A stretch of DNA of 64,000 nucleotides from Peribacillus asahii (GTDB taxonomy: Bacteria; Bacillota; Bacilli; Bacillales; DSM-1321), in NCBI RefSeq assembly GCF_004006295.1, contig NZ_CP026095.1, positions 730,001 to 794,000 on the forward strand. Reading direction: 5' to 3'. The translations under genes and the position numbers were made by a program. This document shows positions 1 to 64,000 of this stretch, piece by piece; position 1 is the first letter of the stretch, and each line of letters opens with the position of its first letter. The notes under the pieces were generated by a model. It was not told the DNA's origin. It was given only the letters and a program-made list of their open reading frames with translations, and ran no database searches.

Positions 1-541
<541 letters not shown>

Positions 542-601
542 ATTGTTTTGATAATACGCAATGCTTTCTTATTATCTAGTTTTGAAAGAATAAAAAAATT
601 C

Positions 602-630
602 TTGCAAAACTTCTGATAAAGTACTATAAT
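602..630 (+). promoter_or_regulatory. Predicted sigma-A promoter between 23S and 5S
   Basis: A -35 box TTGCAA (602-607) and a perfect -10 box TATAAT (625-630) are separated by exactly 17 bases, about 26 bases before the 5S gene. It would allow the 5S rRNA and the tRNA array to be transcribed independently of the upstream rRNA promoters. The boxes are seen directly; activity is inferred. Confidence 0.55.
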
Positions 631-655
631 AGAATAGTGACTGAAAGAAGTAATG

Positions 656-771
<116 letters not shown>

Positions 772-780
772 TGATATCGA

Positions 781-855
781 TCCGCAGTAGCTCAGTGGTA
801 GAGCACTCGGCTGTTAACCGAGCGGTCGTAGGTTCGAATCCTACCTGCGGAGCCA
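781..855 (+). tRNA. tRNA-Asn (GTT)
   Basis: A cloverleaf can be drawn with acceptor arms TCCGCAG/CTGCGGA, anticodon GTT in loop CTGTTAA, T-loop GTTCGAATC and an encoded CCA end. It is the first of fifteen tandem tRNA genes behind the 5S rRNA. Confidence 0.97.
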
Positions 856-859
856 TATT

Positions 860-951
860 GGAGAGCTGTCCGAGTGGCCGAAGGAGCACGATTGGAAATC
901 GTGTAGACGGGTAACCCTGTCTCAAGGGTTCAAATCCCTTGCTCTCCGCCA
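860..951 (+). tRNA. tRNA-Ser (GGA)
   Basis: A class II tRNA of 92 nt with a long variable arm. Acceptor arms GGAGAGC and GCTCTCC pair, the anticodon loop TTGGAAA gives GGA, and CCA is encoded. It lies four bases after tRNA-Asn. Confidence 0.96.
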
Positions 952-964
952 TTTTATATAGTAT

Positions 965-1039
965 GGCCCCTTGGTCAAGCGGTTAAGACACCGCCCTTTC
1001 ACGGCGGTAACACGGGTTCGAATCCCGTAGGGGTCACCA
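965..1039 (+). tRNA. tRNA-Glu (TTC)
   Basis: Anticodon stem CCGCC/GGCGG encloses loop CTTTCAC with anticodon TTC. The acceptor arms GGCCCCT and AGGGGTC pair with a G-T wobble, the T-loop is GTTCGAATC, and CCA is encoded. Confidence 0.96.
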
Positions 1040-1050
1040 TTAATCATATT

Positions 1051-1126
1051 GGAGGATTAGCTCAGCTGGGAGAGCATCTGCCTTACAAGCAGAGGGTCGG
1101 CGGTTCGATCCCGTCATCCTCCACCA
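1051..1126 (+). tRNA. tRNA-Val (TAC)
   Basis: Acceptor arms GGAGGAT and ATCCTCC pair. The anticodon stem TCTGC/GCAGA carries loop CTTACAA, giving anticodon TAC. CCA is encoded. Confidence 0.96.
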
Positions 1127-1151
1127 TTTATAAATCTTTCATTTTTAACGT

Positions 1152-1225
<74 letters not shown>

Positions 1226-1228
1226 TAT

Positions 1229-1305
1229 GGTCCGGTAGTTCAGCTGGTTAGAATGCCTGCCTGTCACGCAGGAGGTCGCGGGTTCGAGTCCCGTCCGGAC
1301 CGCCA
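1229..1305 (+). tRNA. tRNA-Asp (GTC)
   Basis: Acceptor arms GGTCCGG and CCGGACC pair, loop CTGTCAC gives anticodon GTC, and CCA is encoded. It begins only three bases after the end of tRNA-fMet. Confidence 0.96.
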
Positions 1306-1321
1306 TTTTTAAAAAGTATTA

Positions 1322-1397
1322 GGCTCAGTAGCTCAGTCGGTAGAGCAAAGGACTGAAAATCCTTGTGTCGGCGGTTCGATTCCGTCCTGAGCCACCA
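1322..1397 (+). tRNA. tRNA-Phe (GAA)
   Basis: Acceptor arms GGCTCAG and CTGAGCC pair, the anticodon arm AGGACTGAAAATCCT gives anticodon GAA, and CCA is encoded. Confidence 0.96.
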
Positions 1398-1400
1398 TTT

Positions 1401-1476
<76 letters not shown>

Positions 1477-1492
1477 CGTTTCATTTATATAT

Positions 1493-1576
1493 GGAGGGGT
1501 AGCGAAGTGGCTAAACGCGGCGGACTGTAAATCCGCTCCTTCGGGTTCGGCAGTTCGAATCTGCCCCCCTCCACCA
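1493..1576 (+). tRNA. tRNA-Tyr (GTA)
   Basis: A class II tRNA with a variable arm (CTCCTTCGGG region). The anticodon arm GGACTGTAAATCC gives anticodon GTA. Acceptor arms GGAGGGG and CCCCTCC pair, and CCA is encoded. Confidence 0.96.
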
Positions 1577-1581
1577 TCTAT

Positions 1582-1655
1582 AGGGGTATAGTTTAAAGGT
1601 AGAACTAAGGTCTCCAAAACCTTCAGTGTGGGTTCGATTCCTACTACCCCTGCCA
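1582..1655 (+). tRNA. tRNA-Trp (CCA)
   Basis: Acceptor arms AGGGGTA and TACCCCT pair, anticodon loop CTCCAAA gives CCA (Trp), and a 3' CCA is encoded. Confidence 0.96.
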
Positions 1656-1668
1656 ATTTAATTATTAT

Positions 1669-1745
1669 GGCGATTGTGGCGAAGTGGTTAACGCATCGGA
1701 TTGTGGTTCCGACATTCGTGGGTTCGATTCCCATCAGTCGCCCCA
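1669..1745 (+). tRNA. tRNA-His (GTG)
   Basis: Anticodon GTG in loop TTGTGGT. The extra 5' G (1669) opposite C73 (1742), typical of tRNA-His, is encoded, as is the CCA end. Confidence 0.95.
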
Positions 1746-1763
1746 TTTAAAATAAAGCATTAA

Positions 1764-1838
1764 TGGGCTATAGCCAAGCGGTAAGGCAGCGGATTTTGAT
1801 TCCGTCATGCGAAGGTTCGAATCCTTCTAGCCCAGCCA
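1764..1838 (+). tRNA. tRNA-Gln (TTG)
   Basis: Acceptor arms TGGGCTA and TAGCCCA pair, anticodon loop TTTTGAT gives TTG, and CCA is encoded. Confidence 0.96.
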
Positions 1839-1843
1839 TTTTT

Positions 1844-1918
1844 GCGGAAGTAGTTCAGTGGTAGAATACAACCTTGCCAAGGTTGGGGTCGCGGGTTCGA
1901 ATCCCGTCTTCCGCTCCA
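1844..1918 (+). tRNA. tRNA-Gly (GCC)
   Basis: Acceptor arms GCGGAAG and CTTCCGC pair, anticodon loop TTGCCAA gives GCC, and CCA is encoded. A second glycine tRNA with anticodon TCC lies alone near 26 kb. Confidence 0.96.
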
Positions 1919-1925
1919 GAAAGTT

Positions 1926-1999
<74 letters not shown>

Positions 2000-2004
2000 A
2001 CAAT

Positions 2005-2086
2005 GCCGGTGTGGCGGAATTGGCAGACGCGCACGACTCAAAATCGTGTTCCTTCGGGAGTGCCGGTTCGACCCCGGCCACCGGTA
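2005..2086 (+). tRNA. tRNA-Leu (CAA), CCA replaced by TCA
   Basis: A class II tRNA with acceptor arms GCCGGTG and CACCGGT, loop CTCAAAA (anticodon CAA) and variable arm GTTCCTTCGGGAGT. After discriminator A2086 the genome reads TCA where the other array members read CCA. It is the last tRNA of the array and faces the recombinase-bearing patch, a typical position for an integration site. Confidence 0.94.
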
Positions 2087-2110
2087 TCAATAGGTCGAAG
2101 AAAAGTTAAG

Positions 2111-2152
2111 AAAAAAGGATTCTTACAGAAATGTAGGAATCCTTTTTCTTTG
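2111..2152 (+). terminator. Terminator of the rRNA-tRNA operon
   Basis: AAAAAGGATTCTTAC and GTAGGAATCCTTTTT form a long stem with a short loop, followed by further T-rich sequence. It lies about 25 nt after tRNA-Leu. Confidence 0.88.
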
Positions 2153-2257
2153 TTTGCACACGATTAAATTAATAACATGTAAAAAAGGGGATGAGTAACG
2201 ATAAGGAAAACGAAATATTAACCTCATTTCGACTTTAGTTATACGGTTTAGTAAGCG

Positions 2258-2290
2258 CAAAAAAAGAACCTTGCACATAAGGCAAGGTCT
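2258..2290 (-). terminator. Terminator of the recombinase operon
   Basis: ACCTTGC (2268-2274) and GCAAGGT (2282-2288) form a perfect seven-base stem. On the - strand it is followed by a run of seven T, placing it just after the stop of the 64-residue gene at 2300. Confidence 0.8.
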
Positions 2291-2299
2291 CAAGCTCGA

Positions 2300-2494
2300 T
2301 TATAACAAGTTGGATAGAAGAGATACTTTTCTATACAAAGCATTTACTTCTTTATTCTGATGTTCTCCTATTTCATTTCCTAGTTGTCCTTCCATATCGG
2401 TCATTAAATCAGCTAATTTCAGCGCCTTTTGTCTGTCAGAAATATTACTGTGAATGATATATTCATATCTTGCATTGTATTCAGTTAGTGTCAT
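2300..2494 (-). CDS. Small hypothetical protein downstream of the recombinase
   Basis: A 64-residue, charged, helix-rich protein that I do not recognise. Its start (MTLTEYNARYEY) has a strong ribosome binding site, AGGAGG, about seven bases upstream, and it begins 12 bases after the recombinase stop, so the two genes form a small operon closed by the hairpin at 2258-2290. No membrane segment or known motif is visible. The setting suggests a partner or regulator of the recombinase, but that is only inferred from position. Confidence 0.7.
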   Translation of the reverse strand: MTLTEYNARYEYIIHSNISDRQKALKLADLMTDMEGQLGNEIGEHQNKEVNALYRKVSLLSNLL

Positions 2495-2506
2495 TTTTCC
2501 GTCCTC

Positions 2507-3061
2507 CTATAGTACAAAGTTGTTTAAGCTGTCTTCTATTTCTTCATCAGTAATTCCAATGTACTTTAAAGTAATTTCAGGGTGTGAATGGTTAAGGATT
2601 ATTTGTAATTTAGCCACGTCTTTACTCTGTTTATAGAACCAGTACCCGAACGTTTTCCGCATGGTATGAGTACCTACACTTTCAATGTCTACCATATCTG
2701 CGGCCTTATTAAGCTGTCTATAGGCTTGTATTTTACTTATAGGTTTATCACCTTTACGTGAAGGGAACAGCCATTCACTATCAACAGTATCAATATAAGC
2801 TGCTAATTCATTAAATACATTATTAAGCTGTATTGTTCTAGGCTTCTTTGTCTTGCCTTCCTTAATAATAACCTTCATCTTACCTTTAATATCCTTTACC
2901 TTTAACGATAATAGATCAGATACACGTAAACCGGTATTAATGCCTAACAGGAACAATATGTAGTCTCTTTCACTGCAATGTCTTTTCAACGACCATTTCA
3001 TATCATTTAATTTTTTCAATGATCTAATAGGTTGAACGTCAATTAAATGTTCCTTTGCCAT
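2507..3061 (-). CDS. Short tyrosine recombinase (integrase catalytic domain only)
   Basis: A 184-residue protein consisting of a tyrosine recombinase catalytic domain. The catalytic set is visible: Arg46 in NTGLRVSDLL, a beta-hairpin lysine near 70-72, His132-x-x-Arg135 in THTMRKTF, a histidine at 158 or 160 in LNHSHPEI, and nucleophile Tyr167 in TLKYIG. Full phage integrases have about 300-400 residues because of N-terminal arm- and core-binding domains, which are absent here. B. subtilis YoeC is a similar short form. The start has an AGGGTGAGG ribosome binding site. The product probably cuts and rejoins DNA, but its substrate is unknown. It is not obviously broken. Confidence 0.85.
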   Translation of the reverse strand: MAKEHLIDVQPIRSLKKLNDMKWSLKRHCSERDYILFLLGINTGLRVSDLLSLKVKDIKGKMKVIIKEGKTKKPRTIQLNNVFNELAAYIDTVDSEWLFPSRKGDKPISKIQAYRQLNKAADMVDIESVGTHTMRKTFGYWFYKQSKDVAKLQIILNHSHPEITLKYIGITDEEIEDSLNNFVL

Positions 3062-3091
3062 TATGCCTCACCCTTTCATTCATACCAGTAG

Positions 3092-3190
3092 AATCAACGT
3101 TTTGAATGTATACTTTTCTTAGTGATTTAACAATATCACTGGTAATGGAATAAAGTCAATTAAATCAGTGTTTTGAAAGTAAACTTTTAT
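3092..3190. repeat. Pair of 28-bp direct repeats upstream of the recombinase
   Basis: Two copies, at 3092-3119 and 3163-3190, match at 23 of 28 positions and share the core GTTTTGAA, then GTAxACTTTT. They are 71 bp apart, about seven helical turns. Between them is an inverted repeat AGTGAT/ATCACT (3121-3140). They lie 30-130 bp upstream of the recombinase start and could be recombinase binding sites or operators. Nothing in the sequence decides between these. Confidence 0.6.
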
Positions 3191-3495
3191 GTATTAGTTT
3201 ACATTTGTGTGACTAGTTATTAGCCAACTCTTACCTTTTGCTTCTTATCTGGCCAAGGCTTCATAGTGTTGATGATAGTACAAGTTAATATGAATACGTT
3301 CTAGGGTGTCAGACTGTTGCCTGATCCAAAGAAAGTAGCAAAGGAGGCCGATGAATAAGGATTAATTAAAAGGTGAGAGGCACGGGTGGTTTATATTCTG
3401 TATAGTTGAATATTAAAAAACGAAGAGACACTCCTAACCAAACATTTTGGAGCTATTTCAAAAAGGGAGGGGGGAGTTTTAAAAGAGACAATAAA
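3191..3495. other. Non-coding stretch with no recognisable gene
   Basis: About 300 bases of AT-rich DNA without a convincing reading frame, ribosome binding site or RNA gene. It lies between the repeats upstream of the recombinase and the terminator of the decayed gene that follows. Confidence 0.5.
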
Positions 3496-3516
3496 AGCCC
3501 CTTACAATAAGAGGCC
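3490..3516 (-). terminator. Terminator after the decayed membrane-protein gene
   Basis: Read on the - strand, GCCTCTTA and TAAGGGGC form a stem around TTG (3497-3515), followed by TTTTATT. It lies directly after the stop of the pseudogene at 3528. Confidence 0.65.
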
Positions 3517-3527
3517 GTTTCATAATT

Positions 3528-3840
3528 TTAAGATTCATCTTTATCATTCGTTAGCTTGTACATTGCAAATCCTAAGTAAACGAATAATGCAACTAATTGG
3601 CTGAAGAACAAGATAAGGAGAAACGTTTTAGTTAAGCTATCGTTATAGGTATCTGCTGGATATGGTAAAAGCATACTTGGATAAATAATACCAACAATAC
3701 AAGCATAGATCAGAGCAGCAAGACCGCCCCAAACCTAACGAGGCTTTCCGATATATAAGAAATTTTGCAGTATTTAAAGTATAAACAGTTGGTAGAAAAA
3801 AAGCACTGAAAATGAATGTTTATAGGATTGTTGTTCTTCA
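3528..3840 (-). pseudogene. Decayed gene for a small integral membrane protein
   Basis: On the - strand a clear coding-like frame ends at a TAA at 3528-3530 and reads GGLAALIYACIVGIIYPSML, then a second hydrophobic stretch LLILFFSQLVALFVYLGFAM and a charged tail KLTNDKDES. Upstream in the same frame there are in-frame stops (after IGKPR and after QLFIL), and no start can be found. Two membrane segments, a polar linker and a terminator behind it indicate a once-real gene. I do not recognise the family. Confidence 0.55.
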
Positions 3841-4080
3841 ACTAAAGGAGCAAGTTAGTTTTACAAGAGGTCATGGTAAACTTCATAAAAGCGAAACGAA
3901 CTGGAATAGAATCAAGGGATAATCGGAATATTAACGAAAAGGAAATATTGGCATTAATGAAGATACCCTAATAATTGTAGCAAAAGCCATGGCAGCTGTT
4001 ATAATAGAATGTCTTGGATAAGAGTAAATAAAGCGAGCAGTTCTTTATGCATCTGGCATAGGGACAGTCTTTTTTTAGGA
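3841..4080. other. Intergenic region before the serine dehydratase
   Basis: No intact gene is visible. A short + strand frame near 3960-4020 reads GINEDTLIIVAKAMAAVIIE before a stop. It resembles a protein C-terminus and may be a gene remnant, but it is too short to assign. Confidence 0.3.
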
Positions 4081-4088
4081 GTGATCAC

Positions 4089-5651
4089 ATGTCTTTTACA
4101 AGTTTAAAAGAATTAATTGAACTTGCAGATCAAGAGAAAACAACCATTTCAGAATTAATGATCAAAACTGAGGTACATCAGAAAGGGTATCCTAGAGAAG
4201 TGATCGTTGAAAAAATGTCGGAACAATTTACGGTAATGGAAGAGGCTGTCCGCAGAGGGACACTGAGTCCCGTTATGTCGCGTACTGGTTTAACAGGAGG
4301 GGATGGAAACCGGCTTTATCAGTATGCTAAAGATGGGAATTCCTTTGTCAATCCTGCCACATTAAATGCCGCAGCGAATGCGTTTGCGGTATCAGAAGTA
4401 AATGCGGCAATGGGACGGATTGTGGCGACGCCAACAGCTGGTTCAGCAGGAATCCTGCCAGCTGTACTTGTTCACGCTCTTGACAGCGGAAAGTTTACAC
4501 GTGAGCAGATTGTACAGTCAATATTCACTGCCTCCGCCCTCGGCTTAGTAATTGCAAATAAAGCTTCGATATCAGGTGCTGCTGGCGGGTGCCAGGCTGA
4601 AGTCGGATCAGCAACCGCAATGGCAGCTGGTACTTTAGTTGAGCTTGCCGGCGGAACACCGATGCAGGTTGGAAATGCCATCGGAATTGCTTTGAAAAAT
4701 TCACTGGGGTTGGTTTGTGATCCCGTTGCTGGACTGGTGGAAATTCCTTGTATCATTCGCAACGGTTTACATGCAATTACCGCCCAAGCTGCGGCAGATA
4801 TGGCTTTAGCTGGGGTAGCCAGCGTCATTCCTGCAGATGAAGTCATCCATGTGATGCATGAAGTAGGACAGCAAATGCCCGAATCGTTGAGAGAAACGGG
4901 GATAGGCGGTCTTGCCGGAACTCCCACAGGGCAAAAATTGAAGGAACAAATTCTAAGCAAAAAAACTAGCGGCCTTGGGCCAGCAAAATACCAAAGTGCG
5001 TATGAGATTATCGGTCCCGTAATGGTCGGCCCTTCGAGTTCTCATACAGCTGGAGCTGTCCGAATCGGGAACATTGCCCGCCAGCTATTAAACGAAAATC
5101 CATTATATGTAAAGTTCTCGCTGACGGGCTCCTTCGCTGAAACCTATCAAGGCCATGGAACAGACCTAGCTCTATTATCAGGTGTTCTTGGGTTATCTAC
5201 AATGGATGAGGGCATTCCAAATGCCAAAAAAATTGCTGAAGAAAATAGCTTACAATACGAATTCACGAAACGGGTGCTTGGAAGCTATCATCCGAATACA
5301 GTTCTTGTAGAATTGACAGGAGCTTCACGTACTGTCAAGGTATTGGCCAGCTCTTTAGGCGGTGGTAAAGTAGAGGTTCAGGAATTTGATGACTATCCAT
5401 TAAAATTTTCAGGAGAACGGCCAACACTTGTAATTCGCCATACCGACCGAACAGGGTTTATTGCTGAATTATCGAGGATTCTTTATCAAAATGGATTTAA
5501 TATCGCCCGTATGGCAAATGAACGTTCAAAAATCAATGGTGCTGCAATCACGATTTGTGAAATCGATAATAAAATCGAAGCGACTCTCTCGTCTTTATTA
5601 AAAAAGGAGATTCCGATTATTGACGAAATTGTCTTGGTTCAAACTAATTAA
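4089..5651 (+). CDS. L-serine ammonia-lyase, fused alpha-beta-ACT form
   Basis: This 520-residue protein deaminates L-serine to pyruvate and ammonia in the cytosol using a 4Fe-4S cluster. Residues 1-295 match the alpha subunit, with likely cluster cysteines C168 (GGCQAEVG), C210 (LVCDPVAG) and C221 (EIPCIIRN). Residues 305-440 match the beta subunit, with its signature GPSSSHTAGAVRIG at 314-327. Residues 445-515 form an ACT domain (PTLVIRHTDRTGFIAELS), probably a serine sensor. B. subtilis uses two separate genes and E. coli SdaA is fused beta then alpha, so the alpha-first order here is unusual. The start ATG follows TAGGAGTG at good spacing. It appears to be transcribed alone. Confidence 0.93.
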   Translation: MSFTSLKELIELADQEKTTISELMIKTEVHQKGYPREVIVEKMSEQFTVMEEAVRRGTLSPVMSRTGLTGGDGNRLYQYAKDGNSFVNPATLNAAANAFAVSEVNAAMGRIVATPTAGSAGILPAVLVHALDSGKFTREQIVQSIFTASALGLVIANKASISGAAGGCQAEVGSATAMAAGTLVELAGGTPMQVGNAIGIALKNSLGLVCDPVAGLVEIPCIIRNGLHAITAQAAADMALAGVASVIPADEVIHVMHEVGQQMPESLRETGIGGLAGTPTGQKLKEQILSKKTSGLGPAKYQSAYEIIGPVMVGPSSSHTAGAVRIGNIARQLLNENPLYVKFSLTGSFAETYQGHGTDLALLSGVLGLSTMDEGIPNAKKIAEENSLQYEFTKRVLGSYHPNTVLVELTGASRTVKVLASSLGGGKVEVQEFDDYPLKFSGERPTLVIRHTDRTGFIAELSRILYQNGFNIARMANERSKINGAAITICEIDNKIEATLSSLLKKEIPIIDEIVLVQTN

Positions 5652-5809
5652 CTCCCTAGAAAGGTATTAATTAGTTTTCCAGAATAAAAAAATTAAACCT
5701 TCACCCAAAGTACGTAAGAACCCAGGTTAGTTGGAGAAGGATTTGTAGTCAGTATAAAGAATTTTAATAATGCAGTGATTTATTTACAGAGATTTAAGTG
5801 CGATATATG

Positions 5810-5853
5810 GAGCAAGAGGGACTGTCGTTTTTGACAGTTCCTCTTGCTCCTTT
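5810..5853 (+). terminator. Strong terminator 3' of the serine dehydratase
   Basis: GAGCAAGAGGGACTGTC and GACAGTTCCTCTTGCTC form a 17-bp stem with one G-T pair, followed by TTTCATTTTTTC. It lies 160 nt after the serine dehydratase stop and faces the convergent IclR gene. Confidence 0.85.
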
Positions 5854-5897
5854 CATTTTTTCTTTTTGCTTGGACCATACATTCTATAGGATATAAA

Positions 5898-6674
5898 TTA
5901 ATGAGTTTTGTTTCCTAATTCCACAGAAATGAGCTCTGTAGAGTGGCAGACATCTTTAATGATCTCTGAAATGGAATATTCATGCATCTTACTTTTAGGT
6001 CCAACTACTGTTACCGCGGCTATAACTTGATCCCATTTGTTTTTAACAGGTGCTGCAACAGCAGTAACGTCTAAGATTACCTCTTCGTTATCAATAGAGT
6101 ATCCCTGTTCCCTTATTTGTCGGGACTGTTCTAAAAAAGCAGCAGAATCTGTAATGCTGAAATCGGTATATTTTATTAAGGGTGATGTTTGCAGCATCTT
6201 TTCAATTTTTGAATCTTCGAGATACGCCATTAAAACCTTTCCTAGAGCTCCGTAATGAGGATCTCTAAATCTTCCAATTGTAGATGTATATCCTATTCCT
6301 TCGATAGTTACTCGTTTATCAATATAAACGAGGTGGTTACTTTCAAGGATAGCTAATAAAACAGAAAAGCCTGTTTTATGATGCAGGGCAGTAAGGTAGG
6401 GGGCCGCTGCATGGATGACATTTAAACGCTGAAGAACAATGCCACCATATCCAAACATTTTCATCCCTAGACAGTAAGTAGAATCCTCAGCGTTATAATG
6501 AACTAGCCCTAGCGTCTCCATTGTGTAAAGAAGGCGATAGGCAGTTGGCTTTGGGATATTTACTAATTTACATATATTCTCGATTGTTTGATATTGGGTA
6601 TCGAGAGAAAAGCAGTCTAAGATGCTAATCGCCTTTTCAAGTGAGTGGTTTAATTTAATGTTTACCTCTCTCAT
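5898..6674 (-). CDS. IclR-family transcriptional regulator of the aromatic cluster
   Basis: A 258-residue IclR-type regulator. The N-terminal winged helix-turn-helix lies at about residues 15-75 (SLEKAISILDCFS, then IPKPTAYRLLYTMETLGLV), and the effector-binding domain fills the rest. The start ATG follows GGAGG at nine bases. It is transcribed away from the luciferase-like monooxygenase gene, and both genes have a near-identical 17-bp palindrome just downstream of their predicted promoters. This implies autoregulation and repression of the catabolic operon until an aromatic acid binds. The inducer is not evident from sequence. Confidence 0.9.
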   Translation of the reverse strand: MREVNIKLNHSLEKAISILDCFSLDTQYQTIENICKLVNIPKPTAYRLLYTMETLGLVHYNAEDSTYCLGMKMFGYGGIVLQRLNVIHAAAPYLTALHHKTGFSVLLAILESNHLVYIDKRVTIEGIGYTSTIGRFRDPHYGALGKVLMAYLEDSKIEKMLQTSPLIKYTDFSITDSAAFLEQSRQIREQGYSIDNEEVILDVTAVAAPVKNKWDQVIAAVTVVGPKSKMHEYSISEIIKDVCHSTELISVELGNKTH

Positions 6675-6705
6675 AGGTGTTTACCTCCAATTAAATTTTA
6701 ATAAC

Positions 6706-6722
6706 AATTCACATATTGAATT
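6706..6722. promoter_or_regulatory. Predicted IclR operator, regulator side
   Basis: AATTCACATATTGAATT is an imperfect palindrome that differs by one base from the site at 6995-7011. It lies just downstream of the predicted start point of the IclR gene promoter, where a repressor would block transcription. Confidence 0.65.
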
Positions 6723-6737
6723 ACTAGTTTGGTGAAT

Positions 6738-6765
6738 AGTATATATATTTCAAATTATAAAGCAA
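6738..6765 (-). promoter_or_regulatory. Predicted promoter of the IclR gene
   Basis: On the - strand, -35 TTGCTT (6760-6765) and -10 TATACT (6738-6743) are separated by 16 bases. The palindrome at 6706-6722 lies about 16 bases downstream of the -10 box. Confidence 0.5.
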
Positions 6766-6797
6766 GGTATATTTCATGAAATTTATACCATTATTTA

Positions 6798-6844
6798 TTT
6801 TGGGCTCATTTTGTGCAACTCTGTTTGGCAAAATGAGCCCGAAA
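6798..6844. other. Long inverted repeat in the divergent promoter region
   Basis: GGGCTCATTTTG (6802-6813) and CAAAATGAGCCC (6829-6840) are a perfect 12-bp inverted repeat around a 15-base spacer. The stem can be extended on the outside with one mismatch. There is no T-run, so it does not look like a terminator. A 68-residue frame across this region is not credible as a gene. Confidence 0.5.
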
Positions 6845-6943
6845 TTGTTTTATTACATACTAGTTTACAGTTGTTTAGATAGGAAAAAACTACTTTTTTT
6901 GATTTTTTTAGAAAATTTATTACATTTTTTTGAACATTTTTCA

Positions 6944-6972
6944 TTGATTTCCTTCGATAAGCGATATATAAT
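6944..6972 (+). promoter_or_regulatory. Predicted promoter of the aromatic catabolic operon
   Basis: -35 TTGATT (6944-6949) and a perfect -10 TATAAT (6967-6972) with a 17-base spacer, about 90 bases before the monooxygenase start. The expected transcription start near 6979 lies right before the double palindrome. Confidence 0.7.
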
Positions 6973-6983
6973 CAGTTTATAAA

Positions 6984-7011
6984 GTGAATCACTTAATTCA
7001 CATAGTGAATT
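6984..7011. promoter_or_regulatory. Predicted IclR operator, operon side (double palindrome)
   Basis: Two overlapping perfect palindromes are present: GTGAAT-CACTTA-ATTCAC (6984-7001) and AATTCAC-ATA-GTGAATT (6995-7011). The second is the same element as at 6706-6722 with one change. The position just after the predicted transcription start fits repression by roadblock. Confidence 0.7.
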
Positions 7012-7063
7012 TAGTGCATGGAAACTTTAATTAAAATTAAAAAAGTAAAGGGAGATGTTGAAT

Positions 7064-8131
7064 ATGCAATTTGGTCTTTCATTTTTTCCAGATAGTCATC
7101 CAGAGGATAAGTCAGGAGAACAATATTTTCGCGAGGCGCTTGATCTTACTGAAGTAGCAGATCAATTAGGATATCATCACGTTCGTATCGTTGAGCATTA
7201 TGAACATGCTTACGGTGGTTATTCTTCAAACCCAAGTATTTTCTTAGCAGCAGCTTCACAAAGAGCAAAAAATCTTCGTCTTGTAACGGGTTGTGTACTT
7301 CCAGCTTTTACTCACCCTGTTAAATTAGCACATGAGTTATCTATGTTAGATGCCATTAGTGGCGGAAGATTAGAAGTTGGATTTGCTCGTGCTTTCTTGC
7401 CTCATGAGTTTAATACGTTCGGTGTACCAATGTCAGAAAGTAACACACGTTACCGTGAAAGTTTAGGAGTCATTCGTCGCTTATGGTCAGAAGATAAAGT
7501 GACACATAATGGAGAAATCTACAATTTTGAAAATGTATCCGTTGTGCCTCGTCCGACTCAAAAGAAAATTCCTACATGGGTAGCAGCAATCCAAACTGCT
7601 GAATCTTTTGAATGGGCTGGCGAAAATGGTCATAATTTGATGGTTGTACCTTATTTAGCGGATTATGATAAATTACGTGAAAATATTCAATTATATAAGA
7701 AGGCTTATGAAAAAGCAGGTCATGGAACAGTTCAGAAAGACCAAATTCAAATGGCGCTACATACGTATATTCATGAAGATGAGCAACAGGCGATTGCAGA
7801 CGCTAAAGGTTATATGGAGCACTATGTAAACGTTTTCCTTGAATCAGCAACGGCATGGGATGCTACTTCTTCTGAACAGTACAAAGGATACGATAAAATA
7901 GCTGAAGGTTTACGAGCTATGACATATGAAAAAGTTTTAAATGAAGGTCGTGCAGCTATTGGTAGTCCTGAAACGGTAATAAAACGATTCAAAGAATTAT
8001 CTGAATTTTTCGATGTTCATCAATTCTCGCTTCAACTGAATTTTGGGAACATGAAGTATGAAGATGCTCTTCGATCCGTTCGTTTATTAGGGGAAAAAGT
8101 AATCCCTGCATTTAAAGCGCTAAATGTTTAA
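7064..8131 (+). CDS. LLM-class flavin-dependent monooxygenase
   Basis: A luciferase-like TIM-barrel monooxygenase of 355 residues (start MQFGLSFFPDSH), with the typical elements RIVEHYEHAYGGYSSNPSIF and GGRLEVGFARAF and a C-terminal GSPETVIKRFKEL. Such enzymes use reduced FMN from a partner reductase to insert one oxygen atom. The start is at 7064, because GGGAG lies nine bases before this ATG and abuts the ATG at 7055. It is the first gene of the IclR-controlled operon, and a matching flavin reductase lies at the far end (14712). Substrate is inferred, perhaps a hydroxyphenylacetate converted to homogentisate. Confidence 0.85.
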   Translation: MQFGLSFFPDSHPEDKSGEQYFREALDLTEVADQLGYHHVRIVEHYEHAYGGYSSNPSIFLAAASQRAKNLRLVTGCVLPAFTHPVKLAHELSMLDAISGGRLEVGFARAFLPHEFNTFGVPMSESNTRYRESLGVIRRLWSEDKVTHNGEIYNFENVSVVPRPTQKKIPTWVAAIQTAESFEWAGENGHNLMVVPYLADYDKLRENIQLYKKAYEKAGHGTVQKDQIQMALHTYIHEDEQQAIADAKGYMEHYVNVFLESATAWDATSSEQYKGYDKIAEGLRAMTYEKVLNEGRAAIGSPETVIKRFKELSEFFDVHQFSLQLNFGNMKYEDALRSVRLLGEKVIPAFKALNV

Positions 8132-8163
8132 TCGTGTATTGTGACAATATTCAAGTAATCTAT

Positions 8164-8192
8164 CGCCCTCTTCAGATTTTAAGAGGAGGGCT
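8164..8192 (+). terminator. Weak hairpin after the monooxygenase gene
   Basis: CCTCTT and AAGAGG pair, with further GC/GC pairing across a bulge, followed by TACTCTTATT. It may attenuate transcription between the monooxygenase and the riboflavin kinase gene rather than end it. Confidence 0.4.
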
Positions 8193-8305
8193 ACTCTTAT
8201 TAATATCGTGTCAATCCGTATGAAAAAATTCGAGTTGGCCAATAAACTATCTGTAGTAGGCAATGAAAACTATTTAATCTTCCCATTTTTGAGAATGTAG
8301 GTGAA

Positions 8306-8722
8306 ATGATGAAAGTGTTAGAGAAAGATAATAAAAAAACGGTTTTTAAAGGTGAAGTCATTCCCGGTCGTCAAATTGGAAGGACAATAGGATTTCCTAC
8401 AGCAAACTTGCGTGTTAACTCTGAGGAGGAACCTTATTTTCCAAAGGGGGTATACGGGGTCCAAGTTTATTATAAAGGTGTTTCGTATAGAGGGGTTATG
8501 AATATTGGAATCAGGCCAACATTTAAGGGAGAAAAGCCAACTGTTTCTTTTGAAGTGTATATCCTTGATTTTAATCAAGATATTTATGGGGAACAATTGA
8601 CGATAGATATTTTGTTTTTTATTCGGAATGAGCAGGCATTTGACTCGATTGAACAGCTGGTTCAACAGCTGAAAAATGATATTGAAAAAGCAAATGAACA
8701 ATTTCTTCTTGTGAATTGTTAG
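8306..8722 (+). CDS. Stand-alone riboflavin kinase
   Basis: A 138-residue protein matching only the C-terminal flavokinase domain of RibF. Conserved motifs are present: GRTIGFPTANL (ATP/Mg site), GVYGVQVYYKG, GVMNIGIRPTF and EVYILDFNQDIYGE with the expected catalytic glutamate. The FAD synthetase half is absent, so it should make FMN but not FAD. It sits directly behind the flavin monooxygenase gene, which suggests a local FMN supply for the two-component monooxygenase. Two adjacent ATGs (8306, 8309) are both possible starts after AGGTG. Confidence 0.88.
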   Translation: MMKVLEKDNKKTVFKGEVIPGRQIGRTIGFPTANLRVNSEEEPYFPKGVYGVQVYYKGVSYRGVMNIGIRPTFKGEKPTVSFEVYILDFNQDIYGEQLTIDILFFIRNEQAFDSIEQLVQQLKNDIEKANEQFLLVNC

Positions 8723-8755
8723 CTTTTTACATCACAAGTTTGGAGGAGTGTTGTA

Positions 8756-9052
8756 ATGAGGAAACGTCAATTAGAGGAAATCTTAAATATGCCAGATTTG
8801 CTTTTTTCACAGCTTTGTGAAGAAAGATATGAAATTAATAAGGGTGTTTACAATACGATTGATCGTTGGTTTTATAATCAAGGATTAAGTCTAATTGTAG
8901 AAAGAAGAGAAATGATTTTATCTTTTATTCAATATATAAGTGTAACTGAAAATCAAGGTAAGAAGGTCAAGTTTGGTTCTGGAGGATTAACGAGAAAACT
9001 GGATCAATTTTGGGAAGAACGAATCCAGACATTCAAACATAAAGCCATGTAA
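8756..9052 (+). CDS. Hypothetical protein of the aromatic cluster
   Basis: A 98-residue basic protein (MRKRQLEEILNMPDLLFSQL) that I do not recognise. It has a strong ribosome binding site GGAGGAG nine bases before its ATG and lies 33 nt after the riboflavin kinase, on the same strand as the rest of the operon. It has alternating helical segments, no membrane region, no cysteine pair motif and no signal peptide. Position implies a role in the same pathway, but nothing more can be said. Confidence 0.7.
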   Translation: MRKRQLEEILNMPDLLFSQLCEERYEINKGVYNTIDRWFYNQGLSLIVERREMILSFIQYISVTENQGKKVKFGSGGLTRKLDQFWEERIQTFKHKAM

Positions 9053-9138
9053 ATAGAGATGATTAATCTAGAAAAATAAATAGGAATTATCGAGTTAATG
9101 ATATAAATTTAAAGATTAGATAAGAAAGGAAAGTTGGA

Positions 9139-10092
9139 ATGATGAATACTAGTCTTTCCGTTTTCCAGAATCGTTTGATTGATTACGCAGGGTTATTCCC
9201 TCCAGCGAATCTATCATTAGACTCCGCTATTAACAATTATTCGCATTATAAGAATAGCGACGATTCTTGGATGTTGGGACCGTTTATTTTACCAGTATCA
9301 CAACTAAAGCAGTTAGATTCGTATATTCACTTATTTTCTGAAGAAATTCCCTTAACTCTTTCTATTACTGGAAGAAAGAGCAGCTCTGAAACAGAGTGTA
9401 AAATGCAGTTTCAAGAAGATATAAAGCACATTTCTGCTTTTATTGATCAGTATGGAAATAAGGTCAAAGTTGAAATGGTTGAAATTCCTTTGCCACCTGA
9501 TGTTCCAAGTTTGGATTTATTGGTTGAAATATCCAGTTCAGCATCAGATTTAAACATGAAAGTATTTTGTGAAGTGCCGCTAATTAGAGATTGGAAAAAT
9601 CATGTATCTGAAACTCTTGATGCAATAACAGCGCACAATTCGTTGAAGGAATCATGGATTGGAGTAAAGCTTCGTACAGGTGGGATTAAAGCCGAGATGT
9701 TTCCTAGCCCTGAACAAGTAGCCTTTGTAATGGCTTCATGTAGAGATCGAAATCTAGCAATGAAGTTCACAGCTGGATTACACCATCCTATTCGAATGTA
9801 TCGTGATGAAGTAAAAACAAAGATGCATGGATTTTTCAATATTTTTATGGCTGGAATGTTGGCCGCCACTCAAAATTTACATGTAAAAAAGATAGAAGAA
9901 ATTCTCTTGGATGAAAACTCAAGTAGTTTCTCTTTTCATGAGGATCGTTTAGCATGGCAGCATTTAAGTGTGACTTCTCAGGAAATAGAAAAGTTAAGAA
10001 AAACATCATTATTATCATTTGGCAGCTGCAGTTTTGATGAACCAAAAGATGAATTAATGGAATTAAAAAATCAACAGGAGGCAATCTTGTGA
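9139..10092 (+). CDS. Unknown protein translationally coupled to fumarylacetoacetase
   Basis: A 317-residue soluble protein of no family that I can name. Distinctive stretches are DYAGLFPPANLSLDSAI near the N-terminus, WIGVKLRTGGIKAEMFPS in the middle, and MKFTAGLHHPIR followed by MHGFFNIFMAGMLA. Alternating strands and helices with conserved-looking Lys, Arg and His suggest a TIM-barrel-like enzyme. Its stop overlaps the fumarylacetoacetase GTG start by four bases (GTGA), a sign of coupled translation and equal dosage. Maleylacetoacetate isomerase is missing from the cluster, so this is a candidate for that step. This is inference; a stand-alone hydrolase or lyase is equally possible. Confidence 0.75.
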   Translation: MMNTSLSVFQNRLIDYAGLFPPANLSLDSAINNYSHYKNSDDSWMLGPFILPVSQLKQLDSYIHLFSEEIPLTLSITGRKSSSETECKMQFQEDIKHISAFIDQYGNKVKVEMVEIPLPPDVPSLDLLVEISSSASDLNMKVFCEVPLIRDWKNHVSETLDAITAHNSLKESWIGVKLRTGGIKAEMFPSPEQVAFVMASCRDRNLAMKFTAGLHHPIRMYRDEVKTKMHGFFNIFMAGMLAATQNLHVKKIEEILLDENSSSFSFHEDRLAWQHLSVTSQEIEKLRKTSLLSFGSCSFDEPKDELMELKNQQEAIL

Positions 10093-11396
10093 AGAAATCA
10101 TTTATCGAAGTAAATCAGGATTCTCATTTTCCGATTCAAAACCTCCCTTATGGTGTATTTAGTACAGAGAATAATAAAACACCTCGAATTGGAGTGGCAA
10201 TAGGGGAATATGTATTGGATTTATCTGTATTAGAAAAAGAAGGGTTTTTTAACGATATCATTACGGAGGATATCACGGTTTTTAATCGTCCAGCCTTAAA
10301 TGACTTTATGAGTTTGGGAAGGGATGTTTGGAGCCGTGTAAGAAAAGAAATCCAAATTTTATTGTCAGCAGATGAACCACGCTTAAGAGATAATTATGCT
10401 CTTCGTAACCTATCTCTTTATTTACAAAATGAAGTGCAGCTTCATCTTCCTGTAGAAATTGGAGATTATACTGATTTTTATGCGTCTAAAGAGCATGCGA
10501 CCAATGTAGGAATTATGTTCCGTGGGAAAGAAAACGCTTTAATGCCCAATTGGACTCATTTACCGGTAGGATACCATGGCCGATCTAGTTCAGTCGTTTT
10601 AAGTGAAACAACGATACGACGTCCGGTTGGTCAAACAAAACCGAAAAATGCTGATGCTCCGATTTTTGGAGCTTGTAAACAACTTGATTTTGAGCTTGAG
10701 ATGGGATTTTTAATAGGTACGGGGAATAAATTAGGCGAACCTATTCCAATTGAACAAGCAGAGCAGCATATTTTTGGTGCGGTGTTAGTGAATGATTGGA
10801 GTGCTCGTGATATCCAAGCATGGGAGTATCAGCCATTAGGGCCTTTCCTCGCGAAAAACTTTTCAACTTCTATATCTCCATGGGTAGTACCATTAGAGGC
10901 ATTAGAATCTTTCCGTGTACCTGGTCCTATACAAGAACCTAAGCCATTAGAGTATCTCAGACAGCAAGGGGACAGCTCTTTTGATATTCAACTAGAAGTC
11001 TATTTAAAGGGAGAAAAGCAAAGTACGCCAAAGCGAATCAGTTCTAGTAACTATCGTTCACTATATTGGAGTGCAGCTCAAATGGTTGCACATCATACTA
11101 TTGGAGGGTGTGATCTGAATCCTGGGGACTTACTGGGTACGGGGACGATTAGCGGATCGGAAAAAGAATCCCGTGGAAGTTTATTAGAATTAACATGGCG
11201 TGGAACAGAGCCAATTAATCTAGGTGAAGGCGAGCAGAGAGAATGGTTAGAAGATGGAGATGAGCTTACGATTACCGGATGGTGTCAAGGCGAAGGTTAT
11301 CGGGTAGGGTTTGGTGAAGTGACAGGAGTGGTAGCGCCTGCGCATGACGTACAGGAAATATTGTCAAAACAAGCACTTGTGTATGATGAAAAATAG
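10089..11396 (+). CDS. fahA: Fumarylacetoacetase
   Basis: A 435-residue enzyme that cleaves fumarylacetoacetate to fumarate and acetoacetate, the last step of homogentisate breakdown. Family signatures are clear: DFYASKEHATNVGIMFRG (metal aspartate and catalytic histidine), LPVGYHGRSSSVV, DFELEMGFLIG (metal glutamates) and NDWSARDIQAWEYQPLGPF. Its length is that of the full family, with the small N-terminal SH3-like domain. It starts with GTG after AGGAGG and overlaps the previous gene by four bases. Homogentisate dioxygenase follows after 33 bases. Confidence 0.97.
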   Translation: MKKSFIEVNQDSHFPIQNLPYGVFSTENNKTPRIGVAIGEYVLDLSVLEKEGFFNDIITEDITVFNRPALNDFMSLGRDVWSRVRKEIQILLSADEPRLRDNYALRNLSLYLQNEVQLHLPVEIGDYTDFYASKEHATNVGIMFRGKENALMPNWTHLPVGYHGRSSSVVLSETTIRRPVGQTKPKNADAPIFGACKQLDFELEMGFLIGTGNKLGEPIPIEQAEQHIFGAVLVNDWSARDIQAWEYQPLGPFLAKNFSTSISPWVVPLEALESFRVPGPIQEPKPLEYLRQQGDSSFDIQLEVYLKGEKQSTPKRISSSNYRSLYWSAAQMVAHHTIGGCDLNPGDLLGTGTISGSEKESRGSLLELTWRGTEPINLGEGEQREWLEDGDELTITGWCQGEGYRVGFGEVTGVVAPAHDVQEILSKQALVYDEK

Positions 11397-11429
11397 ATTT
11401 ATCTCAATTTTGCAGGGGGTATAAAGGAT

Positions 11430-12596
11430 ATGTCATTTTATCGTCAAATGGGAAAAGTGCCTAACAAAAGGCACATTGTTTTTCGAAAGGAAGACGAAAG
11501 CTTATTTAAAGAGCAAGTAATGGGGACAAAAGGGTTTTCAGGGATTCAATCTATTTTATATCACCATAACGCTCCTACTGCATTTTCTAAAACGCATTTA
11601 ATTGGAGAATGTAAGGTAGAGTATGAGGAGCAAGGTGCGCTTCGTCCGCGTCATTTTTATTCTGACAATGTTAATAAAGAACCAAGTGACGCTGTCATGG
11701 GAAGAGAATATGTACTTGGGAATGAGGACTTGTTAATTGGGGTAGTAAACCCTACTGAAAAGATGGATTATTTCTATCGTAATAGCGATGGAGATGAGCT
11801 GTTATTCGTCCATCATGGTTCTGGAAAAATTGAAACTACGTTTGGAACTCTTCAATATAAGCCAGGTGATTATATTGTAATTCCTGTGGGAACCGTTTAT
11901 CGAGTAACACCGGATCAAGGAGAATCTAAGTTCCTTGTGGTGGAAACATCCAGCTGGATCACAACACCTAAGCGTTACCGAAATGAATTTGGTCAATTGC
12001 TCGAGCATAGTCCTTTTTGTGAAAGAGATATAAGAGGACCGGAGAGTCTAGCTACTTACACAGAAAAAGGGGAATTCGAAGTTCGAACAAAATCAAGGGG
12101 ATACTTACATGCCCATTATTTTGAGCATCATCCACTTGATGTTGTTGGCTGGGATGGATATTTATATCCTTGGATTTTCAATGTAAGTGATTTTGAACCA
12201 ATAACTGGGCGTATTCATCAGCCGCCTCCAGTCCATCAAACGTTTGAAGGTCAAAATTTTGTTATTTGCTCCTTTGTTCCACGTTTATATGATTATCACC
12301 CAGAGGCTGTTCCAGCTCCATATTTCCATAGTAACGTAGACAGCGATGAAGTCTTGTATTATGTTGAAGGAAATTTCATGAGCCGAAAGGGAGTAAAAGA
12401 AGAATCGATTACGCTTCATCCATCGGGCATTCCGCATGGTCCGCATCCAGGCAAAATTGAAGATAGTATTGGCAAGAAAGAGACATTGGAATTGGCCGTT
12501 ATGATCGATACATTCCGTCCTTTAAAAGTCGTTAAGAAAGCACAACGATTAGAGGATGAAAACTATCAATATAGCTGGGTTGAGAAAAAGAATTAA
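11430..12596 (+). CDS. hmgA: Homogentisate 1,2-dioxygenase
   Basis: A 388-residue non-haem iron enzyme that opens the homogentisate ring to maleylacetoacetate. The cupin core carries the probable iron ligands H300 and E307 (FHSNVDSDEVLYYVEG) and H336 (PSGIPHGPHPG). The substrate-side segments HYFEHHPLDVVGWDGYLYPW and HQPPPVHQTFEGQNFVICSF are typical of the family. It is shorter than the roughly 430-residue proteobacterial and animal forms, as in other Gram-positive homologues. It follows fahA by 33 bases with an AGGGGG ribosome binding site, and a GC-rich hairpin at 12630-12679 follows it. Confidence 0.95.
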   Translation: MSFYRQMGKVPNKRHIVFRKEDESLFKEQVMGTKGFSGIQSILYHHNAPTAFSKTHLIGECKVEYEEQGALRPRHFYSDNVNKEPSDAVMGREYVLGNEDLLIGVVNPTEKMDYFYRNSDGDELLFVHHGSGKIETTFGTLQYKPGDYIVIPVGTVYRVTPDQGESKFLVVETSSWITTPKRYRNEFGQLLEHSPFCERDIRGPESLATYTEKGEFEVRTKSRGYLHAHYFEHHPLDVVGWDGYLYPWIFNVSDFEPITGRIHQPPPVHQTFEGQNFVICSFVPRLYDYHPEAVPAPYFHSNVDSDEVLYYVEGNFMSRKGVKEESITLHPSGIPHGPHPGKIEDSIGKKETLELAVMIDTFRPLKVVKKAQRLEDENYQYSWVEKKN

Positions 12597-12629
12597 AGGG
12601 TTTTCTGTATAAGAATATAGAGAAGTGTC

Positions 12630-12679
12630 AGGCTGCTTCCCTAATATTCAAAATTTTTAAGAATAGATGGGGGCAGCCT
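12630..12679 (+). terminator. Hairpin between hmgA and the symporter genes
   Basis: AGGCTGC (12630-12636) pairs with GCAGCCT (12673-12679), and CCC/GGG inside adds to the stem. The loop is long and there is no T-run, so it may be an mRNA-processing or partial termination site inside the operon. Confidence 0.35.
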
Positions 12680-12727
12680 AAACTTTAAAGGAATATGAAA
12701 TTATTTCGACTTGGGGTGCTGTTAAAT

Positions 12728-13066
12728 ATGGCTCAATTAGAAGGCAATGCTATCGTTAAAGAAGAAGAACAGTTTATTGATTACAAAAGAATCGCTTCAT
12801 CTGAGGAATTTAAACAGTTGCTTTCACAAAAGAAAAGGTTTATTGTTTCGTATACCATTTTTTATATGGCTTATTCACTTCTTTTACCACTTCTAGCTTT
12901 TTATACAGACATATTAAATCATCCTGTAATAGGAGATATTACGTGGGCTTGGATTTACGGTGTTTCTATGACTGCGATGTCGCTATGGGTGTGTAGGATG
13001 TATATAAAGAAAGCGGCTCAATTTGATGAAGCAGCTAAAGAAATTTTGGAAAAGGAAGGACTATAA
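12728..13066 (+). CDS. DUF485 membrane protein, symporter partner
   Basis: A small inner-membrane protein of the DUF485 (YjcH) family with two hydrophobic segments (FIVSYTIFYMAYSLLLPLLA and a second around WAWIYGVSMTAMSLWV) flanked by charged ends. DUF485 genes are habitually found directly before SSS-family symporters such as ActP, as here (next ATG four bases after the stop). The ATG at 12728 with GGGGTG nine bases upstream fits the usual family length better than the ATG at 12695. It probably assists the symporter. Confidence 0.85.
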   Translation: MAQLEGNAIVKEEEQFIDYKRIASSEEFKQLLSQKKRFIVSYTIFYMAYSLLLPLLAFYTDILNHPVIGDITWAWIYGVSMTAMSLWVCRMYIKKAAQFDEAAKEILEKEGL

Positions 13067-13069
13067 ACG

Positions 13070-14626
13070 ATGAGTTTGAATGTCATTATTCTTTTTGTGT
13101 TCATGTCAATAGGGGTGCTTTTCATTACGTATTTCGCTTCTAAAAAAACAAAAACAGCGGGTTCTTTTTATACAGCCGGAGGTGGCTTGACGGCTAGACA
13201 AAATGGCCTTGCCTTAGCAGGGGATTTTATGTCTGCATCTACATTTTTAGGGTTAATTGGAGCATTTGCATTAACTGGGTATGATGCATTTTTTTTGATG
13301 TACGGTGCGCTCGTTTCTTTCCTAGTAATCTTATTTTTAGTTGCAGAACCGTTACGTAACTTAGGGAAATATACGCTAGGTGATATGATAACGGCTCGCT
13401 TTAAGTATAAGCAGGTGCGTGGTGTAACCGCTCTCAATACAATGATTATCTCGATTTTTTATATGCTTGGACAACTTGTGGCCGCGGGTGCTTTGTTTAA
13501 ATTATTATTAGGTATTCCATATAATACTTCGGTCATCATTGTAGGAATTTTTATGTTAGCCTTTGTTTTGTTCGGAGGTATGACGGCGACAAGCTGGGTA
13601 CAAATCATTAAAGCTATTCTCTTAATAGCTGGATCCATTATTTTATTTGTCCTTGTCATGTGGAGGTTAGATTTTAATTTTATTGGAATCTTTACTGAAA
13701 TGAAAACAACTACGCCATTTGGAGCAGAGTTCTTAAATCCAGGTGTAAAATATACGAGTGGTTTGGAGGCCGCTTCCTTAACCCTTGGCCTTATTTTAGG
13801 AACAGCAGGTCTCCCTCACGTTTTAGTGCGTTTCCTTACTGTACCTAATGCTCAAGTAGCTAGAAAATCTGTCGTTTGGGTGATGTGGATCTTAGGTATT
13901 TTCCACGTTATGGTTATTTTCCTTGGCTTTGGAGCAGCGAAATTAGTTGGATCTGCTAATATTATAGAGGCTAGCCCAGGCGGGAACATGGCCGGCCCTC
14001 TGTTAGCTCAGCTAGTTGGGGGAGACTTCTTGTTTGCTTTCATCTCAGCCGTTTCTTTCGCTACTATTCTCGCAGTTGTTTCTGGAATTGTTGTAACAGG
14101 AGCAACGGCATTTTCACATGATTTTTATAATGAAATTTTAAAAGATGGAAAAGCGACGGAAAAACAACAAATGTTTATGGTTCGTGTTTCATCCATTGTA
14201 ATCACGATTATTTCGATTGGTTTATCCTTATACTTACAGGCGTTTAATGTGACATTTTTAGCCGTACTAGCCCTTACACTTGCTGCAAGTTCGAATTTAC
14301 CGGTTATTTTGTTTACGATTTTTTGGGAGAAATTCAATAAAACAGGGGCTATCGCTGGGATGCTTGTAGGTTTAATCAGTACAATTGGTCTGCTTGCTTT
14401 AAGTCCAAATGTTTGGAATCCGGTACCAGGAGCTGCTTTATTTACTGGAGATCCTATTTTCCCACTTGCATCACCAGGCATCGTTTCTATTCCGTTAGGT
14501 TTCTTAGCTGCTTATATTGGCACACTAATCGGTGCACGTAGGCAACCGGTTGTAGAGGATAATTTTTCAGAAATTCTTGTTAAGGCGAATACAGGAAATG
14601 ACGTTAAAGGAATTGCTAATCACTGA
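13070..14626 (+). CDS. Sodium:solute symporter (SSS family, ActP-like)
   Basis: A 518-residue membrane protein with about 13 hydrophobic helices and SSS motifs, including FYTAGGGLTARQNGLALAGD, YTLGDMITARFKYKQVRG and GTAGLPHVLVRFLTVP. Relatives move acetate, other small monocarboxylates or phenylacetate together with sodium or protons. Its place between homogentisate dioxygenase and the flavin reductase suggests uptake of the aromatic acid that this cluster degrades. That substrate is inferred from position and cannot be read from sequence. Confidence 0.9.
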   Translation: MSLNVIILFVFMSIGVLFITYFASKKTKTAGSFYTAGGGLTARQNGLALAGDFMSASTFLGLIGAFALTGYDAFFLMYGALVSFLVILFLVAEPLRNLGKYTLGDMITARFKYKQVRGVTALNTMIISIFYMLGQLVAAGALFKLLLGIPYNTSVIIVGIFMLAFVLFGGMTATSWVQIIKAILLIAGSIILFVLVMWRLDFNFIGIFTEMKTTTPFGAEFLNPGVKYTSGLEAASLTLGLILGTAGLPHVLVRFLTVPNAQVARKSVVWVMWILGIFHVMVIFLGFGAAKLVGSANIIEASPGGNMAGPLLAQLVGGDFLFAFISAVSFATILAVVSGIVVTGATAFSHDFYNEILKDGKATEKQQMFMVRVSSIVITIISIGLSLYLQAFNVTFLAVLALTLAASSNLPVILFTIFWEKFNKTGAIAGMLVGLISTIGLLALSPNVWNPVPGAALFTGDPIFPLASPGIVSIPLGFLAAYIGTLIGARRQPVVEDNFSEILVKANTGNDVKGIANH

Positions 14627-14711
14627 TTTTCTGTTAAGAAGTGTATGAAATGATAGCAAGTTAACTATGAAATCTAAAAATTAAAAGAATGAAAAAAAGG
14701 GGAGATTTATA

Positions 14712-15215
14712 ATGTCAATCGAGCAAAAACAAAACTTATTTAAAGAGGTAATGGGAAATTACCCAACTGGAGTAACTGTGCTGACGACAACGGATAAAGG
14801 TGGTAATCCTGTTGGTTTAACTGTAAATTCGTTTGCTTCTGTTTCGCTGGATCCTCTTCTAGTACTCTGGTCAATTGATCATAAAGTTAGTACTATTGAT
14901 TCTTTTGTAAATGGAGAGAAATTTGCTGTACACATTTTAGCAGGTGATCAACAAGATGTATGTAAAAACTTCGCTAGTAAAAATGTTGATCGTTTCAGTA
15001 CATGTGAATGGAAGGTTTCAGAACACAATCTTCCAATCATTGAGGGAGTTTTTGCAGTCCTTCAATGTGAAACGTTTCAAACGATTGAAGCTGGAGATCA
15101 CACTATTCTAATTGGTAAAGTTGTTGATATTCAGATTGAACAAAAGGAACCAATGTTATACCACAGAAGACATTTTGATTCAATTCCACCGGAGTTTTAT
15201 GTAGTTAATAATTAA
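14712..15215 (+). CDS. Flavin reductase of a two-component monooxygenase
   Basis: A 167-residue protein of the HpaC-type flavin reductase domain: MGNYPTGVTVLTT, GLTVNSFASVSLDPLLVLWS, FAVHILAGDQQDVCKNFA and GDHTILIGKV are characteristic. It uses NAD(P)H to make free FMNH2 or FADH2 for an oxygenase partner. The only oxygenase of that kind nearby is the luciferase-like protein at 7064, so the two probably work together although they sit at opposite ends of the cluster. The ATG follows AAAAGGGGAG. Confidence 0.9.
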   Translation: MSIEQKQNLFKEVMGNYPTGVTVLTTTDKGGNPVGLTVNSFASVSLDPLLVLWSIDHKVSTIDSFVNGEKFAVHILAGDQQDVCKNFASKNVDRFSTCEWKVSEHNLPIIEGVFAVLQCETFQTIEAGDHTILIGKVVDIQIEQKEPMLYHRRHFDSIPPEFYVVNN

Positions 15216-15233
15216 TCATTTATTTAGGTCAAA

Positions 15234-15276
15234 AAACAGACTTCACACTAAATTGTGTGGAGTCTGTTTACTTTTT
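15234..15276 (+). terminator. Terminator of the aromatic catabolic cluster
   Basis: AAACAGACTTCACAC and GTGTGGAGTCTGTTT form a 15-bp stem with G-T pairing around TAAATT, followed by ACTTTTT. It closes the gene run that began at 7064. Confidence 0.85.
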
Positions 15277-15325
15277 ACTGATGTAATTTATTATATAATT
15301 GAGAGAAATCGAGGAGGTATGGCAG

Positions 15326-15787
15326 ATGTTATTTCAATCAGAAGAAGAATTAGTTGAAAATATTGAGCAGATGTATGGACCAGTGTATGTCCAGTTAACG
15401 ATGGGGATTCAAGATAAACGCATTGATCAAGTAAAGGCGAAGGCAGAAATTCGGGTGAAGCCTGTAAAAGCAAAAGCATTTGTTGAGGTGTTAGTAGAGG
15501 AACTAGAGTCCGATTATATTTATGCGGAGCAAGGCGAGAGTATCTATTCTAGCTTTGGAATTGATGAGAGAATTGGAATTTATGAGGAAGTATTAACGAC
15601 TATTCCATATACTGTTCTAATAGAAAACGAGAATTGGAAAAAAGAAATAAACGCTTATGTCACTGAGGAACAATTAAAAGGGGCTCTGGAGAAATTAGTA
15701 AATGATTATCAATTTACAGATCCTAGTGGGAAATACCGATTTAGAAAAATATGTAGCATTCAAGAGTTATCTATGGTCAGTGAATAG
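15326..15787 (+). CDS. Hypothetical protein
   Basis: A 153-residue acidic cytosolic protein (MLFQSEEELVENIEQMYGPV) of no family that I recognise. The start is placed at 15326 because GAGGAGG lies eight bases upstream; a TTG at 15299 would put this ribosome binding site inside the gene. A -10-like TATAAT is seen at 15293-15298. The mixed strand-helix pattern shows no catalytic motif. It stands alone between the aromatic cluster terminator and a histidine phosphatase gene. Confidence 0.7.
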   Translation: MLFQSEEELVENIEQMYGPVYVQLTMGIQDKRIDQVKAKAEIRVKPVKAKAFVEVLVEELESDYIYAEQGESIYSSFGIDERIGIYEEVLTTIPYTVLIENENWKKEINAYVTEEQLKGALEKLVNDYQFTDPSGKYRFRKICSIQELSMVSE

Positions 15788-15858
15788 AAATAGAGAAACC
15801 ACATCATACGTCTAATCATATAGATAAATTATTCGTTTAGAGAACAGGGGAAAGAGAA

Positions 15859-16401
15859 ATGAAAATTGGTTTAGTACGACATTTTAGAGTCCAAAAGGAT
15901 TTGCCAAAAGGCAAGATGGCTACACCAGCGGATTTAAAAAAGTGGTTTGATGAATATGATGTGGCAGATATTGAATATATGAAATGTGACTTAGGAAATA
16001 TTAAATGGAAACAGTGTTATTCAAGTACGCTGCCGCGGGCTGTTAAGACGGCGCAGCACATTTATCAAGGGGAGATTGTACATCTTGATGATCTTTGTGA
16101 AATTCCAGCTCCTACTTTTAATGGCAAAATTAAATTGCCTTTTCTTTTCTGGGCAATTGGGGTTCGTTTTTTTGCTTACTTAAAAAAGGATACTCGTTCA
16201 GATATTCGAAAAACAAAAGAGAAGATTAAACGAGTGTTTGATGAGATAATAAAGAGTGGCGAGGAGGATGTTTTAATCGTCAGTCATGCAGCCATTATGA
16301 TTTATATACGGAAGGAATTACTAAATCGAGGATTTAAGGGTCCGAAGTTTAAAGTGGCGAATAATGGACAATTGTATATATTTGAGAAGGAAAACGTGTA
16401 G
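15859..16401 (+). CDS. Histidine phosphatase family protein
   Basis: A 180-residue member of the phosphoglycerate mutase-like phosphatases. The phosphate-accepting His8 sits in LVRHF (usually LVRHG), a second arginine in SSTLPRAVKTA, and the second histidine in VLIVSHAAIM. These enzymes remove phosphate from small metabolites or proteins; the substrate here is unknown. A variant RHF in place of RHG is seen in some Firmicute members. The ATG follows GGGGAAAGAG, and the gene appears to stand alone, with a terminator at 16517. Confidence 0.8.
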   Translation: MKIGLVRHFRVQKDLPKGKMATPADLKKWFDEYDVADIEYMKCDLGNIKWKQCYSSTLPRAVKTAQHIYQGEIVHLDDLCEIPAPTFNGKIKLPFLFWAIGVRFFAYLKKDTRSDIRKTKEKIKRVFDEIIKSGEEDVLIVSHAAIMIYIRKELLNRGFKGPKFKVANNGQLYIFEKENV

Positions 16402-16516
16402 TTTTTGACATAAGGAGAGAATCGATCATCTATATGAAAGTTTGTTCAATGTAACTGCCATCGTCAATATCTGCCTCATATGAAGGAATCGTTTTTTCTT
16501 TTAATCGCTATTTTAT

Positions 16517-16554
16517 AACGTCTTTCTACATTAATTTGTAGGGAGACGTTTTTT
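16517..16554 (+). terminator. Terminator after the histidine phosphatase gene
   Basis: AACGTCTTTCTACA and TGTAGGGAGACGTT form a long stem around TTAATT, followed by TTTT. Confidence 0.8.
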
Positions 16555-16770
16555 GTATTTCGATTAGAGTAAGAGAATAGTTATATTTTATTATAAATAC
16601 GATTATAATTTGGGTGTTTTTTGGATATTCTAAATAACGAGAATATCTTCATCTTTAAGAAATTATGAATTTGAGACATTTTTTATAAATTATTTCTTCG
16701 GTTCTACAATAAAATAATAAAAAAGGAAATTAACGGTTTGGTTACGTTGGTAATACAATATAAAAGGTGA
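16555..16770. other. AT-rich intergenic region before the alpha/beta hydrolase
   Basis: No gene or RNA is seen here. The leader of the hydrolase, with its cre-like site, follows directly. Confidence 0.4.
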
Positions 16771-16799
16771 GTTGAGTAATGGAAGTTGGAAAGTAAATG

Positions 16800-16813
16800 T
16801 GAAAACGTTTACA
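16800..16813. promoter_or_regulatory. Predicted CcpA (cre) site before the hydrolase
   Basis: TGAAAACGTTTACA matches the 14-base catabolite-responsive consensus TGWAARCGYTWNCW at every position. It lies 58 bases before the hydrolase start. This suggests that glucose shuts the gene down through CcpA. Confidence 0.6.
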
Positions 16814-16870
16814 GGGCTAGTTCGACCACACTCATTTTTAAAGCCTCATCATTTGAAAGGTGGACTGAAA

Positions 16871-17602
16871 ATGTTAAAGTACAACGATTTAGGTACAGGA
16901 ACACCAGTTGTATTTATACATGGTTTAGGGAGCAAGAAGGAAGCTTGGATCCCGCAGCATGATTTAGCAGATCAGTATAGATTGGTCATTCCAGATATGA
17001 GAGGTCACGGAGAAACGGAAATTAATGAAAGTCTTACCGTTGGGAATTTCGCATTAGATATTATTGATTTATTGGAGTATTTAGAGGTTCCGTCAGCGTT
17101 CATATGTGGATTTTCCTTAGGAGGAATTGTCGCACAGGAATTATATAAGCAGCGTCCAGATTTAGTAAAGGGGCTTATCCTTTCAAATACAACATCTTAT
17201 GTACCATCTATATTAGCTAGCAGTATTATTAATGAATCATCTAAGCTTCTTCGAAAAGGTGAAGAGGATTTAATTGAACATATTGTGACAAGAGGGCTGT
17301 ATGATGAAGTGTATAAAGAGGAGGCTAAGAAGGCTTTTCATATACGGGACACTTATATTGAAGCAGCCAAAGCTCCAATTGGAGTCAATTACTTCTCAAT
17401 GCTTCCTAGTATACAAAAACCTGTATTACTAATTGGAAGCACGCATGATAAAGTGACACCGTCTGTAAATATTTATTTAATGAAAGCGTTTTTAAGGAAA
17501 GCGCATTCAGCGATTTTAAAAAATGCCGGTCACTTAAGTAATATCGAACAGAAGGAGCTTTTTAATCAATACGTTACGGATTTTTTAAAATCATGTGCGT
17601 AA
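16871..17602 (+). CDS. Alpha/beta hydrolase
   Basis: A 243-residue alpha/beta-hydrolase with the oxyanion motif HGLG (17-20), nucleophile S82 in CGFSLGG, and likely acid D193 (STHDKVTP) and H221 (NAGHLSN). Relatives include 3-oxoadipate enol-lactonase-type and carboxylesterase-type enzymes, so the substrate is open. The start is placed at 16871 with AAAGGTGG seven bases upstream; an in-frame TTG 99 bases earlier would include a cre site and is unlikely. It is convergent with phaC and could act on pha intermediates or side products, but that is speculation. Confidence 0.85.
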   Translation: MLKYNDLGTGTPVVFIHGLGSKKEAWIPQHDLADQYRLVIPDMRGHGETEINESLTVGNFALDIIDLLEYLEVPSAFICGFSLGGIVAQELYKQRPDLVKGLILSNTTSYVPSILASSIINESSKLLRKGEEDLIEHIVTRGLYDEVYKEEAKKAFHIRDTYIEAAKAPIGVNYFSMLPSIQKPVLLIGSTHDKVTPSVNIYLMKAFLRKAHSAILKNAGHLSNIEQKELFNQYVTDFLKSCA

Positions 17603-17620
17603 TTCAATCAAGTGCTTAAA

Positions 17621-17667
17621 AAAACAAGAGACAAGTACAATATGACTTTGTCCCTTGTTTTATTTTT
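17621..17667. terminator. Shared terminator between the hydrolase and phaC
   Basis: AAAACAAGAGACAAG and CTTTGTCCCTTGTTTT pair across a ten-base loop. There are T-rich bases on the right and A-rich bases on the left, so it can act in both directions. Confidence 0.75.
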
Positions 17668-17687
17668 ATTCAGATGATATTAGCGCT

Positions 17688-18782
17688 TTATGATGAGCGT
17701 TTTTCTAACCAATCTGCAACGGTTGGGTAAGTGATTTTGGAAGCTTTAGGTCCGAATGCTACAGACGCATGTCCAGTAGGAAGGAGCACGTACTTTTTAT
17801 CCTTACTAGAGATAGCATTCATCAATGCTTCTACTTGATGTGGTTGAGCAATATTATCTTTTTCAGCTGCTAAATTAAGGACATTTGCCGTGATATTTTT
17901 TAAATCAACTTTACGACCACGGATGACAAGTTCTCCTTTAATCAGCTTGTTTTGTTGATAGAAGTCTCTAATCCATTGACGGTAAGCTTCACCTGGGAAC
18001 GGAATACCATCGCCTACCCATTTTTGTATAAGCTTCCAGCTCTTGATAAACTGTTCATTGTCAGCTCGATCTACTAGACTGATATAAGGTCCGTAGAAGT
18101 TTGCCATCGGTTTTAACATTTTGTTTCCGAAATCAATCATTTCTGGTGGAACATTTCCTAAAGTTTCGACGACTTTATCGACATCAAAGTATTTCTCATC
18201 AAGGAAAGAACCATATAAGCCTGTATCTTCAAAATCAAATGGGCTCGTCATAAACACGATGTTGCGAATTGGCAATTCAGAGTGAAGAGCAGCGAAGATA
18301 GATGTCAATGTTCCTCCCATACAGTAACCAAGAATTGAAACTTCCTTTGCGTTGGATGCTCGCAATACTTTTCGAACAGCACGAGGAATATAATCTAGAA
18401 CATAGTCATCCATTTTCATATTTTTGTCTTCGTAGCCTGGTGTACCCCAATCAAGTAAATAAACATCAAAGCCGCGGTCAACTAAGTATTCAACAAAACT
18501 GCTGCCTTTTGTTAAATCTAGAATATATGGCTTATTGATTAATGCATAAACGAGTAGAAGTGGAACAGCATGCTTTCGGGGCTGTTCAGATGTGTAGCGA
18601 TATAGCTTCGCTTTATTTCTAGTCCAAATCACTTCTTTCGGTGATTGGCCTACTTCTGGTTCAGGTTCTCTTACCAATACGTTCGTTGCTTTCGTGAAGC
18701 GTTCATATTGGCCCTTAACCTCCTCAGGTACTAAAGTTAAATTCGAAAATTCTGTCCATTCTTTTAAACTAGTGTTACTCAT
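17688..18782 (-). CDS. phaC: Polyhydroxyalkanoate synthase, class IV catalytic subunit
   Basis: A 364-residue enzyme that polymerises (R)-3-hydroxybutyryl-CoA on the granule surface. The lipase-like box has a cysteine nucleophile, GYCMGG with C154, supported by D309 (AAEKDNIAQ) and H338 (PTGHASVAFG). The length of about 360 residues and the phaR gene two positions upstream identify the Bacillus class IV type. It is the last gene of the - strand unit phaR-phaB-phaC, with ribosome binding site GAAAGGTGTGG before its ATG. Confidence 0.96.
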   Translation of the reverse strand: MSNTSLKEWTEFSNLTLVPEEVKGQYERFTKATNVLVREPEPEVGQSPKEVIWTRNKAKLYRYTSEQPRKHAVPLLLVYALINKPYILDLTKGSSFVEYLVDRGFDVYLLDWGTPGYEDKNMKMDDYVLDYIPRAVRKVLRASNAKEVSILGYCMGGTLTSIFAALHSELPIRNIVFMTSPFDFEDTGLYGSFLDEKYFDVDKVVETLGNVPPEMIDFGNKMLKPMANFYGPYISLVDRADNEQFIKSWKLIQKWVGDGIPFPGEAYRQWIRDFYQQNKLIKGELVIRGRKVDLKNITANVLNLAAEKDNIAQPHQVEALMNAISSKDKKYVLLPTGHASVAFGPKASKITYPTVADWLEKRSS

Positions 18783-18834
18783 TGTTCCACACCTTTCGTT
18801 GTAGTATGAAGAGCTTTATAGCATGTTCAAAGAA

Positions 18835-19578
18835 TTACATATAAAGTCCACCGTTAATATTTAACTGTTGACCTGTAATATATCCACCGTCTTTACATAA
18901 GAAAACAACTCCACGTGCAATTTCTTCCGGTTGTCCAAAACGACGTGCTGGAATTTTAGCTACGATGTTTTCACGAATATTCTCTGGAATTTCTTGAACC
19001 ATCTCTGTGTCGATAAATCCTGGGCAGATAGAGTTTACTGTTACACTGCTTTTTGCAAGTTCTAAAGCAAGAGATTTTGTATACCCAATAATTCCAGCTT
19101 TTGCTGCAGCATAGTTTGTTTGTCCGAAGCCTCCAGCTTGTCCAATAATAGAAGAGATGTTAATGATTCTTCCTGCATCTGATTCTAAAAGATATGGAAG
19201 AGCGATAGAAGAAGTATTGTAAACGCTGTTTAAGTTAACATCAATAACAGTTCTCCAATCTTCCTCACTTAGCTTCTTAAATGTGCTATCTCTTGTAATT
19301 CCAGCGTTATTGATAAGAATATCTAATCTACCAAAGTGATTAATAGTTTCTTTTATTAAATTCTCTGACTCTTCTGAATTTGAAACATCTGCTTGAACCG
19401 CATAAGCTTCTCCGCCAATCTTTTTAATGCTTTCGATGACTTGCTCAGCTAATCCCGCACTGCGATTATAGTTAATAACAACTTTTGCTCCGTTTTTTGC
19501 TAATTCCATTGCGATTGCTGCACCAATTCCTCGGCTACCGCCTGTAACGATAGCTACTTTGTTAGTTAACTCTGTCAT
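18835..19578 (-). CDS. phaB: Acetoacetyl-CoA reductase
   Basis: A 247-residue short-chain dehydrogenase that reduces acetoacetyl-CoA to (R)-3-hydroxybutyryl-CoA with NADPH. It has the cofactor motif TGGSRGIG (12-19), NNAG (90-93), and catalytic serine near 142, Y156 and K160 (NYAAAKAG). It lies between phaR and phaC in the conserved Bacillus order. A second enzyme of the same fold is encoded at 21407. Confidence 0.95.
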   Translation of the reverse strand: MTELTNKVAIVTGGSRGIGAAIAMELAKNGAKVVINYNRSAGLAEQVIESIKKIGGEAYAVQADVSNSEESENLIKETINHFGRLDILINNAGITRDSTFKKLSEEDWRTVIDVNLNSVYNTSSIALPYLLESDAGRIINISSIIGQAGGFGQTNYAAAKAGIIGYTKSLALELAKSSVTVNSICPGFIDTEMVQEIPENIRENIVAKIPARRFGQPEEIARGVVFLCKDGGYITGQQLNINGGLYM

Positions 19579-19643
19579 TTTGTTAGTCTCCTTTTAGTTA
19601 CTATGTACATAAAAATAGTAAAACATCTTTATAGATTACTTAG

Positions 19644-20099
19644 TTACCCTTGCTGTATCTTAGTTGTTTCTTTGCTGGCTACTTTATTATTATTAGTAGT
19701 AGTTTCTTTTGTTAATAAATTGATAATTTCATTAAGTTTAGTGTCTAGGGTTTTAATTTTATTTTTTACATCTGTCATTTCTCGCTTTAATTCTGCCTGG
19801 CTCACTAAATTAGAGGCAGTTTCTTCAACTAAATCTTCTAAATCATCCACTTTTGAATCCACGTTGATGATTAGGGCTGAGATATTTGACAGATCAGTGC
19901 GAGTTGGAATATTAACTTGCTCGAAATACTGTTCTGTTGTTTCATTTAGCATCTTCTTATATAGAAGATTCATCTCAAGGACTTGCCCCATTACCTTAGA
20001 AGTTGATTCGTCTTTCAGATTTTCATCAATAATGGTACTGCTTTGATTAAAAAGGTCTTTCCACAATTCAAATGGGTTTAAGTTTTTTTGCTGATTCAT
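19644..20099 (-). CDS. phaR: Class IV PHA synthase subunit PhaR
   Basis: A 151-residue protein needed with PhaC to form active class IV PHA synthase. It is helix-rich with long coiled-coil-like stretches (NLVSQAELKREMTDVKNKIK) and a Thr/Asn-rich tail. The N-terminal NPFELWKDLFNQ is typical. The start MNQQKNLN at 20099 is chosen over the ATG 18 bases upstream because GGGAGAGGG lies between them. First gene of the unit, divergent from phaQ. Confidence 0.93.
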   Translation of the reverse strand: MNQQKNLNPFELWKDLFNQSSTIIDENLKDESTSKVMGQVLEMNLLYKKMLNETTEQYFEQVNIPTRTDLSNISALIINVDSKVDDLEDLVEETASNLVSQAELKREMTDVKNKIKTLDTKLNEIINLLTKETTTNNNKVASKETTKIQQG

Positions 20100-20205
20100 A
20101 TGCCCTCTCCCGTCCATGAGTTTTGTTTGAAATATATTACAAATTTATAATACCAACTAAACCAGAATAAGGAAAGGTAATTTTTTTAATATTTACCAAA
20201 ATTAA

Positions 20206-20238
20206 TTGACAATTGGAACATATAGGTGTAAATTACAC
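20206..20238 (+). promoter_or_regulatory. phaQ promoter with overlapping palindrome
   Basis: A perfect -35 TTGACA (20206-20211) and -10 TAAATT (20229-20234) lie 17 bases apart. The -10 box is inside the perfect palindrome GTGTAAATTACAC (20226-20238), a probable operator. PhaQ, encoded just downstream, is the natural candidate to bind it. Confidence 0.65.
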
Positions 20239-20275
20239 ATAGAGACTATTTAACATATTGAGTGGGTGATACAAG

Positions 20276-20704
20276 ATGACAACAGATAAGAAAAATACTT
20301 CTATAGATTCGACAGCCAAAGATGAGAGTATGATGAACAATATGCCCAAAAATTTAATGATACCTGTTCTTCTGTTAAGTCTTCGAGGTTGGAATTTACA
20401 TGGTTACAAATTAATTCAAGAGTTAAGCCGATTTGGATTTACATCTGTAGATCAAGGAAATGTGTATCGAACATTAAGAAAGCTAGAAAAAGAGAACATG
20501 GTGAAATCTGAATGGGATATGTCAACAGGGGGCCCAGCTAAGCGAATTTATTCATTAACAGAGGCTGGTGAGGCGTATTTGCAAACTTGCACTGATTCGC
20601 TTACGCAATACCAATCCATATTAAATCGCTTTTTTACTATCTATATGGATATGTTCCTCCCTACATCTTTATCACAACGCGATGATGATAAAGAGGAGAA
20701 TTAA
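20276..20704 (+). CDS. phaQ: PHB-responsive repressor PhaQ (PadR-like)
   Basis: A 142-residue PadR-type winged-helix protein (LSLRGWNLHGYKLIQELSRFGF, then QGNVYRTLRKLEKENMVKSEW). In Bacillus, PhaQ represses its own operon with phaP and is released when it binds polyhydroxybutyrate. The order phaQ-phaP, divergent from phaR-phaB-phaC, is the classic arrangement. The ATG follows GAGTGGGTG. The palindrome over its -10 box supports autorepression. Confidence 0.94.
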   Translation: MTTDKKNTSIDSTAKDESMMNNMPKNLMIPVLLLSLRGWNLHGYKLIQELSRFGFTSVDQGNVYRTLRKLEKENMVKSEWDMSTGGPAKRIYSLTEAGEAYLQTCTDSLTQYQSILNRFFTIYMDMFLPTSLSQRDDDKEEN

Positions 20705-20785
20705 TGTTTGTTGTATTTACTTATAAAGTGAATTTGCAGTATTCCTGCAATCACAATAAATTTCTACTTTTAGGAGGTTTTTATC

Positions 20786-21316
20786 ATGGCAGTAAACAAA
20801 AAAGATCAAAATAATAAGGATGTTCGTAATTTAGGTGATTCTTTGCTGGACAGCTGGACAAATAGTTTGAATACAATTCATGCTTCGCAAAAAGAGGTGG
20901 AGAATGTGTCAATTCAAGCAATCGGATATCAAAGAGAGGTGTGGGAGAAATTGACGGAAGATTTAACAAGAATTGAACAAGAACAAAAGAAATTAGTTGA
21001 GGAACTTCGTGTAGTAGGAAAGAAAAATATTCAAACGCTTTACGGTGAAGAAGCAGGGGAGACTTTTGATAAATGGAATGAGCACTTTGATGAGGTGAGC
21101 CTTCGTGTTCAGCAATTTACAGTAACTCCTTTGAAAGAAACTTTTAACCTTTTAAATCAATCCCAAGATCAATTACAAGATTCTATTAAAAAAGGAATCA
21201 CTCAACAACAAAGCCTTCGTGAAAATTTCTTAAACCAAATGAAATCAGCTCAAAAAGGGTTTGTTGATTTAGTGGAATCTAATACAAAACTAGCGTTGAG
21301 TCTTTATAAAATTTAA
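20786..21316 (+). CDS. phaP: Phasin PhaP
   Basis: A 176-residue helical, amphipathic protein that coats polyhydroxybutyrate granules and controls their size and number. It has no transmembrane segment, many Gln/Glu/Lys residues and a long coiled region (EKLTEDLTRIEQEQKKLVEE). It lies 81 bases after phaQ with a perfect TAGGAGGT ribosome binding site, fitting high expression, and a terminator follows. Confidence 0.93.
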   Translation: MAVNKKDQNNKDVRNLGDSLLDSWTNSLNTIHASQKEVENVSIQAIGYQREVWEKLTEDLTRIEQEQKKLVEELRVVGKKNIQTLYGEEAGETFDKWNEHFDEVSLRVQQFTVTPLKETFNLLNQSQDQLQDSIKKGITQQQSLRENFLNQMKSAQKGFVDLVESNTKLALSLYKI

Positions 21317-21346
21317 GTAAGGTGCCAATGGAATAATCAAACAAGT

Positions 21347-21380
21347 AGAGTGGGAGGATTTAGTGTCCTCCCACTTTATA
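21347..21380 (+). terminator. Terminator after phaP
   Basis: AGTGGGAGGA and TCCTCCCACT form a ten-base perfect stem around a short loop, followed by TTATAAAG. With few T's it may be partial, so the reductase downstream may still receive phaQ-phaP transcripts. Confidence 0.6.
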
Positions 21381-21406
21381 AAGATTAAGAAAAGAGGTGC
21401 AAGGCT

Positions 21407-22141
21407 GTGAAGTTAGCGGGAAAAGTGGCCATCATTACAGGTGGTGCGAAAGGGATTGGAAAAGTAACAGCCAAAAGATTTCTTGAAGAAGGTGCTAAAG
21501 TAGTAATCTGTGATTATGACCAGTCGGCTGGGCAAGCTGCATTAGCTGACCTTGGAAGTAATGACGTAAGCTTCTTTCAAGTCGATGTAACGAATACTGC
21601 ACAAGTAGAAACGATGGTTCAATCAACAATTGATACATATGGCAGAATAGATATTTTGATTAATAACGCAGGCATTACAAATGATGGATTTCTTGTAAAG
21701 ATGAGTGAAGAAGCTTGGGAAAAGGTGCTTGCTGTCAATTTGTCAGGTGTCTTTAAATGTACAAAAGCTGTCGCTCCATTTATGTTGGATCAAAAATCGG
21801 GAGTTATTTTAAATGCCTCTTCTGTAGTTGGAATATATGGGAATATCGGTCAAAGTAATTATGTGGCCACAAAAGCAGGTATTATTGGGATGACTAAAGG
21901 GTGGGCAAAAGAGTTTGGTCCAAAAGGGATTCGTGTGAATGCCATAGCACCAGGCTTCATTGCAACGGATATGGTCTCGACCGTACCGCAAAAAGTCATT
22001 GATGCAATGAAAGAAAAGACGCCGCTTAAAAAGCTAGGTACACCAGAAGATATTGCAGAGGCTTATTTATTTTTAGCTTCCGATACTGCAGGGTATATTA
22101 ATGGAACCATTTTAAGTGTGGATGGCGGATTAGTAGTTTAG
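21407..22141 (+). CDS. FabG-like short-chain reductase (second acetoacetyl-CoA/3-oxoacyl reductase)
   Basis: A 244-residue short-chain dehydrogenase with TGGAKGIG (11-18), NNAG (86-89), SSVVG near 138-142, Y152 and K156 (NYVATKAG). The sequence is closest in style to FabG/PhaB enzymes, so it probably reduces 3-oxoacyl thioesters with NADPH. It starts with GTG seven bases after GAGGTG and lies behind phaP, so it may add reducing capacity for polymer synthesis. It differs from PhaB throughout, so it is not a recent duplicate. Confidence 0.85.
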   Translation: MKLAGKVAIITGGAKGIGKVTAKRFLEEGAKVVICDYDQSAGQAALADLGSNDVSFFQVDVTNTAQVETMVQSTIDTYGRIDILINNAGITNDGFLVKMSEEAWEKVLAVNLSGVFKCTKAVAPFMLDQKSGVILNASSVVGIYGNIGQSNYVATKAGIIGMTKGWAKEFGPKGIRVNAIAPGFIATDMVSTVPQKVIDAMKEKTPLKKLGTPEDIAEAYLFLASDTAGYINGTILSVDGGLVV

Positions 22142-22166
22142 TAGTTACAAATATAACAGTTACATG

Positions 22167-22224
22167 AATACCGATATGAAAAGAGCTGCTGTTTTAAGTA
22201 GTTCTTTTCATATCGGTATTTTTA
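22167..22224 (+). terminator. Terminator after the FabG-like gene
   Basis: AATACCGATATGAAAAGA and TTCTTTTCATATCGGTATT form a very long stem, followed by TTTATT. It separates the pha region from the convergent LysR gene. Confidence 0.88.
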
Positions 22225-22291
22225 TTAGGCTTTGTTATAGGACGCTGTTGATTTTGGTCTGGGGCCCCAATCGTTTTATCAACAATATGGT

Positions 22292-23206
22292 TTAACCTAG
22301 CCTTTTATTAAGTTGTTTTAGCTGATTGACTGGATTATTCACTAAAAAGTTGAGTAGTTTTCTTGCTGCGAATGGGATATAACAGTCCTTTTTTGTGATA
22401 ACTCCCAATTCCCACATGAGAGTTGGGTTGACTAAAGAGACCATTTTAATATTATGGTGGTTTATTTTTGAATAAATCGATTTTGGAAGAATCGTAATAC
22501 CTAAACCTTCTTTAACAAGCTCGGCAATCAAATCCCATTGAGAGCTTTGGTATGTAATTTGAGGACTAAACCCAGCATTTAGACACTCTTGGATTATTCG
22601 ATCATGTAAAGCAAATTGTTCGTTGAAAATAATAAACTGTTCATCCTGTAATTCATGTAGACTTACAAAGTCTCTATGGGCTAGTCGATGGTGTTGAGAG
22701 ACATAAATTACAAACTCATCTTTCGTAAATGGATGGACAATAAACTTTTCTGTATTAGTTGGAAAAACACTGATGCCTAAGTCAATTTTTTCTTCATCTA
22801 TTAAACTTTCTACACGTTTTGCTCCTAACTCAACTAATTTTAATGAAATTTTAGGGTGAAGCTTTCTAAATGGAATAGCTATGGAAGGGAAAAATAGCGT
22901 TCCGATTAAAGGTGGTATTCCAATTTTAATTTCACCTGATGGTATATGCATTAAGTCATCTAAACGTACAGAAAGATCATCTAATGTGGAAATAAGTTTT
23001 AGAGCCGAATCATATACAATTTCTCCTGCATCTGTAAGCTTTAATTGTCGCGTTGTACGATCAAATAGTGTGACTTGTAGTTCTTCTTCTAAGTTTTTAA
23101 TGATTTTGCTTAATGATGGTTGTGATAAATGAACATGAGAAGAAGCTTTAGTGAAACTTTGATGTTCAGCGACAGCTATTAAGCATTTTAATTGTTGAAT
23201 CTCCAT
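22292..23206 (-). CDS. LysR-family regulator
   Basis: A 304-residue LysR-type regulator. The N-terminal helix-turn-helix reads FTKASSHVHLSQPSLSKIIKNLEEEL (residues 18-43), and the periplasmic-binding-like effector domain fills residues 90-295. It is divergent from the AtoE-like transporter gene and shares the intergenic region with a perfect 12-bp inverted repeat, so it most likely controls that transporter and itself. The inducer is unknown; a short-chain acid would fit. Confidence 0.9.
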   Translation of the reverse strand: MEIQQLKCLIAVAEHQSFTKASSHVHLSQPSLSKIIKNLEEELQVTLFDRTTRQLKLTDAGEIVYDSALKLISTLDDLSVRLDDLMHIPSGEIKIGIPPLIGTLFFPSIAIPFRKLHPKISLKLVELGAKRVESLIDEEKIDLGISVFPTNTEKFIVHPFTKDEFVIYVSQHHRLAHRDFVSLHELQDEQFIIFNEQFALHDRIIQECLNAGFSPQITYQSSQWDLIAELVKEGLGITILPKSIYSKINHHNIKMVSLVNPTLMWELGVITKKDCYIPFAARKLLNFLVNNPVNQLKQLNKRLG

Positions 23207-23249
23207 AAAAAATCCCTTCTATTCATTTTTTTAATAACTATTATTCTTT

Positions 23250-23284
23250 TTTACTATTTTACTTACAATAACTAAAATAGTAAA
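23250..23284. promoter_or_regulatory. Predicted LysR operator
   Basis: TTTACTATTTTA (23250-23261) and TAAAATAGTAAA (23273-23284) form a perfect 12-bp inverted repeat with an 11-base spacer. It lies 43 bases upstream of the LysR start and about 160 bases upstream of the transporter start. Confidence 0.6.
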
Positions 23285-23444
23285 GTTATCCCAGTAAGAT
23301 AATTCTAGTATTTCCAAATAATTAGAAACATTTTTTGCTAATAATTTCTTGGATGATGAATAAGGATGTATCACCTTTTATTTTGCAGCTTCATCTTATT
23401 TTTATATACAAAATTATAGTAAATAAACAAAGGGGGAGAATAAG

Positions 23445-24770
23445 TTGAAGGCGATGATTTCATTTTCAAACAGATTGATGCAAAGGTATATGCCTGATCC
23501 ATTTTTGCTTGTTATTGTGCTTACCTTTTTTGTCATCGGTCTTGCTATTTTTTTGACAGATAGTACACCTGCTCAAATTGTAGGTTACTGGGGAGATGGT
23601 TTTTGGAATTTGTTAGAATTCTCCATGCAAATGGTTTTAATTGTTGTAACAGGACATGTTATGGCGAGCAGTCCATTTTTTAAGAAATTATTGGGGAACT
23701 TAGCCAATATCCCAAAGTCACCGGGGCAAGCTATTATTCTGGTTACTCTTGTAGCTCTAATTGCATGCTGGATTAACTGGGGATTTGGTCTAATCATTGG
23801 AGCGTTGTTTGCAAAAGAGATTGCTAAAAAGGTCGATGGTGTCGATTATCGATTGTTAATTGCAAGTGCTTATAGTGGATTTATTATTTGGAGCGGGGGA
23901 TTATCTTCATCTGTTGCATTAACGATTGCTACACCTGGTCATTTTACGGAAAATCTTATAGGGATTGTTCCAACAAGTGAAACTCTTTTTTCTCCATTTA
24001 ATTTAATTGTTGTAATCGGGCTGCTTATTTTAGTTCCAATTATAAACCGATTTATGATACCTTCAAAAGAACAAGCTTTTTTGATTGATCGCAAGCTATT
24101 AGAAGATGTAGATAGTGTACAGGCAAGTGCAGTAGAACAAGCTGAACTGACACCTGCTGAGCGTTTAGAAAACAGTAAGATATTATCTTTGCTTATTGGT
24201 TTATTAGGCCTTTCTTTTTTAGCCTATTATATCGTGAAAAACGGATTTGTTATTAATCTTAATATTGTGAACTTTATCTTTCTTTTTATTGGGATAATAT
24301 TGCACAAAACACCGAGATTATTTTTAGAAGCTATTTCAAGTTCAGTTAAAAGTGCAAGTGGAATTATTATTCAGTTTCCGTTCTACGCAGGGTTAATGGG
24401 TATTGTGACCGCTTCAGGACTAGCTGGGATTTTATCTAATGCGTTTATATCTATTTCAAATGAGAATACATTCCATATGTTCACGTTATGGAGTGCAGGT
24501 TTGGTAAACTTCTTTGTACCTTCAGGTGGAGGACAGTGGGCTGTACAAGCTCCTGTTATGTTAGAGGCTGCAAAAGATTTAGGAGTTTCTTTACCGAAAA
24601 CAGCGATGGCTGTTGCATGGGGAGACGCTTGGACGAATATGATTCAACCATTCTATGCATTGCCAGCATTAGCCATTGCCGGTTTGAAAGCAAAGGATAT
24701 TATGGGGTATGGTTTAGTAATCATGTGTATAACAGGGATTTTTATTTCTGCCGTCTTTTACTTTTTATGA
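23445..24770 (+). CDS. AtoE-family short-chain fatty acid transporter
   Basis: A 441-residue membrane protein with about 12 hydrophobic segments, beginning FSNRLMQRYMPDPFLLVIVLT. Motifs INWGFGLIIGALFAKEIAK, YSGFIIWSGGLSSSVALTIATPGH and FFVPSGGGQWAVQAPVM match the AtoE family, which takes up acetoacetate, butyrate and similar acids. The TTG at 23445 follows AGGGGGAG at six bases and is the likely start; the ATG at 23454 is the alternative. It is divergent from a LysR gene. Being near the pha and acetoacetate-producing genes suggests exchange of short-chain acids, which is inference. Confidence 0.88.
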   Translation: MKAMISFSNRLMQRYMPDPFLLVIVLTFFVIGLAIFLTDSTPAQIVGYWGDGFWNLLEFSMQMVLIVVTGHVMASSPFFKKLLGNLANIPKSPGQAIILVTLVALIACWINWGFGLIIGALFAKEIAKKVDGVDYRLLIASAYSGFIIWSGGLSSSVALTIATPGHFTENLIGIVPTSETLFSPFNLIVVIGLLILVPIINRFMIPSKEQAFLIDRKLLEDVDSVQASAVEQAELTPAERLENSKILSLLIGLLGLSFLAYYIVKNGFVINLNIVNFIFLFIGIILHKTPRLFLEAISSSVKSASGIIIQFPFYAGLMGIVTASGLAGILSNAFISISNENTFHMFTLWSAGLVNFFVPSGGGQWAVQAPVMLEAAKDLGVSLPKTAMAVAWGDAWTNMIQPFYALPALAIAGLKAKDIMGYGLVIMCITGIFISAVFYFL

Positions 24771-24850
24771 TGGGTATATTGGATAATGATGGTAATTTAA
24801 AGTGTTATATCACATAGCCCTTATAGTAAATGAATGATTGAGTTATCAAG

Positions 24851-24880
24851 GACTTCAACGATTATGTTGAGGTCTTTTTT
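24851..24880 (+). terminator. Terminator after the AtoE-like gene
   Basis: GACTTCAAC and GTTGAGGTC form a nine-base stem, followed by TTTTTT. Confidence 0.8.
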
Positions 24881-25016
24881 AGAGATTATGCAGGAGAATT
24901 TCTGCATCGCTTTCATTAAGCTCGTCTATCTTTTTTTCAATAGTTATTTATTTTCACATTCGTGTAGTTTATTATTAAAATAGTGAGATTATTGTGAAAG
25001 AAATGAGGTTGCAGCT

Positions 25017-25808
25017 ATGGTGAAGGCAGTATTTTTTGATTTAGATGATACATTATTGTGGGATCAAAAGAGTGTTAAAGAAGCGTTTGTAGCAACATGT
25101 CTTGTGGCAAAAGAGAAATATGGGGTAGATGTTGAAGAGTTTGAAGAAGCGGTTCGAAAGGAAGCAAGAGAGCTGTATGCTTCATATGAGACGTATGAAT
25201 TTACACAAATGATCGGTATTAATCCTTTTGAAGGGCTATGGGGAAATTTCTTAGATGACACAGATGATTTCCGTAAAATGGCAGAGATTGTACCGGCTTA
25301 TCGTAAAGAGGCATGGACACGTGGGTTAAAGGCTTTAGGGATTGACGATGAGGCATTTGGAGCGGAACTCGCAGAGCGTTTTCCAGCAGAACGTCGCAAA
25401 AAACCTTTTATTTATGATGAAACATTTACAGTGTTAGATGAGCTAAAAGGTAAATATAAATTATTGCTATTAACAAATGGTTCTCCAGATTTACAAAATA
25501 CAAAGTTGACGATTACGCCTGAATTAGTGCCTTATTTCGATGAAATTATCATTTCTGGGGCATTTGGCAGAGGAAAGCCTGATCAAACGATTTTTGAACA
25601 TGCTTTAGAGCGAATTGGTCTAAATAAAGACGAAGTTATTATGGTCGGAGATAATTTAATGACAGATATTCTTGGTGCTTCAAGAACAGGAATTAAATCA
25701 GTTTGGATTAATCGTCATAATAAAGAACGCAATGAAGTTGTACCAGATTATGAAATTACTCATTTGGAAGAACTTTATCCGATTATTGAAGAACTAAAGA
25801 ATAAATAA
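25017..25808 (+). CDS. HAD-superfamily hydrolase
   Basis: A 263-residue HAD phosphatase. The nucleophile Asp is in [13 protein letters not shown] (D8), motif II in [10 protein letters not shown], and motifs III-IV in [14 protein letters not shown] and [14 protein letters not shown]. The helical cap domain lies between about residues 15 and 125. It resembles the YsaA/YjjG-like group of small-molecule phosphatases. The substrate cannot be read from sequence. It stands alone between two terminators. Confidence 0.88.
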
Positions 25809-25816
25809 AAGGAAAG

Positions 25817-25847
25817 GACTTCGGTATGATTGCCGAAGTCTTTTTTT
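25817..25847 (+). terminator. Terminator after the HAD hydrolase gene
   Basis: GACTTCGG and CCGAAGTC form a perfect stem, followed by seven T. Confidence 0.88.
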
Positions 25848-25977
25848 AGCTGCACTGAGAATTCACTAAAATCCGTTTTTATGTGCCAGTTGTGTTACAT
25901 TGCGATGAAGTAAGGATGCGGAAGATGATCTGCTTTACAAAACTTTATGTGAATTTTACTTTTTTTAAATAAAGCTA

Positions 25978-26006
25978 TTGCATTCTCATAAACTTCGATA
26001 TATAAT
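25978..26006 (+). promoter_or_regulatory. Promoter of the single tRNA-Gly gene
   Basis: -35 TTGCAT (25978-25983) and perfect -10 TATAAT (26001-26006) with a 17-base spacer, 44 bases before the tRNA. A 7-bp inverted repeat ATGTTGA/TCAACAT (26012-26036) lies in the leader. Confidence 0.7.
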
Positions 26007-26049
26007 TACTTATGTTGATTCGACAAAGTTCAACATAAACCTTCAAAAT

Positions 26050-26123
26050 GCGGGTGTAGTTTAGTGGTAAAACCTCAGCCTTCCAAGCTGATGATGAGGG
26101 TTCGATTCCCTTCACCCGCTCCA
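26050..26123 (+). tRNA. tRNA-Gly (TCC)
   Basis: Acceptor arms GCGGGTG and CACCCGC pair, anticodon loop CTTCCAA gives TCC, T-loop GTTCGATTC is normal, and CCA is encoded. It is a single-gene transcription unit with its own promoter and terminator. Confidence 0.96.
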
Positions 26124-26137
26124 TTACATACGTTGAT

Positions 26138-26184
26138 AACGCAGAGTTTCGTTACACAGAGAGAACGAAGCTTTGCGTTTTTTA
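26138..26184 (+). terminator. Terminator after tRNA-Gly
   Basis: AACGCAGAGTTTCGTT and AACGAAGCTTTGCGTT form a 16-bp stem with two wobble pairs, followed by TTTT. Confidence 0.85.
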
Positions 26185-26222
26185 AATTTTATAAATGTAA
26201 AAAACTGCTATATTTATAGTTA

Positions 26223-26269
26223 AAAAAAAGCGTATCGCCTTATCATCGATTTGGGAGATACGCTTTTTT
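26223..26269. terminator. Terminator of the B3/4-domain gene
   Basis: AAAAAGCGTATC and GATACGCTTTTT pair around a 20-base loop. A- and T-runs on both sides allow either direction; it directly follows the - strand gene ending at 26272. Confidence 0.8.
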
Positions 26270-26271
26270 AT

Positions 26272-26940
26272 TTAATTAGTTGAAATCGAGTAATGCCCTT
26301 TTCCGCCATGAATTTGCAGAAACATATCTAGTAAAGATTTTGTTTGCTTATCGGCTTCTTCTATTGAAGTAGAAGGAGTGAAATAAATAATTTGTAAGGC
26401 TTGTTTTGTTTCTTCTGTTACTTTTGTACGCTCAGAATCTACAAATGGGCTGCCGAAAGGCCCTTCTTGATCAACGGACGTAATCATATGCTCCATAGAG
26501 TTCATTCGACCGTTAAGCCCCATATATGTATCCTCGTGTTCACCAATTTTAATCGTTATATCTCCTGTAAGCTTAGCGCGGTCATAGATGCCAATAGGTA
26601 CTTCGAATAAAAGGGAAAAGAAGTTATTTAAATCGATGGCTGAATGCACAGGTGATAAATAATTTTGTTTTTGGATGCGGCGATACAGTGCTTCTGCAGA
26701 TGGGCGATATCTTGACGGGTTTGTTCCTATTAATTTAAAGACATTTCTCCATTCTTGAATTTTGTCGAAATCCGTCCATTCTTTTTCTTGAAGATCAAAG
26801 TATAAAGATTCTTGAAATAGTTGCAATCTTCCTTTTAACATTTGAGGGGATAGTCCGACTTCGATATCGTTGTATGTAATGATTCCGACTTTAAAGTGTG
26901 GAATTTTTTCTTTAAGATTGTCAGCAATGGTTGTTTCCAA
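26272..26940 (-). CDS. B3/4-domain protein (tRNA-synthetase beta-like editing fold)
   Basis: A 222-residue soluble protein that resembles the B3/B4 domain of phenylalanyl-tRNA synthetase beta. Typical segments are EWRNVFKLIGTNPSRYRPSAEALYRR and SPVHSAIDLNNFFSLLFEVPIGIYD. Stand-alone forms may edit mischarged tRNAs or bind amino acids; the role is unproven. The start is set at the TTG at 26940 because GGAGGTG lies seven bases upstream; the ATG at 26979 would place that site inside the gene. Confidence 0.8.
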   Translation of the reverse strand: METTIADNLKEKIPHFKVGIITYNDIEVGLSPQMLKGRLQLFQESLYFDLQEKEWTDFDKIQEWRNVFKLIGTNPSRYRPSAEALYRRIQKQNYLSPVHSAIDLNNFFSLLFEVPIGIYDRAKLTGDITIKIGEHEDTYMGLNGRMNSMEHMITSVDQEGPFGSPFVDSERTKVTEETKQALQIIYFTPSTSIEEADKQTKSLLDMFLQIHGGKGHYSISTN

Positions 26941-27032
26941 GTGTTTCACCTCCAAAAATGATTGAAAATAGTTTAACATAGATGGAAATGGTTGAACATA
27001 ATACAGACTTTTACGTACGAAGGTGAATAGAG

Positions 27033-28166
27033 ATGTATATGAAAGAATTGAAGAAAGAGCTAATTGCTTATAGTAAAGAAATTGGTATCGATAAAATCGG
27101 TTTTACGACGGCTTCGACGTTTGATTCGTTAAGGAATCGTTTATTAGAGCAGCAAACACTAGATTATCAGTCTGGATTTGAGGAGCCAAATATTGAAAAG
27201 CGAGTAAGGCCAGAGTTAATTATAGAACATCCGCAATCGATTATTTCCATTGCGTTAGCCTATCCTTCTAAAATGAAGGATGCTCCGTTAAGTACAAAAG
27301 GAGAACGACGTGGTATTTTTTGTCGAGCTTCTTGGGGAACGGATTACCATGTTGTGTTGAGAGAGAAGTTACAATTACTCGAATCATTTATTAAAGAGAA
27401 AATACCGAATGCATTGACGAAATCAATGGTTGATACAGGGGAATTGTCTGATCGAGCAGTAGCTGAGCGTGCCGGCATAGGATGGAGTGGGAAAAATACG
27501 ATGATCATTACTCCAGAGTTTGGATCGTATGTATATTTAGGTGATTTGATTACGAATGTACCTTTTGAACCCGATCAACCGATGGAAGATCAATGTGGGA
27601 CGTGTAATAAATGCGTAGATGTTTGTCCAACGGGAGCACTTGTACAAGGCGGACAGTTAAATGCAAAGCGTTGTATCGCTTTTTTAACTCAAACAAAAGG
27701 CTTCTTGCCAGACGAATTTCGTTCCAAAATTGGGAATCGCTTGTATGGATGTGATACATGTCAGACCGTTTGTCCGAAAAATAAAGGCATCGATTTTCAT
27801 ATTCATGCAGAAATGGAGCCGGACCCAGACATTGCAAAACCGTTGTTAAAGCCTTTATTGACGATTTCGAATAAGGAATTTAAAGAGAAGTACGGTCATG
27901 TATCTGGATCATGGCGCGGAAAAAAGCCGATTCAACGAAATGCAATTTTGGCGCTGGCACATTTTAAAGATGAAACGGCTTTGCCTGAATTAATTCAGGT
28001 GATGAAAGAAGATCCTCGCCCTGTCATTCGTGGTACAGCTGCTTGGGCAATCGGAAAGATTGGTGGAGGAGAAGCAGAAGGCATTTTACAAAGTGCATTA
28101 GATAAAGAGAAAGATGAAGACGTGTTAGCAGAAATAAAGAAGGGGTTAATGCTAGCGGCACATTGA
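27033..28166 (+). CDS. queG: Epoxyqueuosine reductase
   Basis: A 377-residue iron-sulfur enzyme that reduces epoxyqueuosine to queuosine in tRNA, using cobalamin. Two ferredoxin-type clusters are visible: CGTCNKCVDVCPTG and CDTCQTVCPKNKG. Residues 300-375 form HEAT-like repeats (AILALAHFKDETALPELIQ, RGTAAWAIGKIGGGEAEGI), as in the longer Bacillus forms. AAGGTGA lies six bases before the first ATG. The cobalamin-salvage gene cobT in this window would supply a related cofactor. Confidence 0.95.
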   Translation: MYMKELKKELIAYSKEIGIDKIGFTTASTFDSLRNRLLEQQTLDYQSGFEEPNIEKRVRPELIIEHPQSIISIALAYPSKMKDAPLSTKGERRGIFCRASWGTDYHVVLREKLQLLESFIKEKIPNALTKSMVDTGELSDRAVAERAGIGWSGKNTMIITPEFGSYVYLGDLITNVPFEPDQPMEDQCGTCNKCVDVCPTGALVQGGQLNAKRCIAFLTQTKGFLPDEFRSKIGNRLYGCDTCQTVCPKNKGIDFHIHAEMEPDPDIAKPLLKPLLTISNKEFKEKYGHVSGSWRGKKPIQRNAILALAHFKDETALPELIQVMKEDPRPVIRGTAAWAIGKIGGGEAEGILQSALDKEKDEDVLAEIKKGLMLAAH

Positions 28167-28167
28167 T

Positions 28168-28214
28168 AAAGTGAAATTTCGATCAGTGGGAGCTTACTGT
28201 TCGTTAAGCGTTGG
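28168..28214 (+). repeat. Intergenic repeat element, copy A
   Basis: AAAGTGAAATTTCGATCAGT and what follows (GGGAGCTTACTGTTCGTTAAG, then CGTTGG) match the element at 43531 after proC at most positions, with a shorter match at 55239 after pgcA. It begins within the last bases after the queG stop and runs up to a terminator. Confidence 0.6.
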
Positions 28215-28226
28215 ATTAAGTAGAGG

Positions 28227-28258
28227 AAATCACTCGTATTATTCAGAGTGATTTTTTT
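28227..28258 (+). terminator. Terminator after queG
   Basis: AAATCACTC and GAGTGATTT pair around a ten-base loop, followed by TTTTT. Confidence 0.85.
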
Positions 28259-28374
28259 TATACAATTAGATTGTAGACACCGTTAGCGAATAAGAAACCT
28301 TGATGTAGTTTTTGTATTTTTAATCAAGCCCTCTTCATACATATTGAGTAGGAGTGATAAAGGAGGGCTTAAGC

Positions 28375-29241
28375 TTGAGGGAACAATTAAAGGAATTATT
28401 ACAGACACGCATCGAACAGTATATATCGAGTGATGAGAGGCGGGCGGAACAAACGGATGAGAAGCCGTTACGAAAGAAGCAATTGTTAGAGAAGCGAGAG
28501 GCCGATATTGTTCGAGTTCATGCAGCAGGTAAAGTGCATTCTTTGTTTTATGATCGACAAGATACAGTACTGGCCTATCAAGTGCATTTGCAATGTTTAA
28601 TTAAACAAGGAGATACTTTTTTGATTGAAGAAGAGATAGAAGAACGTGAGGCTAGGTTTCAAAATGGTCTCATTGTGAATGATTATGAGGTAGAGCTAAT
28701 TTCAGAAGATACTTTTCTGCCTGAGCAAAGGGTAGAAGATGTACAAAGAGTCACGTATACGTACGATCGAAGAAAAGCGGTTCAATATGCTGAGCGGTGG
28801 TGGAATGAGTTTAATCCTGCTTATAATAAATTCGCGGATGATTGTACAAATTATATATCACAATGCTTACATGCGGGAAATATTCCAATGTGGGGGAGTC
28901 CCAATCGAACTAAAGGCTGGTGGATGGGTGGAAAAAGCTGGAGTTATAGTTGGACGTCTGCGCATGGTTTCTATAGGCTTTTGGCAGGTGGTAAAGGTAT
29001 TCGAACGCAAGAAGTGACGTATGCACAAGAGTTAAACCTTGGAGACATTATATGCATTGACTTTGAAGGAGATGGCCGTTTTGATCACTCCCTCATTGTA
29101 ACAGCAAAAGATATATACGGTATGCCGCTTGTGAATGCTCATACGGTAAACAGCCGCCGGCGTTATTGGACGTATGAAGATTCTACTCGTTATACTCCGA
29201 ATATTGTATATAAGTTTTTTAGAATTTTAGATGGAAGATGA
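28375..29241 (+). CDS. Amidase-domain protein (Amidase_6)
   Basis: A 288-residue protein. The N-terminal half is charged and resembles a helper domain; the C-terminal half (residues 140-288) matches the Amidase_6 putative peptidoglycan hydrolase domain. The cysteine-centred motif FADDCTNYISQCLHAGN and the histidine motifs DGRFDHSLIVT and NAHTVNSRRRYW are the expected active-site regions. No signal peptide is visible, which is odd for a wall enzyme. The start is at the TTG 28375 with AAAGGAGGG seven bases upstream; a GTG 21 bases earlier would include this site. Confidence 0.85.
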   Translation: MREQLKELLQTRIEQYISSDERRAEQTDEKPLRKKQLLEKREADIVRVHAAGKVHSLFYDRQDTVLAYQVHLQCLIKQGDTFLIEEEIEEREARFQNGLIVNDYEVELISEDTFLPEQRVEDVQRVTYTYDRRKAVQYAERWWNEFNPAYNKFADDCTNYISQCLHAGNIPMWGSPNRTKGWWMGGKSWSYSWTSAHGFYRLLAGGKGIRTQEVTYAQELNLGDIICIDFEGDGRFDHSLIVTAKDIYGMPLVNAHTVNSRRRYWTYEDSTRYTPNIVYKFFRILDGR

Positions 29242-29309
29242 AACGTTTTTTTGTCGGTTTGATTAATGATATAATGAAGGGAGACACTCATACTAGAGGT
29301 GAACAGGAA

Positions 29310-29798
29310 TTGGCCATACATGTAGTTTTATATCAACCTGAAATTCCGGCAAATACAGGAAACGTTGCAAGAAGCTGTGCGGCAACAAATACAACGTTAC
29401 ATTTAATTCGTCCGCTTGGATTTTCAACAGATGACAAATATTTAAAGCGTGCGGGTCTTGATTATTGGGAACATGTAAAGATTCATTATTATGATTCTAT
29501 GGATGAATTCTTTGAGAAAAATGCTGGTGGGGATTTCTACTATTTATCTAAATTTGGTGAAAAGCCTCATACGACATTTGATTATAGTAATCAAGATAAA
29601 GAAATCTTCTTTATTTTCGGTAGAGAAACAACAGGCCTTCCGAAAGATTTAATTCAGGAGAATATGGATCGTTGTTTACGTGTTCCGATGACGGATAAGG
29701 TGCGTTCGTTAAATTTATCAAATACAGCAGCTATTTTAATATATGAAGCATTAAGACAGCAAAATTATCGTGATTTAGATATTATAAGAGAAGGCTGA
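29310..29798 (+). CDS. trmL: tRNA (cytidine/uridine-34 2'-O)-methyltransferase
   Basis: A 162-residue SPOUT methyltransferase that methylates the ribose of the wobble base in leucine tRNAs. Motifs PEIPANTGNVARSCAAT, IRPLGF, FGRETTGLP and RVPMTDKVRSLNLSNTAAI (knot region) are all present. The start is placed at TTG 29310, eight bases after GAGGTG, which gives the normal family length; an upstream ATG at 29238 would overlap the previous gene and add 24 residues not seen in the family. Confidence 0.93.
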   Translation: MAIHVVLYQPEIPANTGNVARSCAATNTTLHLIRPLGFSTDDKYLKRAGLDYWEHVKIHYYDSMDEFFEKNAGGDFYYLSKFGEKPHTTFDYSNQDKEIFFIFGRETTGLPKDLIQENMDRCLRVPMTDKVRSLNLSNTAAILIYEALRQQNYRDLDIIREG

Positions 29799-29818
29799 CA
29801 TCATTCATTTTTTCGCTT

Positions 29819-29850
29819 ATATGTGTGAAATCGGGGTTTCACACACGTTT
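29819..29850 (+). terminator. Terminator after trmL
   Basis: GTGTGAAA and TTTCACAC form a perfect stem around TCGGGG, followed by ACGTTTT. Confidence 0.75.
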
Positions 29851-29868
29851 TAACTATGTTGACGGCGG

Positions 29869-29900
29869 GCGCTTTCTCTATAAGTATTTAGAGAAAGCGC
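29869..29900. other. Perfect 12-bp inverted repeat of unknown role
   Basis: GCGCTTTCTCTA and TAGAGAAAGCGC are perfectly complementary around an eight-base spacer, with no T-run behind. It lies between trmL and the nitroreductase gene, about 190 bases before the latter. The region up to 30087 holds no credible gene. Confidence 0.55.
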
Positions 29901-30087
29901 TAAGATGAGAGCTAGAAATCAATAGCGTCAAGCGCTTTTGATATGTGTTTAGTTAGCTCTAGATATGTCAGTGGTTCGAGAAGTATTTCTAAAGGAAGAA
30001 AGCGCCTTCAGAAGTACCCGCTTTATGTTTGTCGCCAATTACGGGCGTCTTGCAGTTTTTTATACATAATGTACAGGGGGAATAAAG

Positions 30088-30837
30088 ATGAATCAGATTA
30101 TCGAAAAAATACTAGATCACCGTTCTATTCGTTCATTTGAGGACAAGCCGGTAACGGAGGAACAAATTCGTACAATCGTGGAGTGTGCTCAGGCAGCATC
30201 CACTTCAAGCTATATTCAAGCATATTCCATTATTGGGGTATCGGATCCAGAGAAGAAAGCACAGTTAGCTGAACTTGCTGGGCCGCAAACATATGTAGAG
30301 AAAAGCGCGCACGTGTTTGTTTTTTGTGCTGATTTACACCGTCATGATATGGTTGCCGAGATGGAAGGACGAGATTTATCCGAGTCGATTGAAAGTACAG
30401 AGAAGTTTATGGTTGGTTGCATAGATGCCGCTCTTGCTGCACAAAATGCTGCAATCGCTGCGGAATCGATGGATCTTGGTATTTGTTATATTGGTGGTAT
30501 TCGTAATAATTTACATGCAGTTAGTGAAATTTTAAACATTCCACATCGTGTGCTTCCGTTATTTGCACTTATTATCGGTCATCCGAAAAATCGCTCTGAG
30601 AAGAAGCCGCGTTTACCGCTTGCTAACGTGTATCATGAAAATGGCTACCAAGCGGACCAACAAGTATTCATTGAACAGTTACAAGCATATAATGAAACAA
30701 TCTCAAGTTATTATGATAGAAGAACAAAAGGAAAGCGTAAAGATACATGGACAGAGCAAATGGCTGATATGTTAGGGAAAAAAAGCCGTATGTACATGAA
30801 AGAGTACGTGGAAGGAAAAGGATTGAAAAAGCGTTAA
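30088..30837 (+). CDS. NfsA/NfrA-type NADPH nitroreductase
   Basis: A 249-residue FMN-dependent oxidoreductase of the NfsA/FRP branch (HRSIRSFEDKPVTEEQIRTI, AQAASTSSYIQAYSIIGV, GGIRNNLHAVSEILNIP, KPRLPLANVYHENGY). These enzymes reduce nitro compounds, quinones or free flavin with NADPH and are often part of disulfide and oxidative stress responses in Bacillus. The ATG follows AGGGGG. It has its own terminator. Confidence 0.92.
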   Translation: MNQIIEKILDHRSIRSFEDKPVTEEQIRTIVECAQAASTSSYIQAYSIIGVSDPEKKAQLAELAGPQTYVEKSAHVFVFCADLHRHDMVAEMEGRDLSESIESTEKFMVGCIDAALAAQNAAIAAESMDLGICYIGGIRNNLHAVSEILNIPHRVLPLFALIIGHPKNRSEKKPRLPLANVYHENGYQADQQVFIEQLQAYNETISSYYDRRTKGKRKDTWTEQMADMLGKKSRMYMKEYVEGKGLKKR

Positions 30838-30885
30838 ATAAAAAAAGCTGAGTTGCTAAAAATAAGCAACTCAGCTTTTTTTATT
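30838..30885. terminator. Bidirectional terminator
   Basis: AAAAAAGCTGAGTTGC and GCAACTCAGCTTTTTT form a 16-bp stem around an eight-base loop. It serves the nitroreductase on + and the 31-residue gene on -, whose stop codon touches the stem. Confidence 0.88.
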
Positions 30886-30976
30886 TAACACTCGGTTTGT
30901 CGTTATAACCTGCAGTAAAGATAGCGGATAAAAATGTCACAATTACAGCAAGAATGATAATTGTACCTGCGCCCAT
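30881..30976 (-). CDS. 31-residue single-span membrane peptide
   Basis: A complete small gene: AAAGGAGG ribosome binding site nine bases before an ATG, then 31 residues starting MGAGTIIILAVIVTFLSA with one hydrophobic span, ending GYNDKPSVK, and a terminator immediately after. The product should be a one-pass membrane peptide with a polar C-terminal tail. I do not recognise a named homologue. The good ribosome binding site and directly adjoining terminator argue that it is real. Confidence 0.65.
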   Translation of the reverse strand: MGAGTIIILAVIVTFLSAIFTAGYNDKPSVK

Positions 30977-31214
30977 TATCGCAGTCCTCCTTTAAACTGA
31001 ATTGTCCAAATTTATACATGTAGTATACCTCAGTTACCAAAAAATGTGAATTATTTGTTACCATTGCTTGTATAATTTGTTAGAGAATATTTACTGATTT
31101 TATCGCAATTCAATCGTAGTTTAAACAACCTCTTTTGAAACTATGCACATGTTTGTCAAAGTTGTCGCATAGATTTAAGTATTCTCTATAAAGGGATAGG
31201 GGGAGGCTCCAGTA

Positions 31215-33110
31215 ATGGACATTTTAAGAAAAATTGAAAAGTTTAGAGAAGATGAACAGAAGCTGAAGTGGGAAGGGACTTTTGCAGAATACTTAGAGAT
31301 CCTTAAAGAAAAGCCTTTAGTCGCACAGTCTGCACATTCGCGTGTATATAACATGATTAAAGATGCTGGGATAGAAGAAGTCAATGGTGTGAAGCGATAT
31401 AACTTCTTTAGTGGTCAATTATTTGGTTTAGAAGATTCATTGCAGCGCTTGATTGAAGAATATTTTCATCCAGCGGCAAAGCGACTAGATGTTCGTAAGC
31501 GAATTTTGTTGTTGATGGGTCCTGTTTCAGGTGGGAAATCGACGCTTGTTTCTTTATTAAAGAGAGGGCTGGAGTCATATTCTTTAAAGGAGCAAGGTGC
31601 TATTTATGCGATTAAAGGCTGCCCAATGCATGAGGATCCTCTACATTTGATTCCACAATACTTACGTGATGATTTCTATGAAGAGTATGGTATTCGAATT
31701 GAAGGAAACTTATCTCCATTGAACTTAATGAGGCTGGAGAAAGAATATGGAAATCGTATTGAAGATGTCATGGTTGAACGAATTTTTCTTTCGGAGGACC
31801 GTCGAGTAGGGATTGGTACATTTAGTCCGTCTGATCCTAAATCACAAGACATCGCCGATTTAACAGGAAGCATTGACTTTTCTACAATTGCGGAGTTTGG
31901 TTCAGAATCTGACCCACGCGCCTATCGTTTTGATGGGGAGTTAAATAAAGCAAATCGTGGGATGATGGAGTTCCAGGAAATGTTGAAATGTGATGAGAAA
32001 TTCCTATGGCACCTATTGTCTCTTACACAGGAAGGAAATTTTAAAGCAGGCCGCTTTGCATTAATTTCAGCGGATGAACTAATTGTTGCCCATACGAATG
32101 AAACAGAGTATAAGTCGTTTATTTCTAATAAGAAAAACGAGGCCCTTCATTCACGGATTATTGTGATGCCGATTCCATATAACTTAAAAGTGTCGGAAGA
32201 AGAAAAAATTTATGAAAAAATGATTCGTGAGAGCGATGTTTCCAATGTTCATATTGCACCGCATACGTTAAAGATTGCAGCGATGTTTAGTATTTTAACA
32301 CGTCTGAAGGATCCTAAAAAAGGCGATATCGATTTAGTGAAGAAAATGCGTCTATATGACGGGGAAAATGTAGAAGGGTTTAATTCAGCTGATATTCGTG
32401 AATTGAAAAAAGAACATCAAGATGAGGGAATGAGCGGAATCGATCCGCGTTATGTGATTAACCGCATTTCTTCGACGATTATAAGAAAGGAAAATCCATC
32501 GATTAATGCGCTGGATGTATTAATGTCCTTAAAGGATGGACTTGATCAGCATCCTTCGATTACGAACGAGCTTAGGGAGCGTTATTTAAACTTTATTTCA
32601 CTTGCGCGTAAGGAATATGATGCGATTGCTAAAAATGAGGTTCAAAAGGCGTTTGTTTATTCATATGAAGAGTCTGCCAAAATTCTTATGGACAATTATC
32701 TCGACAATGTCGAGGCCTACTGCAATAAAACAAGATTACGCGATCCATTAACAGGAGAAGAGATCAATCCAGATGAAAAGCTGATGCGTTCTATTGAAGA
32801 ACAAATCGGCATTTCAGAAAATGCGAAAAAAGCGTTCCGAGAAGAAATTTTAATTCGTATTTCTGCTTATGCTCGTAAAGGAAAACGATTTGATTATAGC
32901 TCGCATGATCGTCTTCGTGAAGCAATTCAGAAAAAGTTATTCGCTGACTTAAAAGATGTAGTGAAGATTACAACGTCAACCAAAACACCGGATGAACGTC
33001 AATTGAAGAAAGTAAATGAAGTGATTGCTAGATTAATTGAAGAGCATGGCTATAACTCAACTTCTGCTAATGAGTTATTGAGATATGTAGGCAGCTTGTT
33101 AAATCGCTAA
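31215..33110 (+). CDS. prkA: PrkA serine protein kinase / AAA+ protein
   Basis: A 631-residue PrkA. The AAA+-like region has a Walker A motif GPVSGGKST at residues 102-110, and the C-terminal part carries the kinase-like region. In Bacillus, PrkA acts in the mother cell during early sporulation and influences sigma-K regulation. Length matches the family. GGGGGAGG precedes the ATG. It is followed by an SCP2-domain gene and yhbH, both on the same strand. Confidence 0.96.
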   Translation: MDILRKIEKFREDEQKLKWEGTFAEYLEILKEKPLVAQSAHSRVYNMIKDAGIEEVNGVKRYNFFSGQLFGLEDSLQRLIEEYFHPAAKRLDVRKRILLLMGPVSGGKSTLVSLLKRGLESYSLKEQGAIYAIKGCPMHEDPLHLIPQYLRDDFYEEYGIRIEGNLSPLNLMRLEKEYGNRIEDVMVERIFLSEDRRVGIGTFSPSDPKSQDIADLTGSIDFSTIAEFGSESDPRAYRFDGELNKANRGMMEFQEMLKCDEKFLWHLLSLTQEGNFKAGRFALISADELIVAHTNETEYKSFISNKKNEALHSRIIVMPIPYNLKVSEEEKIYEKMIRESDVSNVHIAPHTLKIAAMFSILTRLKDPKKGDIDLVKKMRLYDGENVEGFNSADIRELKKEHQDEGMSGIDPRYVINRISSTIIRKENPSINALDVLMSLKDGLDQHPSITNELRERYLNFISLARKEYDAIAKNEVQKAFVYSYEESAKILMDNYLDNVEAYCNKTRLRDPLTGEEINPDEKLMRSIEEQIGISENAKKAFREEILIRISAYARKGKRFDYSSHDRLREAIQKKLFADLKDVVKITTSTKTPDERQLKKVNEVIARLIEEHGYNSTSANELLRYVGSLLNR

Positions 33111-33241
33111 CAGAAGATGTTCCCCTGCCAAATAGAGGTGGGGGGTTATTCTTATTTAAACGTATGTTAAATAAGAGTGCCTGCTTGGGATGGAAAAGTT
33201 TCCTTATCTATGGACTTGTAATCCAATAAGGGAGGGCTGGC

Positions 33242-33535
33242 ATGAGTATATTAGATGAGTTGAACAAATTAGCGGAGAAACTAAATAGTAATGGAAAGCG
33301 CACTTTTGGTAAGCGGACACGTGTGTATCAGTTTGATTTAGAAGAAAGTGGTTCATTTCAGTTGCTGATTAAAGAGGGTAAGGTGAAAGTGCTAGAGGGA
33401 ACGCCTTATCATCCTGAAATCACTCTAAAACTATCAGCTGAGAATTTATTCAAATTGCTAAACGACGATTCGAGTGCAACGGAAGCTTTTATGGCTGGCT
33501 CTTTAAAAGTAGATGGTAAGGTGGACTTCACCTAA
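33242..33535 (+). CDS. SCP2 sterol-carrier-domain protein, C-terminus shifted
   Basis: A 97-residue SCP2-fold protein (GKRTRVYQFDLEESGSFQLLI, EITLKLSAENLFKLLNDD, EAFMAGSLKVDGKV). The fold forms a tunnel for lipids or other hydrophobic ligands. The frame ends early in VDGKVDFT. In the next frame the DNA reads GLHLKLQNINK and stops at 33556-33558, which matches the usual SCP2 ending, so one base (probably a G near 33526) seems to be missing. It lies between prkA and yhbH, implying a sporulation role. Confidence 0.75.
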   Translation: MSILDELNKLAEKLNSNGKRTFGKRTRVYQFDLEESGSFQLLIKEGKVKVLEGTPYHPEITLKLSAENLFKLLNDDSSATEAFMAGSLKVDGKVDFT

Positions 33536-33558
33536 AGTTGCAAAATATTAATAAGTAA

Positions 33559-33593
33559 AAAATCACTCGGCTGTAAGGCCGAGTGATTTCTTG
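33559..33593 (+). terminator. Terminator after the SCP2 gene
   Basis: AATCACTCGGC and GCCGAGTGATT form a perfect 11-bp stem around a six-base loop, followed by TCTTGC. The T-run is weak. Confidence 0.7.
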
Positions 33594-33840
33594 CTTAGAG
33601 GGCTTGTATTCTTATTTATTCATGTTTAGTTAACATTTGAGCATAGGCAATCGTCTAATCTTGAAAAATAGTGTAAATTTATTGATTTTATTGCATAGGA
33701 TAGAGTAATACTTTTCTTTTATTACGGTGAAAGAGCAAGGGAAATCATGGGCAAAAATGAAAGATTCTATTCATATCACACTAACCTATCTTATGAAGGA
33801 ATGCCAAAAAAGGTGCATAATGTTTTTGAGGGGGAAGAAG

Positions 33841-35010
33841 ATGAAGGAAGAAAATAACCATCAATTTGCAATTTCTAAGGAAGATTGGTCCCTCCATCGA
33901 AAAGGCTATGATGATCAGCAGCGTCATCAAGAAAAGGTGCAGGAGGCAATCAAAAACAATTTACCGGATTTAATTTCTGAAGAAAGTATTATTATGTCTA
34001 ATGGTCGTGATGTTGTAAAGATTCCAATTCGTTCTCTTGATGAGTATAAGATTCGCTATAATTACGATAAAAATAAGCATGTAGGTCAAGGAAGCGGGGA
34101 CAGCAAAGTAGGGGATGTCGTTGCACGTGACGGCTCTCCATCGGAAAGCGGCCCTGGAAAAGGAAAAGGAGCAGGAGATCAAGCTGGTGAAGATTATTAC
34201 GAAGCTGAAGTATCTATGATGGAATTAGAAGAGGCTTTATTTAAGCAACTAGAGTTGCCAAACCTTCAGAAAAAAGAACAGGCAGAGCATACATTGGAGC
34301 ATATCGAATTTAATGATATTCGTAAAACAGGGTTAATGGGGAATATTGATAAGAAGAAAACGATGATCTCTGCTTTTAAACGCAATGCGTTAAGCGGTAA
34401 ACCAGGTTTTCATCCAATTTATAAAGAAGATTTTAAATTTAAAACGTGGAATGAGGTTCAAAAGCCGGACTCTAAAGCTGTTGTGTTAGCGATGATGGAT
34501 ACGTCAGGCTCCATGGGGCTTTGGGAGAAGTATATGGCACGTAGTTTCTTCTTTTGGATGACCCGATTTTTACGGACAAAGTATGAAACGGTTGAGATTG
34601 AATTTATTGCACATCATACGGAAGCAAAAGTTGTGTCACAAGACGATTTCTTTACAAAAGGTGAAAGTGGAGGAACCATTTGCTCCTCCGTTTATCGTAA
34701 AGCTTTGGAAATCATAGAAGATAAGTATGACCCAGCTAAATTTAATATTTACCCGTTCCATTTTTCTGATGGCGATAATTTAACTTCAGATAACGTTCGT
34801 TGCGTGAAGCTCGTTGAAGAATTAATGAAGATATCGAATATGTTCGGGTATGGAGAAGTGAATCAGTATAACCGTCATTCGACATTAATGACTGCTTATA
34901 AAAATATCAATAATGAGAAGTTTCACTATTATATTTTAAAACAAAAATCCGATGTTTTTCATGCGATGAAGAGCTTTTTCAAGAAACAAGAAGATCAGCA
35001 GTATGTTTAA
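33841..35010 (+). CDS. yhbH: Sporulation protein YhbH
   Basis: A 389-residue YhbH-type protein. The N-terminal part is charged with a Gly/Lys-rich linker ([16 protein letters not shown]), and the C-terminal part is a von Willebrand A-like domain with the metal motif MDTSGSM. The family is made in early sporulation together with PrkA and SpoVR; the exact function is unknown. The start at 33841 follows GAGGGGGAAG; the frame is open for 38 more codons upstream, but those residues are not family-like. A terminator follows at 35031. Confidence 0.93.
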
Positions 35011-35030
35011 ACGATTATTCATAAAGAGGT

Positions 35031-35072
35031 AGTCCCCTAAGTCGATATGGACTTAGGGGGCTTTCTTTTTTT
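35031..35072 (+). terminator. Terminator after yhbH
   Basis: AGTCCCCTAAGTC and GACTTAGGGGGCT pair around a six-base loop, followed by TTCTTTTTTTT. It overlaps the last codons of the convergent germination permease gene. Confidence 0.85.
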
Positions 35073-36152
35073 TCGTAATAGACTGATTCCCAACAATAAT
35101 AGAGGAAGAAATAGCCCATAGGTTGAAGCGTGTACCATGAAAACGCCCCTATTGTATTGATTATAATCGAGGCTATCAGGATGTAAGGTCAGGGACATGA
35201 CAACCATAATCATCCCTAATGGTAAAGCAAGTGGTCGATGGTCTTTTACATTTAATGTTTGGGCAAGCCCTGTAATCGCTGCGTAAAAATAAAAGATCAT
35301 TTTAAAATAAATTGTGATAATCCACATGATGGCCATTAGGGCTTCTATTCGTTGGAAAAAATCCCCTACATTGATTTTTCTGGCTAACACATAACTTGGA
35401 TACATGTGTCTCGAAGAAGCATCAACACCTAAAACTAAAATGCATAAAACGATAATGATGGTTAACAAGAGTCCCCCAATGATTATTCCTGAATAAAAGG
35501 CTTGTTTGGCTTGTTTGGGTTGATTTACTGAAACGGGAAAAACCATTAATAATACAACAGAAGGCAGACAAAAAATGCTGACAAAAATTAAGCTTGACCA
35601 TATAATGGGTTTCATTCTCACTTCGAATACAGGTTGTATGTTCTGAAAATCGATTTGAGGAGCAATAGAAACGACCAAAATGGTAAATAGGATAATGAAA
35701 ACAGCAAAGAAAAGCTCGGCTGAACGAGCCAAGGTTTCAAGTCCAAGGCGAATTCCCATAATCACGACACACGTAAAAATAAAATTAATCACTTCGATGG
35801 GTGTCTCAGGAATTATTTGTGTCGTCAAAAAAGTCCCAACTTGGAATAATAGTCCTGCTGCAGAGATAAAAGAAAAGAAAACAAACGCAAGAGAAACGGT
35901 CTTTCCTAACCATCTTCCGAGAAGTTTTTCATTGATTTCGACCAATGTCATATTCGGATAGCGGATTGCTAAGGTAGTGATTAATGCTACTAGTAATAAA
36001 CCTAGTCCTATACCGAGTATAGCTGAGATCCAGGCATCTTGTTGTGTCGTTCCTATGATAGCTGCTGGAATAGTTAAGATGGTCGTTCCTATTGAAAATA
36101 AAATCACCAAAATGCTAAATTGACGAGAGCTGATTTTAACGTTTTTTACCAA
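35037..36152 (-). CDS. GerA-family germinant receptor subunit B (permease 1)
   Basis: A 371-residue inner-membrane protein with about ten hydrophobic helices and an APC-like fold, belonging to the spore germination GerAB family. The first helix contains GTTILTIPAAIIG, which lines the ligand pocket in the family. It sits at the end of a - strand run A-D-C-B and thus should be the B subunit that binds the germinant. The amino acid or sugar that it senses cannot be predicted. Confidence 0.9.
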   Translation of the reverse strand: MVKNVKISSRQFSILVILFSIGTTILTIPAAIIGTTQQDAWISAILGIGLGLLLVALITTLAIRYPNMTLVEINEKLLGRWLGKTVSLAFVFFSFISAAGLLFQVGTFLTTQIIPETPIEVINFIFTCVVIMGIRLGLETLARSAELFFAVFIILFTILVVSIAPQIDFQNIQPVFEVRMKPIIWSSLIFVSIFCLPSVVLLMVFPVSVNQPKQAKQAFYSGIIIGGLLLTIIIVLCILVLGVDASSRHMYPSYVLARKINVGDFFQRIEALMAIMWIITIYFKMIFYFYAAITGLAQTLNVKDHRPLALPLGMIMVVMSLTLHPDSLDYNQYNRGVFMVHASTYGLFLPLLLLGISLLRKKRKPPKSIST

Positions 36153-36222
36153 TGTATACTCCTTTCTTGTTACGTGCTATCATAGTTCTTTGTTATTAAA
36201 GAGAATTCCCAAACCAAGCCTA

Positions 36223-37431
36223 TTACTTTAATTTGTCTAGGAATGAATTACTAATTGTGCCTACGCGTCGGATTTCTCCTTGTACTTTTATATTTACAGA
36301 TACGTTCTCAAAATGTTTATCCCAATCTTTTTTGAGTTGTTTCCAGGCTATAGGATCAGCTCGATGGATTGCCTCACCAAATCCAAAAATGTCTACTTTA
36401 TTATTTTCCTGTACTTGTTTGATTGATTGTTGAAACATTTTCTCCGATCCTTTTTCATAACTATCCTCTAATTGATCAATCGATTCTGGTTTTGTCAAAT
36501 CGATTTGGCATTCTACTTCGCCTACATCGCCTTCGACATAAATATGTAGATCAATCTCCGGTTTTCCGTTCTTTACCTTTCCTTTCATTTCCGTGTTTGA
36601 TTTTTTCACTTCATACACAGCTTTTCCACCTTTAGGGCACGTTATATTCACAGTTGTACTATGCTCTTTGTTGGTAATGACGCTATACGTTATGCTTTGC
36701 TTCTCATTTAACCAGCCAACTAATTTATCTCGATCAAATACCGCTAATTCTTGAAAGCGTAATCGAGCAGGGAAATCAATCATTTCTACATTCTGTTTGC
36801 CTAAAGCTGTTTTTTTGTCGCCTTTTATATCGGCGCGGATTCCAGTTAACACTGGCTGTTTTCCGTCCATTACTATATTCGCGATCAATTCATCTAACGT
36901 AACGGCATTTGTCGCTGTCCATGCTTTTGCTGAAGTTTCAAGAGTACTAAATAAACTATTGGCAGGTATCTTTTCTAAAGATGTGGGTACCTTCAAGATA
37001 TCTTCTGCTCTCATTCCCTTAGCTACAGCGATATTAAAATCTGATCGTAGTTCCCAGTCTCTTGAGAGAAGATCTAATGGTTTTCCAAGCCCTTCTTTTG
37101 CTAAAGACTCTCCAATCACGAGTATTCGAAGATGTGAGGGATAAATTTTTCTTGGAGATTCCTTTGTTATTCTTCGAATAGCTTCAAATACAGTTTTTCC
37201 TGTCGCTTGATAGATGATGACCGGTGAATGGCCAGTAGCTCCACCGCCTTTTCCGGCTACTTCCCCTGGATTTACTACTTGGGCGGTTACAAGATATTGA
37301 CCGTCCGTTGCACGATCTAGCCCCATGGCCAGTGTAATGGCAAGTTCATTTAATTCACGACTATTCCAGCAACCCGTAGTGAATAATAGAAATACAATCA
37401 GCATGATTAGAATTGTCAAGCTCCGTTTCAT
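36223..37431 (-). CDS. GerA-family germinant receptor lipoprotein (C subunit)
   Basis: A 402-residue Ger(x)C protein. Its signal peptide ends in the lipobox LLFTTGCW, so the mature chain is lipid-anchored at Cys21 on the outer face of the spore inner membrane. GLDRATDGQYLVTAQVVNPGEV and YPSHLRILVIGESLAKEGL are typical. It lies between the small D gene and the B permease in the same operon. Confidence 0.93.
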   Translation of the reverse strand: MKRSLTILIMLIVFLLFTTGCWNSRELNELAITLAMGLDRATDGQYLVTAQVVNPGEVAGKGGGATGHSPVIIYQATGKTVFEAIRRITKESPRKIYPSHLRILVIGESLAKEGLGKPLDLLSRDWELRSDFNIAVAKGMRAEDILKVPTSLEKIPANSLFSTLETSAKAWTATNAVTLDELIANIVMDGKQPVLTGIRADIKGDKKTALGKQNVEMIDFPARLRFQELAVFDRDKLVGWLNEKQSITYSVITNKEHSTTVNITCPKGGKAVYEVKKSNTEMKGKVKNGKPEIDLHIYVEGDVGEVECQIDLTKPESIDQLEDSYEKGSEKMFQQSIKQVQENNKVDIFGFGEAIHRADPIAWKQLKKDWDKHFENVSVNIKVQGEIRRVGTISNSFLDKLK

Positions 37432-37466
37432 AGATTAAGCTCCTTTAGCTTTATTTATTTCTATTT

Positions 37467-37697
37467 TCACTTTAATAATTTCTCAAGTATGTCGGAAAGC
37501 GGTTTATAAATGGCTGTAATCCAATCCATCGGATTGGGAATCTTGATATTCAGGACTTGAGCAATGCTTAACGCGGTTCCGAATAGTAGAAGAATGGAAA
37601 ATATCCATAGTTCCTTTTTTAATTTTTTCCTCAACAGAGGAGGAACATCAATCGCGATAATCACCGCCACGATGAGAAGGATTCCAGCAACAGCCAT
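37467..37697 (-). CDS. Small membrane D subunit of the germinant receptor
   Basis: A 76-residue protein with two hydrophobic segments (GILLIVAVIIAIDVPPLL and WIFSILLLFGTALSIAQVL) and a short C-terminal helix. Proteins of this size and layout are found inside many ger operons as D subunits that modulate receptor activity. Its place between the A and C genes fits that role. Assignment is by size, topology and position. Confidence 0.75.
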   Translation of the reverse strand: MAVAGILLIVAVIIAIDVPPLLRKKLKKELWIFSILLLFGTALSIAQVLNIKIPNPMDWITAIYKPLSDILEKLLK

Positions 37698-37730
37698 TAC
37701 TTTCGACTACTCCTTTCTTTGTTGTTAATC

Positions 37731-39329
37731 TCACACTTTATTCCGCGGCGGTTTCGGGGGTGATGTTTGTTCACGTTTGTTGTTTTTCTGACTGATTAAA
37801 CGAGGGCGAGCAAACATTCCCCAATGAGGTACCCGAATAAGCGTATCTTTTAGATCCTTACTGATAAAAGGACCTAAAGGACTCATATAAGGAACCCCGA
37901 AAGAACGCAAGCTGCACATGTGAAGTACAAGCGCAATGACCCCGACTAATATCCCGAACAAGCCAAACGAAGCGGCAAGCGCCATCAATGGGAAACGGAG
38001 CATTCTAACGGACATGGACATAGTTGCGCCAGGAAGTACAAAACTTGAAACCGCAGTGACTGCAACAACGATGACCATGGCAGCCGATACAATTCCGGCT
38101 TCTACAGCCGCTGTCCCAATCACGAGTGTCCCTACAATAGATATAGCCTGTCCTACAGCCTTGGGCATGCGTATACCAGCTTCCCGTAAGATTTCAAACG
38201 ACACTTCCATAATGGTAGCTTCAATGAATGCAGGGAAGGGAACCCCTTCCCGTTGAGCGGCTAAACTTAGCAGCAGTGGAGTGGGTAACATTTCCTGATG
38301 AAACGTGGTGATGGCGACATATAGGGATGGTCCTAGTAGAGCAATAAAAATACAAAAAAAACGAGTCAAACGAATAAGGCTGCTAATATCTGCACGCTGA
38401 TAATAATCTTCTGGAGATTGGATAAAGGAGACGAACAGTGCCGGGACGATTAGAACAATAGGCGTTCCATCGACTAGTATGGCGACTTTCCCTTCCAAAA
38501 GCTCGGCAGCAATCACATCAGGACGTTCCGAATAATAGATAGTCGGAAAAGGACTGTATGTTTCATCTTGAATCAATTCCTCGATATAACCACTTTCTAA
38601 AATTCCATCGATATCAATCCGATCCAGACGCCTGTGCACTTCTTCGACGACTTTGTCATTCACAATTCCATCGATATACATGATCGCTACATCGGTTTTA
38701 GTCAATTTTCCAATTTTTTTCGATTCCAACCAAAGTTGGGGTGTTTTTATTTTTCGGCGAATTAACGCCGTATTGGTACGCAAGTTCTCTGTAAAACCTT
38801 CCTTTGGTCCTCGAACGACGGTTTCTGTGGTAGCTTCCGTTACACCACGGTCTTTTCCACCACGCATACTGATTGTAAAACCTTGTGCATAGCCATCCAA
38901 TAAGAGAATAACATCCCCCGATAACAAGGAAGTGAATAAAGAATTGAATTCCGTCACATCTCGTATATCTCCAACTGCAAGGATGCGCTCCTTCAATACT
39001 TGTAAAACATTCTGTTGAGATGCTATCATTTGTTCTTGATCGGTATGGATATCTAATAGGAGTGATTCCATGATAAAGTTCTGAATAGCATTAGTGTCTA
39101 CCAATCCATCCGTATAAAAAATGCAGGCTCTAATGAATCGCTCTTTGCCAATTTGGATTTCTCTAATCACGATGTCACTGCTATTTCCAAGCAGTTGCTG
39201 TACCTGTTGAATGTTTTCTTGAAGGTTTGTTTTTAATAAGTCTTCGTTTATTTCCTTATTTTGATTGTCTTTCTTGAATAAGGAGCGGTTAACGTTGTTT
39301 TTTCCTCGTTGTTTCTTAAACAAACTCAT
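37731..39329 (-). CDS. GerA-family germinant receptor subunit A
   Basis: A 532-residue GerA/SpoVAF-type protein. It has a long soluble N-terminal region (residues 1-290) followed by membrane segments (AILVDGTPIVLIVPALFVSF, ISIVGTLVIGTAAVEAGIV, MALAASFGLFGILVGVIALV). The motif PFPAFIEATIMEVSFEILREAG is highly typical. GerA-type A subunits form the oligomeric ion channel of the germinosome. It starts the A-D-C-B run and is preceded by a sigma-G-like promoter at 39391-39420. Confidence 0.94.
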   Translation of the reverse strand: MSLFKKQRGKNNVNRSLFKKDNQNKEINEDLLKTNLQENIQQVQQLLGNSSDIVIREIQIGKERFIRACIFYTDGLVDTNAIQNFIMESLLLDIHTDQEQMIASQQNVLQVLKERILAVGDIRDVTEFNSLFTSLLSGDVILLLDGYAQGFTISMRGGKDRGVTEATTETVVRGPKEGFTENLRTNTALIRRKIKTPQLWLESKKIGKLTKTDVAIMYIDGIVNDKVVEEVHRRLDRIDIDGILESGYIEELIQDETYSPFPTIYYSERPDVIAAELLEGKVAILVDGTPIVLIVPALFVSFIQSPEDYYQRADISSLIRLTRFFCIFIALLGPSLYVAITTFHQEMLPTPLLLSLAAQREGVPFPAFIEATIMEVSFEILREAGIRMPKAVGQAISIVGTLVIGTAAVEAGIVSAAMVIVVAVTAVSSFVLPGATMSMSVRMLRFPLMALAASFGLFGILVGVIALVLHMCSLRSFGVPYMSPLGPFISKDLKDTLIRVPHWGMFARPRLISQKNNKREQTSPPKPPRNKV

Positions 39330-39390
39330 ACATTTTATCCCCTTCTTAGTCTTTCGATTCTTCAGAAAGTAGACTTATTAGGTTCCTTAT

Positions 39391-39420
39391 TAGCATGTCG
39401 ATTTTCCAATTTTTAATACA
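39391..39420 (-). promoter_or_regulatory. Possible sigma-G promoter before the A subunit gene
   Basis: On the - strand, TGTATT (39415-39420) and CATGCTA (39391-39397) lie 17 bases apart, close to the forespore sigma-G pattern TGAATA and CATACTA. The -10 part is good and the -35 part only partial. It would allow the A-D-C-B genes to be transcribed separately from the upstream permease gene. Confidence 0.4.
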
Positions 39421-39482
39421 TTTAGGTTATTGCCGGTTATTTTATATTAACTACATTTCATAATGGGTTGGGGGAGATTAAC

Positions 39483-40556
39483 TCATGTACGTTTTTTGGG
39501 GAATATGGCTACGCCTAACATGAATAATGGCAAAAGTCCACCAATGACTAAAGAGAATACAAAACCAATTTCACTATCCCAATATCGCTGTTCAATAACA
39601 TTAGGAAAGAGCATTGAAGCAAAAGTCACAATAATCATACCTAAAGGTAAAGTTAGAGGTCGATAATCTTTCAAATTTAAAACTTGTGCAATCCCTAAAC
39701 AAGTAGCATAAAAATAAAGAACCGTCTTACAATAAACTGTTATAATCCACATGGTTGCTATGACTACTTCTATTCGTTGCAGAAAGTTACCAATATTTAT
39801 CATTTTGACCATTGCATAATTAGGGTATAGTCTTCTTTCAATCTGATACGGGTCAAGAACCAAAATAGATAATATGGTCATAATTAAAATGATAGAAATA
39901 CCCATTAGATTTCCAATGAAAAATGATTTTTGAGCTTCTTTCGGTTGATTCACAGCGGAGGGGAAAATCATTAATAAAATAACAGCATTGAAAGCGAAAA
40001 GCGCTAATAATTGTATGGTTGGGTGCAGCAAAGGATTTATGCCATCCTCTAATACAGGTTGTATGTTTTCAAACTTAATTTGAGGAGAAATAAATAGCAA
40101 TAATAAAAAAAGAATCATAAAGGCGATGAATGAAAGTTCTGCGGTCCGTGAAAATGTCTCTAGTCCGTGGCGGACAGCCATTACGACAATAATGGCTGTC
40201 AGGATATAAAGCACTTCTACAGGTGTATCTGGCAGGAGGTGTGTATTGAGAAAATTTCCTGAATAATATAACATTTCAGCCGTATAAACGAAAGGTAAGG
40301 AAAGAAAGAAAAGGGAAATGGCTTTTCCCAACCATTTTCCGAAAAGTGTCTCAATGATTTGAACAAAATTCATAGTAGGAAATAATAAAGCAATCGTATT
40401 AAACAACCAAATTACCAATAGTCCTAATCCCGCACTAAATATGACCGCAATCCAAGCATCTCGCTTTGCTTCGGCAACAGGGGCAATTGTTCCAATCGTA
40501 AACAAGGTTACCAACACTCTAAATTGACGTACAGATATCTTCTCATTGTTAAGCAC
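39483..40556 (-). CDS. Second GerB-type permease (short first helix)
   Basis: A 357-residue paralogue of the B subunit at 35037, with ten predicted membrane helices and shared motifs (VNQPKEAQKSFFIGNLMGI, NIGNFLQRIEVVIATMWIIT, LPLGMI). The segment between GT and DAW in the first helix is six residues shorter than in the other B protein (IAPVAEAKR against TILTIPAAIIGTTQQ), which removes the PA motif of the ligand pocket. The start is the GTG at 40556 after GAGAGGTG. It lies upstream of the A gene on the same strand and may give the receptor a second specificity. Confidence 0.85.
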   Translation of the reverse strand: MLNNEKISVRQFRVLVTLFTIGTIAPVAEAKRDAWIAVIFSAGLGLLVIWLFNTIALLFPTMNFVQIIETLFGKWLGKAISLFFLSLPFVYTAEMLYYSGNFLNTHLLPDTPVEVLYILTAIIVVMAVRHGLETFSRTAELSFIAFMILFLLLLFISPQIKFENIQPVLEDGINPLLHPTIQLLALFAFNAVILLMIFPSAVNQPKEAQKSFFIGNLMGISIILIMTILSILVLDPYQIERRLYPNYAMVKMINIGNFLQRIEVVIATMWIITVYCKTVLYFYATCLGIAQVLNLKDYRPLTLPLGMIIVTFASMLFPNVIEQRYWDSEIGFVFSLVIGGLLPLFMLGVAIFPKKRT

Positions 40557-40696
40557 CTTTCCACACCTCTCTTTGCGTGACACACTACTATAAATTATTA
40601 CCAATAAAAAAAATTAAAACCCAGTTCATAAAGAGCCGAGTTTTTAGCATTTAATAACACCATCTATTCGTGCGAAATGCTTTTTAAAGTGTTTGT

Positions 40697-40724
40697 TTTA
40701 TCATGCTTGACGAGTCATGATAAA
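40697..40724. other. Inverted repeat upstream of cobT
   Basis: TTTATCATG and CATGATAAA form a perfect nine-base inverted repeat around CTTGACGAGT, about 70 bases before cobT. It may be an operator. No cobalamin riboswitch box is seen. Confidence 0.45.
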
Positions 40725-40790
40725 ATGAGATGAGATCGTATATGAAAATGTTTTCAAGTTATCTGGATTTTGGTATGGGAGGATATTAAA

Positions 40791-41840
40791 GTGACGGAAG
40801 AATTTGTGTCAGCGATTAAGATTCCACCGCTTGATGAAGCGATGGGGGCAACGGTAGAGAAATATTTAGATACTTTAACAAAGCCGCCTGGTAGTTTAGG
40901 GCGATTAGAAGAATTAGTGATTGAGCTTGGGAAAATGACGGGAGAAGCTTTTCCGCAAGTAACAAAACCAGGTGTCATTGTGTTTGCGGCAGATCATGGG
41001 ATTACAGCGGAAGGCGTGTCGGCATTTCCGAAAGAAGTAACGGAACAAATGGTGCGTAATTTTCTAAATGGTGGAGCTGCGATTAATGTGTTTAGCCGAG
41101 CGATTGGTGCCGAGTTTGCGATTGTTGATATTGGTATTGATTCTGAGATTGAAGCAGAAGGATTAACATCTAAAAAAGTACGCCGTGGTACAGGAAATTT
41201 TTATAAAGAAGAAGCGATGACGCGTGAGGAAGCGATTCAAGCGCTGAAAATTGGCTATGAAGAAGGCGAAAAAATGCTTGCCAAAGGAGTGAAGTGCTTC
41301 ATTCTTGGTGAGATGGGAATCGGTAATACGACACCGAGCAGTGCGATTACCGCTGTTTTAAGTGGACAAGATATGGAAAAACTTGTTGGCTTTGGAACAG
41401 GACTTGTGAGTGAGAGTGTTTTACATAAGCAAAAAGTAATTGAACAAGCGATTAACAATAGACAACCAAATCCGAATGACCCAATTGATCTGTTAACAAA
41501 AATCGGTGGTTTAGAAATTGCGGGAATGGCAGGGGCGATGCTTGCGGCAGCTAGTCATCGTGTACCGATTCTCGTTGATGGATTTATCGCGACAGTCTCT
41601 GCTTTACTAGCTAATATGATTGCAGAAGGCGCTTCTAACTATATGTTTGTTGGTCATCAATCTGTTGAGCCAGGTCACAAAGCTGCAGCTGAATTATTAG
41701 GAAAGAAACCGCTTGTAGACTTAGGCATGCGATTAGGTGAAGGAACAGGGGCCGCTGTTGCTTTTCCGATTTTGCAAGCAGCGACACTTGCGCTTAAAGA
41801 AATGGCAACTTTTGCAGATGCAGGCGTGTCTTCAAATTAA
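40791..41840 (+). CDS. cobT: Nicotinate-nucleotide--dimethylbenzimidazole phosphoribosyltransferase
   Basis: A 349-residue enzyme that activates the lower ligand base for cobalamin assembly. Motifs LTKPPGSLGRLEEL, FAADHGITAEGVSAFPKEVT, GEMGIGNTTPSSAI and GHQSVEPGH are diagnostic. The start is the GTG at 40791, eight bases after GGGAGG. No other cobalamin gene is next to it, so it probably serves salvage. The B12-dependent QueG in this window is one possible consumer. Confidence 0.96.
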   Translation: MTEEFVSAIKIPPLDEAMGATVEKYLDTLTKPPGSLGRLEELVIELGKMTGEAFPQVTKPGVIVFAADHGITAEGVSAFPKEVTEQMVRNFLNGGAAINVFSRAIGAEFAIVDIGIDSEIEAEGLTSKKVRRGTGNFYKEEAMTREEAIQALKIGYEEGEKMLAKGVKCFILGEMGIGNTTPSSAITAVLSGQDMEKLVGFGTGLVSESVLHKQKVIEQAINNRQPNPNDPIDLLTKIGGLEIAGMAGAMLAAASHRVPILVDGFIATVSALLANMIAEGASNYMFVGHQSVEPGHKAAAELLGKKPLVDLGMRLGEGTGAAVAFPILQAATLALKEMATFADAGVSSN

Positions 41841-41845
41841 TGATA

Positions 41846-41896
41846 AAAACGTATCTGAATGGTTATAATCAGTAACTATTTCAGGTACGTTTTTTA
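41846..41896 (+). terminator. Terminator after cobT
   Basis: AAAACGTATCTGAA and TTCAGGTACGTTTT pair, and TGGTTA/TAACTA extend the stem inwards. TTTTT follows. Confidence 0.82.
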
Positions 41897-41936
41897 TTTT
41901 AGCTAGATTAAATAGGTAAGAAAGAATGAGAAAAAT

Positions 41937-42545
41937 CTATTTAGAGGTGCCTTTTCGATGACGTGATACAAAGGGGTTATTAGTAACCCAAAAACGCCAA
42001 GGATATTCCTTCGCTTCCCCTGTATTGTCAATTCCGATACGAGCTCCAGATGAAATCTCATCTGGAATTTTCCCTTGGACAATAACTAGGGGAGGGGTTG
42101 AAAAAGAATGTCCGTAATCTTCCATCGTGATGCCCAATGCTTTCGTTAGTTTGCCGGGTCCGCTCGTTAAGTTTTTTAGATTGTCTGTACCACGTCTTAT
42201 TTGCATTAAGTCAATTCCCATATAAGGTTCGACGGCTCGAATTAAGATTGCTTCTGGTTTTTCAAGTGGGCCGCTGACAACATTCACCAATGTATGTGTG
42301 TGCATCTTGTATGTATAAATCAAGCCTGCTTCTCCAAACATCACTTCTGTCCGTTTTGTCCGTCGATTGTTATAGCTATGAGCTGCACGGTCTTCTGGTC
42401 CCATATAGGCTTCTGTTTCAACGATATAGCCGGAAGCTGTTCCTTCTGCTGTTTCTTTCACGAGAAGACAGCCAAGCAATGATTGAGCAAGCTGTAGGGT
42501 TGGTTGTTGAAAAAAGTCAGCAGGTAGACCTTGAGTATAATTCAT
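41937..42545 (-). CDS. 3-methyladenine DNA glycosylase (AAG/MPG type)
   Basis: A 202-residue repair enzyme that removes alkylated purines from DNA. Signature segments are IVETEAYMGPEDRAAHSYNNRRTKRTEVMF (with the catalytic glutamate in ETEAY), GLIYTYKMHTHTLVNVV and LTSGPGKLTKALGI. Length fits the bacterial family. It lies alone on the - strand between cobT and proC and has ribosome binding site AGGAGG. Confidence 0.94.
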   Translation of the reverse strand: MNYTQGLPADFFQQPTLQLAQSLLGCLLVKETAEGTASGYIVETEAYMGPEDRAAHSYNNRRTKRTEVMFGEAGLIYTYKMHTHTLVNVVSGPLEKPEAILIRAVEPYMGIDLMQIRRGTDNLKNLTSGPGKLTKALGITMEDYGHSFSTPPLVIVQGKIPDEISSGARIGIDNTGEAKEYPWRFWVTNNPFVSRHRKGTSK

Positions 42546-42664
42546 AGTATCCTCCTATTTGAATGTCTCAACTGTATTTTAACAAAGAGGGAATCAGTTC
42601 TAAAATTCAGCTTTGTTTGGATATAATGAAGGTTGAGATAAGGGAAGAATGGACGTGAATGTAG

Positions 42665-43474
42665 ATGGACAAGAAGATTGGGTTTATCGGCTGTGGAAAA
42701 ATGGGAAGTGCCATGATAGAAGGGATGTTAAAAGCAGAAGTTGTACAGCCGGCTGATATAAAAGTAAGTGCCTCAACAGCTTCTACTCTTACAAAAGTTG
42801 AACAAAGATATAGGATAAAAGGAAGTTTAAATAATCAAGAGGTGGCCAAGTTCGCTGATTACCTTTTCTTGGCGATTCAACCGGCCCTTCATCAGGAGAT
42901 AGTAAAGGAAATAAAATCTGTTCTAAAAGAAGAGGTCACGATTATTACGATGGCTGCCGGGGTGAGTATTGAACAAATTGAAAAAGGGATAGGCAGGAAA
43001 GTGAAAGTCGTTCGGACAATGCCGAATACACCCTCGTTAATTGGAGAAGGGATGACGGCAATGAGTGTAAATGAGGAAATGACGAAAAAAGAATTAGTAG
43101 AAGTAGAACGTTTATTCAATAGTTTTGGTAAAACAGAGTTAATTCAAGAGTCATTAATGGATGCTGTACCTGCGATTAGTGGTTCTTCACCAGCTTATGT
43201 CTATATGTTTATTGAAGCGTTAGCAGATGGGGGAGTTCGCGATGGGATTCCACGACAACAAGCGTATCGCATGGCAGCGCAAGCAGTACTAGGTGCGGCT
43301 AAAATGGTATTAGAAACGGAGCAACATCCTAGTATGTTGAAGGATGATGTATGCACGCCAGGCGGCTCAACTATTCAGGCAGTCGCTGTATTAGAAGAAA
43401 ATAGATTTAGAGCTTCGATTTTAGAAGCGATGAAAGCTTGTACGAGCAAGACAAAATGTTTAAAGGATCATTGA
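42665..43474 (+). CDS. proC: Pyrroline-5-carboxylate reductase
   Basis: A 269-residue enzyme that makes L-proline from pyrroline-5-carboxylate with NAD(P)H. The N-terminal dinucleotide fold is GFIGCGKMGSAMIEG, followed by VVRTMPNTPSLIGEG and the C-terminal signature SGSSPAYVYMFIEALADGGVRDG. Bacillus species carry several such enzymes, so it may be the proI or proG type. It is followed by a repeat element and terminator. Confidence 0.95.
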   Translation: MDKKIGFIGCGKMGSAMIEGMLKAEVVQPADIKVSASTASTLTKVEQRYRIKGSLNNQEVAKFADYLFLAIQPALHQEIVKEIKSVLKEEVTIITMAAGVSIEQIEKGIGRKVKVVRTMPNTPSLIGEGMTAMSVNEEMTKKELVEVERLFNSFGKTELIQESLMDAVPAISGSSPAYVYMFIEALADGGVRDGIPRQQAYRMAAQAVLGAAKMVLETEQHPSMLKDDVCTPGGSTIQAVAVLEENRFRASILEAMKACTSKTKCLKDH

Positions 43475-43530
43475 TTTTTCCCGTTTAACTTAATAGGGGT
43501 TCTCGCTGATACATAATGTATTTTAACGAT

Positions 43531-43579
43531 AAAGTGAAACTTCCATGGGGGGCTTACTGCCTGTTAAGTGTTGGGATAA
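43531..43579 (+). repeat. Intergenic repeat element, copy B
   Basis: AAAGTGAAACTTCCATGG, then GGGGCTTACTGCCTGTTAAG and TGTTGGGATAAAG, match the element at 28168 behind queG with a three-base gap. As there, it stands between a gene end and its terminator. Confidence 0.6.
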
Positions 43580-43584
43580 AGGAA

Positions 43585-43628
43585 AAGGAAACCCCGCTAA
43601 GACTAAACTTACAATGGGGTTTCCTTGT
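43585..43628. terminator. Terminator between proC and ald
   Basis: AAGGAAACCCC and GGGGTTTCCTT form a perfect 11-bp stem with a 20-base loop. It lies between the convergent proC and ald genes. Confidence 0.7.
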
Positions 43629-43631
43629 TCA

Positions 43632-44765
43632 TTAAGCACTAATATTTTTCGGATTTATTGCATCTTGAACAGGTACGTACGTATAACCAAGATCATGTGC
43701 GACGGCAGCAAAGGTGATTTCGCCATTCGCTACGTTTACTCCTTGTGCAAGTGCGTCATTTTCAAGAATGGCTTTTATGACACCTTTATTAGCAATTTGT
43801 AAAGCATAAGGGATTGTGACATTCGCTAATGCAGTTGTGGAAGTTTGCGGAACTGCACCAGGCATATTTGCCACTGCATAATGGACAACACCATGTTTGA
43901 CATACGTTGGATAATCATGTGTTGTAACATGGTCAACCGTTTCAAAAATGCCTCCTTGGTCAACTGCTACATCGATAATGACAGAACCTGGTGACATTGA
44001 TTGAACCATCTCTTCTGTGACAAGCTTTGGTGCTTTTGCTCCTGGAATTAACACGGCGCCAATAACTAAGTCAGCTTCTTTTACCGCTTCGCTAATATTA
44101 TAAGGATTAGAGATTAAAGTAGTCAGTTGGTTTCCAAATATATCATCCAGTTGGCGAAGGCGCTCTGAGCTTAAATCAAGAATCGTGACGTCAGCTCCTA
44201 AGCCGATAGCGATTTTCGCTGCATTTGTTCCAACGACCCCGCCACCGATAATCGTGACTTTTCCACGCTTGACACCAGGTACTCCTCCGAGAAGAATTCC
44301 TTTTCCGCCTTTTGGTTTTTCAAGAAATTGAGCGCCAATTTGTGCTGCCATTCGTCCTGCTACTTCACTCATTGGCGTTAATAGCGGCAGGGTGCGATTA
44401 ACGGATACTGTTTCATAGGCAATAGCCATAACGCCGCTGTTCTTTAATGCTTGTGTTAATGCTGGATCAGCTGCTAGATGCAGATAAGTAAATAGAATTA
44501 AATCTTTACGGAAATATTGATATTCTTCTGCAATTGGTTCTTTTACCTTTAAAATCATGTCGGAGCTTGCCCAAACACTGGACGCATCTTCAACAAGTAC
44601 AGCTCCTGCTTGTTGGTAAGCTTCATTTGTAAAACTACTACTCAGTCCAGCATCTTGTTCGATGAATACTTCATGACCGGCACTGACTAATGCGATGACA
44701 CCGGCTGGAGTGATGGCTACACGATTTTCATTATTTTTGATTTCTTTTGGAATACCTATACGCAT
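43632..44765 (-). CDS. ald: Alanine dehydrogenase
   Basis: A 377-residue NAD-dependent enzyme that converts L-alanine to pyruvate and ammonia. It has the start [23 protein letters not shown], the nucleotide-binding stretch [24 protein letters not shown], and [19 protein letters not shown]. In Bacillus it is needed for growth on alanine and for sporulation. The neighbouring upstream gene on the same strand encodes its activator AdeR, as in B. subtilis. Confidence 0.97.
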
Positions 44766-44858
44766 ATTTTTCAGTCCCCCTATTGTTCTGAATATTCTTA
44801 ATATAAATATTATAAGCTTGAAATGAGGAAGACGTGTTTGTGAAAAAGAAAGAACGTA

Positions 44859-44896
44859 AGAAAGAGTCTTTGTGGAATTTCACAAAGACTCTTTTT
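44859..44896 (-). terminator. Terminator of adeR
   Basis: AAAGAGTCTTTGTG and CACAAAGACTCTTT form a 14-bp perfect stem around a six-base loop, followed on the - strand by TTTCTTACG. The stop of adeR lies in it. Confidence 0.75.
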
Positions 44897-46142
44897 TTAC
44901 GGCTTGTTGATATTGTATAAGCTTTAGGTCTAAAAAGATTGACATCTTTTGGAGAGGGTCTTTCAGTCGAACATGCCCGATTTCTGTTATGCGCTTTAAA
45001 CGATACGTAAGTGTATTGACATGTATATGAAGTTGCTTGGATGCATCATTTGGATTTCCATCCATTTCTAAATATACAGTCAGGGTATGCAATAATGATG
45101 TTTGGTGTTTTTCATCATATTCTTGTAATTTGCGAATGCACGGATGAGGGAGATAATCGTTCTTGTTGCTTAGTTTTTCTAGTAATTGAAAAATGCCCAA
45201 TTCTTCGTAATGAAGAACCGAAGCTAATTCTAGTGGGAAAATCTGTTTTAATTTTAATGTGTATAGTGCTTCCTCATAACTAAGCATGACATTTTCAATC
45301 TGTTGATAGCAATGACCTGATGCGCCGAGAATAGGTTCTACACCGAAGCGCTTCCTCATTTCTAAAATAAAAAACGGGATAAATTCGTAACTAGATGAAG
45401 AGAGGGAAGCATCATTGGTTCGTTCTGTGCCAGTTAAAATAATGAGTTTGTTTTGGTCAACCGTAAATAAAAAAGTTTTTATTTTTTGAGAGGTTGTTAG
45501 CATATAGGAAATATAACGCTCGCTTTCCCTAGTAATGTCCTGTGGAAATTCGAAGACGATAATGGCGAAATTTTGTGGTGTAGAAAGCGAAAGTTTCTTG
45601 AAGTTAGCGGTAATTTCTGCTTCATCCTGGTAATGTCCAGTGATTAAACGCCATAAAAATTCTTGTTGACTGGCTTCTGTTCTTTTTTTCTTTAATTGAA
45701 GTTGTTGAAGTTGGTTTTTTGCTTCTTTTGCAGCAAACTGTAGAAAGTCTAAAGCTTCTTCGTTAAATGGTTTATTGGCTTCTAATGCCCAAATGAAACC
45801 GAGAATTTCATTGTTTTTCCGAATAGAGACGGCTGCACGGTTGCCGAGACCAACCTCATGAATAGCCATAATCTTTATCGGTGTATCATCTTTTAAAAGA
45901 GCGGGAATAATGCCATCTTTCCATAAGCTATTAATGACTTTTTCTGGGACGCGGCGACCGATAATCGTGGAGATTCGTGCTTGGTCAGTTGTATCTTCAT
46001 GGGTGCTGTAGGCGAGTAAACGATGATTGCCATCTTCTATTGTAATTGGGCAGCCTAAAACAGAACTAATTCGGTCAGCGAATTCCATTAAGTCTCCATA
46101 TAGGTCTTTGAAAATATGTCTGTTGTTCATATATTCTGTCAT
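44880..46142 (-). CDS. adeR: PucR-type transcriptional activator of ald
   Basis: A 420-residue regulator. Residues 1-140 are GAF-like, the middle forms a GGDEF-like CdaR domain, and the C-terminal helix-turn-helix (NPNDASKQLHIHVNTLTYRLKRITEIG) is the PucR type. AdeR switches on alanine dehydrogenase in response to alanine in B. subtilis, and here it lies directly upstream of ald on the same strand with its own terminator between them. Confidence 0.9.
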   Translation of the reverse strand: MTEYMNNRHIFKDLYGDLMEFADRISSVLGCPITIEDGNHRLLAYSTHEDTTDQARISTIIGRRVPEKVINSLWKDGIIPALLKDDTPIKIMAIHEVGLGNRAAVSIRKNNEILGFIWALEANKPFNEEALDFLQFAAKEAKNQLQQLQLKKKRTEASQQEFLWRLITGHYQDEAEITANFKKLSLSTPQNFAIIVFEFPQDITRESERYISYMLTTSQKIKTFLFTVDQNKLIILTGTERTNDASLSSSSYEFIPFFILEMRKRFGVEPILGASGHCYQQIENVMLSYEEALYTLKLKQIFPLELASVLHYEELGIFQLLEKLSNKNDYLPHPCIRKLQEYDEKHQTSLLHTLTVYLEMDGNPNDASKQLHIHVNTLTYRLKRITEIGHVRLKDPLQKMSIFLDLKLIQYQQAVKKESL

Positions 46143-46209
46143 ACGTTTTTGCCCCTCGCGATCTATACTATCGAGTTAAATTTTAGTTGATTTTACCATA
46201 TTTAAGCAT

Positions 46210-46250
46210 ACAAAAAAATCCTTTCTAACAAGAATTAGAAAGGATTTTTT
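46210..46250. terminator. Terminator after pit
   Basis: AAAAAAATCCTTTCTAA and TTAGAAAGGATTTTTT form a 15-bp stem with A and T runs on both sides. Confidence 0.88.
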
Positions 46251-46252
46251 AC

Positions 46253-47251
46253 TTAAAATAAGAAATTAATGATGATATATGTCACTCCTGCGATAGTAGC
46301 AGAAATCGGCAATGTAATAAACCATGTGATAATCATTCTTTGTGCTGTGCCCCATTTAACCCCTTTTACACGGTGAGCGGAACCTACACCAAGAATAGAA
46401 GATGAAATAACATGTGTTGTACTTACTGGTACTCCCATAGCTGTTGCTCCGAAAATAACACTTGCTCCAGTTAAATCAGCAGCAACTCCGTTAACAGGAC
46501 GGATTTTCATAATTTTACCGCCGACCGTTTTAATGATCTTCCAACCGCCGACAGATGTACCAAGACCCATAGCTAGCGCACAGGATACTTGAACCCAAAG
46601 TTGGATATCTGTTGTTGTAGCATATCCATTAGTAATAAGGGCCATTGTAATAATCCCCATCGCTTTTTGAGCGTCATTTGTACCATGTGTATACGATTGT
46701 AAAGCGGCTGTTGCAATTTGCATCATACGGAATTTTTTATTGGTTTTTGCTAAGTTGTTGTTTTTAAAGATGACTTTAAAAATGCTGTATACAAGAAAAC
46801 CGACAGCAAAAGCAAGTAATGGTGAAATAATTAATGCTTGGACAATTTTAAGGAATCCTTCCCATTTAATTGCACCGAAGCCAGCCGCTGCGATAGCTGC
46901 ACCTGCAATAGAACCAATTAGGGCATGTGAAGAACTACTTGGAATTCCGTAATACCAAGTAATTAAATTCCATGCAATTGCCGCAATTAAGGCAGCAAGA
47001 ATAACATATGAACCATTAGGTAAAGTAAATGGATCCACAATATCCTTCGTAATCGTTTTTGCTACGCCAGTGAATGTCATTGCACCGACAAAGTTCATCA
47101 CAGCTGCTAAAATAATTGCATGACGCGGTTTTAAAGCTTTTGTTGAAACGGAAGTAGCAATTGAGTTCGCTGTATCATGAAATCCGTTAATAAAGTCGAA
47201 TGCCAAAGCAAAGAAGACAATAAGTATAGTTAAAATTAATAAAGTATCCAT
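46253..47251 (-). CDS. pit: Low-affinity inorganic phosphate transporter
   Basis: A 332-residue PiT-family membrane protein with about ten helices. The two duplicated signature regions are ALAFDFINGFHDTANSIATSV and QIATAALQSYTHGTNDAQKAMGI. It imports phosphate with a cation. It forms an operon with the accessory gene upstream, 16 bases apart. Confidence 0.95.
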   Translation of the reverse strand: MDTLLILTILIVFFALAFDFINGFHDTANSIATSVSTKALKPRHAIILAAVMNFVGAMTFTGVAKTITKDIVDPFTLPNGSYVILAALIAAIAWNLITWYYGIPSSSSHALIGSIAGAAIAAAGFGAIKWEGFLKIVQALIISPLLAFAVGFLVYSIFKVIFKNNNLAKTNKKFRMMQIATAALQSYTHGTNDAQKAMGIITMALITNGYATTTDIQLWVQVSCALAMGLGTSVGGWKIIKTVGGKIMKIRPVNGVAADLTGASVIFGATAMGVPVSTTHVISSSILGVGSAHRVKGVKWGTAQRMIITWFITLPISATIAGVTYIIINFLF

Positions 47252-47267
47252 GTTTTAGGAAGACCCC

Positions 47268-47885
47268 TTACGCATTTTTCATGATGATTGTTTCTAATGT
47301 GTTGGCAACGGCTTGGCAATCATCAGCGATGTCTTCAAGACTTTCATAAATTTCTTTATATTGAATAATGCGAATCGGATCTTTTTCATTTGTAAATAAG
47401 CTTTTAATGGATTGGCGTTGAACACCATCACAAACGGATTCTAAATCTTTAATTTTGATGGCGTTTTCACGAATCGCTGCTAGCTTTTTCGTGGAAAGCT
47501 TATCAACAGCTATTTCAATTTCAGCACCACATTGTTTAATCGCTTCAACAAACTTCAGCATGTATTCGTCTGCATTTACAATCGAGTACATTTCGAATAG
47601 AGCAGCACAATGTTCAAGGCCATCTAGCACATCATCCATTCTCATTGTTAATTCAAGAATATCTTCTCGTTCAATTGGTGTGATAAAGGCATTATTTAAT
47701 TCTTTAATGACTGTATGAACCATAGAGTCTCCTTTATGTTCATACTCTTTCATCTTTTCAGAAAATACCTTTAAATCACTAATATTTTGTAGTTTATAGT
47801 CTGCGAAATAGTCTGCTCCTTCTTTAATATTGTGTGCAATGTCTAGCAGCATTACTGCAAACTTATCTTTTTTCTTAAAAGCCAT
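47268..47885 (-). CDS. Pit accessory protein (DUF47, PhoU-like)
   Basis: A 205-residue helical protein of the DUF47/PhoU-like family (MLLDIAHNIKEGADYFADY, ELTMRMDDVLDGLEHCAALFEMY, YEALEDIADDCQ-type ending). It is thought to regulate PiT transporters. The start is placed at MAFKKKDK (47885), nine bases after AGGGGG, rather than at a frame opening 54 bases upstream. Regulated, probably, through the repeated TTACAA-type boxes at 47991-48028. Confidence 0.9.
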   Translation of the reverse strand: MAFKKKDKFAVMLLDIAHNIKEGADYFADYKLQNISDLKVFSEKMKEYEHKGDSMVHTVIKELNNAFITPIEREDILELTMRMDDVLDGLEHCAALFEMYSIVNADEYMLKFVEAIKQCGAEIEIAVDKLSTKKLAAIRENAIKIKDLESVCDGVQRQSIKSLFTNEKDPIRIIQYKEIYESLEDIADDCQAVANTLETIIMKNA

Positions 47886-47990
47886 ATTTAAAAGCCCCCT
47901 AAAATTAGTAAAACGTATAAGCAAAATGCTATGTATCAATAGTATTTGCTAAATCATTGTAGCGAATACATTATCGAACATGAAGAGATT

Positions 47991-48028
47991 TTAATGAATC
48001 TTTACAAAATCTTAATAAAACTTTACAA
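47991..48028. promoter_or_regulatory. Possible PhoP box array upstream of the pit operon
   Basis: Four hexamers, TTAATG (47991), TTACAA (48002), TTAATA (48012) and TTACAA (48023), recur every 10-11 bases, the pattern of PhoP binding sites (TTAACA-type repeats with about five-base spacers). They lie 106-143 bases before the pit operon start and 134 bases before the aldo/keto reductase gene on the other side. Confidence 0.5.
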
Positions 48029-48161
48029 AAAATCAAAAGGGGATAAATATTCTCCACAAAAAATTAATAAAAGTGGAGATGAGTCATCAATCCCAAGTTG
48101 GATAGTTGGAATATAAAGGGCCTTTATGATATAATTGGAAAATAAAAAAGGAGGGGTTCGA

Positions 48162-48992
48162 ATGATCTCTAATATAAAAGAAACCATCACCTTACATAAT
48201 GGAGTGGAAATTCCACAGCTCGGTTTTGGGGTATTTAAAGTAGAGAATGGAAGTCAGACGGTACAATCTGTGAAAAAAGCTTTAGAGGTAGGATATCGCT
48301 CCATTGATACAGCTGCGATTTATCAAAATGAAGAAGGAGTAGGACAAGCGATTCGAGAGAGCGGCATTCCACGTAAAGATATTTTTGTAACGTCTAAAGT
48401 ATGGAATACGGATCAAGGGTATGAATCGACATTAGCCGCTTTTGACGCTAGTTTAAAACGATTAGGGCTAGACTATTTAGATTTATACTTAATTCATTGG
48501 CCGGGTAAAGATAAATATGTAGACACATGGAGAGCGTTGGAGACGCTATATAAAGAAGGAAAAGTAAGAGCGATTGGTGTGAGTAATTTTCATATTCATC
48601 ATTTAGAGAACTTGTTGAAGTCTAGTGAAATGAAACCGGTTATTAATCAAATTGAGCTTCATCCGCGTTTAACCCAAGTGGAAATTCGTGAGTTTTGCCA
48701 ACAGCATGATATTCAGGTAGAAGCTTGGTCTCCTTTAGGACGCGGAGTTTTATTAGATAATCCAACGATTGGTGAGATTGCAAAGAAACATGGTAAAACT
48801 TCAGCCCAAGTTATTATTAGATGGCATCTTCAGCATGGGATTGTCGTGATTCCAAAATCTGTGACACCTGCAAGAATCGAAGAAAATGCTCAAGTATTTG
48901 ATTTTGAGTTAAGTGTTGAAGAAATGAAGGAAATTGATGGATTACATGCAAATGAACGGGTTGGAAGCAATCCAGATGAGCTGCTTTTTTAA
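48162..48992 (+). CDS. Aldo/keto reductase
   Basis: A 276-residue NADPH-dependent reductase of the AKR5-like group (B. subtilis YvgN/YtbE type). The catalytic tetrad is visible in RSIDTAAIYQNEEGVG (Asp, Tyr), TSKVWN (Lys) and LIHWPG (His). It probably detoxifies methylglyoxal and other aldehydes. The start at 48162 follows GGAGGGG; an ATG 27 bases upstream precedes the ribosome binding site and is unlikely. Confidence 0.93.
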   Translation: MISNIKETITLHNGVEIPQLGFGVFKVENGSQTVQSVKKALEVGYRSIDTAAIYQNEEGVGQAIRESGIPRKDIFVTSKVWNTDQGYESTLAAFDASLKRLGLDYLDLYLIHWPGKDKYVDTWRALETLYKEGKVRAIGVSNFHIHHLENLLKSSEMKPVINQIELHPRLTQVEIREFCQQHDIQVEAWSPLGRGVLLDNPTIGEIAKKHGKTSAQVIIRWHLQHGIVVIPKSVTPARIEENAQVFDFELSVEEMKEIDGLHANERVGSNPDELLF

Positions 48993-49012
48993 AGCATGAT
49001 ATGAGTGAATAG

Positions 49013-49050
49013 TTCGGCTCCCTTCAGCATTGTTGAAGGGAGCCGAATTT
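49013..49050 (+). terminator. Terminator after the aldo/keto reductase gene
   Basis: TTCGGCTCCCTTCA and TGAAGGGAGCCGAA form a perfect 14-bp stem around a seven-base loop, followed by TTT. Confidence 0.75.
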
Positions 49051-49469
49051 ATGTATAATCCATGCTCTTTAAAGGGAATATTTAGAGAAAAAACTATTTT
49101 TAAAATAATAATCGTAGAAATAGATTGATTATTGGTTGATTTATCTACTATTCTATTTGTTTGGTAAATCGTTTTAGTTATTTTTTATTAAATACAGGAT
49201 GCAGAAAGCATTGATGATATTCTACAATACATATTTATCCATATTTCATGCAATTTACTTATTTACATATTGAATGGTGTCTAATTTTGGCGAATATTCG
49301 CCTCTTATTCATTAATAACGTTCGTTTATAAGGGGATAAAAGGCGATTTGAGGGAGATTAATTTCAGAAAATTTTGTTAATTTTTGAAAAAAATATTGAA
49401 TTAATATAATGATATACTTTATACTTGGTTTTATAAATAAAAAATGAATAGGCTGAGGGAGGGATTTCT
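49051..49469. other. Long AT-rich leader region of the alanine symporter gene
   Basis: About 420 bases without a gene. It holds a perfect 14-bp palindrome GGCGAATATTCGCC (49289-49302), a -10-like TATAAT (49405-49410) and the ribosome binding site GAGGGAGGG. No riboswitch or T-box element could be recognised. Confidence 0.5.
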
Positions 49470-50936
49470 TTGGAAGAATTAGTAACGAAAATTAGTGAGT
49501 TTTTATGGAGCCCACCACTGATTATCTTTTGTGTGCTAGTGGGATTATATTTCAGTGTACGTTCTGGTTTTCTACAAATTCGTCATGTAAAAGATATGGT
49601 GCGATTGTTGATTGTTGGGAAAAGTTCTGATGCCGGTGTTTCATCTTTCCAAGCATTAGCGTTGGCGCTATCTGGTCGTATTGGGGTAGGGAATATCTCG
49701 GGTACAGCAACAGCGATTGCGTTCGGTGGACCAGGGGCTGTTTTTTGGATGTGGATGATTACATTCTTAGGTGCAGCGACAGCATTCGTTGAGTCGACGC
49801 TAGCTCAAATCTATAAAGAGAAGCAAGATGGAGAGTATCGTGGTGGTCCCGCGTATTATATTGAAAAAGGGTTAGGGTTGAAATGGTTTGCGGTCATTAT
49901 GGCCATTGCTATTACAATTGCGATGGCGGTGCTAATGCCTGGAGTACAATCCAATTCAATTGCTGTAGCTATTGACAATGCCTTTCATATCAATAAACTT
50001 TGGGTCGGTATTGTTATTATTGTCATATTAGCTCTTATTATTTTTGGTGGAGTAAAAAGGATTGTTAATGTTGCACAATATGTTGTTCCGTTTATGGCTG
50101 GTGCTTACGTTCTTGTAGCTATTATTGTTGTTATTATGAATTTCTCTCAAATTCCAGCTGTGTTTGGTCTTATTTTTAGCAGTGCCTTTGGAGCAGATTC
50201 GTTGTTTGGTGGTATTCTTGGTTCTGCGATTGCTTGGGGAGTAAAACGTGGTATTTATGCTAATGAAGCTGGACAAGGTACAGGTGCTCACCCAGCGGCA
50301 GCAGCTGAAGTATCTCATCCGGCTAAACAAGGTTTAGTACAAGCTTTCTCGATTTATCTTGATGTATTCTTAATCTGTACAGCGACTGCCTTTATGATTT
50401 TATTTACAGGTACGTACAATACGATTGATGAAAAATCTGGAGAATATATTGTTCAAAATATTGAAGGTGTAGAAGAAGGACCTGGTTATACACAAGCAGC
50501 TATTGAAACAATTATCCCAGGCTTTGGGTCTGGGTTTGTAGCGATTGCTTTACTATTCTTTGCTTTTACAACAATTATGGCTTATTACTATATTGCTGAA
50601 ACCAATGTAGCTTATTTATTAAAAGGTAGAAGTAGTAAGGTAGCTTCAGCAGCGTTAAAAATTGTTTTCTTAGCAGCTGTTTTCTATGGAGCTGTAAAAG
50701 AAGCTACGTTAGCATGGACATTAGGGGATATCGGACTTGGAATTATGGTGTGGTTGAACTTGATTGCCTGTGTTCTATTGGCTAAACCGGCGTTTATCGC
50801 ATTAAGAGACTATGAGAAACAGAAGAAGCAAGGATTGGATCCTACTTTTAACTCGACGAAACTCGGTATTAAGAACGCTGATTTCTGGGCGAATGGTTAT
50901 AAACATCCAGAAAAGAAAAAGGATCAAGTATCATAA
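49470..50936 (+). CDS. Sodium:alanine symporter (AGCS family)
   Basis: A 488-residue membrane protein with about 11 helices and AGCS hallmarks: SSFQALALALSGRIGVGNISGTATAIAFGGPGAVFWMW, YIEKGLG and WGVKRGIYANEAGQGTGAHPAAAA. Members import alanine, glycine or glutamine with sodium. The start is TTG after GAGGGAGGG. The typical GTGNI motif appears as GVGNI. With ald and adeR 4 kb away, alanine use is a reasonable guess. Confidence 0.92.
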   Translation: MEELVTKISEFLWSPPLIIFCVLVGLYFSVRSGFLQIRHVKDMVRLLIVGKSSDAGVSSFQALALALSGRIGVGNISGTATAIAFGGPGAVFWMWMITFLGAATAFVESTLAQIYKEKQDGEYRGGPAYYIEKGLGLKWFAVIMAIAITIAMAVLMPGVQSNSIAVAIDNAFHINKLWVGIVIIVILALIIFGGVKRIVNVAQYVVPFMAGAYVLVAIIVVIMNFSQIPAVFGLIFSSAFGADSLFGGILGSAIAWGVKRGIYANEAGQGTGAHPAAAAEVSHPAKQGLVQAFSIYLDVFLICTATAFMILFTGTYNTIDEKSGEYIVQNIEGVEEGPGYTQAAIETIIPGFGSGFVAIALLFFAFTTIMAYYYIAETNVAYLLKGRSSKVASAALKIVFLAAVFYGAVKEATLAWTLGDIGLGIMVWLNLIACVLLAKPAFIALRDYEKQKKQGLDPTFNSTKLGIKNADFWANGYKHPEKKKDQVS

Positions 50937-50940
50937 TAAA

Positions 50941-50976
50941 AGAAGAGCATCTGCTTCATTGGCGGATGCTCTTCTT
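50941..50976. terminator. Terminator between the symporter and yhcT
   Basis: AGAAGAGCATCTGC and GCGGATGCTCTTCT form a 14-bp stem, with A-rich and T-rich flanks for both convergent genes. Confidence 0.8.
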
Positions 50977-50977
50977 C

Positions 50978-51886
50978 TTATATATGTGGAAAAATAGCTG
51001 GTTTGTCTAAAAAAGGAGCTATGCATACGATTTTTTCTTCGGTAATAGGGTGGATGAATTCAATTTTTTTTGCATGTAAAGCTTGGCGGGGGAATGTTCG
51101 TTTTCCGCCGTATAATGTATCACCTGCTAAAGGGTGATGAATGTGACTGAAATGGACGCGAATTTGATGTGTTCTTCCGCTTTCTAATGTACAGCTAACG
51201 AGTGTTCTATTTTGATCTGGGTAACGCTGTAACACTTGATAGTTTGTTCGGGCAGTTTGACCTGTAGGCGAAACTCTGCGTCTTGTAGCGTGATGGCGAT
51301 CACGGCCGATTTTCTCTTGAACGGTTCCTTGGTTTAGCTTCATAATTCCTTCTACTAAGGCATAATACGTTCGTTTGATTTTCCGTTCTTCCAGCATTTT
51401 ATCCAACATGGATCCAGCAAGACGATTTTTGGCAAAAAGAACCGCTCCTGTTGTGTCTTTATCTAGACGATGGATATGCTTGATCATACAGTTTTGGCCC
51501 GTTTGTTGCAGATAATAAGCAACACCGTTAATCAATGTTTTATGATCATGTTCTTGAGAAGGATGAGTATCCATTTGCGCGGGTTTATTAGCAATTAAAA
51601 TATGATCATCTTCATATAAAATAGAAATATGTAAATTTGTAGGGGGAACCTTTTCTGTTGCATTATTTGTAAAAAGAGGGATGCTCAATTCGTCCCCTTT
51701 TACAAGCTTCGTTGACCAAGGCATTTGTTCGTTGTTTATCGTTACTTCTTTACTCATTCGCCACTCATGTATGAGTTTTTTGGGAGCTTGCCAGTATTGC
51801 TTAAAAAGATCTTCGATTGTAAGTTTACTCCATTTTTCCGGGACCTCTATAAGTAAGTGGTTGGCTTTTTTACTAGTATGAATCAA
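50978..51886 (-). CDS. yhcT: RluA-family pseudouridine synthase
   Basis: A 302-residue RNA pseudouridine synthase. The catalytic Asp (about residue 142) is in HIHRLDKDTTG, with RTYYALVEG, QVLQRYP and LESGRTHQIRVH following as in the family. The start is placed at the TTG at 51886 behind GTAGGAAG, which gives the same length as B. subtilis YhcT; the frame is open further upstream without a ribosome binding site. The yhcU gene lies divergent next to it. Confidence 0.88.
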   Translation of the reverse strand: MIHTSKKANHLLIEVPEKWSKLTIEDLFKQYWQAPKKLIHEWRMSKEVTINNEQMPWSTKLVKGDELSIPLFTNNATEKVPPTNLHISILYEDDHILIANKPAQMDTHPSQEHDHKTLINGVAYYLQQTGQNCMIKHIHRLDKDTTGAVLFAKNRLAGSMLDKMLEERKIKRTYYALVEGIMKLNQGTVQEKIGRDRHHATRRRVSPTGQTARTNYQVLQRYPDQNRTLVSCTLESGRTHQIRVHFSHIHHPLAGDTLYGGKRTFPRQALHAKKIEFIHPITEEKIVCIAPFLDKPAIFPHI

Positions 51887-52113
51887 TTTTCTTCCTACTT
51901 TCAAAATATAATATGGATAGCTTGGTGAATGTAGGTACACCGATAACAATATAAGGATTTTTATTCTATCGTTAGACCTATTGTTCTTTTGTTTGTGGGG
52001 ATAATTCCCACAGTTTTTTTACAGTTATTATGTTATTCTAGAGAAAGCATTGTTACACAGATTATCTATACATATGGCTATAGGTCTAATGTGTTAAAGA
52101 AGGTGGTGTTTTT

Positions 52114-52530
52114 ATGAAGATTGTACTTTCTTCAACGGTAGAACAGGAACAAGAAATTGCTAACCTTGCCTCGTATCTCTATGATTCTGTGTTTCCTAAA
52201 TTTTTTACAGAAGAAGAGATTCGACACTTTCAAGAGATTGGTGTACTACAAGTGAATAAGAGTGATTTTCCGTATAGCGGTACGTTAAGAGCGGCTTTTC
52301 AAGTTATCGCATGTTTGCAAGTAATGATTGTTATTCTTGAGAAAAAAGAACAGGATGCTTCTTCAGTTGATTCTGAGTTAGTTAAACAATTTGAGCAAAA
52401 TATTACACTTTTGAATGAATACGGGATTTTCTTTCCTTTTTATTATAAACATTTTAATCGTATTCAAAAGGAAAGTCCTGAAAATACAAATATGATGTAC
52501 ACTCAGCCGGATAACGAATTTTTAATTTAA
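52114..52530 (+). CDS. yhcU: YhcU-like protein (DUF5365)
   Basis: A 138-residue cytosolic protein (MKIVLSSTVEQEQEIANLASYLY, FPKFFTEEEIRHFQEIGVL) that matches the uncharacterised YhcU family as far as I can recall, and it is next to yhcT as in B. subtilis. Function unknown. The ATG follows AAGGTGGTG. A long terminator follows. Confidence 0.75.
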   Translation: MKIVLSSTVEQEQEIANLASYLYDSVFPKFFTEEEIRHFQEIGVLQVNKSDFPYSGTLRAAFQVIACLQVMIVILEKKEQDASSVDSELVKQFEQNITLLNEYGIFFPFYYKHFNRIQKESPENTNMMYTQPDNEFLI

Positions 52531-52538
52531 ATGTTAAA

Positions 52539-52603
52539 GAAAGAGCTAGTTTATATGAATGGGAAAGGTTTGTCCTTCTTTCATATAAGCTGGCTCTTTC
52601 TGT
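52539..52603 (+). terminator. Terminator after yhcU
   Basis: GAAAGAGCTAGTTTATATGAA and TTCATATAAGCTGGCTCTTTC form a stem of about 20 pairs, with T's after it. Confidence 0.78.
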
Positions 52604-52668
52604 ATTAGATTGGGGCTCATTTGTGTGAGAACGTGTTATTAACCATAATCGTTAACAAACCCTAGATT

Positions 52669-53136
52669 TTAATTGATTTCATTCTTTTCAAACCACTTTC
52701 GAAAGGTGGCTTCCTCGTTAGAGCCTACTATACGTTCCACTTCAACTCCGTTTTTAAAATACACGATTGTTGGCAGTATATCTATATGATAGTCGTCTTG
52801 ACTTTCTTTAAATTCTAATAGATTAAATTGAACTAAATCAATTCCCATTTTCTCAGCTAGTGGAGCGACAATCGGTGTTATGTGTTGAGACTGAGAATCT
52901 TTAGAGCTATAGAAATAGACGGTCTTATTTTTTTTGTTGTGAAGATCTGCTGATAATTCGTCTGGTAAAATTAAATTTTGATAATTAGGATCTGTTAATT
53001 GCTTAATAGTCGCAGGATGAAGTTCTTTTTTACCATACGGGTTGCTATTGGATTGTTCTTCTTGTTTTGTATTTGTAATTAAGATAACGGCAGTAAAGGC
53101 AATCAGAGCCGTTGAAAGAATCAGCATTTTTTTCAT
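52669..53136 (-). CDS. Membrane-anchored thioredoxin-like protein lacking CxxC
   Basis: A 155-residue protein with an N-terminal membrane anchor (residues 3-22) and an extracytoplasmic thioredoxin fold. The cis-proline region is intact (DILPTIVYFKNGVEVERIVG, P122). At the site where the redox CxxC should be, the sequence reads YFYSSKDSQSQ, so both cysteines are missing and the protein cannot do dithiol chemistry. It may be a binding or chaperone-like relative. Its ATG overlaps the stop of a small upstream frame by four bases (ATGA). Confidence 0.8.
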   Translation of the reverse strand: MKKMLILSTALIAFTAVILITNTKQEEQSNSNPYGKKELHPATIKQLTDPNYQNLILPDELSADLHNKKNKTVYFYSSKDSQSQHITPIVAPLAEKMGIDLVQFNLLEFKESQDDYHIDILPTIVYFKNGVEVERIVGSNEEATFRKWFEKNEIN

Positions 53137-53245
53137 GAAGCTTTGGCCTCCTTAGATTTGTTCCAAATGATATAACGATAGAGGATGAAAAATGCCGTTA
53201 GAACTAAAAATGGAAGTTACTATATAGCTCAGTATAAGACCCTCT
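53133..53245 (-). pseudogene. Small membrane-protein gene with a frameshift, coupled to the thioredoxin-like gene
   Basis: The - strand frame LPFLVLTAFFILYRYIIWNK, ending EAKAS, has a stop that overlaps the next gene's ATG. Upstream, the other frame reads LILSYIV, and the two join smoothly if one A near 53220 is removed. No normal start codon is visible. The hydrophobic segment and the coupling suggest a real small membrane partner that is now shifted, or a sequence error. Confidence 0.45.
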
Positions 53246-53277
53246 TTTATGTTTTTGTTTTATTCTTTTCTGTTGAA

Positions 53278-53307
53278 ATTATAGTATGTTTAAAGCGCTT
53301 GTGTAAA
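53278..53307 (-). promoter_or_regulatory. Promoter with internal cre-like site
   Basis: On the - strand, -35 TTTACA (53302-53307) and perfect -10 TATAAT (53278-53283) lie 18 bases apart. The spacer holds AAGCGCTT within TTAAAGCGCTTGTG (53290-53303), which matches 11 of 14 positions of the CcpA cre consensus. Confidence 0.5.
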
Positions 53308-53489
53308 ATATATGTTCTTTTATGAACTAAGATTTGTCTCTATAAATGAAAGTGAAGTCTAAAAATGAACAAATTATAATAATATAATAAAGCCTTTAAA
53401 GGGTATTCACTTCATTTGCTGGAAATATTATGATAATTTTAGTTATAAGAGAATTAATACTAAAGGCATGGAGAGGGGCTTGTTGGTAT

Positions 53490-55220
53490 ATGACATGGAA
53501 ATCAACATTTGAAAAGTGGGTAAGTGATTCAAATCTGGATGAAGAATTACGAAATGCATTAGAAGCAATCAAACACGATGAAGCAAAATTAGAGGAAGCC
53601 TTTTATAAAAACTTAGAGTTTGGTACAGGCGGTATGCGAGGAGAAATTGGTGTTGGAACAAACCGAATGAATGTGTATACCGTTCGCAAAGCAACAAAAG
53701 GTTTAGCCGACTATATTCAATCGTTTGGAGAGGAAGCAAAGAAGCGCGGTGTTGTGATTGCATATGATTCACGTCATAAATCGCCGGAGTTTGCGTTTGA
53801 AGCAGCTAAAACGTTAGCAACAGAAGGGATTAAAGCGTATGTATTCGATGAATTGCGCCCAACGCCGCAACTTTCATTTGCTGTTCGCGAGCTGCAGGCT
53901 TTTGCGGGTATTGTCATTACTGCAAGTCATAATCCTCCTGAATATAATGGATATAAAGTGTATGGACCAGACGGGGCGCAGCTGCCGCCAACAGCTGCTG
54001 ATCTTGTTATTCAATATGTAGAAGCCATTGAAAATGAGCTTTCTATTCAAGTGAGAGAGGTTAACGAACTTAAACAACAAGGGCTTATTGAAATAATCGG
54101 AGAAGGGCTTGACCGAGCGTATAATCAGCAGCTATTAACAGTGCCAGAAAATCCGCAGCTTGCCGAGGAAGTAGATGTGAAGCTTGTATTCACTCCGCTT
54201 CACGGTACAGCCAATAAATCGGTTCGTCGTGCATTACATGATTTAGGCTATCAAAATGTTCATATTGTTAAAGAACAAGAACTGCCTGATGCGAATTTCT
54301 CAACGGTGAAATCTCCGAATCCTGAAGAGCATGCTGCGTTTGAAAAAGCAATTGAAGTAGGGAATGAAGTGGATGCGGACTTATTAATTGCAACGGACCC
54401 GGATGCTGACCGTCTTGGAATTGCGGTAAAAAATGAAAACGGGGAATATGTAGTTTTAACGGGGAACCAAACAGGAGCGTTATTTTTAGATTACTTACTC
54501 ACACAAAAGCAAGCAAAAGGGGCAATTCCTAAAAATGGAGTTGTATTGAAAACAATTGTTACATCAGAAATTGGTCGAGCGATTGCAGATACACATGGTT
54601 TGACTACGGTTGACGTGTTAACAGGGTTTAAATTTATTGCTGAGAAGATTCATGAATATGAAGAAAGCGGTTCTAATACCTTCTTATTTGGCTATGAAGA
54701 AAGTTATGGCTATTTAATTAAAGACTTTGCGCGTGATAAAGATGCCATTCAAGCGGCTGTATTGGCTGTTGAAGTGTGTGCCTATTACAAAAAGCAAGGA
54801 ATGACACTTTATGAAGGGCTAATGCATATTTTTGGGAAATATGGATTCTATTTAGAAGGGTTACGCTCGCTTACATTGAAAGGCATTGAAGGAGGAAGAC
54901 AAATTCAAGGAATTCTCGAACACTTCCGCCAAAATCCTCCGACTGAGATTGCTGGACAAAAGGTGTCTATTCAAGAGGATTATAAGAGTAGAAAAAGAGT
55001 ATCGATGGAAACAAAAATGGAGGAAACGATTGAACTTCCGAATTCTAATGTACTAAAGTATATTTTGGAAGACGGTACATGGGTTTGCCTGCGCCCATCC
55101 GGCACGGAACCAAAAATTAAATTTTACTTCGGCATTCAAGGAAAATCGATGGAAGAAGCTAAAGAAAAGCTTTCGAAGGTTACCGATATTTTCATGAAAA
55201 ATATTGAAGAACTTATTTAA
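53490..55220 (+). CDS. pgcA: Phosphoglucomutase / phosphomannomutase
   Basis: A 576-residue alpha-phosphohexomutase that interconverts glucose-1- and glucose-6-phosphate, feeding teichoic acid and glycolipid synthesis in Bacillus. The phosphoserine loop is [18 protein letters not shown] (S146), the metal loop DPDADR (303-308), and the phosphate-binding C-terminal motif RPSGTEPK. The start at 53490 ([10 protein letters not shown]) gives the usual length; GAGAGGGG lies 11 bases before it. A repeat element and terminator follow. Confidence 0.94.
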
Positions 55221-55238
55221 ATAGCAGGCTCTGTTAAT

Positions 55239-55257
55239 AGGGCTTACTGTTCAAGCG
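55239..55257 (+). repeat. Intergenic repeat element, short copy C
   Basis: AGGGCTTACTGTTCAAGCG shares its core with the elements after queG (28168) and proC (43531). Like them it stands directly behind a gene and in front of a terminator hairpin, but only part of the element is preserved. Confidence 0.45.
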
Positions 55258-55289
55258 CGGACGAAGGGTGATACACTCTTCGTCTTTTT
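55258..55289 (+). terminator. Terminator after pgcA
   Basis: GACGAAGGGTG and CACTCTTCGTC pair with one G-T, followed by TTTTT. Confidence 0.82.
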
Positions 55290-55487
55290 ATGAACATGTT
55301 TTACTGGCAGCGGGATATTCTTATTTATTTTTTGTAAGCCTATTATTTTGAAATATTAACTTATTTGTTTATACTTTATAAGTGAAAACATTGTAATGAA
55401 TGAGGAACTATGTTTCTTCATCTCATTAAAACTTATATGGTTGCATGAAAGTTGTTCACGCAATGGCCAAGTTGGAGGAGTTTGGAT

Positions 55488-56015
55488 ATGAAATTAGTTA
55501 TCATTAATGGATCACCACGTAAACAAGGACGTACAGGTATTGCATCTCGCTTTATTTCAAGAACATACGGAGCGGAGCTTATTGATTTAAGCACATCTTC
55601 ATTACCATTATATAAAGGTGAAGCGGAACAATATCAATTAGAAGAGGTTGTACAATTACAACAAGCAATTAAAGAAGCAGATGGCGTGATTTTAGCCACT
55701 CCTGAATATCATAATTCTATGAGCGGTGCTTTGAAAAATGCATTAGACTTCTTAAGTGCTGAGCAGTTTACAAATAAACCGGTTGCCTTACTAGCAGTAG
55801 CTGGTGGTGGAAAAGGCGGAATTAACGCATTAAATTCCATGAGAACTGTTGGACGCGGTGTGTATGCGAATGTTATTCCGAAACAATTAGCGTTAGATCC
55901 AGATCAGTTCGACTATGAACATGATGGACTAAATGAGGCAGCTGCAAAATCTGTTGCTGAATTAATTGACGAGCTTAACCTGTATGCAAAAGCGTTTCAA
56001 GCCGTAACAAAATAA
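55488..56015 (+). CDS. NADPH-dependent FMN reductase (azoreductase type)
   Basis: A 175-residue flavodoxin-fold reductase (KLVIINGSPRKQGRTGIASRF, ATPEYHNSMSGALKNALDFL, LLAVAGGGKGGINALNSMR). Close in size and sequence style to B. subtilis YhdA/Azr, which reduces azo dyes and quinones with NADPH. The start at 55488 follows GGAGGAG; the frame is open 36 bases further upstream. The next gene, yhdB, is also its B. subtilis neighbour. Confidence 0.92.
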   Translation: MKLVIINGSPRKQGRTGIASRFISRTYGAELIDLSTSSLPLYKGEAEQYQLEEVVQLQQAIKEADGVILATPEYHNSMSGALKNALDFLSAEQFTNKPVALLAVAGGGKGGINALNSMRTVGRGVYANVIPKQLALDPDQFDYEHDGLNEAAAKSVAELIDELNLYAKAFQAVTK

Positions 56016-56043
56016 CAGGCTTTATTTACTATAATCAGTTCAT

Positions 56044-56088
56044 AAAAAGAAGGGGCAGACACATAAATGTGTTTGCTCCTTCTTTATT
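56044..56088 (+). terminator. Terminator after the FMN reductase gene
   Basis: AAAGAAGGGGCAGACACA and TGTGTTTGCTCCTTCTTT form an 18-bp stem with one G-T pair around TAAA, followed by ATTTC. Confidence 0.85.
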
Positions 56089-56165
56089 TCGCTATAAGGG
56101 TTACCAGCCATAGTAAAATCCCTATTGTATAAAATGCCCGGTTTTGTAAACACTATTGATGAATT

Positions 56166-56411
56166 TTAGATAGGAAGTTCATGCAAATAGTGGGACATCG
56201 TTTTTTCTGATGCATGATCCAGGTAGCGCAATAAGGCGTACAATTTTGCTTCAATAATTTGATAATCGTGTTCGAAATGATAAGCGTGTAAGAAATGTTC
56301 AATTTTCTTTGACAAGAACTGATCCTCGGTCCGGACCATTAAAATGAGTAGTTGATCCCAGTCTGAGCGATGGATATAAAATAAAGCTGTATCGTAAATA
56401 GAAGTTGTCAT
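56166..56411 (-). CDS. yhdB: YhdB-like protein
   Basis: An 81-residue soluble protein (MTTSIYDTALFYIHRSDWDQLLILM, LHAYHFEHDYQIIEAKLYALLRYL) of the uncharacterised YhdB family. A strong AAGGAGG ribosome binding site precedes the ATG. The association with the azoreductase gene matches B. subtilis. Function unknown. Confidence 0.8.
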   Translation of the reverse strand: MTTSIYDTALFYIHRSDWDQLLILMVRTEDQFLSKKIEHFLHAYHFEHDYQIIEAKLYALLRYLDHASEKTMSHYLHELPI

Positions 56412-56543
56412 TAAAAGTTCCTCCTTAATAAGGAGCTATTTGTATGTTGTTCATTTCGGATAAAAATTTTTCAGACAAAATGTGGTGATACGGTAGAGAT
56501 AGGCTTGTTTGTATTTACCTGAATAAAAAAATATGGTGAGGAT

Positions 56544-57527
56544 ATGAGAAGAATCATCTTAGTATGTTTGGTCAGCTTGTTTGCTTTCCCGTTTCATGCA
56601 ATGGCAAAAGTCGTGAATGAAGACAAAAATTTATATAGCTTTGAAATGATGGAAGCGGATTTAAAGAGGCTGCAGCAAACGCTTCCTATTGAGGTGCATT
56701 CAATTGGAAAATCTGAAAAAGGAAGAGATATTTGGGCAGTAAAGCTTGGGAAAGGGCAGAAGTCTATTTTGCTTGTAGGTGCTCATCATGGTCGGGAATG
56801 GCTAACGACACATCTATTAGTGAAAATGCTTGAACAATATGGGACGGCTTATGAAAAAGGGAAACAACTTGGAGAGTATTCAACGAAATTATTAGATGAG
56901 ATAAGCATTTGGTTCATACCGATGATAAATCCCGATGGTGTATCGATTCAACAAGGTAATTTATCCGGTTTTTCTCATTATGAAAAAATAGTAACGTGGC
57001 AGCGAAATAATTACAGTATGGATTGGACGAGATGGAAAGCTAATGCAAAGGGAATCGATTTAAATCGTCAATATCCAGCTGGATGGGATGAAGTGAAGAC
57101 AGATGTCTCCCAACCATTTTATCAATTTTATAAAGGGAAAAAACCATTTGAAGCAGTCGAAGTTCAGGCTCTAGCCCAATTCACCTATCGTATAGAACCG
57201 CTCGTTGCAGTTAGTTATCATACATCAGGGCGTGAAATCTTTTGGCATTACCATAATAAACAGGAGCATATGGCAAGAGATTATGAATTGGCAAAAAAGA
57301 CGGCGGAATTGACCGGATATAAGCTTTCAAAGCCTGAGAAGCATGCTGTTGGAAGCGGTTTTACCGATTGGTTTATAACCGAATTTAAACGGCCGGGTAT
57401 GACCATTGAATTAAGTTATTTAGTGGAGGAAACGAATCCGCCGCTATCGGTTTTTCCTGAAGAATGGAAACGCAATCGATTGGTAGGAATGATGCTCGTT
57501 AAGGAAGCAGTCAGTGGAATAAAATAG
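56544..57527 (+). CDS. Secreted M14-family zinc carboxypeptidase
   Basis: A 327-residue exported peptidase. The signal peptide (residues 1-21) ends in FPFHAMAK. Zinc ligands are H82 and E85 (AHHGREW) and H226 (VSYHTSGR); the catalytic glutamate is E289 (MTIELSYLVEE). The family includes gamma-D-glutamyl-diaminopimelate peptidases that recycle cell-wall peptides, which is likely here. It is followed 48 bases later by a small secreted protein gene on the same strand. Confidence 0.92.
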   Translation: MRRIILVCLVSLFAFPFHAMAKVVNEDKNLYSFEMMEADLKRLQQTLPIEVHSIGKSEKGRDIWAVKLGKGQKSILLVGAHHGREWLTTHLLVKMLEQYGTAYEKGKQLGEYSTKLLDEISIWFIPMINPDGVSIQQGNLSGFSHYEKIVTWQRNNYSMDWTRWKANAKGIDLNRQYPAGWDEVKTDVSQPFYQFYKGKKPFEAVEVQALAQFTYRIEPLVAVSYHTSGREIFWHYHNKQEHMARDYELAKKTAELTGYKLSKPEKHAVGSGFTDWFITEFKRPGMTIELSYLVEETNPPLSVFPEEWKRNRLVGMMLVKEAVSGIK

Positions 57528-57575
57528 TGAGTACTTCCCATACTATCCGTAAGTAAACTAAAGGGAGGAAGTACA

Positions 57576-57890
57576 GTGTTAAAAAAATGGTCGTTTATTG
57601 TGTTAATGTTTATGATGCTGACTCAAGCTGGTTTTATATCTGTTCAACAAGGAAACAATTATGAGAAATATGGAAGGATTGCTATAGCGGTCGTGCAAGC
57701 AGATTATCCGGGCGATGAGGTAACGGATTATCAATATGAAGGACGAAAAGTTCTGGAAAAAGGAACGGTAGAAGATCGTTTTCTATTTTTAGTGAAGGAG
57801 CAGGGAAAAGAATTTAATGTAAGGGTCAAAATTAAGCATAGTTTATCTAATAATAAGCTATTGAATTTATCGGTTGAAGAGGTGCGATAG
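57576..57890 (+). CDS. Secreted DUF3889 protein
   Basis: A 104-residue protein with an N-terminal hydrophobic export signal (WSFIVLMFMMLTQAGFISV) and a compact domain with YGRIAIAVVQADYPGDEVTDYQYEGRK, as in the DUF3889 family of Bacillus. It starts with GTG after GGGAGGAAG. It lies just behind the peptidase gene and may be co-transcribed. Function unknown. Confidence 0.82.
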   Translation: MLKKWSFIVLMFMMLTQAGFISVQQGNNYEKYGRIAIAVVQADYPGDEVTDYQYEGRKVLEKGTVEDRFLFLVKEQGKEFNVRVKIKHSLSNNKLLNLSVEEVR

Positions 57891-57971
57891 ATATCTTATG
57901 TAAGGATTCTCGTCATTTTCCTACTATTTGGTCATACATTATGGTAAGGCGAAAAGACGAGGGGGATCTGC

Positions 57972-59387
57972 ATGAATCAGACGGAGCAAAGAGCTCTAGA
58001 ATATGCGATTAGTGAAATAACGGAGATTGCAAAAGGGTTTGGACTTGATTTTTACCCGATGCGTTATGAAATTTGTCCATCGGAAATTATTTATACGTTT
58101 GGGGCATATGGGATGCCTACTCGATTTTCTCATTGGAGCTTCGGAAAACAATTTCATAAAATGAAGCTTCAGTATGATTTCGGGTTAAGTAAAATTTATG
58201 AACTCGTGATTAATTCAAACCCATGCTATGCCTTTTTATTAGACTCGAATTCACTCATTCAAAACAAATTAATTGTGGCGCACGTACTTGCTCATTGTGA
58301 TTTTTTCAAAAATAATATTCGTTTTCAAAATACAAAGCGCGATATGGTAGAAAGTATGGCAGCGACTGCCGACCGTATTCGTGAATACGAAATTCTTCAT
58401 GGCAAAAAAGAGGTTGAAACGTTTCTTGATGCGGTACTGGCTATTGAAGAGCATATTGATCCATCGCTCATGAGACCTAAACTTTCTTGGTCAATCGATG
58501 ATGAGGAGGAAGAGGAAGAAATCAAGCCGTCTCCAACTCCGTATGATGAGCTATGGTCATTAGATGGAGCTAATAAGCCGAAAAAGTTACCTGTGAAAAG
58601 ACGTAAGAAAATCCCGCCAAAACCAGAGAAAGATATCATGCTATTTATTGAACACTACAGTCGTGAATTAACGGATTGGCAGCGCGATATTATGACGATG
58701 ATTCGTGAAGAAATGCTTTATTTCTGGCCGCAATTAGAAACGAAAATCATGAATGAAGGCTGGGCTTCTTACTGGCATCAAAGAATTATTCGTGAGATGG
58801 ATTTAAGTTCAGGAGAAGCAATTGAATTTGCTAAACTCAATGCGGGTGTCGTTCAACCTTCCCGAACAAGTATTAACCCTTATTATCTCGGCTTAAAGGT
58901 GCTTGAAGATATTGAAGAAAGATACGATAATCCGACAGATGAGATGAAAAAGAGGGGCGTGAAGCCTGGGTCTGGAAGAGAAAAGCTGTTTGAAGTACGC
59001 GAAATTGAATCGGATATTTCGTTTATCCGAAATTACTTGACAAAAGATCTTGTCATGCGGGAAGATATGTACTTATTTCAGAAACAAGGGAAAGACTATA
59101 AAATTGTGGATAAAGCGTGGGAGCAAGTGCGCGATCAGCTTGTCAGCATGCGTGTGAATGGAGGGTTCCCGTATATTACGGTAAACGATGGTGACTATAT
59201 GCGAAATGGCGAGCTATATTTAAAGCATTGGTACGAAGGAATTGAGCTCGATCTGAAGTATTTGGAGAAAGTGTTGCCATACATTTACCAGCTTTGGGGA
59301 CGTCCAGTTCACATGGAATCGATTATGGAAAATAAAACGATGTTGTTTTCATATGATGGAAAGGGACTTCATCGAAAGTATTTATAA
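57972..59387 (+). CDS. spoVR: Stage V sporulation protein R
   Basis: A 471-residue SpoVR protein, involved in spore cortex formation. Typical are [52 protein letters not shown] and [17 protein letters not shown]. An acidic, proline-rich stretch ([19 protein letters not shown]) links the two halves. Full length compared with the family. The ribosome binding site is GAGGGGG. A terminator follows. Confidence 0.95.
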
Positions 59388-59396
59388 GCGTAATGT

Positions 59397-59446
59397 TAAA
59401 AGGCTGTCTCGTAGTGGGAAAATCCACTTATGGGATGGCTTTTATG
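59397..59446 (+). terminator. Terminator after spoVR
   Basis: AAAGGCTGTCTCGTAGTGG and CCACTTATGGGATGGCTTT form a stem of about 16 pairs with wobble around GAAAAT, followed by TATG. Confidence 0.7.
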
Positions 59447-59532
59447 TTGTTATTTTCTTTATAGGTTTGTTTATATATTTGGACTTTCTATACCATTCTT
59501 TACAACAATGTCATTTTTATTAAAAAATAGGC

Positions 59533-59588
59533 GAGAACGTCCCCTGCCTTGGCGCAGCGTAATGGAAGGAGGTGGGCGTTCAATCTAA
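59533..59588 (-). terminator. GC-rich hairpin downstream of the transglycosylase gene
   Basis: GAACGTCCCCTGCCTT and AAGGAGGTGGGCGTTC pair at 14 of 16 positions including wobbles, and on the - strand TATTTTTTAA follows six bases later. The base composition is far richer in G+C than the surroundings. A terminator is the simplest reading. Confidence 0.5.
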
Positions 59589-59632
59589 AGTAACAACATG
59601 ATAAAAATAAGTACAAAGTCAAATTTCCTGCA

Positions 59633-60292
59633 TTATTTTCGATACTCAGTTAATGCTTTTATAACTTCGGATTGTCTTTGTTTCGCTCGGTCATTATTTG
59701 AATTTAAAGCATAAGCGCTAGGTGCTTGCGGTAAGCCTGCTAAGAGAGTTGCTTCATCGTAACTTAGTTCAGCAGGTGTTTTACCAAAATAATTCTCACT
59801 AGCTTCTTTAATGCCATAATTACCAGCTCCATAATAAATAATATTGACATAGAGTTCTAAAATATCATCTTTGTTATAGATTCTTTCAAGGTCGAAGGCA
59901 ACAAATAGTTCTGCAACTTTTCGGATAAAGGTTCGGTCATTGCTGAAATAAAGATTTTTGGCAGCTTGTTGTGTTAATGTGCTGCCGCCTTGTGTGACCT
60001 CCTTTGCTGTTAAATTCACGAAAGTTGCCCTGATGAGTGAAATAAAATCGAAGGCCCCGTGTTTGTAAAAGCGATGATCCTCGATAGCGACAACCGCATC
60101 CGTGAAATCAGGAGTGATTTCCTCTAAAGGCACGAAATTTTCATCTTCCCTAATAGAGGCAACTTTTTCGTTAAGCGGAATCTCTGTAACGGCTTCTTTA
60201 TATTTTAAATAGCCAAGCAATCCAATAATTGAACCGACAAGGAGGGCAATGATTAATCCTAATTTTATTAGTTTTTTTATCAATCTAATCAT
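59633..60292 (-). CDS. Monofunctional peptidoglycan glycosyltransferase (GT51)
   Basis: A 219-residue membrane-anchored enzyme with one N-terminal span (residues 10-28) and a GT51 domain. The catalytic glutamate is E71 in VVAIEDHRFYKHGAFD, followed by GGSTLTQQAAKNL and the ending DEATLLAGLPQAPSAY. It polymerises lipid II into glycan strands but has no transpeptidase domain. It stands alone on the - strand. GAGG lies before its ATG. Confidence 0.93.
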   Translation of the reverse strand: MIRLIKKLIKLGLIIALLVGSIIGLLGYLKYKEAVTEIPLNEKVASIREDENFVPLEEITPDFTDAVVAIEDHRFYKHGAFDFISLIRATFVNLTAKEVTQGGSTLTQQAAKNLYFSNDRTFIRKVAELFVAFDLERIYNKDDILELYVNIIYYGAGNYGIKEASENYFGKTPAELSYDEATLLAGLPQAPSAYALNSNNDRAKQRQSEVIKALTEYRK

Positions 60293-60409
60293 GAATTTAC
60301 CTCCTATATTTTGACTTATAGTTTTAGTATATCAAATAGAGGAAAAAGTATAAGGAATCATCAAAAAAGCTGGGGGCAGGGACTAGGAGACGAAAATGAG
60401 CATGGAGGT

Positions 60410-60440
60410 TATCAAAAAGAAAGAGCCTATGCAGGCTCCT
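60410..60440 (-). terminator. Terminator after the manganese catalase gene
   Basis: On the - strand GAGCCT and AGGCTC pair around GCAT (60423-60438), followed by TTTCTTTTT. It begins at the stop codon. Confidence 0.75.
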
Positions 60441-61296
60441 AATTGTTTAGGTCATATAGTCCAGGTGCATGTTCATTTGGCATATCAGGCATTTCTGGTA
60501 CTGGATATCCTTTTGGTGGTTCTGTTACCTTAAGCTCTCCACCATTCCTGCTAGGTGTTGTACCAGTGAAAATTTCACCTATTAAAGTATCGTCGAGTCT
60601 AAAATTAAATTGAGCATTATGGAAGCCCATTTCGACATATTTACGACATTCAGGGTATTTATTTAAATCATAGTTAGGGATTGGAAAAAGTTTTCCCCAA
60701 TCTACACCTAATGTTTCAAGAGCTTTTGCGAATGCATTTTGATGAGCATTATCTCTCACTATTAAAAACGCAATGGTTTCTCGAAGGGTTTTATTGTTAC
60801 TCATTTCATAAATTCTAGATTTTTGGAGTACGCCAGTCGACTCTAAGACGACATTATTAAGTAAATTAGCTGCTAAGTTACCATGGTCATAAACCCAAGA
60901 TCCATTCCATGGGTTACCTCCAGCGTCAACAGGTAGGGATGCTTTAGCTCCCATGATGTAATGATGGGGGTTTGCGCCATTTTGTATTACAGCATTTAAA
61001 GGGGCGCTATCAGCAGCCTGATTACCAGGCATATCTCCACCAGACTCATTTAAGAGCTGATTAATTGTTGATTGAACAAGTTCTACATGGCTGAGTTCTT
61101 CTAAGAATACACCTCTAATAAGATCTCGATATTTCTTTGCTTTTCCTCTAAAATTTGCACTTTGAAAGGAGAACTGCATCAATGTGCGCATCTCGCCAAA
61201 TTGCCCTCCGAGTGCTTCTTGAAGAACTTTAGCTGCATGTGGATCGGGTTTATCTGGAACAATCATATTGATTAGATCCTCTTTGTAAAAATACAT
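60439..61296 (-). CDS. Manganese catalase family protein
   Basis: A 285-residue di-manganese catalase of the YdbD/CotJC type that removes hydrogen peroxide. Metal-binding motifs are visible in GQFGEMRTLMQFSFQ, FLEELSHVELVQ and IVRDNAHQNAFAKAL. The C-terminal tail is rich in Pro and Gly. The start at 61296 (MYFYKEDL) follows AAAGGAGG; the frame is open 42 codons further upstream but has no ribosome binding site there. B. subtilis YdbD belongs to the general stress regulon; no clear sigma-B promoter was found here. Confidence 0.92.
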   Translation of the reverse strand: MYFYKEDLINMIVPDKPDPHAAKVLQEALGGQFGEMRTLMQFSFQSANFRGKAKKYRDLIRGVFLEELSHVELVQSTINQLLNESGGDMPGNQAADSAPLNAVIQNGANPHHYIMGAKASLPVDAGGNPWNGSWVYDHGNLAANLLNNVVLESTGVLQKSRIYEMSNNKTLRETIAFLIVRDNAHQNAFAKALETLGVDWGKLFPIPNYDLNKYPECRKYVEMGFHNAQFNFRLDDTLIGEIFTGTTPSRNGGELKVTEPPKGYPVPEMPDMPNEHAPGLYDLNN

Positions 61297-61486
61297 TTTA
61301 TTATCCTCCTTTTGTTCAGGGTACTTATAGATTATCCAACCTAACTTTATATATGCTGTAGGAATTAAACGGAGGTAGTACAATATAGAGGCTGGGATTT
61401 GCTGAATAGTAGACACATTCATCTATGCTTTAGTTTTAGTGTACAATTAAGTTCAGAAAGGAATTTAATTCAGAAAGAGGAAAATA

Positions 61487-62080
61487 GTGCAACATAATCA
61501 ATTATTCTTTTTAGCTTTATTAAGTAGCATTTTAGTTGTTTTATATAAGTTTCTCGAATGGCAAATCGTTGAAGTATTGACACCATTTCTTATGCCTTTC
61601 CTATGGTTATTGGTATTTGGCTTTTTCTTTGTTATAACAGTACGTACCGTAACTACTCTGTTCAAAAAGAAAGATTGGAAGCCATTCGTCATCCAAACTA
61701 TTGTCATTATGTTATGGATCTTCTTTCCTTTTACACAAGTCGTATTAGATCTAGATTTTAAAATGAATAAATCCGAAAGAGAAAAGGTTGTAAGTAAGGT
61801 GGAGAATGGAACATTTAAACCGAATGTTTCACACGATTCATCCCTTATTCATTTACCTAAAGAATTTGACCAACTATCTAAAGGAGGAGGGGAGATTGTT
61901 GTAGAGAAAAAAGGTGATCGCTCTTCCATTCTATTTTTTACTTTTCGAGGCATTTTAGAGGGTTTTTCAGGATTTGTATATTCACCAACTGACCAACAAC
62001 CTTCTAGAAATGATTTTGACGGGGACTTTAAAGAAATAAAAAAGTTAGATGAAAATTGGTATTGGGTAGCATCTTATTAA
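61487..62080 (+). CDS. Hypothetical membrane protein
   Basis: A 197-residue protein with three hydrophobic segments in the first 90 residues (FFLALLSSILVVLYKFL, LMPFLWLLVFGFFFVI, TIVIMLWIFFPFTQVVL) and a soluble C-terminal domain of about 100 residues, probably outside the cell. It starts with GTG after AGAGGAAA. I do not recognise the family. It is convergent with another unknown anchored protein across a shared terminator. Confidence 0.7.
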   Translation: MQHNQLFFLALLSSILVVLYKFLEWQIVEVLTPFLMPFLWLLVFGFFFVITVRTVTTLFKKKDWKPFVIQTIVIMLWIFFPFTQVVLDLDFKMNKSEREKVVSKVENGTFKPNVSHDSSLIHLPKEFDQLSKGGGEIVVEKKGDRSSILFFTFRGILEGFSGFVYSPTDQQPSRNDFDGDFKEIKKLDENWYWVASY

Positions 62081-62127
62081 ACTTAAGGGTGGAAGATCAA
62101 TGAATGGTCTTGAACATGGACAATAAC

Positions 62128-62164
62128 AAAATAGACTTGTGACTGCCACAAGTCTATTTTTAAA
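62128..62164. terminator. Shared terminator of two unknown membrane-protein genes
   Basis: AAATAGACTTGTG and CACAAGTCTATTT form a perfect 13-bp stem around ACTGC with A and T runs on the two sides. Confidence 0.88.
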
Positions 62165-62810
62165 AAGTATGTATCCATTCTTTTTCATCTAAGATGACAC
62201 CTGTTTTATCTATATAATTTAGAGTAATACTTGCATGTTTTAATTGTGATTCTTTTTTAATAATAGAGACTAACTCATTAAATAGATTCTCATCTCCAAC
62301 TTCGGGTTTTCTATCCAGGCTAATTTTAATAGACGGGCTTGCTAGTGAATCTTTATAACTGGAAGGCTTATTTGGATCGATATTAAATGTACTTCCTACA
62401 CTATGATCATAGAATACAAAGAATTGGCTGGCATCTAATTTTCCAAGTTTTCTTTCAAGGGGAGGCTGAATGACCGTTTCTAATTCTTTTGTCCACTTTT
62501 CAGAGATATAACTATCCTCCATTTCATTGCTTCCCTCATTTAGATAAACTAAAAATTGAATATGATCTTTTTTACTCTCGACTTTAGCTGCATACTCGAA
62601 ATTGAAGTTGCCCATATTGTCATAAAGAGTATCGAATATTTCGGTTTCATAATTAAATGTTTGGTCTAAATATTGTTGAGCTTGTTCTTTAACTTTCGCT
62701 TCTTCATCAGGATCTGACTTCATATCTTGTATAAACGAAAAAATAATGATTCCAATCCCAACGATTCCAATCCCAATTACCAAAAGGAATCCTTTTAAGA
62801 ATGTATTCAT
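62160..62810 (-). CDS. Hypothetical membrane-anchored protein
   Basis: A 216-residue protein with one N-terminal membrane span (GFLLVIGIGIVGIGIIIFSFI) and an acidic extracytoplasmic domain with alternating strands and helices. No lipobox cysteine and no catalytic motif are visible. I do not recognise the family. Ribosome binding site is AGGAAAT-like and weak. It is likely expressed alone. Confidence 0.7.
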   Translation of the reverse strand: MNTFLKGFLLVIGIGIVGIGIIIFSFIQDMKSDPDEEAKVKEQAQQYLDQTFNYETEIFDTLYDNMGNFNFEYAAKVESKKDHIQFLVYLNEGSNEMEDSYISEKWTKELETVIQPPLERKLGKLDASQFFVFYDHSVGSTFNIDPNKPSSYKDSLASPSIKISLDRKPEVGDENLFNELVSIIKKESQLKHASITLNYIDKTGVILDEKEWIHTF

Positions 62811-63330
62811 GGTGAATTTCCTGCCTTTTTACATTAATATCGATTAAAACTATTTTTCTATTAACCGTTTCTTTTGGTGTACAGGCTGCGGCAACAAGTC
62901 ACATACTGAATAAAACCAATAACATCAGTATGCCATTCAAAAAATAACTAAAATATTATATTTTTCCTAAGAAACCTGCTTACATTAGCTAAAGACCTCT
63001 TCTTCCATATAACTTAAGAAGTTCCTTGTCTTTACCATGACATAATTTGGTTTATCAGGTGAACTCTTCCATTGGTTTTAAAATATGGACTCTACTGTTA
63101 TAACAAATATACCTTTTTGCAATTTGATACCAGAGTTAATGTTAGTTCTTTTCGGGAAGGCCTTATCACTAAAAAAAATCAAAGTATACTTAAAGTAACT
63201 GGTGCGTTGATCTAAATAGGATTAACGCTTATTTTTGTAGAACTAATTGTACTGAATGAAGCAGGATAGTTTAATGCAATTAACGAATAAATGTAAAGAA
63301 ATACTATTTTAATATGAAGGGGAAATACAT
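62811..63330. other. Intergenic region with possible gene remnants
   Basis: No intact gene. On the - strand near 62990-63065 a frame reads KPNYVMVKTRNFLSYMEEE and stops, without a start. On the + strand near 63175-63270 a hydrophobic stretch (IGLTLIFVELIVLNEAG) is flanked by in-frame stops. Both look like decayed genes but are too short to identify. Confidence 0.35.
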
Positions 63331-64000
63331 ATGGATAATAAATTTGTGCTTTTATCAGTTCAAAACCATGTAGGCGTAATTACTTTGAATCGTCCAGAAG
63401 TTGGTAATGCTTTGAATCTAGCGATGGCCAAAGAGTTGATGGAAGTAGCTATCCATTGTTCAGAAAGTAATGAAATTAGAGCAGTTGTCATCACTGGAGC
63501 TGGAAATAAATTTTCAGTCGGCGGCGACTTGAAAAGTTTTGCTAACGAAGGTAATCAAATTGGTTCCCATTTAAAAAGCGTTACTGCCTATTTACATCAA
63601 GCTATTTCCTACTTTGCTAGAATGAATAAGCCATTTATTGGAGCTATTAATGGAGTAGCTGCAGGTGCAGGGATGAGTCTTGCTTGTGCATGCGATATTG
63701 CATATGCTTCAGAGAAATCAAAGTTTGTGATGGCGTATAATAAAATCGGATTAACTCCTGATGGTTCAGGCAGTTATTTCTTACCGAAAATTGTTGGAGT
63801 AAGACGTGCGTTAGAGTTGATGTATACAAATCGTATGTTGGATGCTAAAGAAGCATATGAGTGGGGAATCATTAACCAAGTTGTTCCTGAAGAAGAATTA
63901 ATGAGTGTTGTTCATGAACTAGCAGAGAAGCTGGCGAGCGGGCCAATGGAAGCATATGGTGCAACTAAGAAATTGTTTTATCAGTCTTTGCAGGAAACTC
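63331..64000 (+). CDS. Enoyl-CoA hydratase/isomerase family protein (3' end beyond window)
   Basis: The first 223 residues of a crotonase-fold enzyme: ITLNRPEVGNALNLAMAKEL, then the oxyanion loop motif KFSVGGDLKSFA, then GAINGVAAGAGMSLACACDIA. Where classic hydratases have catalytic glutamates (PGAGGTQ-type), this protein has GLTPDGSGSYFLPK with an aspartate, a pattern of isomerase-type members such as dienoyl-CoA isomerases or PaaG-like enzymes. AAGGGG lies eight bases before the ATG. The stop lies outside the window. Confidence 0.9.
   Translation, partial: MDNKFVLLSVQNHVGVITLNRPEVGNALNLAMAKELMEVAIHCSESNEIRAVVITGAGNKFSVGGDLKSFANEGNQIGSHLKSVTAYLHQAISYFARMNKPFIGAINGVAAGAGMSLACACDIAYASEKSKFVMAYNKIGLTPDGSGSYFLPKIVGVRRALELMYTNRMLDAKEAYEWGIINQVVPEEELMSVVHELAEKLASGPMEAYGATKKLFYQSLQET

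Follow-up and report, generated by a model that had tools for sequence, protein, structure and literature searches.

Introduction

A described route close to the one proposed here is that of Cupriavidus pinatubonensis, in which OhpA, a CYP116B enzyme, acts as a 2-hydroxyphenylacetate 5-hydroxylase (PMC8449657). In both cases a hydroxyphenylacetate is turned into homogentisate, which then passes to HmgA and a hydrolase, the conversion being a proposal for the present locus. However, OhpA is a self-sufficient P450 that works with a GSH-dependent isomerase, HmgC, whereas the enzyme considered here is a flavin monooxygenase of the luciferase-like type (LLM) (PMC8449657).

The closest solved structure to this LLM is 7bip (RslO1, E 4e-84). 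The RslO1/RslO2 paper on rishirilide biosynthesis (PDB 7BIP) proposes a two-component FMN system, in which an LLM, served by a flavin reductase of its own, acts on an aromatic polyketide; this likeness favours our explanation of the locus. RslO1/RslO2 would serve biosynthetic polyketide epoxidation, whereas catabolism of a simple aromatic acid is proposed here (PMC8093152). A third relative, judged by its published description, is Bacillus subtilis RibR, a monofunctional flavokinase linked to FMN-dependent monooxygenase genes. RibR belongs to sulfur catabolism, whereas the module described below consists of two genes tied to aromatic catabolism (PMC7693651).

The nearest genetic relatives are Bacillus-group clusters headed by 4-hydroxyphenylpyruvate dioxygenase (HPPD), with the order HPPD-p317-FAH-HmgA. 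The window, the whole 64-kb stretch of DNA analysed, carries the core p317-FAH-HmgA in the same order, but has an LLM gene in place of HPPD and additional genes for flavin supply, a symporter, a flavin reductase and an IclR regulator. This replacement of the tyrosine-route enzyme points to an undescribed route of aromatic-acid breakdown. A literature search, with subscription papers outside its coverage, gave no described LLM enzyme making homogentisate or gentisate among the matches listed.

Overall organization of the island

Profile searches bore out the gene content given by the sequence-only reading: every named gene is an open frame of the family assigned to it, and the terminator placed at the island end is present (Table 1). 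Names of neighbouring genes given below without a cited family match were read from the sequence by the analyst.

Table 1. Features of the island and their positions in the window.
Feature	Position	Strand	Evidence
Longer terminator-like stem, upstream of island	5809-5850		
IclR-family regulator, divergent from operon	5898-6674	-	PF01614 128.5 bits; PF09339 44.2 bits
Promoter-like site TTGATT-17-TATAAT, ahead of LLM operon	6944-6972	+	Consensus scan, 10/12 matches
Putative IclR operator AGTGAATCACTTAATTCACATAGTGAAT, just 3' of -10-like hexamer	6983-7010	+	Motif comparison across LLM loci
LLM operon, nine genes, divergent IclR gene ahead	7055-8131 (LLM) to 14712-15215 (flavin reductase)		
Luciferase-like monooxygenase (LLM)	7055-8131	+	PF00296 205 bits, cut-off 27.9, residues 4-317
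Monofunctional riboflavin kinase (RFK), N-terminal half of split RibR-type protein	8306-8722	+	PF01687 140.8 bits
98-aa helical protein (p98), RibR-type C-terminal domain	8756-9052	+	Fused behind flavokinase in relatives
317-aa protein of unnamed family (p317)	9139-10092	+	Open frame, barrel model
Fumarylacetoacetase (FAH)	10089-11396	+	TIGR01266 631 bits, cut-off 375.3
Homogentisate 1,2-dioxygenase (HmgA-like), short divergent type, 388 aa	11430-12596	+	PF20510 56.4 bits; PF04209 22.1 bits
DUF485 small membrane protein, symporter partner	12695-13066	+	PF04341 64.3 bits
SSS-family monocarboxylate symporter	13070-14626	+	PF00474 337 bits
Flavin reductase	14712-15215	+	PF01613 154.7 bits
Intrinsic terminator at operon end	15234-15269	+	15-pair stem, 6-base loop, T-rich tail

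The FAH gene, which overlaps the preceding p317 gene by 4 bases, places the island in the homogentisate central pathway as a fumarylacetoacetase equivalog. The LLM matches PF00296 over the whole domain, and none of its best 25 of 30 NCBIfam matches reached a cut-off. The HmgA-like protein scores 72.8 bits against an equivalog cut-off of 510.75 bits (TIGR01015). Its residues His300, Glu307 and His336 align with the H/E/H positions of solved dioxygenases, which we take to be the iron ligands, so that all three ligand positions are occupied; 30 of 30 cluster proteins carry the same three residues. The same short HmgA type, 60-77% identical to that of the window, is found in the HPPD-headed clusters. 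The top NCBIfam match of the symporter is MctC (530.7 bits, under the 670 cut-off).

The LLM in the place of HPPD

The cluster order in the window is LLM-RFK-p98-p317-FAH-HmgA, which separates it from the tyrosine-pathway clusters with HPPD at their head. The sequence-only reading had found no HPPD, which is correct for the 64-kb window and incorrect for the genome: two HPPD matches exceed the cut-off, at C1:4119483 and C1:829461, both outside the window. They head the clusters HPPD-p317-FAH-HmgA and HPPD-(truncated p317)-FAH-HmgA, which rules out the claim that this organism has no other homogentisate source.

Outside the LLM lineage, HPPD heads all 25 clusters inspected (the two of the host genome, L021-L024, and 19 in L098-L117), four of them with one extra gene between FAH and HmgA. 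Since clusters were located through p317, those without p317 would be missed, and the search itself partly accounts for the constant pairing of p317 with FAH. The inspected set omits G026, one of seven family genomes with p317, and the G374 cluster, split over contig ends (L100, L101), was joined on the assumption of a circular contig, by analogy with a circular named plasmid of equal length. The LLM cluster, with FAH over the cut-off, is also present in Bacillus sp. EB600 and B15-48. HPPD over the cut-off was absent from both draft assemblies (best scores 36.8 and 33.6 bits, cut-off 277). The LLM as the source of homogentisate is thus favoured by its occupation of the HPPD place and by these two genomes; their draft state counts against it.

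EB600 and B15-48 each hold a second cluster, whose head LLM (type-B) is only about 32% identical to that of the window (type-A). These clusters include a MsuE-like FMN reductase and a transporter with aromatic acid/H+ symport as its best family. The recurrence of a second, distant LLM at the same head place also favours our explanation. LLM-headed cores form one clade with support 100 in the tree, and both EB600 clusters carry CoA-transferase genes, which would fit the use of acetoacetate.

The two HPPD genes of the host would suit a different reading, namely that the island is a third copy of the lower tyrosine pathway, fed by HPPD elsewhere, and that the LLM, no more than a neighbour, serves another function altogether, for instance sulfur scavenging. 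RibR-type domains elsewhere do adjoin SsuD-like monooxygenases, and L017 holds an LLM-RFK-p98 unit beside acyl-CoA genes and without FAH or HmgA, so at least one use of the unit need not involve homogentisate. We regard this reading as improbable, because EB600 and B15-48 carry the LLM cluster with no HPPD above the cut-off, LLMs of two distinct types are found at the head position, and HPPD takes that position in all 25 other clusters inspected.

Wider samples gave one type-A genome in 397 (1e-90) and one in 398 (1e-65), each time the own genome, with at most about five candidates scored per genome; type-B was found in 0 of 328 genomes of the order at 1e-90, in a search that had no positive control. 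Four LLM relatives on Streptomyces plasmids (38-43% identity) were inspected out of 1276 matched records. Three lie among genes for polyketides or peptides (L056-L058) and the fourth among those for an aminotransferase and a P450 (L059), and FAH or HmgA is annotated beside none of the four.

Proposed reaction of the LLM

LLM enzymes are known mostly for reactions with aldehydes and sulfonates, for epoxidation and for Baeyer-Villiger chemistry, which weighs against a ring hydroxylation here. A relative in G032 (51% identity) has as its neighbour a gene resembling gentisate 1,2-dioxygenase (327.6 bits, cut-off 442), and the cluster includes a DinB protein as well as an FAA hydrolase. The product there would again be a 2,5-dihydroxy aryl acid, which supports our explanation. 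We propose that the window LLM is an FMNH2-dependent homogentisate-forming oxygenase, most likely one that para-hydroxylates 2- or 3-hydroxyphenylacetate. The sequence-only reading had reached a similar assignment by an argument from absence, which does not hold for the host genome; the assignment itself has gained comparative support from the HPPD slot, the HPPD-less genomes, the second LLM and the gentisate-type relative.

Homogentisate could also arise through the LLM from another precursor: 4-hydroxyphenylacetate with a side-chain shift, phenylacetate through a two-step conversion, or an aryl ketone, aryl ether or aryl sulfonate. The breadth of LLM chemistry allows for this, RslO1 is proposed to epoxidise its aromatic polyketide (PMC8093152), and the different transporters of the clusters (SSS/DUF485, TRAP and aromatic-acid types) suggest differing substrates. 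Such a reaction appears unlikely to us, as the Pfam search showed no additional enzyme for side-chain conversion in the island and the gentisate-type relative agrees better with a shared para-hydroxylation of hydroxyaryl acids than with most of these alternatives.

In the Pfam search none of the 10 proteins of the island proved to be a P450 or FAD_binding_3 protein. Homogentisate might still be formed by a class A flavoprotein or P450 encoded elsewhere, with the LLM acting upstream, for example from aryl aldehyde to acid. Each of the four genomes searched has 12 to 20 FAD_binding_3 matches, many of them weak, and those of the HPPD-less genomes could make homogentisate, which counts against our explanation. 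A Rhodococcus plasmid HmgA-p317-FAH set adjoins an FAD_binding_3-type gene, and a P450 makes homogentisate in Cupriavidus (PMC8449657). G032 carries a further gentisate-type set, next to an FAD_binding_3 monooxygenase-family gene (L097), which also counts against our explanation. However, the best FAD_binding_3 genes of EB600 (L095) and B15-48 (L094) adjoin a glyoxalase/extradiol-family gene instead, and we consider this alternative very improbable.

Proposed flavin supply

The operon holds a separate flavin reductase gene, as a two-component monooxygenase would. The best solved match of the reductase is 5zc2, the p-hydroxyphenylacetate 3-hydroxylase reductase (6.7e-35), and its best NCBIfam matches are that reductase and FerA, both under their cut-offs. 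The earlier label of an HpaC-type reductase is loose (TIGR02296, 68 bits against 206). The reductase partner of the LLM is not conserved, which argues against our explanation: it belongs to another family in EB600, and none was recognised beside the LLM in L016.

RFK and p98 are read as an FMN-supply module, a RibR-type protein split into two genes, since the p98 domain is fused behind flavokinase in proteins of 243-264 aa from four other genomes (L132/L162, L135, L136 and L137). The p98 model is all-helical (pLDDT 83.9), with no fold match better than E 3.4. We propose that p98 may relieve an FMN riboswitch; no such riboswitch was found in the five stretches searched. The idea that p98 serves the LLM in particular, as a subunit, was ruled out, since p98 has a wide distribution (32 of 338 genomes of the order, E ≤ 1e-8) and is joined to flavokinase in other genomes. 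Among the p98 places listed, 20 of 36 were retrieved, L155 without a recovered p98 frame; LLM, flavin reductase or flavokinase (separate or fused) matches, some at only 27-30% identity and counted without a background control, were present in 14 and absent from six.

Flavin genes recur across the LLM loci, which favours our explanation: RFK and p98 in the window, L096 and L017, with a RibBA-like gene in L096 as well, p98 without RFK in L016, and an FAD-synthetase-domain gene in L093. The lack of a flavokinase beside p98 in L016, and of both genes in the type-B clusters, tells against it.

The p317 protein

Neither a Pfam or NCBIfam family at E 0.001 nor a PDB sequence match was found for p317. 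A profile of the family against solved structures gave a keratin as its best match (E 0.05), 16 members against Pfam gave stray weak matches only, and a search of viral contigs gave no useful result. The predicted structure is a barrel with DERA as its nearest neighbour, and Lys177 and Lys209 are invariant in 32 of 32 members. The GST-type maleylacetoacetate isomerase (MaiA, TIGR01262) was found in none of 27 cluster genomes, in a search whose control matched 3 of 14, one over the cut-off. Based on this absence and the position of p317 next to FAH, we propose p317 as a candidate replacement, which may act as a glutathione-independent maleylacetoacetate isomerase.

Regulation and proposed pathway

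An operator-like site lies 5' of the LLM gene in all four type-A loci (window, L017, L096 and L016), and the site in the window is the only one there at six or fewer mismatches. As the motif was derived from the same loci that were later scored, the shuffle control is partly circular. The window IclR protein is 70% identical to that adjoining the LLM gene in L017. L016 has no adjoining IclR gene and a weaker site with 4-5 mismatches, which is evidence against our explanation. The promoter-like site comes from a consensus scan that overall was not above chance (27 found against 32.5 expected).

Taken together, we propose the following inducible operon. IclR would repress at the operator just 3' of the -10 hexamer, and an aromatic ligand would lift the repression. 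The symporter with its DUF485 partner is proposed to bring in the aromatic acid, the flavokinase and RibR-type domain might enlarge the FMN pool, and the reductase is proposed to supply FMNH2 to the LLM, which would para-hydroxylate 2- or 3-hydroxyphenylacetate to homogentisate. HmgA would then open the ring to maleylacetoacetate, p317 may convert this to fumarylacetoacetate, and FAH would yield fumarate and acetoacetate. We think it rather probable that the island is such an operon, inducible and catabolic, with a two-component LLM that uses FMNH2 to make homogentisate from an imported aromatic acid.

A wider proposal is put forward tentatively, as plausible and short of probable: LLMs of two distant subgroups may have been recruited at least twice as ring hydroxylases in Bacillus-group bacteria (hydroxyaryl acids to homogentisate, and gentisate in a relative), one of them together with a split RibR-type module able to override control by the FMN riboswitch, and p317 may represent a new glutathione-independent, lysine-based maleylacetoacetate isomerase family that actinobacteria also have.

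If this is correct, the LLM would join HPPD, single-component flavoproteins and CYP116B P450s as a new class of enzyme leading into homogentisate, and luciferase-like monooxygenases would gain a part in the catabolism of simple aromatic acids. RibR-type flavin control, described for sulfur metabolism (PMC7693651), would also be tied to aromatic catabolism. In addition, p317 offers a concrete candidate for the isomerase step in cluster genomes where the search for the known GST-type enzyme came back empty.

Gene content of the island

Family scans concur with the gene list of the sequence-only reading, and the island as it was observed is confirmed. A divergent IclR gene stands beside a compact operon with intergenic gaps of -4 to 174 bases, encoding the luciferase-like monooxygenase (LLM), a flavokinase, p98 (a 98-aa RibR-type C-terminal domain), p317 (a 317-aa protein of an unnamed family), fumarylacetoacetase (FAH), a homogentisate 1,2-dioxygenase (HmgA)-like protein, DUF485 and SSS symporter proteins and a flavin reductase. 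The FAH is a full family member (631 bits, cut-off 375.3); the HmgA-like protein fits the standard model of its family poorly (72.8 bits, cut-off 510.75). In an alignment with solved dioxygenases, H300, E307 and H336 of the latter fall on the His/Glu/His iron ligands, and all three are invariant in 30 of 30 HmgA proteins of the studied clusters.

Positions of features in the window and in the compared stretches
Stretch	Position	Feature
Window	1-2088	23S rRNA 3' end, one 5S rRNA, 15 tRNA genes
Window	5898-6674	IclR gene, divergent
Window	7055-15215	Operon, + strand
Window	9139-10092	p317
Window	15234-15269	Terminator, 15-pair stem, 3' of operon
L015 = L096 (Bacillus sp. EB600)		LLM, RibBA-like, flavokinase, p98, NADPH-dependent FMN reductase, p317, FAH, HmgA, DUF485, SSS, CoA-transferase A and B
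L016 (Bacillus sp. B15-48)		TRAP transporter genes, LLM, p98, p317, FAH, HmgA, XylR_N/V4R regulator, glyoxalase/extradiol-family gene
L016	12830-15317	Region compared with L092
L017 (B15-48)		Acyl-CoA genes upstream; IclR, LLM, flavokinase, p98
L092 (B15-48)	8351-10838	Region compared with L016
L092	13736-14065	DUF3870 gene
L093	1341-1709	DUF3870 gene (65.2 bits)
L019 (G000:C1:820000-839900; own genome, second HPPD cluster)	9085-9396	p317 frame shortened to 103 aa; FAH, HmgA frames full length
L148 (G000:C1:631000-641500)	4794-5487	Second flavokinase-98-aa pair
L047, L048 (Priestia megaterium plasmids)	about 9083-12221	RibR-type domain between two decarboxylase subunit genes
L168 (Rhodococcus rhodochrous pNit)	2633-8085	HmgA-p317-FAH, divergent FAD_binding_3 gene
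L020 (G032:C22:22500-42400)		Gentisate-type cluster with two LLM genes
L097 (G032:C22:66000-85900)		Second gentisate-type set

The LLM occupies the position of HPPD

The sequence-only reading had argued from the absence of 4-hydroxyphenylpyruvate dioxygenase (HPPD). This argument fails, as two HPPD genes over the cut-off (474.5 and 458.8 bits) lie elsewhere in the same 4.89-Mb genome, of which the window is C1:730001-794000. One heads the order HPPD-p317-FAH-HmgA-Na+/H+ antiporter-family gene-Glu/Leu/Phe/Val dehydrogenase and the other HPPD-truncated p317-FAH-HmgA. Since these two clusters stand outside the window, the genome holds three homogentisate clusters, and in the third the LLM with flavin genes fills the HPPD position. 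Comparison among clusters is more telling than HPPD absence.

Clusters were found through p317, which was present in 7 of 43 genomes of the family (G026 was left out of cluster inspection) and in 21 of 397 genomes of the order, whose neighbourhoods were then read. HPPD was the first gene in 25 of 25 inspected clusters outside the LLM lineage (two own, four in L021-L024 and 19 in L098-L117, one of these spanning two stretches). Four of these clusters (L098, L100, L103, L106) carry an extra 367-371-aa gene between FAH and HmgA, annotated as hisC on a named plasmid whose gene order is identical.

Scanning genome contigs with the window LLM protein revealed three close loci (82-87%), L015, L016 and L017, the last with no FAH or HmgA beside its LLM-flavokinase-p98 genes. 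HPPD over the cut-off is absent from the draft assemblies of EB600 and B15-48 (top scores 36.8 and 33.6 bits, cut-off 277), each of which has two fumarylacetoacetases over the cut-off. The second cluster of each is headed by another LLM (type B), only 29-33% identical to the window-like type A, followed by FMN reductase, p317, FAH, HmgA and a transporter. In L092 the reductase matches the MsuE model at 100 bits, under the cut-off, and the best family of the transporter is aromatic acid/H+ symport (340 bits, cut-off 418.6). The EB600 type-B cluster also contains CoA-transferase genes and a FAD-synthetase-domain gene. EB600 and B15-48 each have a DUF3870 gene immediately preceding that of the type-B LLM. 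Homogentisate clusters of genomes that lack a recognised HPPD are thus headed by two distinct LLM types.

In a joined FAH, HmgA and p317 tree of 30 clusters (L019 p317 missing), the five LLM-headed clusters are set apart from every HPPD-headed cluster (support 100) and form a clade under midpoint rooting. L016 and L092 group together despite their different LLM types. They match much more closely in HmgA (99.0%) and FAH (94.2%) than in p317 (50.8%) or in their head enzymes, which suggests a recent exchange between the two B15-48 copies.

p317 contains two invariant lysines and is a candidate glutathione-independent maleylacetoacetate isomerase. It adjoins FAH in the Bacillus-group clusters read, themselves found through p317, and in three actinobacterial plasmid sets (loci: window, L018, L092, L093, L098-L117, L168-L170). 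On pNit, the divergent aromatic-ring hydroxylase (FAD_binding_3) is possibly another head enzyme for this core.

Flavin supply and regulation

In four other genomes the p98 domain is fused behind a flavokinase, in proteins of 243-264 aa, so p98 is no mystery subunit. One fused gene adjoins an LLM gene and a family-3 amino-acid-type ABC transporter set, a context that presumably matches the B. subtilis RibR operon. The fused proteins have the same layout as RibR, judging from its description in a review as a monofunctional RNA-binding flavokinase that is encoded in a sulfur operon and blocks FMN riboswitches (PMC7693651). By this likeness, the window flavokinase and p98 appear to be a RibR-type protein split over two genes. 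The own genome has a second such pair; downstream of it lie a 400-aa gene, resembling acyl-CoA dehydrogenase by eye, and an SsuD-like gene. No such pair was found in the type-B clusters, and no FMN riboswitch in the five stretches scanned. On plasmids, of which 6 of 13 records were read, p98 lies near LLM/SsuD-type genes or between decarboxylase (UbiX/UbiD-type) genes; these include the unannotated L046, whose LLM was identified here. The genes flanking it in L047 and L048 encode subunits B and C of non-oxidative hydroxyarylic acid decarboxylase, an enzyme that uses prenylated FMN.

A site fitting AGTGAATCANNNAATTCACNNAGTGAAT lies directly 3' of a promoter-like -10 in the window and is the only match there with up to 6 mismatches. 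Such a site is found 5' of the LLM in 4 of 4 type-A loci (exact in the window, L017 and L096; 4-5 mismatches in L016), and the two type-B stretches have none with up to 7 mismatches under a slightly stricter pattern. The IclR proteins of the window and L017 are 70% identical. IclR probably represses the operon via this putative operator.

Predicted reaction of the LLM

In G032, a genome of the same genus, an LLM 51% identical to that of the window is flanked by TRAP transporter genes on one side and, on the other, by a gene resembling gentisate 1,2-dioxygenase (327.6 bits, cut-off 442). Nearby lie a second such dioxygenase-like gene and genes for a DinB protein, another LLM and an FAA hydrolase. 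Neither HPPD nor FAH over the cut-off was found in G032, nor FAD_binding_3 within the 20-kb stretch L020. About 40 kb on, in L097, a FAD_binding_3 gene adjoins those of a dioxygenase-like cupin and an FAA hydrolase. This set offers a parallel, in that a different head enzyme goes with a similar core, and also a caution, as gentisate in G032 may have another source. Gentisate and homogentisate are one CH2 apart, and the shared chemistry would be para-hydroxylation of an aryl acid that bears an ortho- or meta-hydroxy group. Because this step is common to both, 2- or 3-hydroxyphenylacetate, as proposed earlier, is the favoured candidate for the LLM substrate.

The nearest solved LLM structure is RslO1, which together with its flavin reductase is proposed to epoxidise an aromatic polyketide (PMC8093152). 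Among the known routes to homogentisate are HPPD and, acting on 2-hydroxyphenylacetate, the CYP116B enzyme OhpA (PMC8449657). No paper on an LLM enzyme making homogentisate or gentisate was among the matches listed from the openly accessible literature. Although the absence argument is lost, the LLM-route interpretation is partly supported, and its core is strengthened by the LLM in the HPPD slot and by the genomes without an HPPD over the cut-off; homogentisate formation by the LLM is a predicted reaction. The island is a novel version of a known type of homogentisate pathway.
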